Source of the DNA: Paracoccaceae bacterium
GTDB lineage: Bacteria; Pseudomonadota; Alphaproteobacteria; Rhodobacterales; Rhodobacteraceae
Length of the DNA: 64,000 bases
Reading direction: 5' to 3'
Assembly (NCBI GenBank): GCA_033344815.1
Contig: JAWPMR010000001.1
Span: forward strand, 5,008,136 to 5,072,135
Shown: positions 1 through 64,000 of the stretch, piece after piece
Numbering within the stretch: the first letter of the stretch is position 1
How the letters are laid out: every line of letters begins with the position of its first letter
Made by a program: the position numbers and the translations under genes
The notes under the pieces: generated by a model
The model's database searches: none
What the model saw: the letters and a program-made list of their open reading frames with translations, nothing else
What the model was told of the DNA's origin: nothing

Positions 1-206
1 CGATGACAGATATCGTCAATGGCTTTGATGAGGTGGCTCATAACTATGCGCGCGATCACCGGTTGAATATGTGGTTCGTGTTGGCCACTGAGACACCTGA
101 GGGCATCGCAGAGGTGGCTGCGCGGATTGAGGCCGCGACCAGCCTGTCGGTCTTTCAGTTCCCCAAACTCAAGGAGTTCTTTGTGGGCTTCCGGGTGGCC
201 GCATGA
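1..206 (+). CDS. nirG: Haem d1 biosynthesis AsnC-type sirohaem decarboxylase, C-terminal part (NirG-like), cut by window start
   Basis: Only the last ~68 codons are present; the reading frame runs in from the left edge. The segment NMWFVLATETPEG followed by a short alpha-beta C-terminal part is typical of the AsnC/Lrp-like sirohaem decarboxylase subunits NirD, NirL, NirG and NirH. These remove two acetate side chains from sirohaem to give didecarboxysirohaem, a haem d1 intermediate, in the cytoplasm. The stop overlaps the next start (ATGA), so the genes are translationally coupled. I call it nirG because nirH and nirJ follow in the usual D-L-G-H-J order; NirL or a NirDL fusion cannot be excluded from the C-terminus alone. 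Confidence 0.7.
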   Translation, partial: MTDIVNGFDEVAHNYARDHRLNMWFVLATETPEGIAEVAARIEAATSLSVFQFPKLKEFFVGFRVAA

Positions 207-694
207 GTATCCAGTCCGCAGACCGCGCCTTGATCAAAGCCTGCCAGGCGGGCCTGCCGCTGGTTGCAAAACCTTATGCGCAGATCGCGCGGCAGTTGGG
301 TTTGCAAGAGGCAGAGGTAATGGAGCGTCTCGACGGGCTGCTCGGGCAGGGGGTGATCCGGCGGATCGGCATCGCGCCCAACCACTACAAGCTAGGCATG
401 GCGGCAAATGGCATGACCGTCTGGGACATTGACGACGCGGAGGCCGAAGAGCTGGGCGCGCTTGTCGGCGCGATGGTGGACGTAACGCACTGCTACCTGA
501 GGCCCCGGAAACGCCCTGTCTGGCCTTATAATCTTTTCGCCATGCTGCACGGATCGACCCGCGCGGAAGTCGAGGAGAAACGCCAACATATCCTGCAGCT
601 GCTCGGGCCTGCGGTCCGCGCGCATGACGTTCTCTATTCAACGCAAATCCTCAAGAAAACCGGTCTGCGACTGGCCACCAAGGGAGGCACCTGA
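203..694 (+). CDS. nirH: Sirohaem decarboxylase subunit NirH
   Basis: A 163-residue AsnC/Lrp-like protein. An N-terminal winged helix-turn-helix (residues ~5-60, with [17 protein letters not shown] and the GVIRRIG turn) is followed by an alpha-beta domain containing the [16 protein letters not shown] stretch. That H/R-rich loop with conserved tyrosine and tryptophan is characteristic of haem d1 decarboxylases rather than true Lrp regulators. It acts with the other Nir decarboxylase subunits on sirohaem. It overlaps the upstream gene by 4 bp and its stop overlaps the nirJ start by one base, placing it inside the nir operon. NirH versus NirL is assigned by order, not by a unique residue. Confidence 0.85.
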
Positions 695-1908
695 TGTTTC
701 GACTGACGCAATACATGGAGCAGTTGATCACCCCGACACAGCCACGCACCCGGCGGGGCCCGGTTCGGCCCGTGGTCATCTGGAACCTGACGCGCCGCTG
801 CAATCTGAAATGCCGTCACTGCTATACGACATCCTCGGATAATGTCTTTCCGGGTGAGCTATCGACTGAACAGGCGTTCGGTGTAATCGACGATCTGGCG
901 GCCTTCAAGATCCCAGCGCTGATCTTGTCAGGCGGTGAGCCGCTGTCGCGTAGCGACATCTATGAGCTGGCGCAATATGCCCGCAGCAAGGTCCCCTATC
1001 TGGCGCTGTCGACCAATGGCACGCGGATCGACACACATGCGGTGCAGAAAATCTCCGATATCGGGTTTGACTATGTCGGTATCAGTATCGATGGGGTGGG
1101 AGCCACCAACGACTGGTTCCGCGGTCAGGACGGTGCGTTCGACGCAGCCGTCGCAGGCGCACGGCTGTGCAAGGACCATGACATCAAGGTCGGCCTTAGA
1201 TTTACGCCGACCGAGGACAACGCCGAACAACTGCCCGCAATCCTCGATCTGTGCGAAGCGGAAGGGATCGATAAGTTCTACATGTCTCATCTGGTCTACG
1301 CGGGGCGGGGCAACAAGAATCGCGGCGAGGATGCAGGGCACGCGCGTGCCCGTCGCTGTGTAGACCTTTTGATCGACCGGGCCTGGAACGCGCTGCAAGA
1401 GGGGCGGCATTTCGAGGTGGTGACCGGCAACAATGATGCCGATGCCGTGCGATTCCTCAACTGGGCGTGCGCGCGCTTCGGCACCGAACAAATCGATCAT
1501 CTTAGGGCGCATCTTGAGGCCTGGGGCGGGAACTCATCGGGGGTGGGGGTCGCGAATATCGATCCAACCGGGAAGGTGCATCCCGATACCTATTGGTCCG
1601 ATTACACCGTCGGAAATGTCAAAACAGGCCGCTTTTCCGACCTCTGGACAAGCTCGGACGAAATGCTGGGTTTGCTGCGCACACGGCCGCGTCCGCTCAA
1701 GGGGCGCTGCGGGGCCTGCGCACATCAATCGGTCTGTGGCGGTAATACGCGCATCCGCGCGCTGCAACTGACGGGCGATCCCTGGGAAGAAGACCCTGCC
1801 TGCTACCTCTCAGATGCCGAGATCGGCATTGATACGCCGGAAACCGGGCGGGTTGAGTTGCGTAAATTCACTGGGAGGCGACATGATCCAGCGCATAATT
1901 TCACTTAG
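694..1908 (+). CDS. nirJ: Radical SAM haem d1 synthase NirJ
   Basis: 404 residues. The radical SAM [4Fe-4S] motif CNLKCRHC has its cysteines at about residues 36, 40 and 43, followed by the SAM-binding LSGGEPL. A C-terminal SPASM-type cysteine region ([12 protein letters not shown], ~residues 340-355) is expected to bind a second Fe-S cluster. NirJ removes propionate side chains from didecarboxysirohaem to install the keto groups of haem d1. Length and architecture match the family. The start codon overlaps the nirH stop, and the end overlaps the probable nirN start by 26 bp, so expression should follow the nir operon. Confidence 0.93.
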
Positions 1909-3430
1909 CTTGCTAGCGGTTGCACCTTTGGGCGCGCGGGCAGAACCTGCGGTGCATTATGCAACCCATTGTGCGGTCTGCCACGGCGATGACCGTCTGG
2001 GCAGCCTTGGCCCCGCGCTGATCCCCGAAAGCCTGCGCAGACTAAGGGGCGAAAAGCTGGAGGCCGTGATCGCCAAAGGCCGGATCAGCACGCAGATGCC
2101 GGGCTTTGACGGTCAGATGACGGCAGAAGACATCACCGAACTTGCTGCCTATCTGCACACACCCTTGCCGGAGATCCCGGTCTGGGACGCGGCGCGCATC
2201 GCTGAGACTCTTGCAGTCAACCCCGACTACATCGCTCCGGATAAGCCGCAACATGATGCGGACCCGCTGAATATCTTTTTGGTGGTCGAAACCGGCGATC
2301 ATCACATCAGCGTGCTGGATGGGGACACATTCGACGTGCTCGCACGCTTGCCCACTCCGCTGGCCGTGCATGGAGGGCCAAAATTCACGCCAGACGGGCG
2401 GTTCACTTTTGTGATGTCGCGCGATGGGTGGGTGCAAAAGATTGATCTATGGTCGATGCAGGAGGTCGCGCGCCTGCGGGCGGGCGTCAACAGCCGCAAT
2501 ATAGCCATGTCCAAGGATGGCAAATACCTCGCCGTGGCCAATTACCTGCCCCATAGTCTCACAATCCTGTCGACGGCGGATATGTCAGTCCAAAGGATCT
2601 TTGACGTGGTGGGCAAGGACGGCGATAGCTCTCGGGTGTCCGCCGTCTATCAGGCCCCGCAGCGCGACAGCTTCATCCTGGCACTGAAGGACATCCCCGA
2701 GATCTGGGAGGTCGCGACCGATCCCAATGCCGAGACCGTCTATGAAGGCTTCGTGCACAGCCACGAAAAGGATATGGTGGAGGCTATCGCTTCATCGGAG
2801 GGGCTTTTTGCACGACGCCGGATCGAACTAAGCGAACCGCTGGACGATTTCTTTTTCACGCCCGATTACCGGTTTCTCATCGGAGCCGCTCGGGAAAGCG
2901 ACCGGGGTGTTGTGGTCAATCTGAACGTGGGCCGTGAGACGCATGAATTGCCGCTCTCAGGGCTGCCGCATCTGGGGTCAGGGATCTCTTGGGTGTTTCA
3001 GGACCGCCGCGTCATGGCGACGCCGCACCTGCGGGAGGGCAAGCTTTCCGTGATCGACACCGAAAACTGGGAAGTTCTGACTCAGATCGAAACAGATGGG
3101 CCGGGCTTCTTTCTGCGCAGTCACGAGAATTCACCTTACGTCTGGGCCGATGTGTTTTTCGGTCCCAACCGCGATGCGATGCATGTGATCGACAAACAAT
3201 CGCTGGAGATCGTCAAGACCCTGCGCCCGGTGCCCGGCAAAACGCTTGCCCATGTCGAGTTTGACCGGGAGGGGCGTCATGCGCTGGTCAGCCTGTGGGA
3301 AGATGACGGCGCGATCCTTATCTACGACGCAAAAACACTTGAGGAAGTGAAGCGGTTGCCGATGCGTAAACCTTCGGGGAAATATAATGTATTCAATAAG
3401 ATCACCTTTTCTGATGGCACCAGTCATTGA
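1883..3430 (+). CDS. nirN: Cytochrome c-d1 protein NirN
   Basis: I start the gene at ATG 1883, because a good signal peptide ([20 protein letters not shown]) begins there, behind a GGGAGG ribosome site; an in-frame ATG at 1814 would lose it. The 515-residue product has an N-terminal cytochrome c domain with CAVCH (CXXCH) and then an eight-bladed d1-type beta-propeller. NirN is the periplasmic dehydrogenase that introduces the acrylate double bond in the last step of haem d1 synthesis and hands the cofactor to NirS. It resembles NirS, but its place immediately after nirJ favours NirN. It overlaps the next gene. Confidence 0.88.
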
Positions 3431-4139
3431 CCGCCCCATCCTTGTTGTAACGCATGGATCGCCTTCGGACCCCGAACCGCAGGAGGTCGCGGTTCAGGCT
3501 TTGGCGACGCGGCTTGGTCAGTTGATGCCGGAGGTGCAGGTGCGCGGCGCAACTCTCGCCGCCGAGGGCGCATTGGCACGCGCCGTTCAACGCATGGATG
3601 CACCGATCCTATGCCCGTGGTTCATGTCGGATGGCTGGTTTGTCAAAACCCATTTGCCCAAGCGCCTTAAGGCTGCCGGCCTGTCGCACTGGCGCGCGAC
3701 TGCGCCCATGGGTCTTTGGCCGGGTTTGCCTCAACTGATGCATGACCGTTTGCGCCTGCGTCTGGAGACGCTGGGCTGGGAGATGTCGCAGACAACCGTG
3801 ATCCTTGCTGCTCATGGGTCTCCCAGCAGTGACAAGCCGCGCCAGGCCACCGAGAGCGCTGCAAAGGCTCTTGCTGGGTTCGGTCGTTTCAAGGCGATCC
3901 GCCCCTGTTATGTGGACGAACCACCTGCCATTCGTGACGTGGTTGCGTCGGTACGGCGTCCTGCCATCGTTCTGCCCTTTTTTGCTGCCCGTGCTGGCCA
4001 CGTCACCGACGATTTACCCGAAGAGCTGCAAGCAGCGCGTTTTGATGGGCCGGTACTAGAACCTGTGGGCACGTGGCCTGAAACCCCGGCATTGGCGCTG
4101 GCTGTGATTGGCGCAGTGTACAGCGCAGAACTCGCATGA
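3387..4139 (+). CDS. CbiX-like sirohydrochlorin chelatase
   Basis: A ~250-residue two-domain chelatase of the CbiX/SirB family. Each half begins with a strand and an AHGS/THGS motif (VVTHGSPSD near the start, ILAAHGSPSSD near residue 138) whose histidine binds the metal. This long, duplicated form could insert iron into sirohydrochlorin to make sirohaem, the substrate of the upstream NirGH decarboxylases; cobalt is the alternative. It overlaps nirN by 44 bp if ATG 3387 (preceded by GGGGAA) is used; ATG 3414 is another possible start. Its position in the nir operon suggests it feeds haem d1 synthesis. Confidence 0.75.
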   Translation: MYSIRSPFLMAPVIDRPILVVTHGSPSDPEPQEVAVQALATRLGQLMPEVQVRGATLAAEGALARAVQRMDAPILCPWFMSDGWFVKTHLPKRLKAAGLSHWRATAPMGLWPGLPQLMHDRLRLRLETLGWEMSQTTVILAAHGSPSSDKPRQATESAAKALAGFGRFKAIRPCYVDEPPAIRDVVASVRRPAIVLPFFAARAGHVTDDLPEELQAARFDGPVLEPVGTWPETPALALAVIGAVYSAELA

Positions 4140-4372
4140 GCGCCGAACGACCCTGGCCGGTGGGGAAGCTGGCGCTGTTGCTCTATCCTTTCGTGGTTGG
4201 GGCGGTCGCGATCAACCTCTTCATGTTTGCCCTGATGGCGCCGGTTGTGGGGCTTGATCCACTGGAGCCGGTGAAAGCTCTGAAATGGGCGGTTGGTCTT
4301 GGGGTTCCGGCGGCATGGGCTGCTGGTCGTTGGGCGCGCCACTTGATGGACCGCGCGGACGGTCGGACTTAA
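4136..4372 (+). CDS. Small membrane protein (NnrT-like)
   Basis: 78 residues with two predicted membrane segments (~12-32 and ~46-63) and basic flanks. It overlaps the chelatase by 4 bp (ATGA), so it is part of the same transcript. It resembles the short NnrT-type proteins found next to nir/nor genes in Rhodobacter, whose function is not settled. The similarity is from memory of the family's size and pattern (KLALLLYPF...AINLF), so the name is tentative. No catalytic residues are visible. Confidence 0.55.
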   Translation: MSAERPWPVGKLALLLYPFVVGAVAINLFMFALMAPVVGLDPLEPVKALKWAVGLGVPAAWAAGRWARHLMDRADGRT

Positions 4373-4440
4373 CCAAGGTCAAGGCTCTGGCCGGGTTCAC
4401 CGGGTTTGATGGGTGAAACATCTCCGGGGGAGCCACCTGC

Positions 4441-5655
4441 ATGAACTACGACGCCTTTTTCGCCGACCAGTTGGATCAGCTCCGTTCTGAGGGGAATTAC
4501 CGCGTTTTCGCTGAATTGGAACGGGATGCCAGCAACGCGCCCCACGCCACGATGCACGGCGCGGACAGCCCGCGTGAGGTCACGGTCTGGTGTTCCAACG
4601 ACTACCTAGGGATGGGCAAGGCGGGATTTGTGCGCCAGGCGATTGCTGATGCAGCGCTTCAGGACGGGGCAGGGGCAGGCGGTACCCGCAATATCTCCGG
4701 TACTGCCACGCAGCATGTCGCGCTTGAGGCGGAACTGGCCGATCTGCATGACAAGGAAGCCGCGTTGCTGTTCACCTCGGGCTATGTCTCGAACTGGGCA
4801 AGCCTAAGTGCGCTGGGCGCGCGGTTGCCGGGCTGCACGATCCTGTCCGATGAAATGAACCATGCCAGCATGATCGAAGGCATCCGACACAGCCGTGCCG
4901 ATAAGGTGATCTGGAAACATAACGACCCCGAAGACCTGAACCGCAAGCTCAACGCGTTGCCACCTGGCGGGGCGCGGTTGATCGCCTTTGAATCGGTCTA
5001 TTCAATGGACGGGGACATCGCGCCGATAGCTGAAATCCTTGATGTGGCCGAGGCGCATGGGGCCATGACCTATCTGGATGAGGTTCATGCCGTCGGGCTC
5101 TATGGTGCACAGGGTGGCGGCATTGCCGAACGCGAAGGTTTGGCGCATCGCGTCTCCCTCATCGAGGGCACATTGGGCAAGGCCTTTGGCGTGATGGGGG
5201 GCTATATCGCGGGATCTGCGGTGATGTGCGATTTCGTGCGGTCCTTTGCCAGTGGGTTCATCTTTACGACTGCCTTACCACCTGCGTTGGCGTCGGGGGC
5301 GCTGACGTCCATCCGCCATCTGCGGGGCAGCGATCTGGAACGCCGCCGGCAGCGGGCCAATGTGGCGAAGTTACGTGCGCGCCTTGATGCAATGCGCCTG
5401 CCGCATCTGCACAACGAAAGTCACATTGTACCGGTGATGGTCGGCGACCCGTTCAAGGCAAAATTCCTGAGCGACACGCTGCTCGAAAACTACGGCATCT
5501 ATGTGCAGCCGATCAATTACCCGACTGTCCCAAAGGGTACGGAGCGATTGCGTATCACGCCGTCCCCTTTGCACGACCACCGGGACATCGAGGTGCTGGT
5601 GAACGCGCTCTCCGATCTTTGGTCGCAATGTGCGTTGAACAGGGCCGTGGCCTGA
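4441..5655 (+). CDS. hemA: 5-aminolaevulinate synthase
   Basis: 404 residues, the normal length for the alphaproteobacterial enzyme. It condenses glycine and succinyl-CoA to 5-aminolaevulinate, the first committed step of tetrapyrrole synthesis (C4 route), using PLP. Seen are the glycine-rich [13 protein letters not shown] region, the [11 protein letters not shown] motif and the PLP lysine in TLGKAFG (about K247). It has a GGGGGA ribosome site. It is 68 bp after the small membrane gene and may be cotranscribed. Its place between nir and nos genes makes sense because haem c, haem b and haem d1 demand rises during denitrification. This may be one of two ALA synthase genes in the organism, as in Rhodobacter; the window cannot show that. 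Confidence 0.95.
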
Positions 5656-5803
5656 TATCGGAGGACCGCGTCAAATGTTGATCGGTGAACTCGGCTCAGC
5701 GTCGGGCGTGTGAAGGTCGCAGCTTAAAAAGGGAAGGGTATGGAGCGAAAACCCGAGCACTTCAAAACGACATTCACAGCTCTTTTTGTGCTGTTTCTAG
5801 GGA

Positions 5804-5825
5804 GCTGTTTCGATCCGGAAACAGC
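5804..5825 (+). promoter_or_regulatory. Perfect hairpin in the leader of the nos operon
   Basis: GCTGTTTC at 5804-5811 and GAAACAGC at 5818-5825 form an 8-bp perfect stem with a 6-nt loop, ending 9 bp before the ATG at 5835. There is no U-tract, so it is not a standard terminator. It lies where the ribosome would land and the GGAG just before it (5801-5804) is partly in the stem, so it may affect translation. It could also be a dyad operator. Confidence 0.4.
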
Positions 5826-5834
5826 CACTCATTC

Positions 5835-6272
5835 ATGAAAAGCTTCTGCTCAGTTTTACTTGGTGTCTTACTGTCGGCGTGCTTGGCCTTTTACGGCCCG
5901 TATGGCATGTCTACAATGGACGACGGCGCAGTTTTCTCGATGGTGATCTGCGCGGATGGCGTTGTACAAACCGTTCAATTCGACGCGGATGGCAAACCGG
6001 TCGAGCCTTCGCAAAACTGTCCGGAGTGCCTGACCTGTTGTCCTGCCATCGGAGCGATGATCTCCGGGGTCTGCGCGTCCAACCCTAGCTTTGCGCTTTT
6101 GGACCTGCAGGAAGACCGGCTTGTCGCGTCGGGCACCAGAGTTGAAAGACGCAACATGCGTCCGCCGTTGCGCGGACCCCCGGCTGCGCAGTTTTCCCTG
6201 ATGCAGAATATACGTGATCGGTCCCCGACCCGACATGTCGGGCACGCTCTGTTGCCGGGTGTTGCCACATGA
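5835..6272 (+). CDS. Small exported Cys-rich protein, first gene of the nos operon
   Basis: I choose ATG 5835 because an N-terminal hydrophobic segment starts there (MKSFCSVLLGVLLSACLAF); upstream in-frame codons would bury it. The 145-residue product carries CPECLTCCPAIG, a compact cluster of four cysteines, after a strand-rich ICADGVVQTVQFDADGKP segment. This resembles the DUF2946-like exported proteins found beside copper genes. Its stop overlaps the nosR start (ATGA). The Cys cluster and position suggest periplasmic copper binding or a redox role in nos maturation, but this is inference. No enzyme family is recognised. Confidence 0.65.
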   Translation: MKSFCSVLLGVLLSACLAFYGPYGMSTMDDGAVFSMVICADGVVQTVQFDADGKPVEPSQNCPECLTCCPAIGAMISGVCASNPSFALLDLQEDRLVASGTRVERRNMRPPLRGPPAAQFSLMQNIRDRSPTRHVGHALLPGVAT

Positions 6273-8467
6273 AGTTCGTTTACTTCCGTTTAAAGCTCCT
6301 GACCCTCCTTGCGATGCTCATCTGCTTCGGACTTCCGGCCGCAGCGGAAACGGTACTGTCCAAAATCTTGCCGAAACTCGCCGCAGCAGAGTTGGTCGAG
6401 GGCGCGGATGGCTTTGGGATCACCCACCCCGACATTCCCGTGGTCGAAGTCTTGAAAGACGGCGCGCGGATCGGGTGGGCCTATGTCACCTCGGATTTCG
6501 TTTCCACCACCGGATATTCGGGCAAACCCATCCACACCATGGTCGTGATTGATGACGCAGCCCGGGTGATCGGCGTGCAACTGGTCAAACACTCTGAGCC
6601 CATCGTGTTGATTGGTATTCCAGACTCCAAGGTCAAGGCGCTCGTGGCCAATTACCGGGGCCTTGACCTTGTGGCAGAAGCAGAATCTGGCGGCACAGCG
6701 CACCAGCTTGATATCATTTCAGGTGCGACCGTGACGATCATGGTGATAGACGATTCCATCGTGCGGGCGGGTCTGAAGGTTGCGCGCCAACTTGGGTTGG
6801 GCGGCCTTGTCGTTGAGGACGAAGGCACCGGCCCACAGTTTGAAATAAACCCGGAGGCCGAGGCTTCTGGCGACTGGATGACGTTGGAAGGCGACGGAAC
6901 CTTACGCCGGCTGTCGCTGGATGTGGGGCAGATCAACGCGGCTTTTGCCGCGATGGAGGACGAGCGCGCTGGCAAGCGCGCGTTAGACGACCCACCCGAA
7001 ACCCCCTTCATCGATATGCAGGCAACGCTAGTTTCCCATCCGGCCATCGCACACGCTGTTCTAGGGGATGCCGTGGCGGGCAATCTGGCCGATTGGTTGG
7101 AAGACGGCGACCAGGCTGTCGCGATTTTCGGGCGTGGGCTCTATTCCTTCAAGGGATCGGGGTATGTGCGGGGCGGTATTTTCGACCGGATTGTCCTGAT
7201 CCAGCAGGATGTCTCCGTGCGGTTTCGGGATCGCATGCACAAACGGATCAACACGATCGCGGCTAACGGCGCGCCGGTTTTCGCTGAAGCGGATCTGTTT
7301 AAAATCCCTGCTGACAGCGGCTTTGACCCCACCAAATCCTTTCGCATTCAGCTTCTGGTGCAACGTGAAGTCGGTGCGATTGAAAAGGTATTTACCACCT
7401 TCGATCTCGGCTACCAGTTGCCCGCGCACTATATCCGCGCCGTCCAACCGCCCCCCGCGAACATTCCGGACAGCGTTGAAACGGTCACATCACAAAGCGA
7501 AGCCGCCGCGCACCAGGAATTGTGGAAACGCATCTGGGTCGGGAAGCAAGTTGAAATCGTCGTCTTGGGGGTCATGCTGGCCCTGCTCACGGGTGTCTTT
7601 TTCTTCCAGAGTTTCGCCGTACGCAATGCGCGCGCATTTTACATTTTCCGGATCGGATTCCTTGCGGTGACGCTGGTCTATCTGGGCTGGATGACCAACG
7701 CGCAATTGTCGGTGGTCAATCTCATGGCGCTCTTTGGCTCCTTGGTCGCAGGCTTTAGCTGGCAAGCGTTTTTACTTGATCCGTTGACCTTCATCCTTTG
7801 GTTCGCGGTGGCGGCAGCGCTGTTGTTCTGGGGGCGCGGGGCCTATTGTGGCTGGCTTTGCCCGTTTGGTGCCCTTCAGGAGCTGCTCAATCAGGTGGCA
7901 CGCAAACTGCGCGTCCCGCAATGGACTCTGCCGTGGGGGTTGAATGAACGTCTCTGGCCGCTGAAATACATGATCTTTCTCGGTCTGTTCGGCGTCTCTC
8001 TGACCAGCATCGAACAGGCGGAACGTCTGGCCGAGGTCGAACCTTTCAAGACCGCGATTATCCTGAATTTCATGCGCGCCTGGCCTTTTGTGACCTATGC
8101 CGTGGCTTTGTTGATTGCCGGTCTTTTCGTGGAACGTTTCTTTTGCCGTTACCTCTGCCCTCTTGGGGCGGCGCTGGCCATTCCCGCGCGGTTGCGGATG
8201 TTTGACTGGCTCAAGCGCTACAAGGAATGTGGCAGCCCTTGCCAGACCTGCGCGCATCAATGCCCCGTGCAAGCCATCCATCCGACGGGCGAAATCAACC
8301 CCAACGAGTGCATCAACTGCCTGCACTGCCAGGTGCTTTATCAGTCCGAAACAACCTGTCCCGTGGTCATCAAAAAGATGAAACGGCGGGAAAAAGATCA
8401 GGCTGGACCAGACCTTGAACGGTTTGTCGGACATCCCAATCAAAAACGCGAAGTTCCGAACACATGA
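6269..8467 (+). CDS. nosR: NosR, transmembrane FMN/Fe-S regulator and electron donor for N2O reductase
   Basis: 732 residues. Order: signal peptide (~1-25); periplasmic FMN-binding domain with the covalent-flavin motif SGATVT (~residues 150-156); several membrane helices from ~residue 425; cytoplasmic polyferredoxin part. The two membrane CPFG/CPLG motifs ([20 protein letters not shown]) and two 4Fe-4S sets near the C-terminus ([20 protein letters not shown]) are visible. NosR is required for nosZ expression and for electron flow to NosZ. It overlaps the previous gene by 4 bp and overlaps or abuts nosZ. All expected motifs are intact. Confidence 0.97.
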
Positions 8468-8478
8468 AAGGAAAAAAC

Positions 8479-10416
8479 ATGCCTGTTGATAAAAAACTCT
8501 CCCTCTCACGGCGCGGTCTGCTGGGCGCGACGGCAGGGGGCGCAGCACTGGCCGGTACATGGGGCGGTCGCGCCCTGTTGGGCGCCGGTGCAGCCGGTAC
8601 GGCGACACTGGCGACAACCACCAGCGCGCGCGCGGCGGCAGGGGCCGAGGTTGCGCCGGGCCAGCTTGATGAATTCTACGGGTTCTGGTCATCGGGTCAG
8701 GCCGGTGAACTGCGTATTCTGGGGGTTCCTTCGATGCGCGAGTTGATGCGGGTTCCCGTTTTCAACATGTGTTCTGCTACAGGCTGGGGCACCACCAACG
8801 AATCCAGAAAAATCCTCTCCGAAGGGCTTATGCCTAAAACCAAGGCGTATCTTGCCGCAAACGGTCTGGAATTCCCACAAAACGGTGATTTGCACCATCC
8901 GCATATGTCCTTCACCGAAGGCACCTATGACGGGCGCTTTCTGTTCATGAACGACAAGGCAAACACCCGCGTCGCGCGTGTGCGCTGTGACGTGATGAAG
9001 TGCGACAAGATCATCGAGATTCCGAACGCCAAGGGAATTCATGGATTGCGTCCCCAAAAATGGCCCCGCACCAACTATGTCTTTTGTAACGGTGAAGACG
9101 AAGTGCCAATGGTGAATGATGGGCAGATCCTCGACGCATCAGAGCAATATGTGAATTTTTACACAGCCATCAACGCCGATGAAATGACCGTGGCCTGGCA
9201 GGTGATGGTGAGCGGGAACCTCGATAACACCGATTGCGATTATGAGGGGAAATACGCCTTCTCGACCTCGTACAATTCGGAAATGGGCATGACGCTGGCC
9301 GATATGACCGAGGCTGATATGGACCATGTCGTGGTCTTTAACATCAAGGAAATCGAGGCAGGGATTGAGGCTGGCGATTTCGTCGAACTGAATGGCGTCA
9401 AGGTGCTGGACGGGCGCAAGGGCACGACCAACAAATACACCCGCTACATCCCGATCCCGAACAACCCGCATGGCTGCAATATGGCACCGGACAAGATACA
9501 CCTCTGTGTTGCGGGCAAGCTGTCGCCAACGGTGTCGGTGATTGATGTGCGTAAACTGGATGCGGTATTTAACGAGGATGTCGACCCACGCAGCGTCATT
9601 GTGGCGGAACCTGAATTGGGTCTCGGGCCGCTTCACACCTGTTTTGATGGCAAGGGCAACTGCTATACCACGCTGTTCCTTGATAGCCAGGTCGTGAAAT
9701 GGAACCTTGAAGACGCGATTAAGCTCTATAATGGCGAGGACGTCGATCCGATCCGCCTTAAGAAGGACGTGCACTACCAGCCGGGGCATAACTCGACCGT
9801 GATGGGCGAGACGCTGGAAGCGACAGATAAATATTACATCACGATGAACAAGTTCTCCAAGGATCGGTACTTGAATGTCGGACCTCTGAAGCCTGAAAAC
9901 GAACAGCTTTTTGTGATTGACGGCGATGATATGACTCTGGTCCATGATGGGCCTACTTTTGCTGAACCACACGACTCTATCATCGTTGATCCGTCCAAAA
10001 TGAACCCGAAATCGGTCTGGGATCGCGATGATCCGATGTGGTCGGACGCGCGGGCGCAGGCCGAAGCGGATGGCGTGGACCTTGATGATTGGCAGGAGGA
10101 AATCATCCGCGATGGCAACAAGGTGCGCGTCTACATGTCCAGCAACGCGCCCAATTTTTCGCTGGAGACCTTCACCGTTCAACAGGACGACGAGGTGACC
10201 GTCTATGTGACCAATCTGGATGATATCGACGATCTGACCCATGGGTTTACCATGGGCAACCACGGTGTGGCGATGGAGGTGGGGCCGCAGGCAACGGCAT
10301 CTGTAACTTTCGTAGCGGCCCAGCCGGGCGTATACTGGTATTATTGCCAGTGGTTCTGCCACGCGCTCCACATGGAGATGCGCGGTCGGATGTTCGTCGA
10401 ACCAAGGGCGAGCTGA
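8479..10416 (+). CDS. nosZ: Nitrous-oxide reductase (TAT-exported, clade I)
   Basis: I prefer ATG 8479, preceded by AAAGGAA, over the in-frame ATG 8464 that overlaps nosR. The ~645-residue protein starts with a twin-arginine signal (SRRGLLGAT), the clade I export route. The seven-bladed propeller domain, with DLHHPHMSF and later HGC/H motifs, holds the CuZ site. The C-terminal cupredoxin has the CuA ligands in [12 protein letters not shown]. It reduces N2O to N2 in the periplasm. It is followed by nosD within 6 bp. Length and ligands are as expected for an active enzyme. Confidence 0.98.
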
Positions 10417-10422
10417 ACCAAG

Positions 10423-11751
10423 ATGCGTGTTCTGATCCCATTTCTCACACTGCTCGCCGCGCTGCCTCTCTGGGCAGAGGAGCGGCATGTGATGGCGGGT
10501 CAGGGCAGGCTTGCCACTGCCATCGCCGGGGCCGGTCCCGGCGATGTGCTGATCCTCGCTCCCGGCCGACATGAGGGCACGGTCACCATTGATCGCCCCC
10601 TGACCCTCACCGGTGGGCAAGGTGCCATCGTCGATGGGATGGGGCAGGGCACGGTGATCAGCATAGATGCCTCTGATGTCACCATCCGCAATCTGACTGT
10701 GACCGGGTCAGGAATGAACAGCCAGAACACCGACGCTGGCATAAAGATCCTGCGCAAAGCGGACCGTGCCATCGTTGAAAACAACCGCGTCCTGGGCAAT
10801 CTGCACGGCATCGACGTACATGGGGGGCACGATGCGCAGGTGCGCGGCAACACCATCGAAGGGACACGCCACCCACGCATGAATGATCGCGGCAACGGTA
10901 TTTACGTCTGGAATTCACCGGGCACCGTGATCGAAGGGAATTCGGTGCGCTGGGGCCGTGACGGGATATTCTCCAACACATCGCGCAAGGGGACGTACCG
11001 CAACAACCTCTTTCGCGATCTGCGTTTCGCCGTGCACTACATGTACACTAACGACTCCGAGGTGTCTGGCAATGTGTCCATCGCCAATCACTTGGGCTAT
11101 GCGATCATGTTTTCCAACCGGGTGGTCATCAAGGACAACCTGAGCCTGTCGGATCGAAGCCACGGTATCATGCTGAACTTCGCCAACAACGCAGATGTGT
11201 CGGGCAATCTGGTGCGGGGCGGGGCCGACCGCTGCACGTTCATCTATAATGCGCACAAGAACCTGATCTATAACAACCGCTTTGAGGGCTGCACTATCGG
11301 CATCCATTTCACTGCCGGGTCAGAACGCAATGTGCTGACGGGCAATGCCTTTTTGGGAAACCGTACGCAGGTGAAATATGTCGGCACACGCGATATCGAA
11401 TGGAGCTTTGAGGGCAGGGGAAATTACTGGTCCGATCACGCCAGTTTTGATCTGGGCGGGGATGGCATCGCCGACAGCCCATTTCGTCCTAACGACCTGA
11501 TGGATCATATTCTGTGGTCACAACCTGCGGCGGGGCTTTTGACAGGGGCGCCGGTGGTGCAATTGATCCGCTGGTCGCAATCCAATTTCCCCGCCACATT
11601 GCCGGGCGGCGTGGTGGACAGCGCGCCGCTGATGGTTGCGCCTAATATTGAAATACCCCCCGAATTCCGCGCGATGGAAGCCGAGAGGGCGGCGCGCGGA
11701 TATGAAAGTGAACCAGATGACTTCGACCTTAACGATCTCTCATCTCACTAA
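10423..11751 (+). CDS. nosD: NosD, periplasmic beta-helix copper/sulfur assembly protein
   Basis: 442 residues with a cleavable signal (MRVLIPFLTLLAALPLWA) and then a long right-handed parallel beta-helix of CASH/NosD repeats (e.g. ENNRVLGNLHGIDVHGG, RGNTIEGT). NosD works with the NosFY ABC transporter to assemble the CuZ [4Cu:2S] centre of NosZ. Start is 6 bp after nosZ. The 3' end overlaps the nosF start by about 35 bp, consistent with one operon. No irregularity seen. Confidence 0.96.
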   Translation: MRVLIPFLTLLAALPLWAEERHVMAGQGRLATAIAGAGPGDVLILAPGRHEGTVTIDRPLTLTGGQGAIVDGMGQGTVISIDASDVTIRNLTVTGSGMNSQNTDAGIKILRKADRAIVENNRVLGNLHGIDVHGGHDAQVRGNTIEGTRHPRMNDRGNGIYVWNSPGTVIEGNSVRWGRDGIFSNTSRKGTYRNNLFRDLRFAVHYMYTNDSEVSGNVSIANHLGYAIMFSNRVVIKDNLSLSDRSHGIMLNFANNADVSGNLVRGGADRCTFIYNAHKNLIYNNRFEGCTIGIHFTAGSERNVLTGNAFLGNRTQVKYVGTRDIEWSFEGRGNYWSDHASFDLGGDGIADSPFRPNDLMDHILWSQPAAGLLTGAPVVQLIRWSQSNFPATLPGGVVDSAPLMVAPNIEIPPEFRAMEAERAARGYESEPDDFDLNDLSSH

Positions 11752-12613
11752 GTCCTTTGACGGGGTCACGGCTCTGTCGGATGTGTCTTTGCACGTGGCC
11801 CCTGGCGAGCGGGTTGCTTTGCTGGGCCACAATGGGGCGGGGAAATCGACCTTGATGAAACTGATCCTGGGGTTGATCGCTGCCGATCATGGCGCGATTT
11901 CAGTTTGCGGTGCTGCCCCTGGGGGACGGGGGGCGCGCGCAAAGGTGGCCTACCTTCCGGAGAACGTCAGATTCCATTCTGCGTTGACCGGTCTGGAGCA
12001 AATTGCTCACTATTTACGCTTGCGGGGGCTGGAGGCCTCCGGGGCGCTGGCGTTGCTTCACAAGGTCGGACTGGGCGATGCGGCAAAGCGGCGGATCGGC
12101 ACCTATTCCAAAGGGATGCGTCAGCGCGTCGGGCTGGCGCAGGCGTTGATTGGCCAGCCAAGCCTTCTTGTGCTGGATGAACCGACGAGTGGCCTGGATC
12201 CAGTCTCGCGCCGGGATTTTTATGAGCTTCTCGATGGGCTTGCGGCCAAGGGGGCAGCTATACTGTTGTCCAGCCACGCATTGACAGAGGTCGAGGCGCG
12301 CACGGACAGGTTGGTGATTTTGTCGGGGGGGCGGATCGCGGCGACGGGCTCCCTGAGCGACTTGCGCCGTGAGGCCGCCTTGTCGGTCTCCATGCACATC
12401 ACCGCGATCAACGGGTATGTCACCGATATTCTTGCAGCGTTTCCCGATGCTATTCACGCGGGTGGGGCCGTGCAACTCAACTGTGCCCAAGACAACAAAC
12501 TCGCCACCCTCGCACAAATTGCAGCACTTCAGGACAAAGTGGCAGATATCGAAGTCATACCGCCAAGTTTGGAAGACATTTACAGCCACTTCAGCCGGAG
12601 GGATGGCCAATGA
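11717..12613 (+). CDS. nosF: NosF, ABC transporter ATPase for CuZ maturation
   Basis: The product starts MTSTLTISHLTKSF at 11717; ATG 11702 is also possible, and neither has a strong ribosome site. About 298 residues. Walker A GHNGAGKST, signature YSKGMRQRVGLAQAL and Walker B LLVLDEPTSGLDP are all intact. NosF powers the NosFY half of the NosDFY complex, thought to move a sulfur species for the CuZ site. The 3' end overlaps nosY by 4 bp. Confidence 0.95.
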   Translation: MTSTLTISHLTKSFDGVTALSDVSLHVAPGERVALLGHNGAGKSTLMKLILGLIAADHGAISVCGAAPGGRGARAKVAYLPENVRFHSALTGLEQIAHYLRLRGLEASGALALLHKVGLGDAAKRRIGTYSKGMRQRVGLAQALIGQPSLLVLDEPTSGLDPVSRRDFYELLDGLAAKGAAILLSSHALTEVEARTDRLVILSGGRIAATGSLSDLRREAALSVSMHITAINGYVTDILAAFPDAIHAGGAVQLNCAQDNKLATLAQIAALQDKVADIEVIPPSLEDIYSHFSRRDGQ

Positions 12614-13434
12614 TCGCCCGCATTCTCGCGACGGCAATCTGTGAGGCGCACATCGCGCGCCGCAATCTATGGATTGTCATTGCCGTTGCTCTGATGGTGA
12701 TGTTCTCCTTGGTTTTATCCGCGGTGGGATCCGTACCCAGCGGTGAGCTTGGCGCAGATCGGTTGTCCATCACAGTTGCCTCTTTGACCTCGCTTGCGGT
12801 CTATCTTGTTCCCTTAGTCGCTTTGTTGATGTCATTTGACGCGATTGCGGGCGAGGTAGAACGCGGCACGCTGCCTCTCGTACTGACCTACCCCATTGGG
12901 CGTTGGGAAATCCTTGCTGGCAAGTTGCTGGCACATACGGGCATTTTGATCATCGCGCTTGTGGCCGGATACGGCGCAGCGGGGCTCGTAGCGGTGCTCA
13001 ATGACCCGGCGGCGGTCAGCGGCATCGACGCCCTCTGGCGCTTGACCTGGACGTCGGTTCTTCTGGGGGCAAGTTTTTTGGGCCTCGGCTATGCCTTATC
13101 GGCGCTGGCAGGGCGCGCATCGGGTGCGGCAGGCCTGGCGATCGGGGTTTGGCTGGGACTGGTGGTGCTCTATGATCTGGCTCTCCTGGCGGCGGTTGTC
13201 GTCGATCAAGGCGGCGCATTTTCCACGCAGATTTTTCCTTCGCTTCTGCTGGCCAACCCGGCGGATGCGTTTCGCCTCTTTAACCTGACGGCGTCACAGG
13301 CCACGGCGGCGGCCTCAGGGATTGCGGGTGCTGCCGGCGCTATCGCCTTGTGGCAATCGCTGCTCTCTCTTTTACTCTGGCCCTTCGTCGCCCTGGGGCT
13401 GGCTACGGTTGCATTCCGAAAGGTGGAACCATGA
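12610..13434 (+). CDS. nosY: NosY, ABC transporter membrane subunit
   Basis: 274 residues with about six hydrophobic helices (~18-40, 56-76, 110-135, 145-165, 173-200, 236-262). The segment FDAIAGEVERGTLPLVLTYP is the typical ABC-2 / NosY coupling region. It partners NosF and NosD. Overlaps both neighbours by 4 bp (nosF before, nosL after), so translation is coupled. Confidence 0.95.
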   Translation: MIARILATAICEAHIARRNLWIVIAVALMVMFSLVLSAVGSVPSGELGADRLSITVASLTSLAVYLVPLVALLMSFDAIAGEVERGTLPLVLTYPIGRWEILAGKLLAHTGILIIALVAGYGAAGLVAVLNDPAAVSGIDALWRLTWTSVLLGASFLGLGYALSALAGRASGAAGLAIGVWLGLVVLYDLALLAAVVVDQGGAFSTQIFPSLLLANPADAFRLFNLTASQATAAASGIAGAAGAIALWQSLLSLLLWPFVALGLATVAFRKVEP

Positions 13435-13997
13435 TCCGTATCTCGGCTGTATTGGCGCTCGTGATGGTGACCGCGTGCAAGGAAGAGGTCGTTCAGGATG
13501 TATCAGCCTTGCCCTTCACGGTCGAAGCCGTCGGTCATTTTTGCCAAATGAACCTGTTTGAGCACGACGGCCCAAAAGCGCAGGTGCATCTGGGGGGGCT
13601 GCCCCAATTGCCGCTGTTTTTCAGTCAGGTGCGCGACGCGGTTGCCTATCAACGTTTGCCCGAGCAAACACACGAAATTCTAGCCATTTGGGTCAACGAC
13701 ATGGGCGTGCCAGGGGCGACATGGGCCACACCTGGCAGCACCAATTGGATCGCCGCACAGGATGCGTATTACGTCGTGGGCAGCCGGGTCATTGGCGGGA
13801 TGGGCGCGCCCGAACTCGTGCCCTTTTCGCAAGCGGCCAAAGCCGGGGCCTTCGCGAAAGCGAATGGGGGCGAGGTCATGCATCTGGGTGATATCCCAGA
13901 TGATGCCGTTTTGGCGCCTGTTGAGCTGGTGGATGACGAAGATGATGCGGATTTCGAACAACGGTTGCGCGCCCTGTCGCGTAATTCGGGAGGGTGA
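13431..13997 (+). CDS. nosL: NosL, copper chaperone lipoprotein
   Basis: Start ATG 13431 overlaps the nosY stop and gives a lipoprotein signal (MIRISAVLALVMVTAC, lipobox cysteine at ~16). The mature part has the Cu(I)-binding motif FCQMNLFEHDGPKAQ near residue 40 and the two-part NosL fold ending in VPFSQAAKAGAFAKANGGEV. NosL delivers Cu(I) to NosZ in the periplasm. 188 residues, the usual length. The same C-terminal pattern recurs in the ABC binding protein at 25266. Confidence 0.95.
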   Translation: MIRISAVLALVMVTACKEEVVQDVSALPFTVEAVGHFCQMNLFEHDGPKAQVHLGGLPQLPLFFSQVRDAVAYQRLPEQTHEILAIWVNDMGVPGATWATPGSTNWIAAQDAYYVVGSRVIGGMGAPELVPFSQAAKAGAFAKANGGEVMHLGDIPDDAVLAPVELVDDEDDADFEQRLRALSRNSGG

Positions 13998-14001
13998 TTT
14001 C

Positions 14002-14916
14002 ATGACAACACGTCGTCGTTTTCTAGCCATTGCTGCCGCCGCCACGGCCAGTCCCGGCGTCGGGATGGCGCAGCCTCTTCATGTCTGGCAAGGGGTTGCG
14101 CTTGGTGCACGCGCGACCCTGCGATTGGCCCATCCGGATGCAAAGGCGATCGGTGCGCGGGTCGCCAATGAGATTTCCCGACTGGAAGATATTTTCAGCC
14201 TTTACCGCCCCGACAGCAGTTTGATGCAACTGAACCGCACCGGGCAACTTGTAGCGCCCCCCTTTGAATTGCTGGAGTGCCTGTCGCTTGCCAGGGCGGT
14301 GCATCGGGCGAGCAGCGGAGCTTTTGATCCTACGATCCAACCGATTTGGAAGTGTTACGCAGAGGCTGCTGCATTGGGGGCAATGCCAACAGAACACGCT
14401 CTGATGCGCGCGCGGGCTTGCACAGGCTGGCATCGCATAACAATGGATGCGTCCTCTATTGTCATGCAAAAAGATATGTCGCTTACCCTGAACGGCATAG
14501 CCCAGGGCTATATCGCCGATCGCGTGGCGATGATGCTGAGAGATGCAGGTTTGACGAACATCTTGATCGATACGGGCGAGTTTCGCGCCCTTGGAATGCA
14601 TCCAGATGGTGGTCACTGGCCCGTAAGACTTGCAACTGGTGGCGAAGTCCCTTTGGCATCACGGTCGCTCGCCACGTCCGCGCCGTTGGGCACGACATTT
14701 GACCGGGATTCGACACTCGGGCACATCCTTGACCCACGCAGCGCGAGGCCGACATCCAACATCTGGCAGGAAATCACTATATCTGCGCCATCGTCAGCCC
14801 TCGCAGACGCACTCTCAACAGCGGCCTGTTTGTTTGAGTATCGGGAAGAGATCGACTCCCTTGTCGCGACATTCGCGGACACCGCTGTCGTGGCCACCGT
14901 TGCGTCCAAGCCCTGA
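14002..14916 (+). CDS. nosX: NosX, periplasmic ApbE-type FAD:protein FMN transferase
   Basis: Start ATG 14002, 4 bp after nosL, gives a twin-arginine-like signal (TTRRRFLAIAAAATA). An in-frame ATG far upstream at 13762 lies inside nosL and is rejected. The ~304-residue product has ApbE hallmarks: EISRLEDIFSLYRPDS, SGAFDPTIQP and NGIAQGYIADRV. The expected job is covalent attachment of FMN to the threonine of NosR. It closes the nos operon. No clear terminator follows. Confidence 0.93.
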   Translation: MTTRRRFLAIAAAATASPGVGMAQPLHVWQGVALGARATLRLAHPDAKAIGARVANEISRLEDIFSLYRPDSSLMQLNRTGQLVAPPFELLECLSLARAVHRASSGAFDPTIQPIWKCYAEAAALGAMPTEHALMRARACTGWHRITMDASSIVMQKDMSLTLNGIAQGYIADRVAMMLRDAGLTNILIDTGEFRALGMHPDGGHWPVRLATGGEVPLASRSLATSAPLGTTFDRDSTLGHILDPRSARPTSNIWQEITISAPSSALADALSTAACLFEYREEIDSLVATFADTAVVATVASKP

Positions 14917-14955
14917 CAATAGCGATCATGAGAGGCAGCTATTTGATTTCTTGTT

Positions 14956-15001
14956 TACCATTTCACTGGCGTCAATCGACAGAATCCCCGTTGAAATGGT
15001 A
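14956..15001. repeat. Inverted repeat with 10-bp perfect arms after nosX
   Basis: TACCATTTCA at 14956-14965 is repeated inverted as TGAAATGGTA at 14992-15001, with a 26-bp spacer. There is no U-run and the stem is A+T-rich, so it is a poor terminator. It could be an operator or an insertion-element scar. Confidence 0.4.
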
Positions 15002-15455
15002 GGTCTGACGCGGAGGTGCATCCCGCAATTCGTTTAATATCCCGCTTGAGTCAAAGGATTTTGTCACACAAGTTGCTTTGCCCAGAACTTAGGTTCAGCG
15101 TGTTTGTTGATGGTGCGCTGGCATCAACGCTCCTGAATATTTTCTCCGTAGTAGTCCGCTGCCGAAAACGCCGAATAGACTCAAATTGTTGTTTGCCATT
15201 ACATCAGCTATGCCAAATACCTAAAGTGCTCATTGTGTCGGATGGGAAGCATCCATCCTCAGCATCACCCATGGAGGAGTGGATTGAATCCGACTTTGGA
15301 CTAATAGATTGGAGAGTTGGTGTGCACGTAAATTGCAAACGGGATTGCGCGGAGTTCTGGGCTTTCTTGAAAGCTCATGCTTTCACCAGGCTTGGGTCGG
15401 AGTAGGCGGCTCTTTTAACAAATCTACCCAATTACCGCCATTTGCACGTCGTTGC

Positions 15456-15603
15456 TCTCGGGGGGCTAGACTGCCCCAATTCATGTGCAGTATGTGTTCA
15501 AAATGGTCCCGTAAATCGGGTCGCGGACCATAGGAGAGCTAGGAACGCCCAACAACACAGCCACCACGGCAGCGAGATTATCTTGTGCGCCCATGATGGA
15601 TGG
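15456..15603. repeat. Dispersed repeat, copy 1 (148 bp)
   Basis: This 148-bp stretch, from CTCGGGGGGCTAGACTGCCC to CCATGATGGATGG, matches 36205-36352 in the same orientation with no gaps and about 19 mismatches by hand count. The most conserved block is CGGACCATAGGAGAGCTAGG and what follows. Non-coding. A part of the same element appears at 18446. See also the finding on a possible bounded segment. Confidence 0.75.
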
Positions 15604-16102
15604 AACAGGTAGTACTAAATTCGCTATTTATTTCCAGTGCATTGCGGATGCGCATCGAGTGATGTTGTAAAAAATGTTGTAACTTCCGTGCACCCGTTCA
15701 GAGCCCGCCACGCCGCGCAAACATGCGAAAGCTTTCGCCATCATGTCCCTTGGTCGATCGGTCGCAGACCACGACTACAATGACGGTTACCTGTGGTACC
15801 TATCTAAACCCTGAGTACCGCGTCTTGTGAGTTCGTTCACGGAGAGACGACACGGCGATTTCCTCATATCTGCCATTCGTTCAGCCCGCGGCGAATGTTA
15901 GTGAAGAGCCCAATTCGACCAATGCTGCGCAAATCGCGAAGGACAGCTTTTGGCCATTAATACCGAGAGGTTTGATAGCCTCATTCAACCCATTGGTGCT
16001 ACAACATACTTGCCTTGACCAAGCTTTTTGCAGACATTGAACCAGTCGAAACGAAGCGCTTGGGCATAGCAACAATTTGCCCAGTGTGGATAAGGGAAAA
16101 GT

Positions 16103-18079
16103 ATGTCACCGGAAGGTATTATAGCGGCAATATCATTGCTTCTCGCGGCGGAACCTGATCCCGCTTTTGACACTTTAAGCGCAGGAGGTTTCGATGATCG
16201 GTATCCCGTGACAGTCGCGGCCTGCCCCGAGACAACATCTGCCTTGGATATCGAAGGACAGACGATCATCTGCGGTACTGTTGACGTGCCAGAAAACCAT
16301 GACGCGCCGGATGGCAACCGCATACCACTACGGTTCATGGTCGGCAAAGCGCAGACGACCAACCCTTTTTCTGACCCGGTCCTCTATTTACATGGGGGTC
16401 CTGCTGGCGGTGCAATGAAGTCTATCGCGACCGTCACGGACACCATTCTCGGCGACCACCGCACGCATCGTGATATTGTGACCTTCGATCAACGCGCGGC
16501 GATGCTGTCGTCCACTACGGTACGGTGTTACGATGAAATCTCTGAAAATATCCTAGCTATTGCCCGCGAGGCCGAGGGGGTTACACCACCCGAAGGCACT
16601 GATGCAATTGATATGGATGATTTTACCAAACTCTGCGTGAACGAGCTTTATGAAAGCGAAGCAGATCTAGCGCAGTATAACACCCGCAATAATGCCCGCG
16701 ATGTACGGGCCTTGATGTCCGCGTTGGGGTACCCGGAGTACAATATTCTGGGGATTTCCTATGGCACTCGATTGGCATTGGAGGTGTTGCGCACAGCGCC
16801 CGAAGGCGTCCGCTCTGTGATCATCGACGGGGTCGCGCCACCGACTGTCAGGCTGTATGATGATCTCTTCCCGCCACATGTAGATGCTATGGAGGCACTG
16901 TTTGACCAATGTGCCGCCGATCCAGACTGTAAGGCGGCCTATCCTGAATTGCGCGAAAAGTTCCAAGCCTTGGGGGACCAATTAACAGCGACGCCGATCC
17001 CTGCCATACGCGGACGGCCCACCATTGATGTCGAAACTTTGTATGCTGTTATCAATGCGCGTACGAAATTCAGCGAAACCTGGGTACGGTCGCTGAACAA
17101 TTACCTGCCGCGCATGATTTATGAGCTTGTTAACGGCGATCCATCGACCTTTGATTGGTTTATAGAGACTTATGGTGAGGACACCCCCCGCGACGTATTG
17201 GCTGTTTTGCGCGGTGTCGTAACACTTTCCGATGATGAAATAGCTTTGGCGGCGTCGGTGCTGCGCAGCGCACAGGCAATGACTGATCTCTCTGAAGGCA
17301 TGCGCGACACGCTGGCGCAACTCAAGCACGACATTTCTTTGAACGACGCGGAACTGTCGGTTGCAAAAGCGTTCGATGACCGTGCGACCAAGGCGCTCCA
17401 AAACATGGACCGCATCGATACAGCGGCAGCTATCGTTGAATATGTAAAATTCCAAAAAATGGTACCTAGTCGCCCTGTGTTGGAAGACTGGGTAAAGGCA
17501 CATTTTCTGGGTCCCGACCGTGCAGTATTGCTGAGCTTGGTCGCAGCCATGACACCAGAAGATATCGCGCGCACCTTTGTCATCGCAGATAAAGAAGTCA
17601 GCCCTTACCAAGAAGTCATACAGAACGAGTTGGGTCTTTATATCTATGCATGCCAGGAGGACTTCCCGTATAATTCTATCGCCGGATACGAAGCATCTGT
17701 TGCAGATATTCCCTATAGTATGATCGCTTCAGAAAGAGCTGTAGAGGACTTCAAAGCGCTGTTTGCGACTTGTGCATTGTTCGAGCCTATTGATGTTGCA
17801 GGTTTTCATGAGCCCGTTGTATCAGACATCCCGGTTCTGTCGCTTGGTGGAACGAATGATCATCAAACGTCGTGGCGTTGGTCTCAACTTGCGGCGGAAA
17901 CTTTGACAAATGCGCGGGTGGTCATTTTCCCGAACTCCGGACATGGCTCGAGCCTGTATTCCTCCTGTGGGCGGGATATGACAGCCCGTTTCATTCTTGA
18001 TCCTAAAAGCGAATTGGATGAGGAATGTACCGCTGACCTTTTGCCGAAATGGGTGATGCCGGATGCTCCGCTCAGGTAG
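16103..18079 (+). CDS. Secreted alpha/beta hydrolase, TAP (tripeptidyl aminopeptidase-like) family
   Basis: 658 residues. The N-terminus is hydrophobic (GIIAAISLLLAAEP), a weak signal peptide without a basic start. The alpha/beta hydrolase core has the oxyanion HGGPAGG motif (~residue 97), the nucleophile elbow GISYGT (~residue 218) and a C-terminal TAP-like segment with SLGGTNDHQT (acid) and PNSGHGSS (histidine). All members of the S-D-H triad are therefore present. Family members cleave N-terminal peptides or esters; the substrate here is unknown. It stands alone between gene-poor regions. A S33 peptidase annotation would be equivalent. Confidence 0.85.
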   Translation: MSPEGIIAAISLLLAAEPDPAFDTLSAGGFDDRYPVTVAACPETTSALDIEGQTIICGTVDVPENHDAPDGNRIPLRFMVGKAQTTNPFSDPVLYLHGGPAGGAMKSIATVTDTILGDHRTHRDIVTFDQRAAMLSSTTVRCYDEISENILAIAREAEGVTPPEGTDAIDMDDFTKLCVNELYESEADLAQYNTRNNARDVRALMSALGYPEYNILGISYGTRLALEVLRTAPEGVRSVIIDGVAPPTVRLYDDLFPPHVDAMEALFDQCAADPDCKAAYPELREKFQALGDQLTATPIPAIRGRPTIDVETLYAVINARTKFSETWVRSLNNYLPRMIYELVNGDPSTFDWFIETYGEDTPRDVLAVLRGVVTLSDDEIALAASVLRSAQAMTDLSEGMRDTLAQLKHDISLNDAELSVAKAFDDRATKALQNMDRIDTAAAIVEYVKFQKMVPSRPVLEDWVKAHFLGPDRAVLLSLVAAMTPEDIARTFVIADKEVSPYQEVIQNELGLYIYACQEDFPYNSIAGYEASVADIPYSMIASERAVEDFKALFATCALFEPIDVAGFHEPVVSDIPVLSLGGTNDHQTSWRWSQLAAETLTNARVVIFPNSGHGSSLYSSCGRDMTARFILDPKSELDEECTADLLPKWVMPDAPLR

Positions 18080-18445
18080 TGGTTTTCTTTGTAACAAAGG
18101 GTAGCAGTCTCTTCGATTGAAATAATTACGAACACACACACAAGCGGTCATTCGTTTTATTCCTTCAAGGTCGGTTTTGTCCGCATTCCGTGAATTCGAG
18201 CGGCGCGGGACGAACGGCGGCAAACCTGCGCGTACGCCTTGGAAAGTAACACCCACAGAGAAACGGGGTAGGGTGGGGCTGGGCTACAACATGGCGATTT
18301 AGTCGCAACATTTGTTGTAACTCGACCGAAAACGGGCTCGGATTGGCCTGAAACGGACTGAAATGATGCTCTGGCGTGATTGCTCGCTCTGCAGTAAAAT
18401 TCAGCAATGGAAAGAAAATCGCATCATTTCGCTCCCTGGCGTCTG

Positions 18446-18519
18446 TCTTGCGCACCCATGATGGATTAGACCGGTTCGTGTTAGCTTTCAGTAATTTAAG
18501 TGAGGTCGTGTGCAATGTG
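18446..18519. repeat. Dispersed repeat, partial copy 3
   Basis: TCTTGCGCACCCATGATGGA at 18446 matches the end of copies 1 and 2 with two or three mismatches. Further on, TTTCAGTAATTTAA followed by GTGTGCA matches TTTCAGTGATTTAA...GTGTGCA downstream of copy 2 (36373-36396). So this copy keeps the right-hand part of a longer element and has lost the left part. Confidence 0.55.
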
Positions 18520-18538
18520 TGTGCAACATGAAATCGCC

Positions 18539-18568
18539 TTCTGTCGCCTTCTGTCGCGTTCTGTCGGG
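18539..18568. repeat. Three tandem 10-bp units (TTCTGTCGCC type)
   Basis: TTCTGTCGCC, TTCTGTCGCG and TTCTGTCGGG follow each other directly at 18539-18568, just after a GTGTGTGCAACATG stretch. Non-coding. Could be a small satellite, protein-binding iterons or a recombination-site scar; too few units to call an origin. Confidence 0.5.
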
Positions 18569-19148
18569 TGTTTGGCGGTAGTGTGGACTTGATCAAACTG
18601 AAGAACGTTTGAACCGGGGTGAATTAAGGGTTGCGCCAACGCCGCACCGGGAAGCATTTATCTAGATGACGGTGCAGTGCCCAAAGATTTAGTCAATCGA
18701 ATGTCGGCTCGGGGTAGGGGCAACGGGTAGCCGTTGCCGGTCGGATCGGGAGATATTTTTGCAAAAGACTTAGTCGGCAATCAGTGAGCCGACCTTTGCC
18801 ACGTACTGTGTAAATGTCTCTATAGCGGGACAAGCTGCTTTTTCGCCGCGGATGCGCCAACAGCTGGTTTCTGCGAACTACGTTTCCATCGAAATACACG
18901 AAGTATTTCGGAACTAAGATCTGCACTTCCGTCAACGCGCAACATCGTTCAAATAGATGCATTGGAATTTTGTTGAAGAGTTAGCAACACAAAAGTTGCG
19001 GTGGTTGATTGGCGATTGCGAATGCAGATCACCGATCCGATCGGCATCACCGCGCCAATCTTTGTCATTTCAAAGCGTTTTTTGGGATGTTTTCTCGGTA
19101 GTATCGGTCAAAATTCTCAGCCTGCTTAAGGGCTCGATACGTTTTTGC

Positions 19149-19406
19149 TTACATGTCATCAATACGGTAGAGATACCCGTTGGCGAATTCGACCTGGAGC
19201 GCGCGGCGCTTAGTGTCGTATCCAATGGATAAAAATATGTCTGAGCAAACAAGCATGCGCTCGATTTCTGGCTCGGACAATGGGTCTCGCCACAGCTCAT
19301 TGCGCACCAGCAAGGGGCGCTTCAGGGTCTGAATGACAGCAAACAGCAGCCTTGACAGAAATTCAATTGAATACCCCAAACATATCTCCAACCCGTTGGT
19401 ATTCAT
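19149..19406 (-). CDS. Small protein ending in a shortened KTSC-like domain
   Basis: 85 residues on the minus strand. The end (FLSIGYDTKRRALQVEFANG followed by YLYRIDDM) fits the beta-rich core of KTSC domains, which normally continue ~35 residues past the Y-x-Y strand. Here a TAA comes straight after, so the domain is cut short. Its ATG overlaps the stop of the frame at 19403-19594 (ATGA), suggesting a two-gene unit. The N-terminal half is not recognised. May be a decayed gene. Confidence 0.35.
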   Translation of the reverse strand: MNTNGLEICLGYSIEFLSRLLFAVIQTLKRPLLVRNELWRDPLSEPEIERMLVCSDIFLSIGYDTKRRALQVEFANGYLYRIDDM

Positions 19407-19594
19407 CTGAAGATTCGCTCGATCAGGGCTATGCTGTCATTCGCCTGCTCAATTAAATGACACAAAAGGCTACCGATGCTGCGAATTTCGGCGCGCGTCA
19501 AAATAGAACACCAACACTGTCGATGATTTCGAGCACGGCGCAGCGAATCTCTTAATTTGGGACCATGGGCGTCGTGATCTGGCCCAAGGTGCAT
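19403..19594 (-). CDS. Small hypothetical protein coupled to the KTSC-like gene
   Basis: 63 codons on the minus strand, overlapping the next minus-strand start by 4 bp. The C-terminal half (ILTRAEIRSIGSLLCHLIEQ) looks helical. No family recognised. The 5' end overlaps nothing convincing and the ribosome site is weak, so coding status rests mainly on the ATGA coupling. Confidence 0.25.
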   Translation of the reverse strand: MHLGPDHDAHGPKLRDSLRRARNHRQCWCSILTRAEIRSIGSLLCHLIEQANDSIALIERIFR

Positions 19595-19614
19595 GTTTGG
19601 AAAGAAGTGAAGAG

Positions 19615-20370
19615 ATGCTGTTGAAACGCTTGGGACGACGTACCGTCCGACGACCTAAATTGCGCCGAAGGGTGATTGCGATTTTCGCCAGTATTCTGAT
19701 GTCATCTTTCCAACCGGTCGCTGCTGACATGACAGACAAGGAATTCGAAGAGCGGCTGCGCAGCTATATTCTGGCGCACCCAGAGATCATCCTGGAAGCG
19801 ATGGAAACACTATCAGAGCGAGAGAGACGTGCGACGCAAACTGCACAAATTGCCAAGTATGCTGAGATTTTTGAGGAGCCACCCATTCTGGGCATTGGCC
19901 CAGCTGCGGCTGAACACACTGTCATTGAGTTTTTTGATTACCGCTGCGCGCCCTGTAAAGCGTTGCATCCAAAATTGAAGGCTGCTTTGAAAGATCATCC
20001 CACAATTCGGGTTGAAATGCGACATCTGCCCATTCTGTCGCCCGGTTCCGAGCGCAGTGCGCGCTTTGCACTGGCGGTCAGGACTGTGGGCAGTCCTGCG
20101 CAATACCGCCGCGTGCATGAAGCATTGTGGACGTTGAAAGGCCCCTTACAGGAGCCCGCTTTCGAAAAGATTGCGTTGGCGCAGGGGTTGGATTGGGCGA
20201 CGGTGCGTTCAGAGATGAAAAGCGATGCAGTCTCAGCGCGGATAAGCACCAATCGCGACATAGCAATTGATCTGCAAATCCTTGGAACACCGGCCTTTGT
20301 CACTCCCACATCCGTCAGTTTTGGGGGCACGGATGCAGAGGCTTTGGTGGTTGGTTGGCTTAGTCAATAA
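19615..20370 (+). CDS. DsbA/Com1-like periplasmic thiol oxidoreductase
   Basis: About 251 residues from ATG 19615; a TTG at 19597 is an alternative. A long basic N-region precedes a signal segment (IAIFASILMSSFQPVAA). Next comes a short helical domain (DKEFEERLRSYILAHPEII), common in Com1/ScsC-type proteins. The thioredoxin domain follows with active site CAPC in FFDYRCAPCKAL, and the cis-proline in GTPAFVTP. It should form or shuffle disulfides in the periplasm. It converges on the ferredoxin reductase gene and overlaps it by 11 bp. Confidence 0.85.
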   Translation: MLLKRLGRRTVRRPKLRRRVIAIFASILMSSFQPVAADMTDKEFEERLRSYILAHPEIILEAMETLSERERRATQTAQIAKYAEIFEEPPILGIGPAAAEHTVIEFFDYRCAPCKALHPKLKAALKDHPTIRVEMRHLPILSPGSERSARFALAVRTVGSPAQYRRVHEALWTLKGPLQEPAFEKIALAQGLDWATVRSEMKSDAVSARISTNRDIAIDLQILGTPAFVTPTSVSFGGTDAEALVVGWLSQ

Positions 20371-21160
20371 ACGCTTTTTCGACCACAAAATGTTTGGGAT
20401 CGGAATTGGCCCCCTCAAGTAATCCGTGGGCCTCGCAGATCGACATGATATCCTTGTTCAGGGCTAGATTGCCGCATACCATCACGCGGTCCTCGGTGTT
20501 GTTCCATTCGGGCGTACCGAGCGTTTCGAACACGCGGCCCTCGCGCAGATGATCGCTGATCCGGCCTTCGATCTCGGATGGCTCGCGCGTGGTGGTGGGG
20601 TAGTATTTCAACTTGTCATCGACCAGCTCTCCGATCAGCGGATCGTCGGGCAATGCCTTCACCAGGGTGCGGCCATAGGCCAGTTCCGCGTTGGTGCGGC
20701 AGGTGTGGGCAAGGATAACCTCATCATATTGCTCATAGGTCTCGGGATCGCGCAGAAGCGAGGCAAAGGGGGCCACACCGGTGCCGGTGCAGACCATCCA
20801 CAACCGCTTGCCCGGGAGCAACGCATCCAACACGAGCGTGCCGACAGGTTTGGGGCGCAGGATAATCTCATCCCCCGGTTCGATCTTTTGCAGACGTGAG
20901 GTGAGCGGGCCGTCGGGTACTTTGATGGAGTAGAACTCCAGTTCTTCATCCCAGCTGGGCGAAGCGATGGAATAGGCGCGCAGTAGCGGCTTGCCGTCAT
21001 CCTTGAGCAGCCCGATCATGACAAATTCGCCCGAGCGAAAGCGCAGGGATTGAGGGCGCGAGACCCGAAAGGAAAACAGCGTGTCTGTCCAGTGATGCAC
21101 GGAGGTGACCGTCTGTGCGTCGGGCATGATTTTGGTGGGGGTGGCGGTTTGAACATTCAT
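20360..21160 (-). CDS. fpr: Ferredoxin--NADP(+) reductase
   Basis: 266 residues of the bacterial FPR type. The FAD-binding motif RAYSIASPSW is near residue 62. NADP-binding comes from CTGTGVAPFASLLRD (~residue 123) and VMVCGNLALNKD (~residue 226). The C-terminus EKAFID matches the family's short ending. It moves electrons between NADPH and ferredoxin. It lies 11 bp downstream of a ferredoxin gene on the same strand, and both are divergent to the AprA-like cluster, so the pair may supply that cluster with electrons (inference). Confidence 0.93.
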   Translation of the reverse strand: MNVQTATPTKIMPDAQTVTSVHHWTDTLFSFRVSRPQSLRFRSGEFVMIGLLKDDGKPLLRAYSIASPSWDEELEFYSIKVPDGPLTSRLQKIEPGDEIILRPKPVGTLVLDALLPGKRLWMVCTGTGVAPFASLLRDPETYEQYDEVILAHTCRTNAELAYGRTLVKALPDDPLIGELVDDKLKYYPTTTREPSEIEGRISDHLREGRVFETLGTPEWNNTEDRVMVCGNLALNKDIMSICEAHGLLEGANSDPKHFVVEKAFID

Positions 21161-21171
21161 GTCGGCGTCCT

Positions 21172-21513
21172 TTATGCCGCCTCGGCGGCGGGTTTCTCAG
21201 AGAAATGACTCTCAAGCTTGCCATCCTGTCCGTCCATCTCGTCGGCGGTGGGCAACGGGTCTTTGGCCTCCGTGATCACGGGCCAGATTTTCGCGTATTT
21301 TTCGTTGAAGGTGACCCATTCCTCCATTCCGTCTTCGGTATCGGCGCGAATCGCATCGGCAGGGCATTCGGGCTCACACACGCCGCAGTCGATACATTCG
21401 ACCGGGTCGATCACCAGCATGTTTTCGCCCTCGTAAAAGCAGTCTACCGGGCAGACGGAAACGCAGTCGGTATATTTGCAGGCAATGCAGTTGTCGGTGA
21501 CGACGAATGTCAT
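21172..21513 (-). CDS. fdxA: Seven-iron ferredoxin (FdxA type)
   Basis: 113 residues. The N-terminal [18 protein letters not shown] gives the [3Fe-4S]-type ligand set shared with a [4Fe-4S] cluster completed by [12 protein letters not shown]. The long acidic/helical tail ([15 protein letters not shown]) is typical of the Azotobacter FdI-like family in alphaproteobacteria. Soluble electron carrier, probably a partner of the adjacent reductase. Transcribed away from the DUF971 gene across a 119-bp region with a large inverted repeat. Confidence 0.93.
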
Positions 21514-21542
21514 GGCGTTCTCTCTTTGTTGTTTCTGCCAGT

Positions 21543-21606
21543 TTGCCGCAGCGCAGAATTCTTGTCCGTAAACAAATTGCTATTGAGCGCTTCTGCAGTG
21601 CGGCAA
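21543..21606. promoter_or_regulatory. Large inverted repeat with a central TTG-N8-CAA site in a divergent promoter
   Basis: TTGCCGCAGCGCAGAA (21543-21558) pairs with TTCTGCAGTGCGGCAA (21591-21606), 14 of 16 bases complementary, with a 32-bp spacer. Inside it lies TTGTCCGTAAACAA (21562-21575), matching TTG-N8-CAA, the half-site spacing used by FNR/NnrR-type regulators. Likely control region of both fdxA (minus) and the DUF971 gene (plus). The assignment to a particular regulator is inference. Confidence 0.45.
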
Positions 21607-21632
21607 TCTGGCCCCAACAAGAGGGGACCCTT

Positions 21633-21923
21633 ATGATTGACTGCCTTTCCGCCACACCAGACTGCCGCAACTTGATCGTTGAATGGGACGACGGGGCCAC
21701 ATCGCAATTGCCCGCCACCATACTGCGCCGCGAGGCCCGTGATGCCTATTCTACAAGGGCGCGAATCGATCATGGTGAGATCAAAGTCGCCGATGGATTG
21801 ACCATCACCAACCTCGTCCAGGTGGGGCCCGCGGGCGTAAACGTCCATTTTTCAGACGGTCATGACCGCGCTGTCTATCCTTTTGTCTACCTTCGCGAAC
21901 TTTCCGAGCAATACGGAAACTAA
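21633..21923 (+). CDS. DUF971 (gamma-butyrobetaine hydroxylase N-terminal-like) protein
   Basis: 96 residues starting at ATG 21633 behind AGAGGGGA. The pattern IVEWDDGATSQLPATILRREA, then the GPAGVNVHFSDGHDRAVYPF strand pair and YLREL, is that of the small DUF971 domain. As a free protein it is often found near Fe-S proteins and is thought to bind zinc or iron; here the usual Cys/His ligands are few. It is 65 bp upstream of the AprA-like gene on the same strand and is likely the first gene of that transcript. Confidence 0.8.
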   Translation: MIDCLSATPDCRNLIVEWDDGATSQLPATILRREARDAYSTRARIDHGEIKVADGLTITNLVQVGPAGVNVHFSDGHDRAVYPFVYLRELSEQYGN

Positions 21924-21988
21924 TTGACATATGCCGCGCCGCAGCGCCGCGCAGGCTGAACACAACCTCATAGGACTGGAGCCTTTTC

Positions 21989-23731
21989 ATGGACGAAATA
22001 TTGGATGGAACGACGCAGATTGATTGCGACATCCTGATCATTGGCGGCGGCACGGCCGGTCCGATGGCGGCGATCAAGGCTAAGCGCAAGAACCCCAATG
22101 CAAATGTGGTCTTGCTCGACAAGGCCAATGTGAAACGCTCAGGGGCCATTTCGATGGGCATGGACGGGCTGAACAACTCGGTCATTCCCGGCTATGCCAC
22201 GCCAGAGCAGTACACCAAGGAAATCACCATCGCCAACGACGGGATCGTCGATCAAAAGGCGGTCTATCGCTATGCCGAGGAATGCTACAGCATCATCGAA
22301 GAGCTGGACCAGTTCGGCATCCGTTTTCAAAAGGACCAGAACGGCGAATATGACGTCAAGAAGGTGCATCACATCGGCACCTATGTGCTGCCTATGCCCA
22401 ATGGTGACACTGTTAAAAAGGCGCTCTATCGCCAGCTGCGCAAGGCGCGCATCAACGTTGTAAACCGCTATATGGCAACCCGTCTGCTGACTGGCGAGGG
22501 GCGCATCGCGGGTGCGATCTGCGTGAACACCCGCACAGCCGAGTTTCTGGTCGTGCGCGCCAAGGCCGTGATCATGTCGCTGGGGGCCGCCGGGCGTCTG
22601 GGACTGCCGTCGTCCGGCTATCTGTATGGCACCTATGAGAACGCGTCAAACTCGGGCGAGGGCTATTCCATGGCCTATCACGCCGGCGCGGGCCTCGCGA
22701 ACCTTGAGTGTTTCCAGATCAACCCACTGATCAAAGACTATAATGGCCCTGCCTGTGCGTATGTCGCGGGTCCGATGGGGGGCTATACGTCGAACGCGCA
22801 GGGCGAGCGGTTCATTGAATGTGACTATTGGTCCGGTCAGATGATGCAGGAATTCTATGATGAACTGCAGGGCGGCAAGGGACCTGTGTACCTCAAGCTC
22901 AACCACCTGGCCGAAGAAACCGTGGCCGAGATCGAGCGTGTGCTGCACATCGTCGAACGCCCCACCCGTGGGCATTTCCACAAAGGGCGTGGCACAGATT
23001 ATCGCAAGGACATGATCGAGATGCACATTTCTGAGATCGGATTTTGCTCCGGCCACTCCGCCAGCGGCGTGTTTGTGGACGAGCGGGCGCGCACGACGAT
23101 TGACGGACTCTATGCTGCAGGTGACATGGCGAATGTGCCGCATAACTACATGCTTGGTGCGTTTACCAACGGTGCTTTTGCGGGTCTGGATGCGGTTGAT
23201 TTCGTCAAAGACGTGGATTTCGCGGACTTCGACATGGGCGAGGTTGATGCCGAACGCATCCGTGTGTTGGCACCAACCAAACGCGATGATGGCGTTCCAC
23301 CGAACCAGATCGAATATAAAACACGACGCTTTGTGAACGATTACCTGCAGCCGCCAAAAGTGACCGCCAAGATGGAACTGGCACAGCGCCGGTTCGAAGA
23401 AGTGCGCGATGACATGGAAAACCAGATGTATGTGCGCGACAGCCACGAATTGATGCGCTCGCTTGAGGCCTCCGCGATCATGGATTGCGCAGATATGGCG
23501 GCAGCCGCCTCGCTTTACCGGACAGAGAGCCGTTGGGGCCTGTATCACAACCGCGTGGAATACGAGCGCGATGATGAGAACTGGTTCTGCCACACGATCC
23601 TCACCAAAGGCGAGGATGGCAAACCCGCGCATGCCAAAAAGGCGGTCGATGACTACATCGTCGAAATCGATGATGACGAAAAGGACGCTTACAACAACCA
23701 ACGTGTGACCAAAACGGTCGCGGCAGAATAA
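21989..23731 (+). CDS. AprA-like / fumarate reductase-type flavoprotein
   Basis: 580 residues of the FAD-dependent succinate dehydrogenase/fumarate reductase superfamily. The dinucleotide-binding IIGGGTAGPMAA is at ~17-28, SGAISMGMDGLNN at ~51-63, and the second FAD contact GLYAAGDMA at ~373. The partner gene is AprB-like and the SGA...N motif parallels adenylylsulfate reductase alpha, but the protein is shorter (AprA is ~620-660). The pattern FCSGHSASG replaces the usual fumarate-reductase active site. It is therefore a divergent AprA-like oxidoreductase with an unproved substrate. It has no signal peptide, so is cytoplasmic. 11 bp before the ferredoxin gene; probable complex. Confidence 0.75.
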   Translation: MDEILDGTTQIDCDILIIGGGTAGPMAAIKAKRKNPNANVVLLDKANVKRSGAISMGMDGLNNSVIPGYATPEQYTKEITIANDGIVDQKAVYRYAEECYSIIEELDQFGIRFQKDQNGEYDVKKVHHIGTYVLPMPNGDTVKKALYRQLRKARINVVNRYMATRLLTGEGRIAGAICVNTRTAEFLVVRAKAVIMSLGAAGRLGLPSSGYLYGTYENASNSGEGYSMAYHAGAGLANLECFQINPLIKDYNGPACAYVAGPMGGYTSNAQGERFIECDYWSGQMMQEFYDELQGGKGPVYLKLNHLAEETVAEIERVLHIVERPTRGHFHKGRGTDYRKDMIEMHISEIGFCSGHSASGVFVDERARTTIDGLYAAGDMANVPHNYMLGAFTNGAFAGLDAVDFVKDVDFADFDMGEVDAERIRVLAPTKRDDGVPPNQIEYKTRRFVNDYLQPPKVTAKMELAQRRFEEVRDDMENQMYVRDSHELMRSLEASAIMDCADMAAAASLYRTESRWGLYHNRVEYERDDENWFCHTILTKGEDGKPAHAKKAVDDYIVEIDDDEKDAYNNQRVTKTVAAE

Positions 23732-23742
23732 GGAATAATATC

Positions 23743-23988
23743 ATGCCCTTGGCTCAAACCTCTACTATTGTTCCGGTCGTTGTGGATGATGCGCTTTGTA
23801 TCGCTGACAAAGGCTGCACCGTTTGCGTCGACGTCTGCCCTCTGGATGTTTTGCGTATTGTCGAAGGGCCCGATGGTAGTCCAGTCACTGCACATATGAA
23901 GTACGACGAATGTTGGTACTGCATGCCCTGCGAAGCGGACTGCCCCACCGGTGCCGTCACCGTGAACTTGCCCTTTTTGTTGAAGTGA
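23743..23988 (+). CDS. AprB-like two-[4Fe-4S] ferredoxin subunit
   Basis: 81 residues. Two cluster motifs are seen: CIADKGCTVCVDVCP (C-x5-C-x2-C-x3-CP) and CWYCMPCEADCP (C-x2-C-x2-C-x3-CP). The CWYC form with tryptophan between the clusters resembles adenylylsulfate reductase beta (CWECYSC). The ~60-residue C-terminal tail with which AprB wraps round AprA is absent. Likely electron-transfer subunit of the preceding flavoprotein. 11 bp after it and 7 bp before the HEAT-repeat gene. Confidence 0.8.
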   Translation: MPLAQTSTIVPVVVDDALCIADKGCTVCVDVCPLDVLRIVEGPDGSPVTAHMKYDECWYCMPCEADCPTGAVTVNLPFLLK

Positions 23989-23995
23989 GACGGAT

Positions 23996-24952
23996 ATGAA
24001 CGCGCTCTTTGAAGACTTTGACGAAATCGCCGAACTGGCCGAGGCGCTGGACGATCCATCGCCGGGGGTGCGGATCATGGCCGTGATGGAGCTGGCTGAC
24101 AGCGCTGATCCAGCGGCGATCGCTCATCTGGCCCGCGCGATTGCGGACGAAGATGCAGGCGTACGCAAACAAGCAGCGCTGGCTTTGACTGATTTTGACG
24201 GGCCAGAAACCGCTGCAGCCTTGGTGTCGGCGTTGACCGACAGCGATGTAGCTGTGATCGAAGCTGCAGCGACAAGCCTGACAGAGTTGAAAGATCCCGC
24301 AGCAGGCGATGCGATCCTGCCGCAGCTGGGCGAGACAGAGACCGTCAAATTGCATGCTTGTCTTGCCGGGATAAAGGAATTGCGCCGACCCGAGGCGATG
24401 GGCCCTGCGATACAAGCGCTGAAACACAGCGATGCGGGTGTGCGGGTGGAGGCTGTTGGCGTGATCGGCTGGTTGCAGGACGAAGGATCACTGCCAGCAT
24501 TGCGCGATGCGGCCAAGGATGGTGACCCGCAAGTCCGGCGCACGGCGCTTGCGGCGTTGGGGTTTTCCAAGTCCGAACATGCCGAGGCCACGCTGGTTGC
24601 CGGGTTGAAGGACCCTGAATGGCTAGTGCGTGAGGCGGCAGCGGAAACACTTGCCAAGACCGGAGGAGCAGCCTGCGTGGCGGCACTGCGCCCCGCTTTG
24701 GCGGATGATTTCTGGCAAGTCCGGGTCAAGGCGGTGCGGTCTTTGGGCAAGCTGAACGCCACTGACACCGCCATCGAAATTGCGCCGATGATGGACATTC
24801 CTGTGCCGAATTTGCGCAAGGAATGTGCGGCGGTTCTGGGTGAAATGGCCGTGCCGGAGACAGCGCCGTTTCTGGAAAAATACAAAGACGATCCTGACCC
24901 GGATGTACGCAAAAACGTACGTTGGGCTTTGGGGAGAATAGGCATTCAATAG
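23996..24952 (+). CDS. HEAT-repeat protein
   Basis: 318 residues built almost wholly of about nine 31-residue HEAT repeats (e.g. DEDAGVRKQAALALTDFDGP, DGDPQVRRTALAALGFSKSE, DPDPDVRKNVRWALGRIG). No catalytic motif and no signal peptide; strongly acidic. Such scaffolds bind partner proteins. With the AprA/B-like pair directly upstream it may be an assembly factor or third subunit. The same three-gene set next to a sulfonate-type ABC transporter is, as I recall, seen in other proteobacteria, but I know of no assigned function. Confidence 0.85.
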   Translation: MNALFEDFDEIAELAEALDDPSPGVRIMAVMELADSADPAAIAHLARAIADEDAGVRKQAALALTDFDGPETAAALVSALTDSDVAVIEAAATSLTELKDPAAGDAILPQLGETETVKLHACLAGIKELRRPEAMGPAIQALKHSDAGVRVEAVGVIGWLQDEGSLPALRDAAKDGDPQVRRTALAALGFSKSEHAEATLVAGLKDPEWLVREAAAETLAKTGGAACVAALRPALADDFWQVRVKAVRSLGKLNATDTAIEIAPMMDIPVPNLRKECAAVLGEMAVPETAPFLEKYKDDPDPDVRKNVRWALGRIGIQ

Positions 24953-25265
24953 CCCCCATCAGGGGTCACATTCAGTTTATTTATGCACTCTTTGGCTTGT
25001 GTCGTGGGGTGCTTTTCTCGTCTGCATTTTTTCGTTTAAGTATATGTTTTAAAACATAAAAAAGTGCGCCCGATTCTTAATCATTCATTCATTTCTCCCT
25101 TTCAATGAGTCTAATTTTCACCCGAGCCGCCGCTTTTCCCGCCCATCTTTTGTGCGTCCGGCAATTTCGGTGAATTACACGCGGAAAAAGCTGCGAATAT
25201 CCCGCATCGGCCCGGATACTGGCGTGGACAATGAATTTAAATACCACCGAGGAACGGAGAATGAC
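24953..25265. other. Intergenic promoter region of the ABC transporter/copper operon
   Basis: 313 bp, clearly A+T-rich in the middle. It separates the HEAT gene from the binding-protein gene and so should hold the promoter of the downstream 8-gene operon. CCCCATCAGGGG at ~24955 is a 4-bp-stem hairpin, too weak to call a terminator. The 16-bp palindrome at 25043-25058 is listed separately. No perfect -35/-10 was identified. Confidence 0.5.
25043..25058. promoter_or_regulatory. Perfect 16-bp palindrome, candidate operator
   Basis: TATGTTTTAAAACATA is a perfect palindrome ~210 bp upstream of the binding-protein ATG. Its size fits a Crp/Fnr-family dimer site but its sequence is not the FNR consensus TTGAT-N4-ATCAA. 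The operon's last gene encodes a Crp/Fnr-type regulator, the obvious candidate binder (inference). Confidence 0.45.
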
Positions 25266-26642
25266 ATGGAACTCAAGACAAGTTTAAGATCCGCATTACT
25301 GGCGGCGACGATGATCCCCTTTGGATTGGCCACTCAGGCGGAAGAGATCACAATCGCAGTCGGCCACCAGTCGATGTGTACGGACACGTATACAGCCGGC
25401 ATCGTGATCAAAGAGCTGGGTCTGCTGGAAAAGTACCTGCCCACCGATGGCAAATACGCCGATGCAGAATATGACATCAGCTGGGCGGACTACAGCTCTG
25501 GCGGCCCGATCACCAACCAGATGCTGGCCAACAAGCTGAACTTTGGGGTGATGGGTGACTATCCGTTGATCGTGAACGGTGCCAAGTTCCAAGAGACCGA
25601 CAGCCTGCGCACCGTTTATGTCGCGGGCACAGGGTATAACCTCAAAGGCTCCGGCAATGCCATTGTCGTACCGGTGGACAGCGACATCTATTCCATCGAT
25701 CAGTTGAAGGGCAAAGAGGTCTCCACCCCTGTGGGGTCAGCCGCTTGGGGCATGTTGCTCAAAGCGATGCAGGACAACAACATCCCGACCTCCGAGTATG
25801 TGTTGAAGAACCAAAGCCCGGCTGTAGGCGCGGCCAACATTGCTGCTGGCAAGATCGACGCGCACTCTGATTTCTGTCCATGGTCCGAGATCATGGAATA
25901 CCGTGGCACCGGTCGCAAAATCTATGATGGTTCAGAAACCGGCGTGCCGTACCTGCACGGCGTTGTTGTGCGTCAGGACTTTGCCGAAGAATACCCGGAG
26001 GTCGTGCAGGCCTTTATCAAGGCCGTCTATGAAGCCGGTGAATGGATCCGCGAAGATCCAATGCGCGCTGTGACCGAAATGGAAAGCTGGACGGGCGTCG
26101 AGAAAGAGGTGCTTTATCTCTACTTTTCCAAAGGGGGGCACCTGACGCTGGAACCGTCGATCAAAACCGAATGGGTTGACGCGCTCAAGTTCAACCACGG
26201 TGTGCTGGTCGCCGAAAAAGCGATCCCGCCGCTCGATTTTGATGCGTGGATCACTGAGGATTACCTCAAAGCCGCCTATGCCGACATGGGTGTCGACTAT
26301 GAGGCGTATAAAGCTTCAATGGTTGACCCTGAAGTCGCCAACAAAGGCTTGCCGATGGAAATCTGGCACTCTCGTGACGGTGTCAGCACCTATGAAACAC
26401 CGGCTGAATTCCTCAAAGGCATGGCGGACATCCGTGCGACAGCCGCGCTGGTCAATGCCACCTATGTCTATGACGTGGAAACGGGGCTGAAGCTCTTTGG
26501 CAAGACCGCCTTCTGGGTCAAAGCGGGCGATGCCTACGCCACCTTCCTGCGCAAAGGCGAGGCTGAGGCTTTTGCAAGTGCAAACGCCGGAGAAGTTGTG
26601 ACGTTTGACGACGCGATTGCGGCCTACGCCACCGACGGCTGA
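25266..26642 (+). CDS. NitT/TauT-type ABC substrate-binding protein with NosL-like C-terminal domain
   Basis: Start ATG 25266 gives a signal peptide (LRSALLAATMIPFGLATQA) behind a GGAACGGAG site. Residues ~25-360 form a SsuA/TauA/NrtA-like binding fold (GPITNQMLANKLNFGVMGDY, GSAAWGMLLKAMQDN). From ~370 a second segment has TYVYDVETG, AFWVKAGDAY and EAEAFASANAGEVVTFDD. It parallels the second half of NosL in this same window (YVND, YYVVGS, AGAFAKANGGEV). The NosL N-terminal CxM copper motif is absent there; the only cysteine near the start is in HQSMCTDT. At 458 residues it is longer than usual (~320-340). Ligand unknown. Confidence 0.75.
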   Translation: MELKTSLRSALLAATMIPFGLATQAEEITIAVGHQSMCTDTYTAGIVIKELGLLEKYLPTDGKYADAEYDISWADYSSGGPITNQMLANKLNFGVMGDYPLIVNGAKFQETDSLRTVYVAGTGYNLKGSGNAIVVPVDSDIYSIDQLKGKEVSTPVGSAAWGMLLKAMQDNNIPTSEYVLKNQSPAVGAANIAAGKIDAHSDFCPWSEIMEYRGTGRKIYDGSETGVPYLHGVVVRQDFAEEYPEVVQAFIKAVYEAGEWIREDPMRAVTEMESWTGVEKEVLYLYFSKGGHLTLEPSIKTEWVDALKFNHGVLVAEKAIPPLDFDAWITEDYLKAAYADMGVDYEAYKASMVDPEVANKGLPMEIWHSRDGVSTYETPAEFLKGMADIRATAALVNATYVYDVETGLKLFGKTAFWVKAGDAYATFLRKGEAEAFASANAGEVVTFDDAIAAYATDG

Positions 26643-26657
26643 TGAGGCCTTCTTGCA

Positions 26658-26686
26658 GGTCCCGGACGGCACGATCGTCCGGGACC
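26658..26686 (+). promoter_or_regulatory. Strong intercistronic hairpin between binding protein and permease genes
   Basis: GGTCCCGGACG and CGTCCGGGACC form an 11-bp perfect G+C-rich stem with a 7-nt loop. There is no U-tract and the permease gene follows at 26721. Such hairpins often protect the upstream mRNA end or partly stop transcription, giving excess binding protein over membrane parts. Confidence 0.7.
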
Positions 26687-26720
26687 ATCCAACGCGCACA
26701 CCAAACGGAAAGCCGAAGTC

Positions 26721-27611
26721 ATGCAGCCACTTGCAACGAAAACCGACCCTGCACCGTCCTCGGATGTCGCGAAAGATGTCAGCGTGCCGGCAGAGTCAGA
26801 ACCGCCGGTGTCACCGGTGTTCAAACTGTCCGCGATCCCGCCACAGGTTTTGCAAAACATTGGCATCGCTTTGATCTCGCTCAGTATTGGTGTTGTGCTG
26901 TGGCACATCGCGACTGCGATCAATCTCGACTTCTATATCAACTTTTCCAATGTGCCTGCGCCGCTAAAGGTTTTTACGGCCTTCATCGCCCATATCCAGA
27001 CCGAGATTTTCTGGACCCATATCGGCGTCTCCATGCGGCGCATTCTGATCAGTTATTCCATTGCCGTGGTCCTGGGCATCGGGATCGGTTTGATCATGGG
27101 CCGTTCGCGCATCGCGCGCGCCTTTGTGATGCCCTACATCGAGGTGATCCGCCCCATTCCTGCGGTGGCCTGGATACCGCTCGCCATTCTGATGTGGCCG
27201 ACCGAGGAAAGCTCGATTATCTACATCACCTTTCTGGGCGCGCTTTTTCCGATTGTTCTGAACACTCTGCACGGGGTTGAGCAGACGCCGGAAGTGCTGG
27301 TTCGTGCCGTGCAATCGCTGGGCGCTTCGCGGCTGGATGTGTTTCGACATGTGGTGATCCCTGCGGCCTTGCCCTCCATTGCCGCAGGGTTGGCGATTGG
27401 CATGGGGGTCAGCTGGTTTTCCCTGCTCGCGGGCGAGATTATCTCGGGCCAGTACGGGATCGGCTACTTCACATGGAACGCCTACAGCCTGATCAACTAT
27501 CAGGACATCGTCGTGGGCATGCTGGTGATCGGGGGCCTTGGGACCGCCTCAACCGCAGCCGTCAAATACGCAACGTCCCCGATGTTGAAATGGCAAAAGA
27601 GGTCGCGGTGA
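26721..27611 (+). CDS. ABC transporter permease, SsuC/TauC type
   Basis: 296 residues with about six helices and a ~45-residue Pro/Ser-rich cytoplasmic N-terminus. The EAA loop is at VRAVQSLGASRLDVFRHVVI followed by PAALPSIAAGL, typical of the nitrate/sulfonate/taurine permease family. Ribosome site GGAAAG. The stop overlaps the next ATG (TGATG). Forms the inner-membrane channel for the adjacent binding protein and ATPase. Confidence 0.92.
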   Translation: MQPLATKTDPAPSSDVAKDVSVPAESEPPVSPVFKLSAIPPQVLQNIGIALISLSIGVVLWHIATAINLDFYINFSNVPAPLKVFTAFIAHIQTEIFWTHIGVSMRRILISYSIAVVLGIGIGLIMGRSRIARAFVMPYIEVIRPIPAVAWIPLAILMWPTEESSIIYITFLGALFPIVLNTLHGVEQTPEVLVRAVQSLGASRLDVFRHVVIPAALPSIAAGLAIGMGVSWFSLLAGEIISGQYGIGYFTWNAYSLINYQDIVVGMLVIGGLGTASTAAVKYATSPMLKWQKRSR

Positions 27612-28276
27612 TGGAGGTTGTAAAAACACTTGGTCGAGCCGTGCGCCGTGATTGGCGGCGCATGATTGTTACCGGGCTGATGTTTGCGGTGGGGATGCAG
27701 GTGCTGATGATGATCGCCCTTATGGTGCGGTTTCAGGGGCTGCCGAATTACGCCGTCGGATATGACTGGATCGGCAACGTCATCCACATCATCAAATCAA
27801 CGCCCTCATGGGGCGATATCATGCCAATAGTCAATCAGGAATGGCTGATCGAGATCGGCAAGATGAACTATGACTACGGCACGGGCATCTCTGAATGGAG
27901 CCTTAACGTCGTGCCTGTCCGCATGATTGTGCTGTTTGTGCTTGGGGCCTTGGTCGCCCTGTGCCTGAGCCTGCTGCGTGCGGACGGGTGCGATGTGGCC
28001 ACCGGCACCACCCTGCGCGCCACAACCGGATTGGGCACGGTGCTGATCGCTATGACCAACGCCACGATGAGCTGGGTTGTCTGTTGTGCAGCGCCGTCCT
28101 GGGTTGTTGGCCTTGCGATGCTGGGGCTTGGTGTTTCGACTTCTCTGGCGCTTGAATCCATGGGCCCTGCGCTCAACCTTGCGGGGTTCGGATTGTTGCT
28201 GTGCACGGCCCTTTATCTGGCGTGGCGCAAGGTGCGCCGCGCGCAATACCTCTCTGGGAGCCTGAAACATGCTTGA
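27611..28276 (+). CDS. Membrane protein of unknown function inside the ABC operon
   Basis: 221 residues with ~5 hydrophobic segments (~18-40, 101-122, and three between ~135 and 208). It is not a second permease: no EAA loop is visible. Notable are a vicinal cysteine pair within a helix (SWVVCCAAPSW), a Met-rich first helix, and a soluble loop (~43-95) of unknown fold. The start overlaps the permease stop and the 3' end overlaps the ATPase start by 8 bp, so it is made in step with the transporter. I do not recognise the family. Confidence 0.85.
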   Translation: MEVVKTLGRAVRRDWRRMIVTGLMFAVGMQVLMMIALMVRFQGLPNYAVGYDWIGNVIHIIKSTPSWGDIMPIVNQEWLIEIGKMNYDYGTGISEWSLNVVPVRMIVLFVLGALVALCLSLLRADGCDVATGTTLRATTGLGTVLIAMTNATMSWVVCCAAPSWVVGLAMLGLGVSTSLALESMGPALNLAGFGLLLCTALYLAWRKVRRAQYLSGSLKHA

Positions 28277-29111
28277 TGTTCTAAAGTTCAAACAGCCCAA
28301 TGGCGCGCCCGTCGCACAAGCCGACAAAGGTGAGATCAAGATCAAAGATGTCTCGATCACCTTTGGGCGCGGCCCAACCGAATACCGCGCGGTTGAAACC
28401 ACCTCCATCGATATCAAAGCCGGAGAGTTCGTATGCATTCTTGGCCCTTCTGGCTGCGGTAAGTCCACACTGATGAACGCGGTTGCGGGCTATGTGCAGC
28501 CGACCACCGGCGCGGTCACGGTCGATGACATTGAGGTCAAAGGCCCGGGCCCTGACCGGGGAATGGTGTTTCAGCAATATTCCTTGCTGCCCTGGAAAAC
28601 CGTTTACGAAAACGTCGCCTTTGGCCCCAAAATGGCGGGTGCTACCAGAACCGAAGCGGGGTCGGTTGCGAACACTTTCCTTGGCCTTGTTGGCCTGAGA
28701 AAATTCGGAGACCGCTATCCCGCAGAGCTATCGGGCGGCATGCAGCAACGTGTGGGGATCGCCCGCGCGCTGGCCAATTATCCCAGCGTTTTGCTGATGG
28801 ACGAACCCTTTGGCGCGCTTGACGCTCAGACGCGGCTGATGATGCAGGAAAGCCTGCTTGATATCTGGCGGCAGTTCGGCACCACGGTTGTCTTTGTAAC
28901 CCATGATGTGGATGAGGCGGTGTTCCTTGCCGATCGTGTATTGATCATGAGCGCAGCCCCCGGCCGCATCATCGAGGATGTGCGGATCAAGCTACCACGC
29001 CCGAGGTCCACCGATATGGCCGTTACACCGGAATACATGGAAGCACGGCAATTCTGTCTGGACACGATTAAGTCTGAAAGCCGCAAGGCCTTTGCGGAGC
29101 AGAACAAATGA
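28269..29111 (+). CDS. ABC transporter ATPase, SsuB/TauB/NrtD type
   Basis: 280 residues. Walker A GPSGCGKST (~residue 60), Q-loop FQQYSLLPWKTV, signature LSGGMQQRVGIARAL and Walker B VLLMDEPFGALDAQTR are all intact, with the switch HDVDEA. It energises the neighbouring permease. About 20 extra residues precede the usual start. Overlaps the SCO gene by 4 bp. Confidence 0.93.
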   Translation: MLDVLKFKQPNGAPVAQADKGEIKIKDVSITFGRGPTEYRAVETTSIDIKAGEFVCILGPSGCGKSTLMNAVAGYVQPTTGAVTVDDIEVKGPGPDRGMVFQQYSLLPWKTVYENVAFGPKMAGATRTEAGSVANTFLGLVGLRKFGDRYPAELSGGMQQRVGIARALANYPSVLLMDEPFGALDAQTRLMMQESLLDIWRQFGTTVVFVTHDVDEAVFLADRVLIMSAAPGRIIEDVRIKLPRPRSTDMAVTPEYMEARQFCLDTIKSESRKAFAEQNK

Positions 29112-29704
29112 TCCGCTTTGCACCTCTCGGTTTCGCTCTGGCTATTGGGGCTGGCGCACAGGCACAAGTGCAGGGTGTCATGCTGGACGAACCTGTCGCG
29201 CTGCCAGCGTTGTCTTTTCACGATGAAAACGGCCAAACCTATGAAACTGCGGACCTCACCGGTCAATGGACGCTGATCATGATCGGCTTTCTCACTTGCC
29301 CGGATGTCTGCCCCTTCACCCTCGGCAATCTGGAAGCCGCCGTTGCCGAAACCGGCCTACGCGTACGGCCTGACAATCTGCCAAAGGTCTGGTTCCTGTC
29401 CGTCGATCCCGCACGCGATACGGACTATGTCAGCGAATACGGTCCGTTTTTTCATCCCGACTTTCGCAGCATGACCGGCACCCGCGAAAACATCGACACT
29501 TTTGTCGAGGTCTCCGATGGCTACTACCGTTTGATGCCCCCGGATGCGGATGGCTTTTACGACGTTCAGCACACATCCGCCGTTTCTGTCATCGCACCGG
29601 ACGGAACATTGCTGGCCAAGCTGCAGCCGCCGTTTGATCCCGGCCTCACGGCAGAATTCCTGTCGCGTCTTCAAATCTCATACCGCAAGGAGCTTTCCCA
29701 ATGA
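29108..29704 (+). CDS. SCO1/SenC copper chaperone-like protein
   Basis: 198 residues with a short signal (MIRFAPLGFALAIGAGAQA). Thioredoxin-like fold with the copper-binding CPDVCP motif (~residue 63) and the partner histidine in QHTSAVSV (~residue 156). SCO proteins reduce or load the CuA site of oxidases, and some act on nitrous-oxide reductase. Overlaps both neighbours by 4 bp; being coupled to an ABC importer is unusual. Confidence 0.92.
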   Translation: MIRFAPLGFALAIGAGAQAQVQGVMLDEPVALPALSFHDENGQTYETADLTGQWTLIMIGFLTCPDVCPFTLGNLEAAVAETGLRVRPDNLPKVWFLSVDPARDTDYVSEYGPFFHPDFRSMTGTRENIDTFVEVSDGYYRLMPPDADGFYDVQHTSAVSVIAPDGTLLAKLQPPFDPGLTAEFLSRLQISYRKELSQ

Positions 29705-30132
29705 TCCGATACTTCTCAACCACGGCTCTCTTGATGACCGCCACCGCGCTCGCAGCGCAAGACATCAAAGCAACCAACGCCCATGTCCCGCAATCCCCAC
29801 CCGGCTCCATGGCGCATGCGGCTTACATGCAGTTGGAAAACACGACAGATAAAGTCCGAAGTGTGATCGGCGTTGAGGCGTCTGGTTACGGCATGGCCCA
29901 CCTGCACAGCAGCGAGATGAAAGACGGTGTCGCCACCATGACCATGGTGCACCAGTTGGACATCGCACCGGGGCAAAGCGTTTCGCTTGAGCCCGGCAGC
30001 TTCCACATCATGCTGATGCGCCCCGAAGCAATGGCCAAAGTGGGCGATAGCGTTGATCTGAAAATTCTGTTTGCGGATGGTGATACGCTGGAGGTGGCAG
30101 CCGAAGTTACATCCCGCTCCGATGGGTCGTGA
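29701..30132 (+). CDS. PCu(A)C periplasmic copper chaperone
   Basis: 143 residues with signal MIRYFSTTALLMTATALAA. The DUF461 cupredoxin-like fold carries the Cu(I) ligands as HLHSSEMKDGVATM and FHIMLMRPE, the expected H/M-x10-M...HxM pattern. It passes Cu(I) to CuA sites together with SCO, whose gene it overlaps by 4 bp. Also overlaps the cytochrome gene by 4 bp. Confidence 0.93.
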   Translation: MIRYFSTTALLMTATALAAQDIKATNAHVPQSPPGSMAHAAYMQLENTTDKVRSVIGVEASGYGMAHLHSSEMKDGVATMTMVHQLDIAPGQSVSLEPGSFHIMLMRPEAMAKVGDSVDLKILFADGDTLEVAAEVTSRSDGS

Positions 30133-30701
30133 AATTTCTGCTCGCCTCATGTGCGTTCGTTTTGGCGCCGCCTGCTGCAGCCGATTTCGATGCGGCCAGC
30201 TATCCCCCCTATGAGACTTGTGCGTTGTGCCATGGATTGTTCGGGCAATCACGGACAGCGAAGTTCCCACACCTTGCCGGACAGAAACCAGCCTACCTGC
30301 GTGCCCAACTCGATGCGTTCCTTGCCGGTGAGCGTTCCAACGACGGCGGCCAGATGGTGAGCATCGTGACAGAGCTCAAACCAGAGGATTTTGAAGTGGT
30401 GGTCAAATGGTTTTCGGAGCAAGACCCGCCCGCGCCATCATCCGTGCCCACTCATACTGTCGGCAAAGAGCTTACTAGTGAGGCCGGATGCCTGACGTGT
30501 CATGGCGAAGGTGGTGCAGAGGACGTGCCACACCTGACGGCCCAGCACGCCGGATATCTGGCGAAACAAATGCACGACTTCCGCGACGGAGCGCGCACAC
30601 ATGGCGCGGCGGCTGATCTGCACCGGCAAGTCTTTCAATCAATGGACGATGGCATCGATCAAATCGCCGCCTACTTGTCTTCGCTGGAAAGGTCCCCATG
30701 A
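30129..30701 (+). CDS. Dihaem cytochrome c (c4-like), periplasmic
   Basis: 190 residues from a GTG start that overlaps the upstream stop. Signal MKFLLASCAFVLAPPAAA. Two class I haem sites: CALCH (~residue 31) and CLTCH (~residue 121); distal methionines are offered by GGQMVSIV and the second half. The two-domain form resembles cytochrome c4, an electron carrier to copper oxidases and reductases. Overlaps the regulator by 4 bp. Confidence 0.88.
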   Translation: MKFLLASCAFVLAPPAAADFDAASYPPYETCALCHGLFGQSRTAKFPHLAGQKPAYLRAQLDAFLAGERSNDGGQMVSIVTELKPEDFEVVVKWFSEQDPPAPSSVPTHTVGKELTSEAGCLTCHGEGGAEDVPHLTAQHAGYLAKQMHDFRDGARTHGAAADLHRQVFQSMDDGIDQIAAYLSSLERSP

Positions 30702-31423
30702 CAGAAATGAAGCCCATTCCTGACACCGACCCAAGTGCGATTTTCCTGTCGGAATACCTGCTTGAAATCAACACAGGTGCCGGCTTTCTGTCCTCGCTAT
30801 CGCGGGATGACCAGAAACAGGTGCGCAGACACGGGACAAGATGCAAGATCGCCAAAGGCGAGGGGGTGTTTTTTCAAGGTGATCCGCACACGGGTGTGTG
30901 GGTTGTCGAAAAGGGGCGCATCAGAACCTACTATGCCGGACCCTCCGGGCGCGAAATCACACTGGCCTACTGGAGTGTGGGACATTTTATCGGCGGACCC
31001 GAAGTGTTCGGTATGGGACGTCACGTCTGGTCCGCTGACGCACTAGAAGATTGCGAACTGCTCTTTGTGTCCGGTGCAAGCCTCCTGCGGCTGGTGCGCG
31101 AAATTCCGGATGTTGCGGTCGCTGTGATCAATGGCTTGGTCAACAAAGGAAAGTGCTACTCTGCTCTGATCCAGATGCTGGGCACACGCACAGTTTCTGA
31201 ACGGCTCCGGCAGTTGCTGGTGATTTTGGCCGAAACGTATGGCCGTCACGAAGAAGGCCAAATTGTCGTTGACCGCGACATCACATACGATCAGATCGCA
31301 ACCATTGTGGGGGCCACCCGTCAATGGGTGACACAGTCGCTTGACCGGCTTCAAAATGAAGGCGTTCTAAAGGTGAGCCGCAAAGAAATTACCATATTGG
31401 AGCTGGACCAGCTCTATTCCTGA
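30698..31423 (+). CDS. Crp/Fnr-family transcriptional regulator
   Basis: 241 residues. N-terminal cyclic-nucleotide-binding-like beta-barrel (~30-150), dimer helix, and C-terminal winged helix with ITYDQIATIVGATRQWVTQS (~195-214). The N-terminal cysteines needed for an FNR [4Fe-4S] cluster are missing and the recognition helix lacks the FNR E-SR pattern (here TRQWV), so it is a different branch, perhaps sensing a small molecule. Last gene of the eight-gene operon, so probably autoregulatory; see the palindrome at 25043. Confidence 0.9.
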   Translation: MTEMKPIPDTDPSAIFLSEYLLEINTGAGFLSSLSRDDQKQVRRHGTRCKIAKGEGVFFQGDPHTGVWVVEKGRIRTYYAGPSGREITLAYWSVGHFIGGPEVFGMGRHVWSADALEDCELLFVSGASLLRLVREIPDVAVAVINGLVNKGKCYSALIQMLGTRTVSERLRQLLVILAETYGRHEEGQIVVDRDITYDQIATIVGATRQWVTQSLDRLQNEGVLKVSRKEITILELDQLYS

Positions 31424-31702
31424 TTGTGCTCAAATGTGAAAAATTCCTCAACGGACCACTTGTATGACACCATAAGGCACACTCTGCGATGCAGATAAAT
31501 CCTAAAATCCGCACACCGGTTTTTTGGCAATACCTGATATGATTGCGAACTTCGATGACCGCTTAGTATTTAATAAGAACCTTGGCGCAACCTGCAGCAT
31601 TCGGCATTACGGGCTCTAAGCATGCGTAATCGGGCTGCCCTGTGTTCTGAAGTCGAGCTCCCGATAGGAACACAGCATATCTGTGAACAAGGGGGATAGA
31701 TA

Positions 31703-32423
31703 ATGGAATACTATGTTGGCTTGGATGTGTCGCTGCGGCCGTGCGCGCTTTGTATCCTGGATTCCACAGGGTAGGTGCTGTTGGAGCGCGAACTGCTTTG
31801 AGAGGTCCGTGATATCGCATAGTACCTTGGCGTTTTTCCGCATCCGATTGAACGGATCGGCTTTGAAGCATGGCAGCTTCGACGGAATCGTCCGACCCTT
31901 GATCGAAATGGCCGAAGTTCTGGCGCATGCACTGGTGCCACTCCTTGATGCGCGGCTCGTTTTATATCAGCACTTTCTGGAACTTGACCCGCGGGTCGAA
32001 CGCGCTGCAAGCCACGATGACGTATGCATGCGCATGATGACTGTGCCGGGTGTAGGCCCCATCGCCGCTTTAACCTTCAAGGCTGCTGTCGATGATCCCG
32101 CTCGCTTCAAGCGTTCCTGGACAGTTGCCGCGCATTTTGGACTGACGCCGCGACGCTATCAGTCGGCTGAACACGACAACCCTGGCCGTATATCGAAGGC
32201 AGGCGACCCAGATGTCCATGCAAGGCTCTACTCAGTGACAAATGCGCTTCTGATGCGCACGATGGCGAGGTCGCAGATCAAACCATAGGGCACGCGGCTG
32301 CTCCGCACCAAAGATCGTCGTCGCGCTGTCGTAGCCGTTGCCTGTAATCTCGCCGTCTTGCGCCACCGCATGTGGACATACGGCACAGAGTTCCGTTCGG
32401 CACAGGTTGAAGACATAGCATGA
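31703..32423 (+). pseudogene. IS110-family transposase, broken
   Basis: The N-terminus MEYYVGLDVSLRPCALCILD is the start of an IS110 DEDD transposase. An in-frame TAG near 31772 ends it, a middle part is missing, and the frame shifts. The C-terminal transposase_20 region (MMTVPGVGPIAALTFKAA followed by FGLTPRRYQSAEHD) continues in another frame from about 31900. A last shift near 32288 leads to the family's end (TYGTEFRSAQVEDIA). So at least three lesions and an internal deletion. The element is dead. Upstream 31424-31702 probably includes its left end, but no inverted repeats were resolved. Confidence 0.88.
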
Positions 32424-32475
32424 ACTGATACGCGAGACCGCGCTTTGCTCAGGACATTCGGGAACTGTCGGCACC

Positions 32476-33519
32476 CTATGAATTTGACTTGCGGTAGCTT
32501 GCGGGTGTTACGCCAAACCATCGCTTGAAAGCCCGTGTGAAAGAGCTTTGCTCGGAGAATCCAGTGAGGAAGGCAATATCGGTAAGGGAGTATTGTGCGT
32601 CGCGAAGAAGGCCTACGGCCAATTCGCGGCGCGTTTCCTCGGTTAAAGTCTGAAAACTCAGCCCATGTTCAGAAAGCCGGCGATGAAACGAACGTGCGCT
32701 AAGACCTAAGCCCTTTGCAATATCCGCCATAAGCGGGCCACCGTCGTTCAAGGCTTGCGCAATGGCGCCTTTGGCTTCGGTAACAAGGGGCGGCGCACTT
32801 TGGAAATCTGCAAGTTCTGCGTCGAGGTGGAGCGTCAAATAGCGTGAGATGCCTTCGTCGCCGAGTTTGTTCGGACGCTCCATCGCTTGCCGCGATATGA
32901 GGACGGCATCAAAGTCGGCGTCAAAAGTCACGGGGCAACCAAACCATTCCTCGTGAAATGCTTTGGACTTCGGCCCGGTGTGCTGAGCAAAGACCTTAAC
33001 TGGGGCAAACGGCACAGTGCACACCTCGCGGCTTAGCGAGACAGCACTTGCCAGCGTTGCTTCATTGGAAAGGCGCAGCCCCAATCGTCTTTCGCCTGCG
33101 CGGTGCAGGACAAAGAGCGTGCCGCGCGGATGCTCGCGCAGCTCATAAGTTACTACGTCCGTCCAAAGCCGCGCATAGCGTTCGATCCGCGAACAAGACC
33201 CGTAAAGCGTCGGTGCGGCCTTCCACGCGAGGCCAAGTGCGCCGTAGTCGTCACACCTCATCGACGCGCCGACATGCACAGGCAGCTCTGTCATGTCGAC
33301 CACATCGGCCATCGCCTCAAGCATGTCATAGTAGGCGACGGCGGGGATCATGTGTTTTGGATCCCAAGGCGCGTCATGATCAATGCCAACATGCGCCAGC
33401 GTCGCCTTAGGATCAATCGCGGTTCCGGCGGCGGCGACCATCTTACGCGCAAAAAGGGAGGTCACATAAGGCATATTCAGAGGGATTTCCGTAAACCGAC
33501 ATCGTACATACAGAGACAT
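32476..33519 (-). CDS. AraC-family transcriptional regulator
   Basis: 347 residues. An N-terminal arabinose-binding-like domain (AraC_binding_2/OruR type, ~25-210) is followed by two C-terminal helix-turn-helices, the second ending SLTDIAFLTGFSEQSSFTRA and FKRWFGVTPASYR. Start could also be Met16 at 33474. It is transcribed away from the NmrA-like gene across 179 bp and likely regulates the three genes 33699-35535. Confidence 0.9.
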   Translation of the reverse strand: MSLYVRCRFTEIPLNMPYVTSLFARKMVAAAGTAIDPKATLAHVGIDHDAPWDPKHMIPAVAYYDMLEAMADVVDMTELPVHVGASMRCDDYGALGLAWKAAPTLYGSCSRIERYARLWTDVVTYELREHPRGTLFVLHRAGERRLGLRLSNEATLASAVSLSREVCTVPFAPVKVFAQHTGPKSKAFHEEWFGCPVTFDADFDAVLISRQAMERPNKLGDEGISRYLTLHLDAELADFQSAPPLVTEAKGAIAQALNDGGPLMADIAKGLGLSARSFHRRLSEHGLSFQTLTEETRRELAVGLLRDAQYSLTDIAFLTGFSEQSSFTRAFKRWFGVTPASYRKSNS

Positions 33520-33698
33520 TAGCCGCGGTTCTTCAAAAAGTCACAGAGCAACTCTGACTGTTTTGACACCGGAGCTGCTGAACCGCCCGTTGACGCGTTG
33601 TTGGCGAGCGCGGTCAAATCCTTGGCATTCTCGGTCAATATCTGAGGCCTCCGCGTGGCCTATTCCTTGGTCACAAAAACTCACCCAAGGAGAAAACC

Positions 33699-34526
33699 AT
33701 GACCACCCGACCCACTCTCGTCGTCGGCGCAACCGGTAAGACCGGCGCGCGTGTTGCGGCCAAGCTGGAAGGCAAAGGCGTTGACGTGCGCCGCGGCTCG
33801 CGCGGTTCGGCCACGCCATTCGACTGGGAAAATCCCGCCACCTGGGCACCAGCATTGAGCGGCGTCTCCAAAGCCTACGTCACATACTTTCCTGACCTCG
33901 CCTTCCCCGGAGCGGTCGAGAAACTCGAAGCCTTCACCAAGGTTGCTGCCGCCAGCGGGCTTCAGCATCTCGTTCTGCTGTCGGGTCGCGGTGAGCATCA
34001 TGCCCGCCTCGGAGAGGACGTTGTACGCCACTCTGGCATTCCATTTACCCTTGTACGGTCCGCCTGGTTTGCGCAGAATTTCAGCGAAGGCTACCTGCGC
34101 GATCCGATCCTAGGTGGTATACTTCCAATGCCCGGTGGCGACATCGCAGAGCCAATCATCGACATTGACGACATTGCGGATGTCGCCGTCGCGGCGCTGA
34201 CAGAAAAGGGGCACATTGGTGAACTGTATGAAGTCACTGGCCCGCGCCTGATGACGTTCGCCGAGATGGCCGGCGTGCTGACGCAAGCCACCGGTCGGAC
34301 GATCCAGCACATCCCCATTACGTTTGAGGAGTTCCACGTCAATGTGGCCGCGTCCGGTGATGATTTCGTCGCCGACGTCTTCACCGCAATCGCGCGCGAA
34401 ACACTCGATGGGCGCAATGCACACACCAACGACGGCGTCGAACGTGCACTTGGGCGCAAACCTCGCGACTTTGCTCAATTTGCGGCTGCTGCGGCCTCTC
34501 TATCGGCGTGGATCACTGCCGCCTGA
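33699..34526 (+). CDS. NmrA-like NAD(P)-binding oxidoreductase
   Basis: 275 residues. Rossmann motif VVGATGKTGARVA at the N-terminus and LLSGRGEHHA in the centre; atypical short-chain dehydrogenase of the NmrA/azoreductase type. No YxxxK catalytic pair is evident, so it may sense or use NAD(P)H rather than reduce a typical substrate. Ribosome site AAGGAG. Divergent to the AraC regulator; followed by a DUF4345 gene after 29 bp. Confidence 0.88.
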   Translation: MTTRPTLVVGATGKTGARVAAKLEGKGVDVRRGSRGSATPFDWENPATWAPALSGVSKAYVTYFPDLAFPGAVEKLEAFTKVAAASGLQHLVLLSGRGEHHARLGEDVVRHSGIPFTLVRSAWFAQNFSEGYLRDPILGGILPMPGGDIAEPIIDIDDIADVAVAALTEKGHIGELYEVTGPRLMTFAEMAGVLTQATGRTIQHIPITFEEFHVNVAASGDDFVADVFTAIARETLDGRNAHTNDGVERALGRKPRDFAQFAAAAASLSAWITAA

Positions 34527-34555
34527 CCGAAATCCATCAATAGAAAGAATGTCTC

Positions 34556-34963
34556 ATGTCTTTAACACTCTTAGAAAAAACTACGCTCGCCATCTCTGGC
34601 CTGACCGCTGTCGGCATTGGCGGCTTCATCATGGTCGCGCCCCACGCCTTTTATGCCGGCTACGGTATCACACTCAACGATGATCCAAGTTTGCTCAGCG
34701 AGCTTCGCGCCCCGGCAGCAGGCCTTTTGACCCTAGGCGCTCTCATGCTTATCGGCATCTGGCGCGCTACGATGGCCCAATTGGCAGTCGCGGCGACACT
34801 GATCGTTTTCCTTGCCTTTCCAATGGGTCGGCTGGTCGGTCTTGCGGTCGACGGAGTCCCATCGGGCGGCATCATTGGCGCACTGGTGCTGGAAATCGCC
34901 ATCGCAGGTCTGTGCATCGTTGCCTTCCGCCGTCGGGTGGGGCGCACCGTCGCAACAACCTGA
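34556..34963 (+). CDS. DUF4345 small membrane protein
   Basis: 135 residues with four helices. The pattern APHAFYAGYGITLNDDPSLL then SELRAPAAGLLTLGA, and later FPMGRLVGLAVDGVPSG, fits DUF4345. Function unknown. Probably in one operon with the flanking genes. Confidence 0.75.
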   Translation: MSLTLLEKTTLAISGLTAVGIGGFIMVAPHAFYAGYGITLNDDPSLLSELRAPAAGLLTLGALMLIGIWRATMAQLAVAATLIVFLAFPMGRLVGLAVDGVPSGGIIGALVLEIAIAGLCIVAFRRRVGRTVATT

Positions 34964-35025
34964 TCCGCATATACGGCGCGGACCTTCCGGCACGCTGCTG
35001 TCCAAATCCATAAGGAGTAGTCCCT

Positions 35026-35535
35026 ATGTCCCCCTTTATCTTCGTTGTTCTACAAGTCTCTATCGTCGCCTACGCTCTTATCGGCGGCGTGTTCCTGGCA
35101 TTCTCAGATTTCATCATGCGTTCTCTTGCCCATACCGGCGGCGTTGGTGGAGTAGAAGCAATGCAAGTGATTAACCGCGAAGTATTTCGTTGGATTTTCA
35201 TGGCCCTCTTCCTCGGCATGGCTGTCGTCTCAGTTTTCGTTGTGATCTATAGCGTGACGAACCTGGCTGGCGGTCCGGGAACGCTCATCCTGATCGGCGC
35301 GGTCGTCTATCTTCTGGGTTGTTTCGCGGTCACAGTGTTCTTCAACGTGCCGATGAACGAAGCGTTGGCCGGCATGGATCTGACCTCTGATACGACCAAG
35401 GATTATTGGACCAACACCTATTTGCCGCGCTGGACCATGTGGAACACGATACGTACCGTCGCTTGCGCAGTTTCGGCCGCACTGGTGCTCATTGGGCTTA
35501 TCTGGTTGACGCACGTGCAGATGCGCCTCGCCTAA
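35026..35535 (+). CDS. DUF1772 (anthrone oxygenase-like) membrane protein
   Basis: 169 residues, four helices. GGVFLAFSDFIMRSL, CFAVTVFFNVPMNEALA and YWTNTYLPRWTMWNTIRT are the DUF1772 landmarks (N-x-x-N-E-x-L, W-x-x-W-N-x-x-R). The family includes fungal anthrone oxygenases but bacterial members are uncharacterised. Ribosome site AAGGAG. Third gene of the putative AraC-controlled operon. Confidence 0.85.
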   Translation: MSPFIFVVLQVSIVAYALIGGVFLAFSDFIMRSLAHTGGVGGVEAMQVINREVFRWIFMALFLGMAVVSVFVVIYSVTNLAGGPGTLILIGAVVYLLGCFAVTVFFNVPMNEALAGMDLTSDTTKDYWTNTYLPRWTMWNTIRTVACAVSAALVLIGLIWLTHVQMRLA

Positions 35536-36693
35536 TCTTGGATCGGTCGCCTCAGATGTGGTGGCTGGTTCGCCAGACAAACAGGACCAATTCGCGGAAG
35601 AGAAAGGACATCTGGAATGTCCGATTATATTTTGACAGGCAAAGAGTCCAATGCATACGGAAGTCGTCGCTCGGACAATCAATGCCCCTTTGAAATATCA
35701 CTGATGTAAGTCATCAGCAGACCTTAGATCGTGTTAAGTTATATGCGGGTACGCACCAGAGACTATGATCGTTTTTCCGGAACAGTTCATTCGCGCAAGC
35801 CGTGAGTTCACTGCCTCGGTCTCACTGCGTCTTGCTTGAATGTCCGGTCTGCTTGCAGCTTAGGGGCACAGATAACGGTGCATCTGCCGCATTTTCTCTG
35901 CTGCGAGCGCACGCAGCGAGAATGTATCACTTCCGCAATGGGCTCAGACCGAGCATTCGCCGCTGAGCAAACTTAGGTCCGGTTTTGGCAATGACTTTGA
36001 GCTGCACGTTGATAGTTGGCTGGAAAAGCATAGCGGAACGAAAGTCGCATATAAATGTCAGTGATTGGTGTGAACAAATCGAGTCGTCGAGAGCCAGCTT
36101 CTTTCTCGAGGTTTTTTGAGCGTCCATTGCCGTCTGGCTATGGCAGTAGAGCAGGCGTTCGGGATCATCTTTCCAACCAAACACCGCCGCTCACCTTTCT
36201 TTACCCTCGGGGGGCTGGACTGCCCCAATTCCTGTGCAGTATGTGTGCATCATGGCCGTGACATCTGCATCGCGGACCATAGGAGAGCTAGGAATGCCCA
36301 ACAACGCAGCCACCACGGCAGCGAGACTATCTTGTGCGTCCATGATGGATGGCAAATATTGTTGTTTTATTTCAGTGATTTAAAGGGCGTAGTGTGCAGC
36401 GCATGTTCATATTCTAGTCGTGTGATTTCGCGCTGCGTCGCGGGCAATTCGGTTCGCTCGGGATATGTTTGAAGCCCACGTGCGCAACGCTGTGTGATCA
36501 CCGCTACAAGCACTGCAGTAACTCGCTGCCGGCAGTCGCGTGATTGACGTTGCTGAATGATACCTATCCTTCGCATCGCTTAGTGCGAGAGATCAGAATT
36601 TCAAAAGCGATAGGCAAGATTTTGCTCGAATCTTGTTGACACAAATGTGATCACTCGTGCACGTTGAAGCTGTGGATTTTGGGGGATTGTATT
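35536..36693. other. 1.2-kb gene-poor region with repeat copy 2
   Basis: No convincing gene. Open frames at 35927-36184 (-) and 36055-36261 (+) lack domains and ribosome sites. Contains the 148-bp dispersed repeat (36205-36352). The last 60 bp include TTGACA at about 36635 and GTGATCAC at about 36647, possible promoter elements for the exported protein downstream. Confidence 0.5.
36205..36352. repeat. Dispersed repeat, copy 2 (148 bp)
   Basis: Matches 15456-15603 without gaps in the same orientation, about 87 % identical by hand count. Differences concentrate in a 28-bp central patch; both ends are nearly identical. Non-coding. Similarity to the 18446 copy continues for ~45 bp to the right. 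Confidence 0.75.
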
Positions 36694-37278
36694 TTGTTTT
36701 TTTCGCGTTTCGTTGGGTTTTTGAAGCCAACTCTTGTTTGTTTTCTCATATTATTTGGTGCACAATCAGCTTTTGCAGCCACGTTTTCCGCTTTGGACAT
36801 TGATCGATCTTCTTCGATCATTAGTGGGTCGGCGGTTCTCTCATCTACATCGAGCGGCATAAGCGTCTCGTCTTTTGGCCCATCTGTTACGGACACAGTT
36901 AGCAGTGCATTGCTATTCCCTTCAATTTCTTTGGCTTCGGACGGAACCGGTTCAGTCTCCTTTACCGGATTGGGATTTCCGCCATCAGTTGCATTGGGTG
37001 GAACAGTGCAAGACTTTCGTTCTTCGGCCTCTTTGATCGAAGTGCTTTTTGAAGATGCTTCGTCGAGTGAGCTATTTGTCGCTGATATTTCGAGTGTGCT
37101 TATTACAGTAGCGGGGCTTAGCCTGAGCGCCCCATTCTTCGATCCAGCGACGGGCATTTCAGTTTTTTCGGCAACAGATACGAGCGTTGCGCCGATTCCG
37201 TTGCCAGCAACTGGCTGGCTTCTTGTTTCCGTCCTTTTGTCAGTGGGCTGCTTTGTGCAGCGAGCGCGCAGAGCATAA
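36694..37278 (+). CDS. Exported Ser-rich protein with VPLPA-CTERM-type sorting signal
   Basis: I start at TTG 36694, six bases after GGGGGA; a TTG at 36664 lacks a ribosome site. 194 residues: signal peptide (ending SAFAA), a Ser/Thr/Gly-rich beta-type middle with no domain recognised, then PIPLPATGWLLVSVLLSVG and a basic tail (QRARRA). That tripartite C-terminus is the VPLPA-CTERM signal of alphaproteobacteria, cut by a membrane protease for surface delivery. It lies 111 bp before the giant gene, so both may act at the cell surface. Confidence 0.75.
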   Translation: MFFSRFVGFLKPTLVCFLILFGAQSAFAATFSALDIDRSSSIISGSAVLSSTSSGISVSSFGPSVTDTVSSALLFPSISLASDGTGSVSFTGLGFPPSVALGGTVQDFRSSASLIEVLFEDASSSELFVADISSVLITVAGLSLSAPFFDPATGISVFSATDTSVAPIPLPATGWLLVSVLLSVGCFVQRARRA

Positions 37279-37389
37279 GAGTTCTGTAAGCACGACCTTC
37301 AGCGCGTAAGATCGCTAGAGGTCAAATCAATGAATTTCAAACTGCTCGACCATCGGTGGGGCGACCACCCGTTTATGGGAGAATGAATT

Positions 37390-40300
37390 ATGTCTATCGA
37401 TCGCGACTCATTCGATGATGCGCCATTTGAAAACCTGACTGACGGAGACGATCAAGAGTACCGTTTTGCGTCAACGCGGAATGAAGCGATCGATGGTGGT
37501 GGTGGCGATGACGTTATTCTCACAGGATCAGGCAATGACGCGGTCAAAGGTGGTGCCGGGAATGACTATATCGCTACTGGCGCAGGGAATGATACGCTAG
37601 CCGGCGGTGCTGGATCGAACATTTTGTCTGGGGGCGCAGGTTCGGATACATTCGTTTTCGACGCAACTGACCTCGGTGACCCGAGCGAAGTGAACTATAA
37701 CACGATTACTGACTTTGACCCGAGCGAAGATACGCTTCGACTTGTTGGCTTCGATTATTCGTCGGTCAGCGACATTCCTGCGTTTGTGACGCCATCTGGA
37801 TTGATGCTTCAATTGGCTCCAAGCAAGTTCTTGATCTTACAAGGTGTCATGTCAACTGATGCTTTGGCGACAGCGGTTGATTTTGGTGAAACAAGTCAGC
37901 CACCTGTCGTGTCTGCCAACCTGGTTCAGGACACCGGCACCGATGGCGACGGTGTGACATCCGATCCAAGCGTTGCTGGTCAGGTAAGCGGTGACACAGA
38001 GATTGTCGGCCTTTTCCTCGTCATCAACGGCGGCACGGAAGTCGATGTCAGTGCTGCCTTGAATCCCGATGGCAGCTTTACAATTGATCCGACAGAGTTT
38101 GCGGAGCTCACCGATGGGGCAACGACGTTCGATCTACGCGCTGTTGACGCCGACGGGCTTTCTTCTGAAGTGGTTTCGGTAGGTCTGGAGTTGGATCGTT
38201 CTGATCCCGCTATTTCGGATCTTGCTTTGGATGTTGCCTCGGACACAGGTGAGTTGGGCGACGGCAAAACCGATCTTCGTGAGATCACGCTGACAGGCAA
38301 AACTGAAGCTGGTGCAACAGTCTCTGCGGCGGGTCAGGAAATAGTTGCGGACGAGAACGGCGACTTTTCGATCAGCGGGATCGCGATCGAGACAGGTGTG
38401 AACACGATCGCGTTCACAGCGACCGACCTTGCTGGCAACAGCTCCACATCAAGCATTGAAATCGAGGGGACGGAAGAACCCAGCGACCCACCTGTCGTGT
38501 CTGCCAACCTGGTTCAGGACACCGGCACCGATGGCGACGGTGTGACATCCGATCCAAGCGTTGCTGGTCAGGTAAGCGGTGACACAGAGATTGTCGGCCT
38601 TTTCCTCGTCATCAACGGCGGCACGGAAGTCGATGTCAGTGCTGCCTTGAATCCCGATGGCAGCTTTACAATTGATCCGACAGAGTTTGCGGAGCTCACC
38701 GATGGGGCAACGACGTTCGATCTACGCGCTGTTGACGCCGACGGGCTTTCTTCTGAAGTGGTTTCGGTAGGTCTGGAGTTGGATCGTTCTGATCCCGCTA
38801 TTTCGGATCTTGCTTTGGATGTTGCCTCGGACACAGGTGAGTTGGGCGACGGCAAAACCGATCTTCGTGAGATCACGCTGACAGGCAAAACTGAAGCTGG
38901 TGCAACAGTCTCTGCGGCGGGTCAGGAAATAGTTGCGGACGAGAACGGCGACTTTTCGATCAGCGGGATCGCGATCGAGACAGGTGTGAACACGATCGCG
39001 TTCACAGCGACCGACCTTGCTGGCAACAGCTCCACATCAAGCATTGAAATCGAGGGGACGGAAAGCGGCGGATCTGAAGTTTCGAGCATCGGGCTTTCCA
39101 ATGATAGTGGCGGATCTGAAGTTGATTTAATCACGAATGATCCTGTGCTTGTTGGGCAGCTGACCGACACTGGAACTGAAAAGCTCTTTGTTAGCGTAAA
39201 TGGCGGCCCCCAATTTGATGCATCCGTCGGATTGGACGGAGACGCATTTGAGTTAACTCAAGACCTTTTGGAGCAAGCTGCTGGGAGTTCTCTTCCTGAC
39301 GGCGAGATTACTGTTTCCGTGTTTGCCGAAGATAACGCAGGACAGCAAGGTGAGGCGGAAGAGATCACCTTTGTTTTGGATACTACCGTTCCTGCTCTTA
39401 ACGATGTCGGGCTGGCAGCATCGTCGGATACCGGAATACGTGGGGACGGCGTTACCGCCTTGAGATCCGTCAGGTTGACCGGCGAAGGCGAACCAGGTGC
39501 AAGCGTCACCGCGAGTGGAGTTTCCACCGTAGTATCTGTTGATGGAACTTTTACGCTTAACGGAGTGCCGGTGGCGGAAGGCGAAAACCTGATTTCGCTG
39601 ACTTCGGTCGATTTAGCTGGGAACTCTAGCCAAACCGAACTGGCAATTACCGGGATTGGCGCCGTTGAAGGCCAACCCGTGCTTGTCTGGAACGATATCA
39701 CGCTGGAGGCGATTGCCGACAACGCCGAAGGAGCAACCGGAGCGTCGCGAATACTGGCCTTGCAATCGGTGGCAGTCCACGATGTCATTGCTGCGATTGA
39801 TAACGCCCCTGCGTTTCTCGTTCAGGAAGATGTTTCCGGGGATGTGAATCTGTCAGCAGCAGTTGCGCAGGCATCGTATCTTGTTCTCAGCTATGCATAT
39901 CCAGCTTTCCAAGACGAATTGGATGCCTATTTGGCTGAAGCGCTTGCAGGTGTTCCTAATGGTGCCGCAGAAGACGCGGGCATAGCGCTGGGGCAGGCTG
40001 TTGCGGAGAGGTTGATCGAAATCCGGGATGCAGACGGATGGGACGACTTTGAAACGGTCAGCGGTAGCGAAGATCCTGGTCAGTGGCGCGAAACAGGTCC
40101 GCTCTTCGAACCTGCTATCGATCCACAATGGGCGTCAATGAACACTTGGGCTTTGCAGTCTTCTGATCAGTTTCGCGTTGATGCGCCACCTGTTTTGTCC
40201 AGTTCCGAATATGCTGATGCCGTGGAGGAAGTCCGGGTTATAGGCTCAACAGATAGTACCGAAAGGACATTGGATCAGACTGAGGCTGCACGCTTTTGGA

Positions 40301-43300
40301 AAGATGGTCGAGGCACGGAAACGACGCCAGGTCATTGGAATTCGATTGCCACCGACCTCATGAAGGATGAGGGAACTGGATCGGCCGAGGCAGCCCGCGC
40401 GCTTGCGATGCTCAACGTTTCCATTTCGGATGCAATGATTGCCGCATGGGACACAAAATACACTTACACATTGTGGCGACCTGAAGACGCTATCCGGCAA
40501 GCTGGCAGCGATGGAAATGCTGGAACGACTCAAGATCCTGACTGGCAGCCACTCATGTTTGCTCCGGCACACCCAGAATATGTGTCGGGTCACGCGGCGG
40601 CGTCCGGCGCAGCAGCGGAAGTCCTGACAGAACTTTATGGTGAGTATTCATTTGCCACCGAGAGCTTAGGGCTTGCTGGGGTGGAACGCTTGTTCTCGTC
40701 TTTTTGGGAGGCTGCTCAGGAGAATGCAGACAGTCGCCTTTGGGGGGGCGTGCACTTCGGTTTCTCCAATGAAATTGGATTGGACCAAGGTGCCGAGGTC
40801 GCGCAGTGGGCTCTTGAGGCGTTCAATAGCCAAACAGATACGACCGCGCCGACGATAGTCTTGGACGTTTCCTTTGGGTTTACAAATGAACTGCCATTCG
40901 CGGTCAGTGGCGCTGCGCTCGATCTGTTGTCGGGCGTTTCCAAGCTTTCCGTTACAATCGACAATTCAGCCAATGGAGAAGCCCCGCAAAGTCAAAATGT
41001 TTCTCTTGATGAGAATGGATCGTTCGATGTCGAATTGGGCGCAGAACGCGAAGACGGGACATACACTCTGGAGTTCTCGGCAGAGGACGGCGCCGGGAAT
41101 GTTTCGAACACGGTCACTTCCACAATTGTTGTTGACACTCTTGATCCCGACTTTACCTTTTCGAGCCTTACGGAAGGTAGCCTGAACGGGCCTAATGCGC
41201 GCCTAACGGGTACCGTCGACGGCACCGGGGCACCAATTGTTGCACTGGCCTACCAGATTGACGGTGGTCAAACGTTCAATGTTTCATTCAATCAATCGAC
41301 GGGAGCGTTTGATAGCGGGCTAAACCTTTCAAACATTGGGGCCGGTTCTCATACGGTGCGCGTAATCGCGAGTGACGCGGCCGGCAATTCAAAGTCTGAA
41401 GAAATCAAGTTGGTTCTGGAAGAGGCCCTTCCGTTCATTGTCACATCGGTCCTGCCAGCAGAGGGTGCCGACGATGTCGGATCGACGTTTAGGCCCGAGG
41501 TGCATTTCTCAAGGCCGGTAGACCCTGAAACGTTGACCCCGGATACCTTCTTCCTGTCGGATGCTGCAGGAAACAAAATTGCCGCGAACGTTCGCCTTGG
41601 AGAAGAGGGCCTGAAAGCATGGCTCTTTCCCGACGATCCAATGCCGGGATCAAATACCATTACGCTCAATATGTTGGGCGACGATATTAAGGCACTGGAC
41701 GGCACGCCCCTTGACGGAGATACCGATGGCGAGGATGGCGGCGCATTAAGCTCCAGTTTTACAACGGTTTCCACAACAACTGTACCCAATACGACCATTT
41801 CGGGCTTTATCGTCGACCCAGGCAATGACCTCAAGCCCATGACCGTGGATGACTATTCGGCGGGGCCAGACGGTGCTGACTATACCGATGACGATATCTT
41901 CAAGTCCCCCATTGAAGGGGCAACGGTATTCATCCTAGGTCTTGAGCACATCAAGGTTGTCACAGATGAGAACGGCTATTTTGAACTGACCGAGGTGCCT
42001 TCGGGCAATGTCAAGATTGCCGTGGATGGGCGGACTGCGACGAACGCACCCGAGGGGATCTTCTGGCCCGAAATGGTCATGGATGCCAACATCGTGCCGG
42101 GGCAAGCGAATACGCTGATGGCCGCGATGAACACGGGTGAACAGCGTGATGCGGTTGAAGGGCGTGGGGAGGTTTATCTGCCGCGCGTGTCGGAGGATAT
42201 CCTTCAGGAAGTCTCAGATACTGAAATCACCGAAATTGGTATGCCTGTCGCTGCGGCGCAGGATTTGACGGCGGAGGAGCGGTCTCAGGTCAAACTGGTG
42301 ATCCAACCCGGAAGTGCCGTTGACGAGCATGGCAACCCGGTCGAAGACCCGATGGTCGGCATTTCGACCGTGCCGCCTGAACTGGTCATGGACATGCTGC
42401 CCGCCGGGCTGATGCAGCACACCTTCGATTTGACCATCCAGGCCCCCGACAGCGCCGTCTTCACGACCCCGGCTGAATTGACCTTGCCGAATGTCTTCGA
42501 TGCGGCACCGGGGACGAAGCTGAACCTTCTGTCGTTTGACCACACCACGGGGCGTTTGGTTATCGAGGGCACCGGTACTGTGAGCGCTGACGGGCTTACG
42601 GTGACGACAGACCCGGGTACGGGGATCACTAAACCGGGGTGGCATGGTATGACTCCTCCTGGCGCCGTTTGTACGTTCGATGATCCCTTTGGTCCTATCC
42701 AGCCGAATGAACCGGGTATCATCGATAACCTGAAAGAGTTGGCCGTTCGAACTTTCGCTCCTCTATATGATTTTGACGAGGGCAAAAATTACGCGGCGGA
42801 CAATATTGTTTACTACTTGGATGACTTCCCGCCAGGTGAGAAGCCTCCTTTGATCTATGATGAGAATTCAGAGATGGGAGAGGATTTCAAGGAATCAAAT
42901 TCTCATCAAGATATGATTAACGAAATACTTCAAGAGGTTAACAAAAGGATAAAAGAAAACCCAGACCTAGAAGACTTCTCGTTTAACCCAGATTTGTCCG
43001 CAGTAAGAGATGATAATGAGTTAATTCCAGGCGCATCATTTTATTCTGGTGCAACTGAGAACCTTAAGAATTCATGGGGGGTGGTTTCAAACGACGACAT
43101 TCAAATAGACGTTACTGTAAACCGTGATGGCGGTTCCTCGAGTATCGATTATCGGATACGGATGGAGGAAACATACAAGTTCGATTTGAACGACAGTACA
43201 AAATCTGGTCAGGATAAGATTCTGTATGACCTTGATCAGAGCGGAAATGCTCAAGAGTATCAGATTCGGCTAGACTATCGGGACAGTATTAACCTCGATG

Positions 43301-46300
43301 GACCCGAACAGCAGCAATCTCCTTCTGCACAGAGATTTCTGCAACCCCAAGCTGCGACATTTGCGCTGGCTTCATCAAGTGCTCTGACAGGAACTGTACC
43401 AATAAATGGGGAAAGCCCATCTGCTAATTGGATTTCATTTGATCTACTCCAGTTTTTGCATGCAGGGAAGGCTACTTCAGCTGATAGCCTGGTAGAAACT
43501 CCTGCCGTTGAATTAGAGGGTAGGCCGTTCAAGTCTGGGTTCTTTTACGCGGTATATCAGTCTGAAGAAAAGATCCTCAATGGGTATGAAGTAGGTAGCC
43601 TATCAGAATTCGAGGTTTTTGTTCCGGAACGAGAAAATTTATCGATTAGAATTTTTGACGCGGTGACGGGAACTGCGGCCTTAGGTAGCATTTCTGGAGA
43701 TGCTTCAAGTGGCACCGTTGGAGTGTCTGGCTACGCGGTTGTTTCATCTGGCGAAGTCGATTTGGATTCAGACGGATTGAATGCATTTTTAGAGGACATA
43801 ATCGGCACCTCGGACGAATTAGCAGACACAGATTCCGACGGCCTTTTAGATGGATTTGAAGTCGAAAACGACCTTGATCCCCTCAGCGGTTTTATAACCA
43901 CCACCGGCATTGTCGACACGATCCCTTTATCCGGTGCTGTAGAAGAAATCGCGATCACTGCCGACATTCCGGGAGAAGAGACAATTGCCTTTGTCGCCTC
44001 CGGTTCGGCGGGTCTGTCTGTTCTCGATTTGTCAGAACGCACAGCGCCGCGACTTTTGGTGCAGTACGACACGCCGGGTAGCGCCGTGGATGTTGCAGTC
44101 GATGGGCAATTGGCTTTGGCCGCGGTCGCAACGGGGTCCAGCATCCAAATTCTGGACGTCTCTACGCCCACAGACCCGCAGCTGGTTGCCACAATCGGCG
44201 AGTCCGTCAGCCAGATCGAAGTGGACAGCGGACGCCTTTACGCGGCGGATGATGGTGAGATCCTTGTCTACGACCTCGTGACCGGCGACCGTCTCCAGCG
44301 CGAAGACCTGCCCTCCAGCGCAAGCAACGTCCGCGCCATGACGATGGAAAGCGGACTGCTCTACGTGATCGATAATGCGAATACACTGAGCGTGTTCGAT
44401 GTGGTCGATGACGTGCTGAACTTGCGCGGCACCTTGAGCCTTTCTGGCCAGTCCTGGGCAAACGGACTGCGCTCTGACAAACTCTTTGCCTCCGATGGCG
44501 TCCTCTATGTACCTGCAGACGCTGGGTTCAACGCTGGCTTTGGCACAATCGACATTTCCGACCCGGGAAATATGAGCGTGTTGAGCGGCCCTGATGATCG
44601 CTCATTGTCAGGCACGGATTTCGCTGACGCTGGCAATGGAATTGGTATCACTGTCGGTCGTCTTGGCGGTGTATTCGGCACCAACAGCGTCATGATCGTG
44701 GACAATAGCGATCCCACACAAACAGACCAATTTGTTACGCGTTTTGATCTGGATGCTGCCCCAACGGCAACGGTCGTCTCAGCAGGTTTCGTTTATGTCG
44801 GCGATGCGAGCGGCAACTTCCACGTAATTAACGCGCTCGGTTTCGATACCAATGGTGTTGCGCCGAATATTGAGTTTGAACCGTTTGATATCGATGCCGA
44901 TCCGGAAACTGACGGCATCCAGATCGAAGAAGGTACGGACGTCCGTTTGCCGATCAATTTGACCGACGATGTGCAGATTCAAAAAGTGGAACTGTTGGTC
45001 AATGGCGAGGTTGTGCGTACGGACCTATCGATCCCATACGATCTGAAATTCCGCGTTCCCAATCTCGCTGACGGGGTCACGCAAGGCAGTTTCCAAGTTC
45101 GGGCCACTGACACGGGTGGAAACATAGCCGTTAGTGACCCGATTGAGTTTGATATTATTGAAGATATCACACCACCGGAGATCATCCGCCTGACGCCGAG
45201 TGATGGAGGGCTTACTCTTGTAGACGGCACCACTGTTCGTGTGGTGTTCAATGAGGCCATCGATGTTTCTTCGGTGAGCACTGCTTTGGCGACGCTGACT
45301 GACGCAAGTAGTGCTGTGATCGAAGCGGTTTCGGTTGATATCCTTGGTTCCGACAGGATCGTTCAGTTTGACTTTGGAACGCTTGATCTTGGCTTATACG
45401 ACCTTTCGGTTGACCTCACTTCCGTTAAAGATCTCGCGGGTAATCCAGTCGGTGGTTCCGTTGTCTCGCAAAGCTTGGAGGTTGTCGACGCAACAGCCGT
45501 TTGGACAGATGCCAGTGGTGGTGACTGGGGTGACGTTTCAAAGTGGCGCGATGGGGCGCTGCCCACAGATACAGACGGTGTGGCCTTAGTGCTCAATGAA
45601 GGCTCTACCGTTGTTTATCGAAACCTAAGCACTGAAGTAGAGAGAATTGTTCTTACCGGAACGTTGGACGTTCAAAGTGGCACCCTGCAAGCCGGGTTGA
45701 TCGAAGGAAGCAACGGTGTCCTGCGAACATCTGGAGGGACGCTGAAGGACACTGAAGTCAACGGGAGTTCGGACTTTTTAGCCAACATCACAGGTGGGAC
45801 TTGGTCGAATGTTGATTTGTTGGTTGATGGAGAGGTGTCCTGGGAGTTCTCGACGGCGCGTTTGTTTGCTCGGGATGGTTTGACAGTTGATGGTGAGCTG
45901 AGCGTTGTCTCGCTCGCGAACCGGACTGCGCAGATTTACCTGCAGGGTGACCAAGTTGTTGACGGGTCGGGCAAGATTGTTTTGGACGGCTCTGATACGC
46001 GCGCGTCTTTGTATCTCGATAGCCTGGAAACCAATGTTCGAGAGACGGCTGTTCTAGGCGCTGATCTGTCGATTGAGGGTCAGGGCCGGATCTATGTGGA
46101 ACGTGGCGAGGATCGATATCAGATTCTTGGCGATGTGACCGCAGTCGGGGGGCAGCTGTCTGTTCAATATGTTGATAATGTTGGTGAGACGCTGTCACTC
46201 GACAGTGCTGGCGGTGGATGGATCAACCTTGGACTGACTGAGAATACCGTTCTGGATGTTGCTTCTGGGGCGGATGTTCGGTTGACGGATGGTTGGACCT

Positions 46301-49300
46301 ATACTGATATCACGCTCGGTGGCGCCGGGGCGACGCGGATCCAGAATGCGACTGTGAACGGGCTAACGGTCACCGGCGAGGCCGAGATTGAAGGCGTCAC
46401 GGTAAATGCTTCTGGCCAGCTCTCTGTGAATGAGGACCTGACGGTTGAGGGTGAACTGTCAGTTGCGGCAACGCAGCAGCGGACGTCTTATTTGTATCTC
46501 AACGGTGAGCAAACGATTGCTGGTTCTGGTGAAATCCTGCTGAGTCGGGCGAATGCGATTGGCGATGAGGCCCTGTCGGGACGCAACTTTGTCCAATTGC
46601 GCAGCCAGTTCTCGACGGAGCGCGAGACCCTGACCTTTGGAGAAGATCTGACGATCCTTGGCGATGGTACGGTTACAACGAACCGGAGTGAGGACCGGAT
46701 CCAGATCCTTGGCGAAGCCAAAGGGATTGAAAATGGTACATTGTTCTTGGAACGCGTGGACAATGCTGATGAAACACTGACTGTTGATGCCAGTGAAGGC
46801 CGTGTGTTCTTTAGTGACATTGTTGAGAATACGGTGGTGACCGGGATCGGTTCGGTTGGGCTGCGCAGCGGTCTGCGGATGGAGGATGTGACGTTCAACA
46901 TGGACGCTGCCCTTGGCAGTGTCACGAGTTCAGTTAACGCCTATCTCGAGGACGGCCTGACACTGAATGCACGGATGGAATTGGCCTCAGGCACGAGCCG
47001 ATCTGCGTACCTCTACGTGAACGGTGAGCAGACCATCGACGGCACGGGCAGCATCGATCTGACGCGGGCGAATGCGCCGTCGGGCAGCTTTGACAACCGC
47101 ATCCAGCTTCTGAGCCAGTCGGCAGATGCAGAGGTTCTTACCTTTGGCGCGGGTCTCGAGATCACCGGGACAGGTCGGCTTGAGGCAAACCGGGCAGAAG
47201 ACAGTCTGCAGATCCTCGGTACGGTTGTCGGACGGGATGGCGAGTTGACGCTGACCGATATCGATAATCAGGGTGAAGCCCTAACGGTGGATGCAAGCGA
47301 CGGTATTGTTGCGCTTCGTGATCGGATCGAGAACACAGTCTTTGAGGCGACGACGAGCCAAACGGGAGAACTGACGATTGGCAGCAGTGCAACGCTGGAC
47401 GCAGTTACTCTCAATATGGAGACGGCGTTTGGCGGCAATTTTGTAACTGCGTTTATCGAGAACGGTCTGACGCTGAATAGCGAACTCGAGATCTCGGCGA
47501 GTCCGAACGCTTGGTCATATCTCTACTTTACCGGAGAGCAGGTGATTGACGGAACAGGCACGATCCGCTTGTCGGATGCGAATGCGCCGCTGTCAAACAG
47601 CCAGCAGAACTACGTCTATCTGAATGGCCAACTCAGCGGTTCCGAGATCGTCACGATCGGTGTCGATATGGAGATCACCGGCGAGGGCTTCGTCCGGTCA
47701 GGCAACGACCTTGACGAGTTCCTTGTCGAGGGTGCGATCGTTGCCGACAACGGCACGCTTCGGGCCGATGACATTGCCGCCCTTGAAGGTGTGCTCGGGG
47801 CGACATCGGACGGTGATCTGTGGCTGAGCGAAGGAATTGAGCTGACCGAACGCGGCACCCTGGCCGTGGGCCTCTCGGGCAGTGGGACGGATGTCTCGAA
47901 CGGTCTGATCCGCGTGAACGGCGCGCTCGATCAGATGGGCACGCTCGCGCTCGACATCGCGGCGGACTTCGATGCCGAGATCGGCGACGAGTTCATCATC
48001 CTGACCGCCTCCAGCGGCTTCACCGGCGCCTTCGACGACTTCCAGGGCTTCGATCTGGCGGGCAACAAAGCCTTCGAACTCATCGAAAAAGACGCCAACA
48101 CGCTCGCTCTCCGCGTCACAACAGATGCAACGGCCAGAGATCGCGGGTTCATCGATAGAGATCCGTTTGTGCCAGAGGCCCGTCCGCCTTTCGAGAAAAC
48201 GGACGTCATTCTGCAAGATGGGCAAGCGCGTCTCTCGGATGCCAACATCGTTGGGGACAACTCAACGGGCAACGGTCCAAGCACGTTTGAGAATGTCACG
48301 TTCAAGACGGACACGTCTGTTCAGGCTCTCTCTTCGAACCGGAACTTTACCATTGAACAGGGCGTTGAGCTGGGTGGTGTCACGCTGACCCAGAGCGGCT
48401 CGCAACAGGCGCGTGTGTCGACAACGTATCAAGGCACGCAGACAGTCTCCGGGACGGGTGTTATCGATTTTGTACGCGACAGCGGCTTTGGCCAGTCGGT
48501 ACAACATACGGTGACATTGAGCACTCTGTCGAATGGCGAAGAAACGCTGACGATTGCAGAAGGGATCACGCTACAAGGACATGCCTCCATCGGGGTGAGC
48601 CAGACGGGTGTCGACAGTATCAAGATGCTTGGCACGCTTGTTGGTGTGGACGGCAGTGCCTTGACCGTGCGCGACTTGGACAATGATGGTGCGAGTGTCT
48701 TGGTAGACGCGTCGGAAGGATCGGTGACCATCGGGTCCTGGACACGCGACACGGTGTTTGAAGCGGTGAATGGCACGACCGGTGCGCTGAACATCCTGAA
48801 CGGGACGTCATTGGACGGCGTGACCTTTTCCATGGATGCGCTTGTTGATGCCAGCTCGGCTCAGAACCGAGTCGATGTTTATTCTGGCCTGACACTGCAG
48901 GATGCCAATTTGGGGCTCCAAGGCTTCAGCAATCTGGCTGAATTGGAGTTCCTCGGTACGCAAAACGTAGACGGAATGGGCACCATCTCATTGTCTGCCA
49001 ACCCGGCCGGGACAACCAGCAATGCAATCCGTCTGAACGGGGTGAGTTCTACCGAGGAAGTTCTGACCTTTGGTGAGGACATCACGCTTCAGGGAACTGG
49101 CACAATCTCAGCGGATGATGCTGGTGATGCCATTCGTATCCTGGGTGAAGTCGTTGTAGATGGCGGGTCTCTGACACTGCACGACATAGACAACGGCGAT
49201 GCGGCGTTGACAGTGAACGCAACGGGAGGCGCTTTGCGGCTCGCAGAAAGTGTCTCGCACACAGCGCTTATTGCCGCGACAGGGAACACCGGGTTTGCCC

Positions 49301-52300
49301 AACTGCTGAACGGTCTGATCCTCAAGGACGTGGAACTTGGCATGGACGCCCGGTTCGAGGCTGAGTTCTCGAACCAAACCGTCACGTTGCGTGAAGGTCT
49401 GACACTCACGGGGAGCGATCTGACCTTTGCCGGTTCGGAATTTGCGACGGCAACCTTGAATGTTGTGGGCCCGCAGGGATTTGACGGCGATGGGACAATC
49501 CTGCTGTCGGATGAAAATGCGATTGATGGCCGGTCTGTACGGAACACCATCAACTTCACCGGCCTGAGCTCCGATATGGAAGTGTTTACAATCGGCGCCG
49601 ACATGACGCTACGCGGCACCGGGAACATCACCGTCTCGGCCGGGGATGTCATCGACCTGCAAGGCGATGTGGTCGCAACCGGCGGCTCTTTGTCTCTGCA
49701 GGGTGTGAGTGACGTTGATGGCGGCATGTCGGTGGATGCCTCCGCATTGCTGAATACGGACCGTGATTTGAGTTTTGCGGACAGCACAGATCTGACGATC
49801 GCGTTCTCTGGAGCGGGGCTTGATGCGACCAGTGGTCTGTTGAACGTATCTGGGCTGCTGCGCCGAGACGGCACGTTGAACCTGGACATCGCAGCCGACT
49901 TCGATGCTGGAATTGGCACTGAGTTCGAGATCATTCGCACAAACGGCGACTTCAACATTGATGGCTTCGATGCCGTTACTGGCTTCGTCATTGACGACAC
50001 GCGCAGCATTGCACTGATCGAAAGCGGGAACTCGATCTTTGCGCGGGTTGTGGCGACTGATCTGGGTGGTCAACAGTTGACGCGCAGCGACTTACCAGCC
50101 GACCCGGTTCTGCCAAACCTGAACCAGAACTACACCGATCAGATACTGAACGCAGCCTTTGTCGGCGCAGATGCCGCGACGATCACAGGTGGGACTTGGT
50201 CGAATGTTGATTTGTTGGTTGATGGAGAGGTGTCCTGGGAGTTCTCGACGGCGCGTTTGTTTGCTCGGGATGGTTTGACAGTTGATGGTGAGCTGAGCGT
50301 TGTCTCGCTCGCGAACCGGACTGCGCAGATTTACCTGCAGGGTGACCAAGTTGTTGACGGGTCGGGCAAGATTGTTTTGGACGGCTCTGATACGCGCGCG
50401 TCTTTGTATCTCGATAGCCTGGAAACCAATGTTCGAGAGACGGCTGTTCTAGGCGCTGATCTGTCGATTGAGGGTCAGGGCCGGATCTATGTGGAACGTG
50501 GCGAGGATCGATATCAGATTCTTGGCGATGTGACCGCAGTCGGGGGGCAGCTGTCTGTTCAATATGTTGATAATGTTGGTGAGACGCTGTCACTCGACAG
50601 TGCTGGCGGTGGATGGATCAACCTTGGACTGACTGAGAATACCGTTCTGGATGTTGCTTCTGGGGCGGATGTTCGGTTGACGGATGGTTGGACCTATACT
50701 GATATCACGCTCGGTGGCGCCGGGGCGACGCGGATCCAGAATGCGACTGTGAACGGGCTAACGGTCACCGGCGAGGCCGAGATTGAAGGCGTCACGGTAA
50801 ATGCTTCTGGCCAGCTCTCTGTGAATGAGGACCTGACGGTTGAGGGTGAACTGTCAGTTGCGGCAACGCAGCAGCGGACGTCTTATTTGTATCTCAACGG
50901 TGAGCAAACGATTGCTGGTTCTGGTGAAATCCTGCTGAGTCGGGCGAATGCGATTGGCGATGAGGCCCTGTCGGGACGCAACTTTGTCCAATTGCGCAGC
51001 CAGTTCTCGACGGAGCGCGAGACCCTGACCTTTGGAGAAGATCTGACGATCCTTGGCGATGGTACGGTTACAACGAACCGGAGTGAGGACCGGATCCAGA
51101 TCCTTGGCGAAGCCAAAGGGATTGAAAATGGTACATTGTTCTTGGAACGCGTGGACAATGCTGATGAAACACTGACTGTTGATGCCAGTGAAGGCCGTGT
51201 GTTCTTTAGTGACATTGTTGAGAATACGGTGGTGACCGGGATCGGTTCGGTTGGGCTGCGCAGCGGTCTGCGGATGGAGGATGTGACGTTCAACATGGAC
51301 GCTGCCCTTGGCAGTGTCACGAGTTCAGTTAACGCCTATCTCGAGGACGGCCTGACACTGAATGCACGGATGGAATTGGCCTCAGGCACGAGCCGATCTG
51401 CGTACCTCTACGTGAACGGTGAGCAGACCATCGACGGCACGGGCAGCATCGATCTGACGCGGGCGAATGCGCCGTCGGGCAGCTTTGACAACCGCATCCA
51501 GCTTCTGAGCCAGTCGGCAGATGCAGAGGTTCTTACCTTTGGCGCGGGTCTCGAGATCACCGGGACAGGTCGGCTTGAGGCAAACCGGGCAGAAGACAGT
51601 CTGCAGATCCTCGGTACGGTTGTCGGACGGGATGGCGAGTTGACGCTGACCGATATCGATAATCAGGGTGAAGCCCTAACGGTGGATGCAAGCGACGGTA
51701 TTGTTGCGCTTCGTGATCGGATCGAGAACACAGTCTTTGAGGCGACGACGAGCCAAACGGGAGAACTGACGATTGGCAGCAGTGCAACGCTGGACGCAGT
51801 TACTCTCAATATGGAGACGGCGTTTGGCGGCAATTTTGTAACTGCGTTTATCGAGAACGGTCTGACGCTGAATAGCGAACTCGAGATCTCGGCGAGTCCG
51901 AACGCTTGGTCATATCTCTACTTTACCGGAGAGCAGGTGATTGACGGAACAGGCACGATCCGCTTGTCGGATGCGAATGCGCCGCTGTCAAACAGCCAGC
52001 AGAACTACGTCTATCTGAATGGCCAACTCAGCGGTTCCGAGATCGTCACGATCGGTGTCGATATGGAGATCACCGGCGAGGGCTTCGTCCGGTCAGGCAA
52101 CGACCTTGACGAGTTCCTTGTCGAGGGTGCGATCGTTGCCGACAACGGCACGCTTCGGGCCGATGACATTGCCGCCCTTGAAGGTGTGCTCGGGGCGACA
52201 TCGGACGGTGATCTGTGGCTGAGCGAAGGAATTGAGCTGACCGAACGCGGCACCCTGGCCGTGGGCCTCTCGGGCAGTGGGACGGATGTCTCGAACGGTC

Positions 52301-52581
52301 TGATCCGCGTGAACGGCGCGCTCGATCAGATGGGCACGCTCGCGCTCGACATCGCGGCGGACTTCGATGCCGAGATCGGCGACGAGTTCATCATCCTGAC
52401 CGCCTCCAGCGGCTTCACCGGCGCCTTCGACGACTTCCAGGGCTTCGATCTGGCGGGCAACAAAGCCTTCGAACTCATCGAAAAAGACGCCAACACGCTC
52501 GCTCTCCGCGTCACAACAGATGCAACGGCTGAAGCCGGGGACTTTAATCTGGCCGACGATTTTGTCTTTGATTTTGTGTGA
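37390..52581 (+). CDS. Giant 5063-residue repeat protein: RTX, Ig-like, vanadium haloperoxidase-type and beta-propeller domains
   Basis: Order seen: RTX nonapeptides (GGAGNDY, GGAGSDTF) at 36-91, oddly N-terminal; Ig-like units 171-760, two identical; haloperoxidase/PAP2-type domain ~763-1155 with K1023...R1030-P, S1066-G-H1068 and R1116...H1122; Ig-like units to ~1345; SbsA-like Ig (~1350) and a carboxypeptidase-regulatory-like unit (~1470-1548); an A+T-rich unassigned stretch ~1780-2110; thrombospondin type-3-like calcium repeats (~2124-2168); LVIVD-like propeller (~2178-2488); Ig again; then long beta-helix-like repeats from ~2705, including two identical 782-residue blocks. No signal peptide. 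The C-terminus DDFVFDFV would suit type I secretion; no secretion genes are in the window. Probable secreted adhesin or matrix enzyme. Confidence 0.9.
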   Translation: MSIDRDSFDDAPFENLTDGDDQEYRFASTRNEAIDGGGGDDVILTGSGNDAVKGGAGNDYIATGAGNDTLAGGAGSNILSGGAGSDTFVFDATDLGDPSEVNYNTITDFDPSEDTLRLVGFDYSSVSDIPAFVTPSGLMLQLAPSKFLILQGVMSTDALATAVDFGETSQPPVVSANLVQDTGTDGDGVTSDPSVAGQVSGDTEIVGLFLVINGGTEVDVSAALNPDGSFTIDPTEFAELTDGATTFDLRAVDADGLSSEVVSVGLELDRSDPAISDLALDVASDTGELGDGKTDLREITLTGKTEAGATVSAAGQEIVADENGDFSISGIAIETGVNTIAFTATDLAGNSSTSSIEIEGTEEPSDPPVVSANLVQDTGTDGDGVTSDPSVAGQVSGDTEIVGLFLVINGGTEVDVSAALNPDGSFTIDPTEFAELTDGATTFDLRAVDADGLSSEVVSVGLELDRSDPAISDLALDVASDTGELGDGKTDLREITLTGKTEAGATVSAAGQEIVADENGDFSISGIAIETGVNTIAFTATDLAGNSSTSSIEIEGTESGGSEVSSIGLSNDSGGSEVDLITNDPVLVGQLTDTGTEKLFVSVNGGPQFDASVGLDGDAFELTQDLLEQAAGSSLPDGEITVSVFAEDNAGQQGEAEEITFVLDTTVPALNDVGLAASSDTGIRGDGVTALRSVRLTGEGEPGASVTASGVSTVVSVDGTFTLNGVPVAEGENLISLTSVDLAGNSSQTELAITGIGAVEGQPVLVWNDITLEAIADNAEGATGASRILALQSVAVHDVIAAIDNAPAFLVQEDVSGDVNLSAAVAQASYLVLSYAYPAFQDELDAYLAEALAGVPNGAAEDAGIALGQAVAERLIEIRDADGWDDFETVSGSEDPGQWRETGPLFEPAIDPQWASMNTWALQSSDQFRVDAPPVLSSSEYADAVEEVRVIGSTDSTERTLDQTEAARFWKDGRGTETTPGHWNSIATDLMKDEGTGSAEAARALAMLNVSISDAMIAAWDTKYTYTLWRPEDAIRQAGSDGNAGTTQDPDWQPLMFAPAHPEYVSGHAAASGAAAEVLTELYGEYSFATESLGLAGVERLFSSFWEAAQENADSRLWGGVHFGFSNEIGLDQGAEVAQWALEAFNSQTDTTAPTIVLDVSFGFTNELPFAVSGAALDLLSGVSKLSVTIDNSANGEAPQSQNVSLDENGSFDVELGAEREDGTYTLEFSAEDGAGNVSNTVTSTIVVDTLDPDFTFSSLTEGSLNGPNARLTGTVDGTGAPIVALAYQIDGGQTFNVSFNQSTGAFDSGLNLSNIGAGSHTVRVIASDAAGNSKSEEIKLVLEEALPFIVTSVLPAEGADDVGSTFRPEVHFSRPVDPETLTPDTFFLSDAAGNKIAANVRLGEEGLKAWLFPDDPMPGSNTITLNMLGDDIKALDGTPLDGDTDGEDGGALSSSFTTVSTTTVPNTTISGFIVDPGNDLKPMTVDDYSAGPDGADYTDDDIFKSPIEGATVFILGLEHIKVVTDENGYFELTEVPSGNVKIAVDGRTATNAPEGIFWPEMVMDANIVPGQANTLMAAMNTGEQRDAVEGRGEVYLPRVSEDILQEVSDTEITEIGMPVAAAQDLTAEERSQVKLVIQPGSAVDEHGNPVEDPMVGISTVPPELVMDMLPAGLMQHTFDLTIQAPDSAVFTTPAELTLPNVFDAAPGTKLNLLSFDHTTGRLVIEGTGTVSADGLTVTTDPGTGITKPGWHGMTPPGAVCTFDDPFGPIQPNEPGIIDNLKELAVRTFAPLYDFDEGKNYAADNIVYYLDDFPPGEKPPLIYDENSEMGEDFKESNSHQDMINEILQEVNKRIKENPDLEDFSFNPDLSAVRDDNELIPGASFYSGATENLKNSWGVVSNDDIQIDVTVNRDGGSSSIDYRIRMEETYKFDLNDSTKSGQDKILYDLDQSGNAQEYQIRLDYRDSINLDGPEQQQSPSAQRFLQPQAATFALASSSALTGTVPINGESPSANWISFDLLQFLHAGKATSADSLVETPAVELEGRPFKSGFFYAVYQSEEKILNGYEVGSLSEFEVFVPERENLSIRIFDAVTGTAALGSISGDASSGTVGVSGYAVVSSGEVDLDSDGLNAFLEDIIGTSDELADTDSDGLLDGFEVENDLDPLSGFITTTGIVDTIPLSGAVEEIAITADIPGEETIAFVASGSAGLSVLDLSERTAPRLLVQYDTPGSAVDVAVDGQLALAAVATGSSIQILDVSTPTDPQLVATIGESVSQIEVDSGRLYAADDGEILVYDLVTGDRLQREDLPSSASNVRAMTMESGLLYVIDNANTLSVFDVVDDVLNLRGTLSLSGQSWANGLRSDKLFASDGVLYVPADAGFNAGFGTIDISDPGNMSVLSGPDDRSLSGTDFADAGNGIGITVGRLGGVFGTNSVMIVDNSDPTQTDQFVTRFDLDAAPTATVVSAGFVYVGDASGNFHVINALGFDTNGVAPNIEFEPFDIDADPETDGIQIEEGTDVRLPINLTDDVQIQKVELLVNGEVVRTDLSIPYDLKFRVPNLADGVTQGSFQVRATDTGGNIAVSDPIEFDIIEDITPPEIIRLTPSDGGLTLVDGTTVRVVFNEAIDVSSVSTALATLTDASSAVIEAVSVDILGSDRIVQFDFGTLDLGLYDLSVDLTSVKDLAGNPVGGSVVSQSLEVVDATAVWTDASGGDWGDVSKWRDGALPTDTDGVALVLNEGSTVVYRNLSTEVERIVLTGTLDVQSGTLQAGLIEGSNGVLRTSGGTLKDTEVNGSSDFLANITGGTWSNVDLLVDGEVSWEFSTARLFARDGLTVDGELSVVSLANRTAQIYLQGDQVVDGSGKIVLDGSDTRASLYLDSLETNVRETAVLGADLSIEGQGRIYVERGEDRYQILGDVTAVGGQLSVQYVDNVGETLSLDSAGGGWINLGLTENTVLDVASGADVRLTDGWTYTDITLGGAGATRIQNATVNGLTVTGEAEIEGVTVNASGQLSVNEDLTVEGELSVAATQQRTSYLYLNGEQTIAGSGEILLSRANAIGDEALSGRNFVQLRSQFSTERETLTFGEDLTILGDGTVTTNRSEDRIQILGEAKGIENGTLFLERVDNADETLTVDASEGRVFFSDIVENTVVTGIGSVGLRSGLRMEDVTFNMDAALGSVTSSVNAYLEDGLTLNARMELASGTSRSAYLYVNGEQTIDGTGSIDLTRANAPSGSFDNRIQLLSQSADAEVLTFGAGLEITGTGRLEANRAEDSLQILGTVVGRDGELTLTDIDNQGEALTVDASDGIVALRDRIENTVFEATTSQTGELTIGSSATLDAVTLNMETAFGGNFVTAFIENGLTLNSELEISASPNAWSYLYFTGEQVIDGTGTIRLSDANAPLSNSQQNYVYLNGQLSGSEIVTIGVDMEITGEGFVRSGNDLDEFLVEGAIVADNGTLRADDIAALEGVLGATSDGDLWLSEGIELTERGTLAVGLSGSGTDVSNGLIRVNGALDQMGTLALDIAADFDAEIGDEFIILTASSGFTGAFDDFQGFDLAGNKAFELIEKDANTLALRVTTDATARDRGFIDRDPFVPEARPPFEKTDVILQDGQARLSDANIVGDNSTGNGPSTFENVTFKTDTSVQALSSNRNFTIEQGVELGGVTLTQSGSQQARVSTTYQGTQTVSGTGVIDFVRDSGFGQSVQHTVTLSTLSNGEETLTIAEGITLQGHASIGVSQTGVDSIKMLGTLVGVDGSALTVRDLDNDGASVLVDASEGSVTIGSWTRDTVFEAVNGTTGALNILNGTSLDGVTFSMDALVDASSAQNRVDVYSGLTLQDANLGLQGFSNLAELEFLGTQNVDGMGTISLSANPAGTTSNAIRLNGVSSTEEVLTFGEDITLQGTGTISADDAGDAIRILGEVVVDGGSLTLHDIDNGDAALTVNATGGALRLAESVSHTALIAATGNTGFAQLLNGLILKDVELGMDARFEAEFSNQTVTLREGLTLTGSDLTFAGSEFATATLNVVGPQGFDGDGTILLSDENAIDGRSVRNTINFTGLSSDMEVFTIGADMTLRGTGNITVSAGDVIDLQGDVVATGGSLSLQGVSDVDGGMSVDASALLNTDRDLSFADSTDLTIAFSGAGLDATSGLLNVSGLLRRDGTLNLDIAADFDAGIGTEFEIIRTNGDFNIDGFDAVTGFVIDDTRSIALIESGNSIFARVVATDLGGQQLTRSDLPADPVLPNLNQNYTDQILNAAFVGADAATITGGTWSNVDLLVDGEVSWEFSTARLFARDGLTVDGELSVVSLANRTAQIYLQGDQVVDGSGKIVLDGSDTRASLYLDSLETNVRETAVLGADLSIEGQGRIYVERGEDRYQILGDVTAVGGQLSVQYVDNVGETLSLDSAGGGWINLGLTENTVLDVASGADVRLTDGWTYTDITLGGAGATRIQNATVNGLTVTGEAEIEGVTVNASGQLSVNEDLTVEGELSVAATQQRTSYLYLNGEQTIAGSGEILLSRANAIGDEALSGRNFVQLRSQFSTERETLTFGEDLTILGDGTVTTNRSEDRIQILGEAKGIENGTLFLERVDNADETLTVDASEGRVFFSDIVENTVVTGIGSVGLRSGLRMEDVTFNMDAALGSVTSSVNAYLEDGLTLNARMELASGTSRSAYLYVNGEQTIDGTGSIDLTRANAPSGSFDNRIQLLSQSADAEVLTFGAGLEITGTGRLEANRAEDSLQILGTVVGRDGELTLTDIDNQGEALTVDASDGIVALRDRIENTVFEATTSQTGELTIGSSATLDAVTLNMETAFGGNFVTAFIENGLTLNSELEISASPNAWSYLYFTGEQVIDGTGTIRLSDANAPLSNSQQNYVYLNGQLSGSEIVTIGVDMEITGEGFVRSGNDLDEFLVEGAIVADNGTLRADDIAALEGVLGATSDGDLWLSEGIELTERGTLAVGLSGSGTDVSNGLIRVNGALDQMGTLALDIAADFDAEIGDEFIILTASSGFTGAFDDFQGFDLAGNKAFELIEKDANTLALRVTTDATAEAGDFNLADDFVFDFV
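37900..38475 (+). repeat. 576-bp direct repeat, unit 1
   Basis: Identical by inspection to 38488-39063, offset 588 bp. Encodes residues 171-362 of the giant protein: two Ig-like folds starting PPVVSANLVQD and ending EIEGTE. Confidence 0.95.
38488..39063 (+). repeat. 576-bp direct repeat, unit 2
   Basis: Second identical unit; the 12-bp linker between units encodes EPSD. Identity including third codon positions means recent duplication or gene conversion. Confidence 0.95.
45787..48134 (+). repeat. 2348-bp direct repeat, unit A
   Basis: Matches 50182-52529 base for base in every stretch I compared, offset 4395 bp. Encodes about residues 2800-3582 (ITGGTWSNVDLLVDGEV... to ...TTDATA). The DNA between the two units (48135-50181) encodes diverged relatives of the same beta-helix units. 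Confidence 0.95.
50182..52529 (+). repeat. 2348-bp direct repeat, unit B
   Basis: Second copy, ending 52 bp before the stop codon. Only the last 17 residues (AEAGDFNLADDFVFDFV) follow it, so the copy reaches almost to the presumed secretion signal. Confidence 0.95.
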
Positions 52582-52901
52582 GCGAATATACATGTTTTGG
52601 TGCATTGATAATGCTCTTGGCGTCGAAAAAGATGGTGGTCACGCAATAGACGCTGACCTGCTTGCCGAGACTGTTTCACTACCATGGCAATAGACTGCAC
52701 ACTGATAAAAGGCGCCAAACTGAAGGAATTTGATCTTTAAATCTGACTCACAACGTTTTGAGCCAAATCGCCGACCGCAAGGTCACACACTTCGACGAAT
52801 TCCTCTCAAGGCGTAACGTCGTTCAGGCAGCGTGACAAGCTCCTGCCAAGCTCAACACGGCGGGTTTCAAATAACGACACATTTTTTTGGAGGGCCAATT
52901 C
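52582..52901. other. Intergenic region after the giant gene
   Basis: 320 bp without a gene or clear terminator. The end carries the GGAGGG ribosome site of the small gene at 52902. Confidence 0.5.
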
Positions 52902-53255
52902 ATGAACCTTGAAATTGAGATCAATGGCGCCGAAACTTCGGTCGAGGGCGTCAAATTTTCCTTGGAGCTTCTTGCGCTAAGTGGAAAATTGCCAGATGGT
53001 CGCCCTATCGGCAATTGGAAGGCTCAAGGGGTTGACATAGAAAGGATATTTCCAGTGTCGCGAGGTTATTACACGGAAGCAACGACCCCAGAAGAAGGCA
53101 CTTTGCTTCAAAATGGCGGCGGTGAAGGATTGGCGATCCTTAGGAATCTGTTTTTTAAAGATAATCCGTCGGTGGGCGACTCCTCAACAGGTTTTGGCGT
53201 TCCTTCGCCGGGCGAAACTGCAGAGTTCATTTGGCGCATAACACGGATTACTTAG
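52902..53255 (+). CDS. Small protein of unknown function
   Basis: 117 residues from ATG 52902 behind GGAGGG; TTG 52887 is less likely. No signal peptide, no membrane segment. It begins with a strand-rich MNLEIEINGAETSVEGVKFS and has GNWKAQGVDIERIFPVSRGY in the middle and FGVPSPGETAEFIWRI at the end, suggesting a compact beta protein. No family recognised. It stands between the giant gene and an IS66 remnant. Confidence 0.6.
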   Translation: MNLEIEINGAETSVEGVKFSLELLALSGKLPDGRPIGNWKAQGVDIERIFPVSRGYYTEATTPEEGTLLQNGGGEGLAILRNLFFKDNPSVGDSSTGFGVPSPGETAEFIWRITRIT

Positions 53256-53809
53256 GTCGATACGCGCTCCACGGAAAAGCGCACGCGCCCACCTTCGAGT
53301 GTTTGCATCGATACTCCCCCAATGAAGTGAGACTGGTGCGCCGGTCGTACGGGCTTGGCATAATTACAAGGTAGTAGCTTATTGATGTTCATCTGCTTGT
53401 ATTCCTTGGCGACGGCAGTCAGGGCACCGGATAGATAGGCGTGTGGTTCGCTTCCGTTGAGCTTGCAGTTTTCGATCAGCGATGCGATGACAACTCAGTT
53501 TTGCGCCTCTGCATCATGACCAGGGAGGAGTGCACTGCGTACAGCTTCCTTAGGTTTAGCGTAAACTCTTTTAATGACGTCCCATCCTTAAGTATGATGT
53601 TGATACCGTCGGTTTACATTGCAATCGGAAATGCCATGGTTTGTTCACGATGATGCGTTGAACGAAAAACAGTTGGAGGTGATTTGTCCTCACGGAGTCC
53701 GGTCCATGGAGGATCGGACCGACTTCATAGCGGTCTGAAGCTTGTAGGGCGTGCCAATGTGCGATCCGTGTGCAAATCGATCCGCCTCGGGATCTACGAC
53801 CAAAGTTGC
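53256..53809. other. 554-bp region with an IS66 remnant; boundary of the trb operon
   Basis: No intact gene. Holds the IS66 fragment on the minus strand. GTCCGGTCC (53697-53705) and GGACCGAC (53716-53723) form a bulged hairpin downstream of the trb operon that might end its transcript, but has no U-run. Confidence 0.5.
53300..53487 (-). pseudogene. IS66-family transposase, C-terminal remnant
   Basis: Translating the minus strand gives ASLIENCKLNGSEPHAYLSG followed by ALTAVAKEYKQMNINKLLPC and NYA. This matches the IS66 TnpC end (SLIETxKLNGxxPxAYLxxxLxxI...LLPW). A stop lies in frame just upstream, so only ~50-60 codons survive. The trb operon begins 320 bp further on. Confidence 0.75.
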
Positions 53810-54085
53810 CTAACCTTCCTCGCCATCGGATTGCGGTTGCGCGTCCAGCGGCTTCTTGCGGTTCGCCCGCGATCCCGCCTTGCGCGCTGCGGCGAACCCG
53901 CGGTCTGTGGACATGAAGCGGTCGAGCATTGGGGCAACGAGGCGCGCAGGCTCCAGATCTTGTCCGGTCTGGTTGCCCAGGACCGCTGCATAGTCGCAGA
54001 GGTCGCGGTGGACGTCGGCGGGAAGTTCCACGGTCAGCTTGACCGGTTTGTCGTCATGGATCGGACCAAGCTTAAGCTTCGTCAT
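53810..54085 (-). CDS. DUF2274 protein, last gene of the trb operon
   Basis: 91 residues. LKLGPIHDDKPVKLTVELPA and DLCDYAAVLGNQTGQ with a basic tail fit DUF2274, a small protein regularly encoded just after trbI in integrative elements; the PVKLTVELPADVHRDL part resembles a ribbon-helix-helix. Overlaps trbI by 4 bp. Confidence 0.85.
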   Translation of the reverse strand: MTKLKLGPIHDDKPVKLTVELPADVHRDLCDYAAVLGNQTGQDLEPARLVAPMLDRFMSTDRGFAAARKAGSRANRKKPLDAQPQSDGEEG

Positions 54086-55281
54086 TGGACTTCTCCCAAG
54101 GGCTCGAGGATCAGGTCGCGGGTGACCATGACGCGGACGGGGAAGCCCGGTCGGATGGTCAGTGTCGGCGGGACGGCGAGCTGCTGCCGGACGATCTCGT
54201 CTCCGGTCCGTCCGATGGTGTCTTGTGCGGCCTCGCGGATGGCGCGGGCGACGTCATCCTCGCTGTCGGCCCCGCTTTCCAGGCCGAGGTTCAGGATCGT
54301 GGCGAGGCCCGCGGCGAGGAAGACGCGACCCCAATGGTAGTTGACCCGGTCCTGCAGGCCGGACGCGCCTGTTCCGTCAGTGCCGGGCGCGCGTTCCAGC
54401 ACAATGGAGCGACCATCCGGCAGGATGAGGCGGGTCCAGACGAGGAGCAGGCGACTTTGGCCGGATGCGATGCGGCTGTCGTATTCTCCCAGCAGACGTG
54501 CGCCTTGAGGGATCAGTAGGAACCGCCCGGAGGGGCTGTCATAGACATTCGAGGTTACCTGGGCCGAGATCTGGCCGGGTAGATCGGAGCGCAGGCCGGT
54601 GATCAGGGCGGCAGGGATCACCGTTCCGCCCTGCAGGATGTAGGGGCTGGGCGGTGCCGTGATACGTTGTGCACTCACGGTTTCCGTATCTCCGGGACGG
54701 GTGAGGAACGCCTCCCGGCCCGAAATCGGATCGTTTGCTATCGGGCTGCCCAAAGCTGAGGGGAAGAACGCGCCGGTCGCGGGGGAGGTCGGTGTGGCCT
54801 GTGCTCCACCGCGCGGCACGGTTTGCGCCTCCGCGAAAAGGGCGCTCAGTCGGGCGGCGTCGAGTTCCTGAAGGCGGCGTTGTTCCTCGGGATCGACTGT
54901 GGAGGCCAAGGGACCGGAAAGGGGCGGTGCCGGGACCGGCTGGCCGCGATCTTGTGCCCCAAGGATGGCGCGGCCCAGCTCACCGGGCAAGGGCGGACCG
55001 AGACGCGGGACATCGGCGTAATCCCGAGGCAGTGTGGACAGTCCTTCAGCCGCTTGAATGCGTTCGGTGGAAAAGAGCTCGGTCTGCTCGCCCTCCTGCC
55101 GGTTTTTCTGCAGGGCCATGATCAGGATTGCGCCAAGGCCAAGTCCGCCGATGGCGGTGGCAAGGGCGATGACCCGGCGGGACAGGCGCATGACACGGGG
55201 CGGATCGGGCCTGAGGCGGAGCTCCTGGGCGATGTCTTCCTCGGTCCGTGTCGGCTCTTGGATATCAGGGATTTGTGTCAT
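54082..55281 (-). CDS. trbI: TrbI, VirB10-like conjugation protein
   Basis: 399 residues. One membrane helix (VIALATAIGGLGLGAILIMAL) near residue 40, a Pro-rich periplasmic linker, and the C-terminal TrbI/VirB10 domain (GTVIPAALITGLRSDLPGQI, LLLVWTRLILPDG). It spans the envelope and links inner- and outer-membrane parts of the type IV channel. Overlaps trbG and the DUF2274 gene by 4 bp. Confidence 0.93.
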   Translation of the reverse strand: MTQIPDIQEPTRTEEDIAQELRLRPDPPRVMRLSRRVIALATAIGGLGLGAILIMALQKNRQEGEQTELFSTERIQAAEGLSTLPRDYADVPRLGPPLPGELGRAILGAQDRGQPVPAPPLSGPLASTVDPEEQRRLQELDAARLSALFAEAQTVPRGGAQATPTSPATGAFFPSALGSPIANDPISGREAFLTRPGDTETVSAQRITAPPSPYILQGGTVIPAALITGLRSDLPGQISAQVTSNVYDSPSGRFLLIPQGARLLGEYDSRIASGQSRLLLVWTRLILPDGRSIVLERAPGTDGTGASGLQDRVNYHWGRVFLAAGLATILNLGLESGADSEDDVARAIREAAQDTIGRTGDEIVRQQLAVPPTLTIRPGFPVRVMVTRDLILEPLGEVQ

Positions 55282-56258
55282 CGCTCCGCCTCCGGCTGTG
55301 GCGCGCGCGGTGGGCTTTGAGCGCTATCCGTCCGTATGATCCGCACGACCTGCTGTTGTCTTTCGCCGAGACGCAGTTCTGCGGCCCCGAACAGGCGGTC
55401 GACGATCAGCACATTGCCGAACACGCGGGTGTTTACGATCTGGCCGCGCCCATCCGCGCCGATCACGAAGAGCGGGGGCATCTCGCCTTGGGCGATGCCG
55501 GGGGGGAAGACGACATAGACACGCCGTCCATCGTCGAAGACGGAGACCGGCTGCCAGGGTGGCGTGTCGCCATGCAGGCCATAGCGATAGTGCCGGTCGG
55601 CCTCGGGCGGGATCGCGGGACGGCGGATTGTCGGGGTGCGGGGCGTGGATCGCATCTCCGGATAGGCCCATGCAACGCTGGGCATCCAGGTGTCCTCGTC
55701 GGCGTGCAACTCGATGTGATAGCTGCGCCGGTCGGTGTTGACGACGAGATTGGTGGAGATGTCGGGGCGGGTGGGTTTCACGAGGATATGGACACGCTCG
55801 CTGCGGCCCGACCCGCTTATAGTGTCGCCGATGATCCAGCGCGCGGTGTCGCCCGCGGCGATCGGGCCTGGGCCGGTCAGGCGTTCGCCAGGTTCGAGCG
55901 CGATATTCGTGATCTGGCCGGGTGCTGCATAGATCTGGTAGAGCGCGCCCTCGCTCCACGGGAAAACCTGCATGGCGTTATAATAGCCCTGCTGGCGGGG
56001 CTCGACGCGGGCGGCGGCATTGGCGGCGATGATGCGGGCTTCCGGTGTGTCCGCTTCCGGATCGCCGCCGCGGGAGGGCGTCCAGGCAGGCGGTGTGTGA
56101 ACCGGGCGGGGCGGCCCCTCGGCCGGGGGCGGTGCCGGCGGCGGCGCGAGGGCCGGAACGTGGTCGTCATAGGCGATTTCGGGCGGGCGTTGCCCCGTGC
56201 AGGCGGTCAGCGCGGTGGCCGCGAGGAGAAGAACGGGGATGGGGCGAAGTCGTCTCAT
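55278..56258 (-). CDS. trbG: TrbG, VirB9-like conjugation protein
   Basis: 326 residues with a lipoprotein-type signal (PVLLLAATALTAC). A Pro-rich N-part precedes the VirB9/CagX fold (YQIYAAPGQITNIALEPGE, TNLVVNTDRRSYHIEL). Outer-membrane core of the mating channel. Overlaps its neighbours by 4 bp. Confidence 0.93.
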   Translation of the reverse strand: MRRLRPIPVLLLAATALTACTGQRPPEIAYDDHVPALAPPPAPPPAEGPPRPVHTPPAWTPSRGGDPEADTPEARIIAANAAARVEPRQQGYYNAMQVFPWSEGALYQIYAAPGQITNIALEPGERLTGPGPIAAGDTARWIIGDTISGSGRSERVHILVKPTRPDISTNLVVNTDRRSYHIELHADEDTWMPSVAWAYPEMRSTPRTPTIRRPAIPPEADRHYRYGLHGDTPPWQPVSVFDDGRRVYVVFPPGIAQGEMPPLFVIGADGRGQIVNTRVFGNVLIVDRLFGAAELRLGERQQQVVRIIRTDSAQSPPRAPQPEAER

Positions 56259-56938
56259 TGGGCATTTTCCCTCGACCAGTTGATGGCATGGACATAGACG
56301 CCGAGCGGGTTGGCCCGCAGGCGCTCTGCATCGCGCGGCGGCTGGATCACGACGGTCAGGATGGCGGTCCAGCGTTCGGTTGTGGCGAGCTGACCGTTTT
56401 CGTAGCGCCGCTCGATCCAGGCGACGCGGAAGCTCGTGTCAGAGGCGCGAATGACACTCGAGACCTCGATGGAAATCTGCGTGTCGCCGACCTGCGCGAA
56501 GGGATCGTTCACCCGGGCATGGTCGTTTAGCGCGACAGCGCCGCGATCCGTGGCGAAATCGTAGGCACGCAGCCAGTTCTGGCGCAGCACGATCGGATCG
56601 GCCGGGACCTGCCGGACATGCTCGACGAAGCGGGCGAGGTGCCAGGCGATCTGCGGATCGGTCGGGCGATACTCGGCGAGCGCCGGGGCGACGGCCTGTG
56701 CCGCACCGAGATTGTCGACCTCGACCACGTAGGGGACGACGCTGCTGCGCGTCGATTGCCAGGCGAGCGCCGCGCTGAGCCCGGCGGAGAGGGCGAGGCA
56801 GCCCATCGCCATGAGGCGCCAATTGCGGGCTTGGACGCGCGCCGAGCCGATGCGCTCGTCCCAGACCTGGGCGGCCTTCTGGTAGGGGGTGACGGGCTCG
56901 GGTGTGGTGCCGTAGCGGACACTGGGGCGTCGGAACAT
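56255..56938 (-). CDS. trbF: TrbF, VirB8-like conjugation protein
   Basis: 227 residues; one N-terminal helix (LMAMGCLALSAGLSAALAW) then the VirB8 periplasmic fold (FVEHVRQVPADPIVLRQNWL). Inner-membrane assembly factor of the mating channel. Starts one base inside trbL. Confidence 0.92.
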   Translation of the reverse strand: MFRRPSVRYGTTPEPVTPYQKAAQVWDERIGSARVQARNWRLMAMGCLALSAGLSAALAWQSTRSSVVPYVVEVDNLGAAQAVAPALAEYRPTDPQIAWHLARFVEHVRQVPADPIVLRQNWLRAYDFATDRGAVALNDHARVNDPFAQVGDTQISIEVSSVIRASDTSFRVAWIERRYENGQLATTERWTAILTVVIQPPRDAERLRANPLGVYVHAINWSRENAQ

Positions 56939-58224
56939 CAGGAGGACCTTTCGGAGAGGCTGACGACCGTGCCGCCGCCGCCATGATCGCCGGAGCGGAT
57001 GACATGATTGGCGGTCGAGAGGCCGTGTTGAAGGGATTGCTGGCGCTTCATCCGGCGCGCCCAGTCGGGTGGGCCGTCATTGGCCGGGGAGGGCAGGGCA
57101 CCACCCGCCATCCGTCCCCCGGTAGCGGCATAGGCTGCGCGGGCGCCGGACTGCGCGCCTTCCGAGATCGCGCGCCGGAGCGGGCTGAACGCGGCGACGG
57201 CACCGGTTTTGCCGATAGAGGCCACGCCTCCGACGGACTTGCCCAACGCTGTGCTGCGCGAGGCCGCGCCAAGCTGATAGGCGGTCGCGGTTCCGCTGCC
57301 GATAGCGCTGGCACCGCGCAGGGCGGCACCTCCGGTGCCAAGGGCCATTCGGGTTCCGGCGACACCGGCGACCGCGGCCCCGCCAACGGCGATACCGGTG
57401 CCGACCGCGGCGCCTGCGCCAAGCTGCGGCCCGCCCGAGACAATGCCATTGGCGATGCCGGGGCCGAAGATACCGAGGGCGAGGAGCGCCAACGCGCCGA
57501 GGACCACTGACATCGCGTCGTTGATCGTGGGCTCGCCCGCAAACCCGGCGGTGAACTCGCTGAAGATAGTGGAGCCGATGCCGACGATGACGGCCAGCAC
57601 CAGAACCTTGACACCCGAAGAAATGACGAGGCCCAGCACTCGCTCGGCCATGAAGGCGGTCTTGTTGAATAGGCCGAAGGGCACGAGGATGAAGCCCGCC
57701 AGCGTGGCCAGCTTGAATTCGATCAAGGTGACGAAAAGCTGGATCGCGAGGATGAAGAACGAGAGCAGCACCACCAGCCAGGCGAAGAACAGGATCCCGA
57801 TCTGGATGAAGTTCTCGAAGACGGCGACGAACCCGGAGAGGTCGGCGATGGAGGCGAGGATCGGCTGACCGGCCTCGAGCCCCACCTGCGCGATGCGCCC
57901 GGGCTGCAGCAGTTCACCGGCGGAAATGGTGCCGCCGGTGGCGACCAGGCCAAGGCCCGCAAAACTGTCGAAAACGATCCGGGCCAGCGTGTTCCAGTTG
58001 CCGATGATATAGGCGAAGACCCCGACGAAGAGGGTCTTTTTCACCAGCCGGGCGATGATGTCGTCATCCGCACCCCAAGCCCAGAACAGCGCGGCCAGCG
58101 TGATGTCGATGACGATCAGCGTGGTGGCGAGGAAGGCGACGTCGCCACCCAGAAGGCCGAAGCCGGAATCGATGTAGGAGGCGAAGACCTCGAGAAACCG
58201 GTCGATGACACTGACGCCGCCCAT
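56938..58224 (-). CDS. trbL: TrbL, VirB6-like polytopic conjugation protein
   Basis: 428 residues: about six helices to residue ~290 and a Gly/Ala-rich C-terminal tail (GAGAAVGTGIAVGGAAVAG). Inner-membrane pore part of the type IV system. The low-complexity tail is normal for TrbL. Confidence 0.92.
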   Translation of the reverse strand: MGGVSVIDRFLEVFASYIDSGFGLLGGDVAFLATTLIVIDITLAALFWAWGADDDIIARLVKKTLFVGVFAYIIGNWNTLARIVFDSFAGLGLVATGGTISAGELLQPGRIAQVGLEAGQPILASIADLSGFVAVFENFIQIGILFFAWLVVLLSFFILAIQLFVTLIEFKLATLAGFILVPFGLFNKTAFMAERVLGLVISSGVKVLVLAVIVGIGSTIFSEFTAGFAGEPTINDAMSVVLGALALLALGIFGPGIANGIVSGGPQLGAGAAVGTGIAVGGAAVAGVAGTRMALGTGGAALRGASAIGSGTATAYQLGAASRSTALGKSVGGVASIGKTGAVAAFSPLRRAISEGAQSGARAAYAATGGRMAGGALPSPANDGPPDWARRMKRQQSLQHGLSTANHVIRSGDHGGGGTVVSLSERSS

Positions 58225-58228
58225 CGCC

Positions 58229-58498
58229 TCACTCCGTCCCGGCCGGCTCTGGAGCCAGATCGAAGAAGCGCTGCCGGGCCGCCTCCCAGGCGGCGCGGCA
58301 TTCGGTGTCGGTGGCGTAGTCTTCGGGCGTCAGGTCACGGCAACGCGCGAGGGTGCCGCGCAAGGCGTCATCCCTGACCACATGCCCGGCGTCGGTGGGC
58401 AGGATCGTCCGGGTGAGTTCCGTAGCGGCGGCGAGGGCGGCAAGGCCGCCGATACCGAAGGCGACAAGGCGCAGAGTTCGCGGGGTGTCGAGGGCCAT
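58229..58498 (-). CDS. TrbK-alt, putative entry-exclusion protein
   Basis: 89 residues from ATG 58498 (MALDTPRTLRLVAFG). One N-terminal helix, then the conserved LARCRDLTPEDYATDTECRA and AWEAARQRFF of the TrbK-alt family. Expected to stop redundant transfer into cells that already carry the element. Lies between trbJ and trbL in the usual order. Confidence 0.85.
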   Translation of the reverse strand: MALDTPRTLRLVAFGIGGLAALAAATELTRTILPTDAGHVVRDDALRGTLARCRDLTPEDYATDTECRAAWEAARQRFFDLAPEPAGTE

Positions 58499-58502
58499 GC
58501 GC

Positions 58503-59285
58503 TTACTCCCCGAAAAAGCGGACGGTGCCAGGGGAGTAGCCGCCGCCGTAATCGAGGAACCGCGTGAGGTTCTCGCGGCCCTGCGCCTCGGCCGAGGCGA
58601 TCCGGGCGGCTTCAAGCGCTTCGGCCCGGTTCTGCGCGGCGATGGCGGCGGTCAGATCGGCGATCTGTGTCGATTGCAATGCGAGCAGCTGGTTGCCAGC
58701 CTGCGCGACCTGCAGGGCCCCAACGGCTCCTTGGCTTTCGCGGATGAGCGCGTCCATCTGGCTGCGGGCTCCGTCGATATTGCCCACGACCCCGGCCTGC
58801 ACGCGCAAGCTGTCCTCGAAGCCCGCGACGGAGGTTTCCCACCGCTCGCGCGCACCGGCGATCATCGCGTCGAAATCGCCCTGCGCTGCGGCAGCACCGT
58901 AGTCCTGCGTGAAGGCCTGTTCGATAGTGGCCACGTCGAAGGCGAGGCTTTGGGCATCGGCCAAGAGGCGCTGGGTTTCGCCGATGGCGTCCTGCAGCTG
59001 CGCCAGAGAGGAATGCGGTAGGTTCGCGAGGTTCAGCGCATCGTTCATCAACATCTGCGCCTGGTTCTGGATCTGGGCGATCTGGTTGTTGATCTGTTCC
59101 AGCGCCCGTGCGGCGGAGAGGATGTTTTCGGCATGGTTCCGGGGGTCGTAGACGATCCGCCCGCCGCCCCCGAAGAAGAAGGCCTGGGCAGGTGTCGTCA
59201 GGACCGGTGTCAGGACGAGGGCGCTGGCCATCAATACGGCGGCGAGTTTGCGGGGCCGGGCAGGGCGCTCAGGATTGCGGGTCAT
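58503..59285 (-). CDS. trbJ: TrbJ, VirB5-like conjugation protein
   Basis: 260 residues from ATG 59285, with AAGGAGA 6 bases upstream and a signal peptide (LAAVLMASALVLTPVLTTPA). A long helical coiled-coil region follows (LEQINNQIAQIQNQAQML). Periplasmic minor pilus component. Overlaps the trbE end by 17 bp. Confidence 0.92.
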   Translation of the reverse strand: MTRNPERPARPRKLAAVLMASALVLTPVLTTPAQAFFFGGGGRIVYDPRNHAENILSAARALEQINNQIAQIQNQAQMLMNDALNLANLPHSSLAQLQDAIGETQRLLADAQSLAFDVATIEQAFTQDYGAAAAQGDFDAMIAGARERWETSVAGFEDSLRVQAGVVGNIDGARSQMDALIRESQGAVGALQVAQAGNQLLALQSTQIADLTAAIAAQNRAEALEAARIASAEAQGRENLTRFLDYGGGYSPGTVRFFGE

Positions 59286-61749
59286 GTTCTGTCTCCTTCT
59301 GGTCAGGGTGAGGGGGTGTCGGATCGGTAGGTGCGATGTCGGGCCCGAGCAGGTCGATGGCCCAATCAAGACCGCGATGGCGCAGCCATGCGGCGGCAAA
59401 GCCGTCCCGGCCATGGGTGGCGATAAGATTGCTGATTGCGGCCTGATCGGCCTTGGAGGAGGCGGCGGTGAAGGCCAGAGCCACCTCGCCGAGGCCCAGC
59501 GAGAAGAGCCGGTTGCCCCGCCGCGACTGGCAGTAGTAGTCGTGCTTCGGCGTCGCGCGGGCGAGGATGTCGATCTGGCGGTCGTTCAGCCCGAAGTTCT
59601 GGTAGATCCGGGCGATCTGCGGCTCAAAGGCCCGTTCGTTGGGAAGGAAGATCCGCGTGGGGCAGCTCTCGACAATCGCGGGCGCGCTGAGGGACCCGTC
59701 GATATCGGCCAGCGATTGGGTGGCGAAGATCACCGAAGCGTTCTTCTTCCTCAACGTCTTCAGCCATTCGCGCAGCTGCCCGCCGAAATTGGCGTCATTG
59801 AGCGCAAGCCAGCCCTCGTCGATCAGGATCATCGTGGGGCGGCCGTCGAGGCGTGCCTCGATCCGGTGGAAGAGATAGGCGAGCACGGCGGGTGCGGCGG
59901 GGGAACCGATCAGCCCCTCCGTTTCAAACGCGAGCACGTCCGCGCTGCCCAGGTCTTCGGCCTCAGCATCGATAAGCCGTCCGAAAGGCCCGCCGAGGCA
60001 GAAGGGTTTCAGAGCGCGTTTGAGGTCGGTCGACTGCAGCAGGACCGAGAGGCCGGTCAGTGTGCGCTCCTCGCGCGGGGCCGAGGCGAGCGAGCTCAAA
60101 GCCGACCAGAGATGGTCCCGCGCAGCAGGGTCGATCGTCGCGCCTTCGCGCCCGAGGATCCCCGTGAGCCAGTCCTGCGCCCAGGCGCGTTCCGACGTCT
60201 CATCGATCCCGGCGAGTGGCTGCAGCTGCACCGCTGGTGCCTCGTCGGCCAGTGCATCGCCGAGGTTCTCCCAATCTCCGCCCATGGCGTACGTGGCGCA
60301 GCGGATCGATCCGCCGAAATCGAAGGCGAAGACCTGCGCACTGGCATAGCGCCGGAACTGCAGCGCCATGAGGGCCAGCAGGACCGATTTGCCCGCCCCG
60401 GTCGGGCCGACGATCAAGTTATGGCCGACATCGCCCACATGTGTGGAGAAGCGAAACGGAGTCGTGCCGTCAGTTTCGGCGTGGAACAGTGGCGGGCCGT
60501 CCAGATGGTCGTTCCGATCCGGCCCCGCCCAGACTGCCGAGATCGGGATCATATGGGCGAGGTTCAACGTCGAGATGGGTGGCTGACGGACATTGGCGTA
60601 GAGATGGCCGGGCAGGGAGCCGAGCCAGGCCTCGAGCGCGTTCAATGTTTCTGGGATGCAGGTGAAATCCCGCCCCTGCACGATCTTCTCGGCGGCCTTG
60701 AGCTTGGCCTCGGCGGCTGCTGCGTCCTCGTCCCAAACGGTAATCGTGGCGGTGACGTAAGCCGCGCCCGCCACATCGGCGCCGAGTTCTTGCAGTGCCT
60801 CGTCGGCATCCGCCGCCTTGTTGGCCGCGTCACTGTCGAGCAGGGTCGAGGCTTCGTTGGTCATCACCTCCTTGAGGATCGCGGCCACGGACTTGCGCTT
60901 GGCGAACCATTGCCGGCGAATGCGGGTGAACACCCGGGCGGCATCCGTCTTGTCGATGCAGATCGCGCGGGTGCACCAGCGATACTCGAAACCTTGCGCG
61001 TTCAACTCGTCGAGCAGTCCGGGCCAGGTGGCGCTTGGCAGCCCGATGATGGTCAGCGTCTTGAGATGCGCGGCCCCGAGCCGGGGTGTCAGCCCACCCA
61101 CCAACGGGTCATCGGCCAGAACCGCGTCGAGACACATCGGCACCTCTGGGACGCGGACGCGCTGGCGCCGGGTCGAAACGGTCGAATGCAGGTAGGTCAG
61201 GGTCTCGGCATCGGAAAGCCAGGCGATCTCCGGCATGAACCCGTCGAGCAGATCGATCAGCCGGTCTGAGCGTGCAACGAAGCCGCTAGTCATATCCTGA
61301 GGCTTGGTGCTGCGATCCGGTGCGTTTTCCAGCAACCAGCCTTCAGCGCGGCTCGCATCATCTGCAGGCGGCATCCAGACCAGCGTCAGGAAATACGCGC
61401 TCTCGAAATGCGCCCCCGCCTCCTCGAACTGCGCGCGCCGTTCGGCATCGAGAAGGGCCGAGACCGGATCGGGAAACTCGGAGGCGGGGTAGTCCTGCGC
61501 TGGGATCCGTTGCGCTTCCACGAAGACAGCCCAGCCGGAACCAAGCCGCCTCAGCGCGCTGTTGAGCCGTGCCGAGGTGGCGACCAGTTCGGCGGGCGTG
61601 GCGGAATCCAGATCAGGCCCCCGAAACCGCGCTGTGCGTTGCAGGCTGCCATCCTTGTTCAAGATAACGCCTGGCGCGATCAATGCAGCCCAGGGCAGAA
61701 AATCGGCCAGTAGGGCGGATTTGGAGCGGTATTCGGCGAGACGCATCAC
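59269..61749 (-). CDS. trbE: TrbE, VirB4-like ATPase
   Basis: 826 residues. Walker A VGPTGAGKSVLLALMAL (~residue 450) and Walker B MILIDEGWLAL (~residue 635) are intact, with the CagE/TrbE N-terminal domain. It powers pilus assembly and DNA transfer at the inner membrane. Normal length. Confidence 0.96.
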   Translation of the reverse strand: MMRLAEYRSKSALLADFLPWAALIAPGVILNKDGSLQRTARFRGPDLDSATPAELVATSARLNSALRRLGSGWAVFVEAQRIPAQDYPASEFPDPVSALLDAERRAQFEEAGAHFESAYFLTLVWMPPADDASRAEGWLLENAPDRSTKPQDMTSGFVARSDRLIDLLDGFMPEIAWLSDAETLTYLHSTVSTRRQRVRVPEVPMCLDAVLADDPLVGGLTPRLGAAHLKTLTIIGLPSATWPGLLDELNAQGFEYRWCTRAICIDKTDAARVFTRIRRQWFAKRKSVAAILKEVMTNEASTLLDSDAANKAADADEALQELGADVAGAAYVTATITVWDEDAAAAEAKLKAAEKIVQGRDFTCIPETLNALEAWLGSLPGHLYANVRQPPISTLNLAHMIPISAVWAGPDRNDHLDGPPLFHAETDGTTPFRFSTHVGDVGHNLIVGPTGAGKSVLLALMALQFRRYASAQVFAFDFGGSIRCATYAMGGDWENLGDALADEAPAVQLQPLAGIDETSERAWAQDWLTGILGREGATIDPAARDHLWSALSSLASAPREERTLTGLSVLLQSTDLKRALKPFCLGGPFGRLIDAEAEDLGSADVLAFETEGLIGSPAAPAVLAYLFHRIEARLDGRPTMILIDEGWLALNDANFGGQLREWLKTLRKKNASVIFATQSLADIDGSLSAPAIVESCPTRIFLPNERAFEPQIARIYQNFGLNDRQIDILARATPKHDYYCQSRRGNRLFSLGLGEVALAFTAASSKADQAAISNLIATHGRDGFAAAWLRHRGLDWAIDLLGPDIAPTDPTPPHPDQKETEHDPQS

Positions 61750-61753
61750 TGGC

Positions 61754-62023
61754 TCAGACCCCGAACCAAGACGGGTAACGGAGATGCCGCCGCGCCACTT
61801 CGGCGATCTGTGCGTCCCGCTTCGCGGCCCACACTGCGAGGAGGTGGCCCACCAACCAAGTTGCGAGGCCTACGAGCCAGAGCCGCAAGCCGAGCCCGAT
61901 GGCGGCCGCTAGGGTGCCATTGGCAATGGCGATGGTGCGTGGCGCACCGGCCAGCAAAATCGGATCGATAAGGGCGCGGTGCACCGGCGCGAAATAGCCG
62001 GGAATGTCGGTGGGGTTCTCCAT
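61754..62023 (-). CDS. trbD: TrbD, VirB3-like conjugation protein
   Basis: 89 residues from ATG 62023, overlapping the trbC stop (ATGA). Typical N-terminus PGYFAPVHRALIDPILLAGA and two helices. Inner-membrane partner of TrbE. Confidence 0.92.
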   Translation of the reverse strand: MENPTDIPGYFAPVHRALIDPILLAGAPRTIAIANGTLAAAIGLGLRLWLVGLATWLVGHLLAVWAAKRDAQIAEVARRHLRYPSWFGV

Positions 62024-62349
62024 CAGATCAGCGCCCCGCCGCCGAAGGAGAAGAAGGACAGAAAGAAACTCGAGGCCGCGAAGGCGATGGACAGCCCGAA
62101 GACAATTTGCACCAGCCGCCGGAAACCGCCCGAACTGTCGCCGAAGGCCAGTGTCAGCCCCGTGACGATGATGATGATCACCGCGACGATCTTGGCGACC
62201 GGGCCTTCGATCGACTCGAGAATGGTTTGCAAGGGGGCTTCCCACGGCATGCCGGACCCGGCGGCGAGCGCCGGTTCGGGCAGGGCAAAAGCGATCAGGC
62301 CGAGCGCGGTTGCGCCAAGGGCTGTGCGAAATGATGGCAGAAGGGTCAT
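62023..62349 (-). CDS. trbC: TrbC, VirB2-like pilin
   Basis: 108 residues with a signal peptide (LGLIAFALPEPALA) and two hydrophobic helices, as in conjugative pilins. Cleavage probably near residue 30. Major subunit of the mating pilus. Confidence 0.92.
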   Translation of the reverse strand: MTLLPSFRTALGATALGLIAFALPEPALAAGSGMPWEAPLQTILESIEGPVAKIVAVIIIIVTGLTLAFGDSSGGFRRLVQIVFGLSIAFAASSFFLSFFSFGGGALI

Positions 62350-62360
62350 GGATGGTTTCC

Positions 62361-63329
62361 TTACTTTTGTGTGAAAAGGGGGGTGAGGTCGTAATCGCCC
62401 GAAGCTGTCAGGCCGGTGACACGCGCCAACTCGGAGAGGCGACGCTCGGCGCCCCGTCCGGACAGAACGGCAATCAGGTCGATGGTTTCTGCGATCAGCG
62501 CGCGCGGGACGGTGACAACCGTTTCCTGGATCAGCTGTTCGAGCCGCCGCAGCGCGCCGATGGCGGACCCGGCGTGGATCGTGCCGATCCCGCCCGGATG
62601 GCCGGTGCCCCAGGCTTTCAGCAGGTCCAGCGCTTCGGGGCCGCGCACCTCACCGATGGGGATGCGATCAGGCCGCAGCCGCAGCGACGCGCGCACGAGA
62701 TCGGACAAGGTCGCAACCCCGTCCTTGGTGCGGAGAGCCACGAGGTTGGGGGTCAAGCATTGCAGTTCGCGCGTGTCCTCGATCAGGACAACGCGGTCTG
62801 AGGTCTTGGCGACCTCCGCCAAAAGCGCGTTGGTCAGCGTTGTCTTGCCGGTCGAGGTCCCACCCGCGATGAGGATGTTGGCTCGGCTCGTGACACCGAC
62901 GCGCAATTGGTTGGCGGCGTCTGCGGAGAGAATACCGCCGGAGACATAGTCCTCGAGGGTGAACACCGCGACGGCGGGCTTGCGAATGGCGAAGGTCGGT
63001 GCGGAAACCACTGGGGGCAGCAAACCCTCGAAGCGTTCGCCCGTGTCTGGCATTTCAGCCGAAACACGCGGGGCCGCGGGATGGACCTCAGCCCCGACAT
63101 GATGGGCGACAAGTCGGATGATGCGTTCGCCATCGGCAGGGGAGAGAACTGCGCCACTATCAGCCAACCCATCAACCAACTGGTCGATCCAGAGCCGCCC
63201 GTCAGGGTTCAGCATCACCTCGACGACGCCCGCATCCTCGAGCCAGGCGGCGATGCCCGGCCCGAGTGCCGTGCGCAACATGCGTGCGCTGCGAGATGGG
63301 GTCTCGGTTTTGAAGTGTGTAACGGTCAT
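62361..63329 (-). CDS. trbB: TrbB, VirB11-like ATPase
   Basis: 322 residues. Walker [16 protein letters not shown] (~residue 155), Asp box [10 protein letters not shown] and His box [13 protein letters not shown] are intact. Hexameric traffic ATPase of the mating channel. First gene of the trb operon; the 234 bp upstream should hold its promoter. In related elements traG and a CopG gene precede trbB; here they do not. Confidence 0.96.
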
Positions 63330-63563
63330 GATTGGCCTCGCGATGGATCACGAGACCGATTAAGAAGACCGCTATTGGCCTACGGGCAACAGCTGTGAAG
63401 GCGTAGTAGGGGTGTGGCGCGTAAAGGCAGGGAAAAGACGAAACGCAGCCAATTCGCAATAAAGGTCGACGATCGCTTCACCGTCTGACGTTATCTGAAA
63501 GCCGCATCGGCCAGCCCAGATACACAGAGTTTAGGACACTCCCTGCTCAATGCATCTCTCATT

Positions 63564-63998
63564 TCAACGCTCCAACACCACATGCATCCGGAAACCCGAA
63601 TGCTGATCCACTTGCATGGGGCGGAACGGCCAGAAATCGCGCAACACCTCAGCATGCGGGTGGCCGTAGCTATGGCGCGGATCAGAGCTAAAGACGCTTG
63701 TTGTGGGGGCAATCAGCGCGGCAAGCCCGTCATGCCAATTTGCTCGGGCGCCATGATGTGCGACTTGAAACACGCTCGTTCGTCTTGCCCGGCGCGCATC
63801 GAGATAACTCTCCAAACTGTCCCACTTCGCGGCACTTTTCAGGTTGCCATCGCCGGTTAACAGGATTGCACCTCTCGTTTCATGTTCCTTCCAACAGCCG
63901 CAAGCGCCGAAAAGTCGGTGATACAAGCATTCGCAATTGCAGATCCTCTGCCCCGTCCAAGGGCCAACTCCACCGCCATAAAGCATTAGACTGACATT
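63564..63998 (-). CDS. ComEC-type metallo-beta-lactamase fold hydrolase, 5' end beyond window
   Basis: C-terminal ~145 residues of a protein whose start lies past the window. The frame enters with NVSLMLYGG and contains LLTGDGN, VAHHGARANWHDG and YGHPHAEVLRDFW. These are the DNA-internalisation-type metallo-beta-lactamase landmarks, with metal-binding D and H-H. As a stand-alone protein it may be a soluble MBL hydrolase. Transcribed towards trbB, but 234 bp apart. Confidence 0.75.
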   Translation of the reverse strand, partial: NVSLMLYGGGVGPWTGQRICNCECLYHRLFGACGCWKEHETRGAILLTGDGNLKSAAKWDSLESYLDARRARRTSVFQVAHHGARANWHDGLAALIAPTTSVFSSDPRHSYGHPHAEVLRDFWPFRPMQVDQHSGFRMHVVLER

Positions 63999-64000
63999 GT

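Follow-up and report, generated by a model that had tools for sequence, protein, structure and literature searches.

An AprBA-like enzyme, a HEAT-repeat protein and an ABC importer form a recurring gene set, of which the copper-type importer is a rare version

The window, a stretch of 64,000 nucleotides from a Paracoccaceae bacterium, probably a marine roseobacter (contig JAWPMR010000001.1), contains an uncharacterized gene set, and the copper-type importer encoded there is a rare version of that set. The first-pass annotation had grouped an importer, an AprBA-like pair and a HEAT-repeat protein as one candidate system, and a neighborhood comparison of the 80 closest loci bears this out: they form one recurring set. 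What was observed is the gene content and its conservation, the exchange of modules, the folds and a motif correlation; we infer the substrate class, the reaction, the route of the electrons and the binding of copper to the substrate-binding protein (SBP). Together these would describe a system for organosulfur import and desulfurization, a reading that we regard as evenly poised between right and wrong. A literature search, with most subscription papers outside its reach, returned no function for the gene set.

As first annotated, twelve genes lie on the + strand between 21633 and 31423, in two blocks separated by about 310 bp (24952 to 25266). The first block encodes a DUF971/GBBH-like_N protein of 96 aa (21633..21923; PF06155, E=5.8e-14), an AprA-like flavoprotein of 580 aa (21989..23731), an AprB-like 2x[4Fe-4S] ferredoxin of 81 aa with eight cysteines in two motifs (23743..23988) and a HEAT-repeat protein of 318 aa with five HEAT_2 stretches (23996..24952). 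The second block begins with the SBP (25266..26642), which is SsuA/TauA-like by fold, carries MC and FCP motifs and has a NosL-like domain at its C-terminus. It is followed by the ABC permease (26721..27611; PF00528, E=1.1e-22), an extra membrane protein, here called Mem (27611..28276), the ABC ATPase (28269..29111; PF00005, E=1.1e-31), a SCO/SenC protein (29108..29704; PF02630, E=5.1e-25) with CPDVC read from the translation, a PCu(A)C copper chaperone (29701..30132; PF04314, E=5.2e-28) that is present in 9 of 11 copper-type loci, a dihaem cytochrome c (30129..30701) with two Cytochrom_C stretches, whose translation shows CALCH and CLTCH, and a Crp/Fnr-family regulator (30698..31423; cNMP_binding and HTH_Crp_2). 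From the permease onward every junction overlaps, by 1, 8, 4, 4, 4 and 4 bp, given the Mem start ATG at 27611; with an alternative in-frame ATG at 27590, which is present in some homologues, the first overlap becomes 22 bp.

The first-pass annotation missed a divergent pair on the - strand that has homologues in related loci. It consists of a ferredoxin-NADP reductase (20360..21160; Pfam NAD_binding_1 and FAD_binding_6; homologue in 49/80 closest loci) and an FdxA-type ferredoxin (21172..21513; Fer4 and DUF3470; homologue in 24/80). On Methylobacterium pMRAD01, fdxA is annotated after the ABC ATPase and the ferredoxin-NADP reductase two genes past the ATPase. Both genes probably belong to the set as well.

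The 80 closest loci were drawn from at least 596, each reaching up to 10 kb per side. Among them the AprB-like ferredoxin and the HEAT protein were each found in 79, SBP, permease and ATPase together in 70 and the DUF971 protein in 65, while a Crp regulator was present in 59/80 and a GntR regulator in 18/80. Because the order SBP, permease, Mem, ATPase, SCO, (PCu(A)C), cytochrome c, Crp recurs in distant bacteria, including Granulosicoccaceae, the grouping is more than chance. The window flavoprotein belongs to the NF006131 (PRK08275) family, with 1042.7 bits over 7-577 against a cut-off of 587. Neither NF006131 nor NF010374 (PRK13800) has a more specific name than “fumarate reductase/succinate dehydrogenase flavoprotein subunit”. 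The 898-position NF010374 model unites flavoprotein and HEAT in one, whereas the window encodes them in separate genes; the window HEAT protein matches PRK13800 residues 608-895, and the N-terminal part of PRK13800 matches the flavoprotein. The enzyme family is conserved, with relatives in rhizobia, methylotrophs, Burkholderiales, roseobacters, cyanobacteria and actinobacteria, yet its sole annotation is “fumarate reductase/succinate dehydrogenase flavoprotein”. The neighborhood evidence gives this enzyme family a testable role, that of releasing sulfite from organosulfur compounds.

The solved structure nearest to the AprA-like protein is 8a8o, the alpha subunit of a PAPS reductase. The protein itself scored 128.3 against the aprA cut-off of 641.75 (TIGR02061), and the AprB-like ferredoxin 22.8 against the aprB cut-off of 135.65 (TIGR02060). 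We take the active-site residues of AprA to be Arg265, Trp234, Asn74 and His398 (A. fulgidus numbering). Asn74 is kept in the window enzyme, while Trp234 is aligned to Tyr and Arg265 to a leucine, L247, that is Leu in 31/31 sequences. His356 is invariant and aligned with MtPAPSR H346, A. fulgidus H398 lying outside the aligned stretches, and four cysteines (C241, C256, C353 and C500) are invariant in all 31. Identity as an APS or PAPS reductase was rejected on the change from Arg to Leu and on the scores below the aprA and aprB cut-offs. Since the arginine of AprA and MtPAPSR is leucine throughout, the chemistry of the enzyme may differ from theirs. As far as the accessible text of PMC10322725 describes them, AprBA and the PAPS reductase of Methanothermococcus thermolithotrophicus (PDB 8a8o, 2fja) resemble the window enzyme in that a ferredoxin with two clusters partners an FAD alpha subunit and in having Asn74 and the histidine aligned with MtPAPSR H346. 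Unlike them, the window enzyme has Leu for Arg265, does not keep Trp234 and Gln145 in its profile, has the four invariant cysteines and is served by a ferredoxin of only 81 aa.

The predicted structure of the SBP (AlphaFold pLDDT 90.7) has SsuA/TauA as its best PDB matches in Foldseek, and proteins that bind nitrate, bicarbonate and pyrimidine are also among its fold relatives. The clamshell fold and importer architecture are held in common with the SsuA/TauA binding proteins and their ABC importers. Unlike these, the SBP adds the NosL-like C-terminal domain and scores below the SsuA family cut-off (TIGR01728, 116 versus 163.5 bits), and the copper type has two cysteines in the SBP and an extra membrane protein. 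The C-terminal domain, absent from the first-pass annotation, is similar to NosL by profile: with six NosL rows as the reference profile, hhalign gave 93.8% over 95 columns and 93.3% for the whole SBP, compared to 0.1-0.2% for four controls, and Pfam NosL matched at E=0.01, below cut-off. CxM and GGMG, the patterns with the copper ligands of NosL, were each carried by 0 of 22 NosL-like domains, and the domain occurs in non-copper SBPs as well.

Of the 80 closest loci, 28 have a YeiH-family exporter (of sulfate or sulfite) no more than 400 bp away from a cluster gene, a raw count whose cases are not independent because 19 of the 28 are Bradyrhizobium with one arrangement. Four arrangements were seen: the exporter follows Crp, follows FNR, stands between DUF971 and FNR, or is next to the ATPase. 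Its TIGR00698 score is below cut-off; YeiH has been argued to export sulfite, in the accessible portion of PMC11582611. The window cluster is without an adjacent YeiH gene, and the same genome has only a relative that matches weakly, at 35% over 142 aa. A TauE/SafE sulfite exporter gene lies near the set in Aquabacterium (one locus), and a Paraburkholderia locus carries 3-mercaptopropionate dioxygenase, rhodanese and LLM genes. LLM monooxygenases were found in 10/68 loci as a sequence cluster, which may include other LLM enzymes besides SsuD; the sole scanned member scored above the SsuD cut-off. We favor sulfite as the product because of these YeiH, TauE/SafE, SsuD-type and organosulfur neighbors, and because the enzyme is nearest to the sulfite-forming PAPS/APS reductases and the SBP fold to SsuA/TauA.

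In the scheme that we propose, the periplasmic SsuA/TauA-like SBP and the ABC importer would take up an oxidized sulfur compound, most likely a sulfonate. The electrons would pass, in the cytoplasm, from NADPH through ferredoxin-NADP reductase, FdxA and the AprB-like ferredoxin to the FAD of the AprA-like protein, which would reductively free the sulfur as sulfite. The HEAT protein may act as a scaffold, and the DUF971 protein perhaps takes part in Fe-S maturation, with which we take this family to be linked. Sulfite would exit via the YeiH-family exporter in many relatives, or be used. Speaking against this scheme, the SBP is below the SsuA_fam cut-off and the APS-reductase Arg is not kept. 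Marine hosts have no need to scavenge sulfur, given the sulfate in seawater, so any marine use would serve carbon, nitrogen or redox purposes. The amidase genes in 8/80 closest loci could point to nitrogen.

A known system with similar parts is AsfRABC of Pseudomonas putida S-313. According to the accessible text of PMC4267179, it shares with the window set a reductase/ferredoxin couple, an SBP and an ABC transporter, which are required for arylsulfonate desulfonation. AsfR is LysR-type, whereas the regulator of the window set is Crp/Fnr, with GntR in some relatives, and HEAT, DUF971, FdxA and FNR find no mention in the description of AsfRABC in that text (PMC4267179). In Aquabacterium and Paraburkholderia the annotation places LysR genes close to the cluster. 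The window flavoprotein is 22% identical over 399 positions to a C. metallidurans candidate from a flavoprotein/ferredoxin pair, possibly AsfAB; a pattern scan of a 49-kb C. metallidurans stretch, the guessed site of Rmet_4334, gave no match.

The copper genes are bound up with the importer, in line with a suggestion of the first-pass annotation. The window SBP holds just two cysteines, C38 and C204. Two added cysteines are present in 12/12 copper-type SBPs, a correlation that amounts to one event because these SBPs form one clade, and the first of the two is found in 0/69 other SBPs. The Cys/Met motif and copper genes coincide also in four further clusters, one of which is probably from the same genome as locus L048. 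The copper label changes once on the SBP tree versus four times on the AprA tree (three forced by starred branches); the copper genes therefore travel with the importer. L008, the sister of the window enzyme (95% identical), is paired with an importer without any copper genes, and both the Cys pair and the copper genes are absent from L008 and L010, the closest relatives of the non-copper type. SWVVCCA is invariant in the 12 Mem sequences of alignment A2. The Mem fold had no PDB match at E<=0.001, and its likeness to MerT reached just E=4.3. Among 390 genomes from the window's order, Mem was found in 5, inside the gene cluster in all five; a second, decayed copy is present in the window's own genome.

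In the copper-type importer, the SBP has Cys38, Cys204 and Met37, and the operon also encodes the CC-motif membrane protein, SCO, dihaem cytochrome c and, in most cases, PCu(A)C. We propose that these copper genes serve capture or import and not the enzyme or NosZ. A bolder proposal, on balance unlikely, is that the SBP captures a sulfur ligand via Cu(I) on Cys38/Cys204/Met37, or as a copper complex, that Mem, SCO, PCu(A)C and dihaem cytochrome c strip, recycle or re-oxidize the copper, and that a catalytically new type of AprBA-like enzyme desulfurizes the freed ligand in the cytoplasm. If the SBP truly uses copper, this would be an unusual uptake route for a sulfur compound and would account for the presence of copper chaperones in the operon of an ABC importer.

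The coincidence of Cys pair and copper genes in 12/12, and their joint absence from L008 and L010, would also fit an importer that, at least in its copper type, acquires copper or a copper complex. C38, C204 and M37 would hold Cu(I), Mem, with its invariant CC pair, would pass copper through the membrane, SCO and PCu(A)C, the latter of a copper chaperone family, would hand it to cytochrome oxidase, and the AprA-like enzyme would act on the ligand or something else. However, a 95% identical enzyme sits with an importer without any copper genes, and the fold relatives of the SBP bind sulfonates and similar small molecules, and we consider this account quite improbable. The Cys pair could be a disulfide. 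On that account it would be structural, and SCO, PCu(A)C and cytochrome c an independent respiratory copper module fixed by chance in one ancestor, which agrees with the single clade on the SBP tree and with a DsbA/ScsC-like gene near the set in the window and in 5/80 closest loci. This is unlikely, as module and importer were kept together despite at least three label changes on the enzyme tree, their union spans alpha- and gammaproteobacteria, and Mem is confined to the cluster in 390 genomes, bar one decayed copy.

Another possibility, likewise unlikely, is that the flavoprotein reduces or cleaves some other small anion or amide (ureido, cyanate- or thiocyanate-like). The nitrate, bicarbonate and pyrimidine binding proteins among the fold relatives, the unconserved APS-reductase Arg and the amidase genes of 8/80 closest loci, of which the sole scored one is allophanate-hydrolase-like (474.6, near the cut-off of 487), are in its favor, but the recurrence of YeiH, TauE in one locus and the SsuD-type and organosulfur neighbors suggest sulfite. 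Far less credible is the idea of the first-pass annotation that the set helps nitrous oxide reductase to mature or provides sulfur for the copper-sulfur centre of that enzyme. In favor of this idea, the set is downstream of nos, includes copper chaperones and has an SBP with a NosL-like domain. That it lies just after nos is loosely put: the nosX-like gene, recognized by eye, has its end at 14916, which is 6.7 kb upstream, and an alpha/beta hydrolase and the DsbA/ScsC-like gene lie between. NosZ, R, D, Y, L and X, the proteins covered by these counts (NosF is in none), occur in 0 of the 80 closest loci within up to 10 kb per side. Nor was the set associated with nosZ, which is present in 2/15 enzyme-bearing genomes versus 76/244 genomes of the window's order (Fisher p 0.24) and in 1/11 other copper-type genomes (p 0.18 against the same background). 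On the locus counts and the 2/15 the link to nos looks incidental, and an accessory role in nos or CuZ assembly was rejected; the NosL-like domain, moreover, is shared by non-copper SBPs, with CxM/GGMG in 0/22.

A thiocyanate dehydrogenase (TcDH) cluster was considered and rejected, as the gene set described in the accessible text of PMC5328954 differs. The copper reductase gene of the window resembles, by eye, an ordinary NosZ, and it has relatives in 76/244 genomes.

Twelve plus-strand genes occupy 21633-31423 of the window in two blocks about 310 bp apart, in the order that the first-pass annotation had given. The first block encodes a DUF971 protein (21633-21923), an AprA-like flavoprotein (21989-23731), an AprB-like ferredoxin of 81 aa (23743-23988) and a HEAT protein (23996-24952). 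The second opens with an ABC substrate-binding protein (SBP, 25266-26642), followed by a permease, a membrane protein (Mem), an ATPase, SCO, PCu(A)C, a dihaem cytochrome c and Crp/Fnr, the last ending at 31423. The overlaps of 1-8 bp reported from the permease onward stand when Mem starts at 27611 (1, 8, 4, 4, 4 and 4 bp), but the first becomes 22 bp with the ATG at 27590. Two divergent neighbours immediately upstream had been overlooked: FdxA (21172-21513), next to DUF971, and a ferredoxin-NADP reductase (FNR, 20360-21160). A DsbA-like protein with a ScsC_N domain (19597-20370) adjoins FNR, and a homologue lies beside FNR in the related loci L004, L005, L006, L007 and L009.

A scan of GTDB species genomes gave at least 596 loci, of which we analyzed the best 80, so every count out of 80 concerns the closest relatives. 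The loci span up to 10 kb per side (at least 20 kb in 65 of the 80), and genes were counted by tblastn with identity and coverage limits, some absences being due to contigs that end early. The core is widespread: AprB-like and HEAT proteins were each matched in 79 of these best 80 loci, SBP, permease and ATPase together in 70, DUF971 in 65, Crp in 59, FNR in 49, a YeiH transporter in 30, FdxA in 24, GntR in 18 and Mem in 11. Annotated plasmid copies with the core are variable and occur in Methylobacterium, Rhizobium, Mesorhizobium, Sinorhizobium, Bradyrhizobium, Paraburkholderia, Aquabacterium, Methylocystis, Acidithiobacillus, Nostoc and Tsukamurella; that of Methylobacterium carries FdxA and FNR 3' of the ATPase gene, that of Nostoc an Mrp/NBP35 ATPase, and that of Tsukamurella a flavoprotein gene of 893 aa. 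NCBIfam PRK13800 describes a long form like the latter, and its residues 7-569 match the window flavoprotein while residues 608-895 match the window HEAT protein. Since one model matches both, the two proteins are probably partners. The closest relatives of the window enzyme are found in roseobacters. Few genomes of the host's order have the enzyme: at E<=1e-100 it was matched in 2 of 244, and one of these two copies is decayed. The gene set is real and conserved, and it is functionally undescribed as far as we searched: literature searches aimed at it found no function for the set.

The best solved relative of the enzyme was the PAPS reductase of M. thermolithotrophicus, followed by the APS reductase of A. 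fulgidus, in which we take Arg265, Trp234 and Asn74 to be functional residues. The position of Arg265 is Leu in all 31 aligned members (L247 in the window) and that of Trp234 is Tyr in the enzyme-family profile; Asn74 is conserved in the alignment of the window enzyme. His356 and the cysteines C241, C256, C353 and C500 are invariant in 31/31 members. Scores and residue differences together place the window enzyme outside the APS and PAPS reductases, and identity with either was rejected. Judging from its sequence, the enzyme probably has a chemistry of its own.

In terms of gene content the association with copper genes is real, and it is a property of the importer. Mem, SCO and cytochrome c occurred together in 11 of the best 80 loci, with PCu(A)C in 9 of the 11, and none of the four was matched within our limits in the 59 other SBP-bearing loci, though a more distant SCO relative (28%) is present in L067. 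In the host's order, Mem, which has an invariant SWVVCCA motif, was found in 5 of 390 genomes, always inside a copper-type cluster. The window's own genome has a decayed second relative of Mem (61%, one stop) with a C-terminal permease fragment at G000:C1:1760979-1761647 (L114, L117), and the 20-kb stretch analyzed there showed no other cluster gene except a distant ATPase relative (32%). Another genome of the same family has a copper-type cluster mostly in broken pieces (G174:C23:186000-205000, L121).

The SBP model (pLDDT 90.7) was closest to SsuA and TauA, with a sequence below the SsuA family cut-off. The motifs GHQSMCTDTY and DFCPWSE were present in all 12 copper-type SBPs, including that of the window, as compared to 0/69 and 1/69 (L066) of the other SBPs; both also occur in four additional copper-type clusters, of which one is decayed and another probably shares its genome with locus L048. 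The only cysteines of the window SBP, C38 and C204, follow the modeled strands 27-34 and 199-202, each right before a helix, and we infer from this model that they would lie opposite each other across the cleft. The C-terminal ~95 residues match NosL below the Pfam cut-off (E=0.01), and hhalign gave 93.8% against six NosL rows and 0.1-0.2% for four controls. This domain occurs in non-copper SBPs too, and neither CxM nor GGMG was present in any of the 22 NosL-like domains examined.

On the SBP tree (36 rows), a quick tree with a long-branch warning, the copper label required one change (support 99), whereas on the equally quick AprA tree (37 rows, L006 excluded as its importer was not seen) it required four, three of them forced by starred branches. 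The window enzyme was sister to that of Roseovarius locus L008, whose importer is non-copper. Enzyme and importer thus act like modules that can be exchanged, with the copper genes forming part of the importer module. Because the copper-type SBPs form one clade, their motif correlation is a single evolutionary event and is insufficient alone as proof of copper binding.

The first-pass annotation had placed the set just after nos and proposed that it may supply a copper-sulfur centre or support copper-enzyme assembly. The nos genes (NosL by Pfam scan, the rest named by eye) are indeed upstream, but 6.7 kb separate the end of the nosX-like gene (14916) from the set. By tblastn up to 10 kb each side, the best 80 of at least 596 loci gave no match to NosZ, NosR, NosD, NosY, NosL or NosX; in the window this reach takes in NosL and NosX, with NosZ just beyond. 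Nor was nosZ enriched with the enzyme. It occurred in 2 of 15 enzyme-bearing genomes, some incomplete and all chosen from those 80 loci as copper-type loci and near relatives, as compared to 76 of 244 across the order, the window's genome included (Fisher p = 0.24; p = 0.18 for the 1/11 copper-type genomes, Labrenzia alba; the second was Roseovarius L008, 1/4 of the remaining genomes). These data argue against the nos role. Upstream of nos, genes at 203-5655 resemble, by eye, those for haem d1 synthesis and 5-aminolevulinate synthase.

The best reading, to which we give roughly even odds, is organosulfur import with reductive release of sulfite. YeiH is argued to export sulfite, and its relative SuyZ takes part in cysteate dissimilation (PMC11582611). 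A YeiH/Cons_hypoth698 match lay within 400 bp of a cluster-gene match in 28 of the best 80 loci: 3' of Crp in three roseobacter loci (overlapping it by 4 bp in L005), 3' of FNR in Labrenzia, Aquabacter and Methylobacterium, between DUF971 and FNR in Afipia and two Bradyrhizobium, and adjoining the ATPase in 19 Bradyrhizobium. It also followed Crp in two more stretches, of which one probably belongs to the L048 genome. The L005 protein matched Pfam PF03601 (E=3e-56) and scored below the TIGR00698 cut-off (123.7 vs 232.6). An LLM monooxygenase cluster was present in 10/68 loci, the single member scanned being SsuD above cut-off, and Paraburkholderia has genes for LLM, 3-mercaptopropionate dioxygenase and rhodanese downstream of the core. 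Aquabacterium has an annotated TauE/SafE two genes from the flavoprotein, which as a tblastn query gave no match in the best 80 loci. The SsuA/TauA-like fold of the SBP and the kinship of the enzyme to PAPS and APS reductases also favor this reading. Against the sulfur reading, amidases occurred in 8 of these 80 (the sole one scored was allophanate-hydrolase-like), and beside the window cluster there is no YeiH, a weak relative lying elsewhere in the genome. Among known systems, the closest logic is that of Asf, a reductase/ferredoxin couple with SBP and ABC importer for arylsulfonates (PMC4267179). Its regulator is of another type, and a putative AsfA, the single candidate compared, was 22% identical to the window flavoprotein. 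By analogy, organosulfur use would involve an FAD-sulfite step in the AprA-like enzyme.

Soon after Crp, the window has a piece of an IS110-family transposase (31713-32288), at the spot where loci L005, L007 and L048 have a YeiH-family exporter. Further downstream, a 5063-aa ORF (37390-52581) starts with glycine/aspartate-rich repeats resembling calcium-binding RTX repeats by eye, and a minus-strand run at 54082-63329, resembling Trb-type conjugation genes by eye, suggests a conjugative element.
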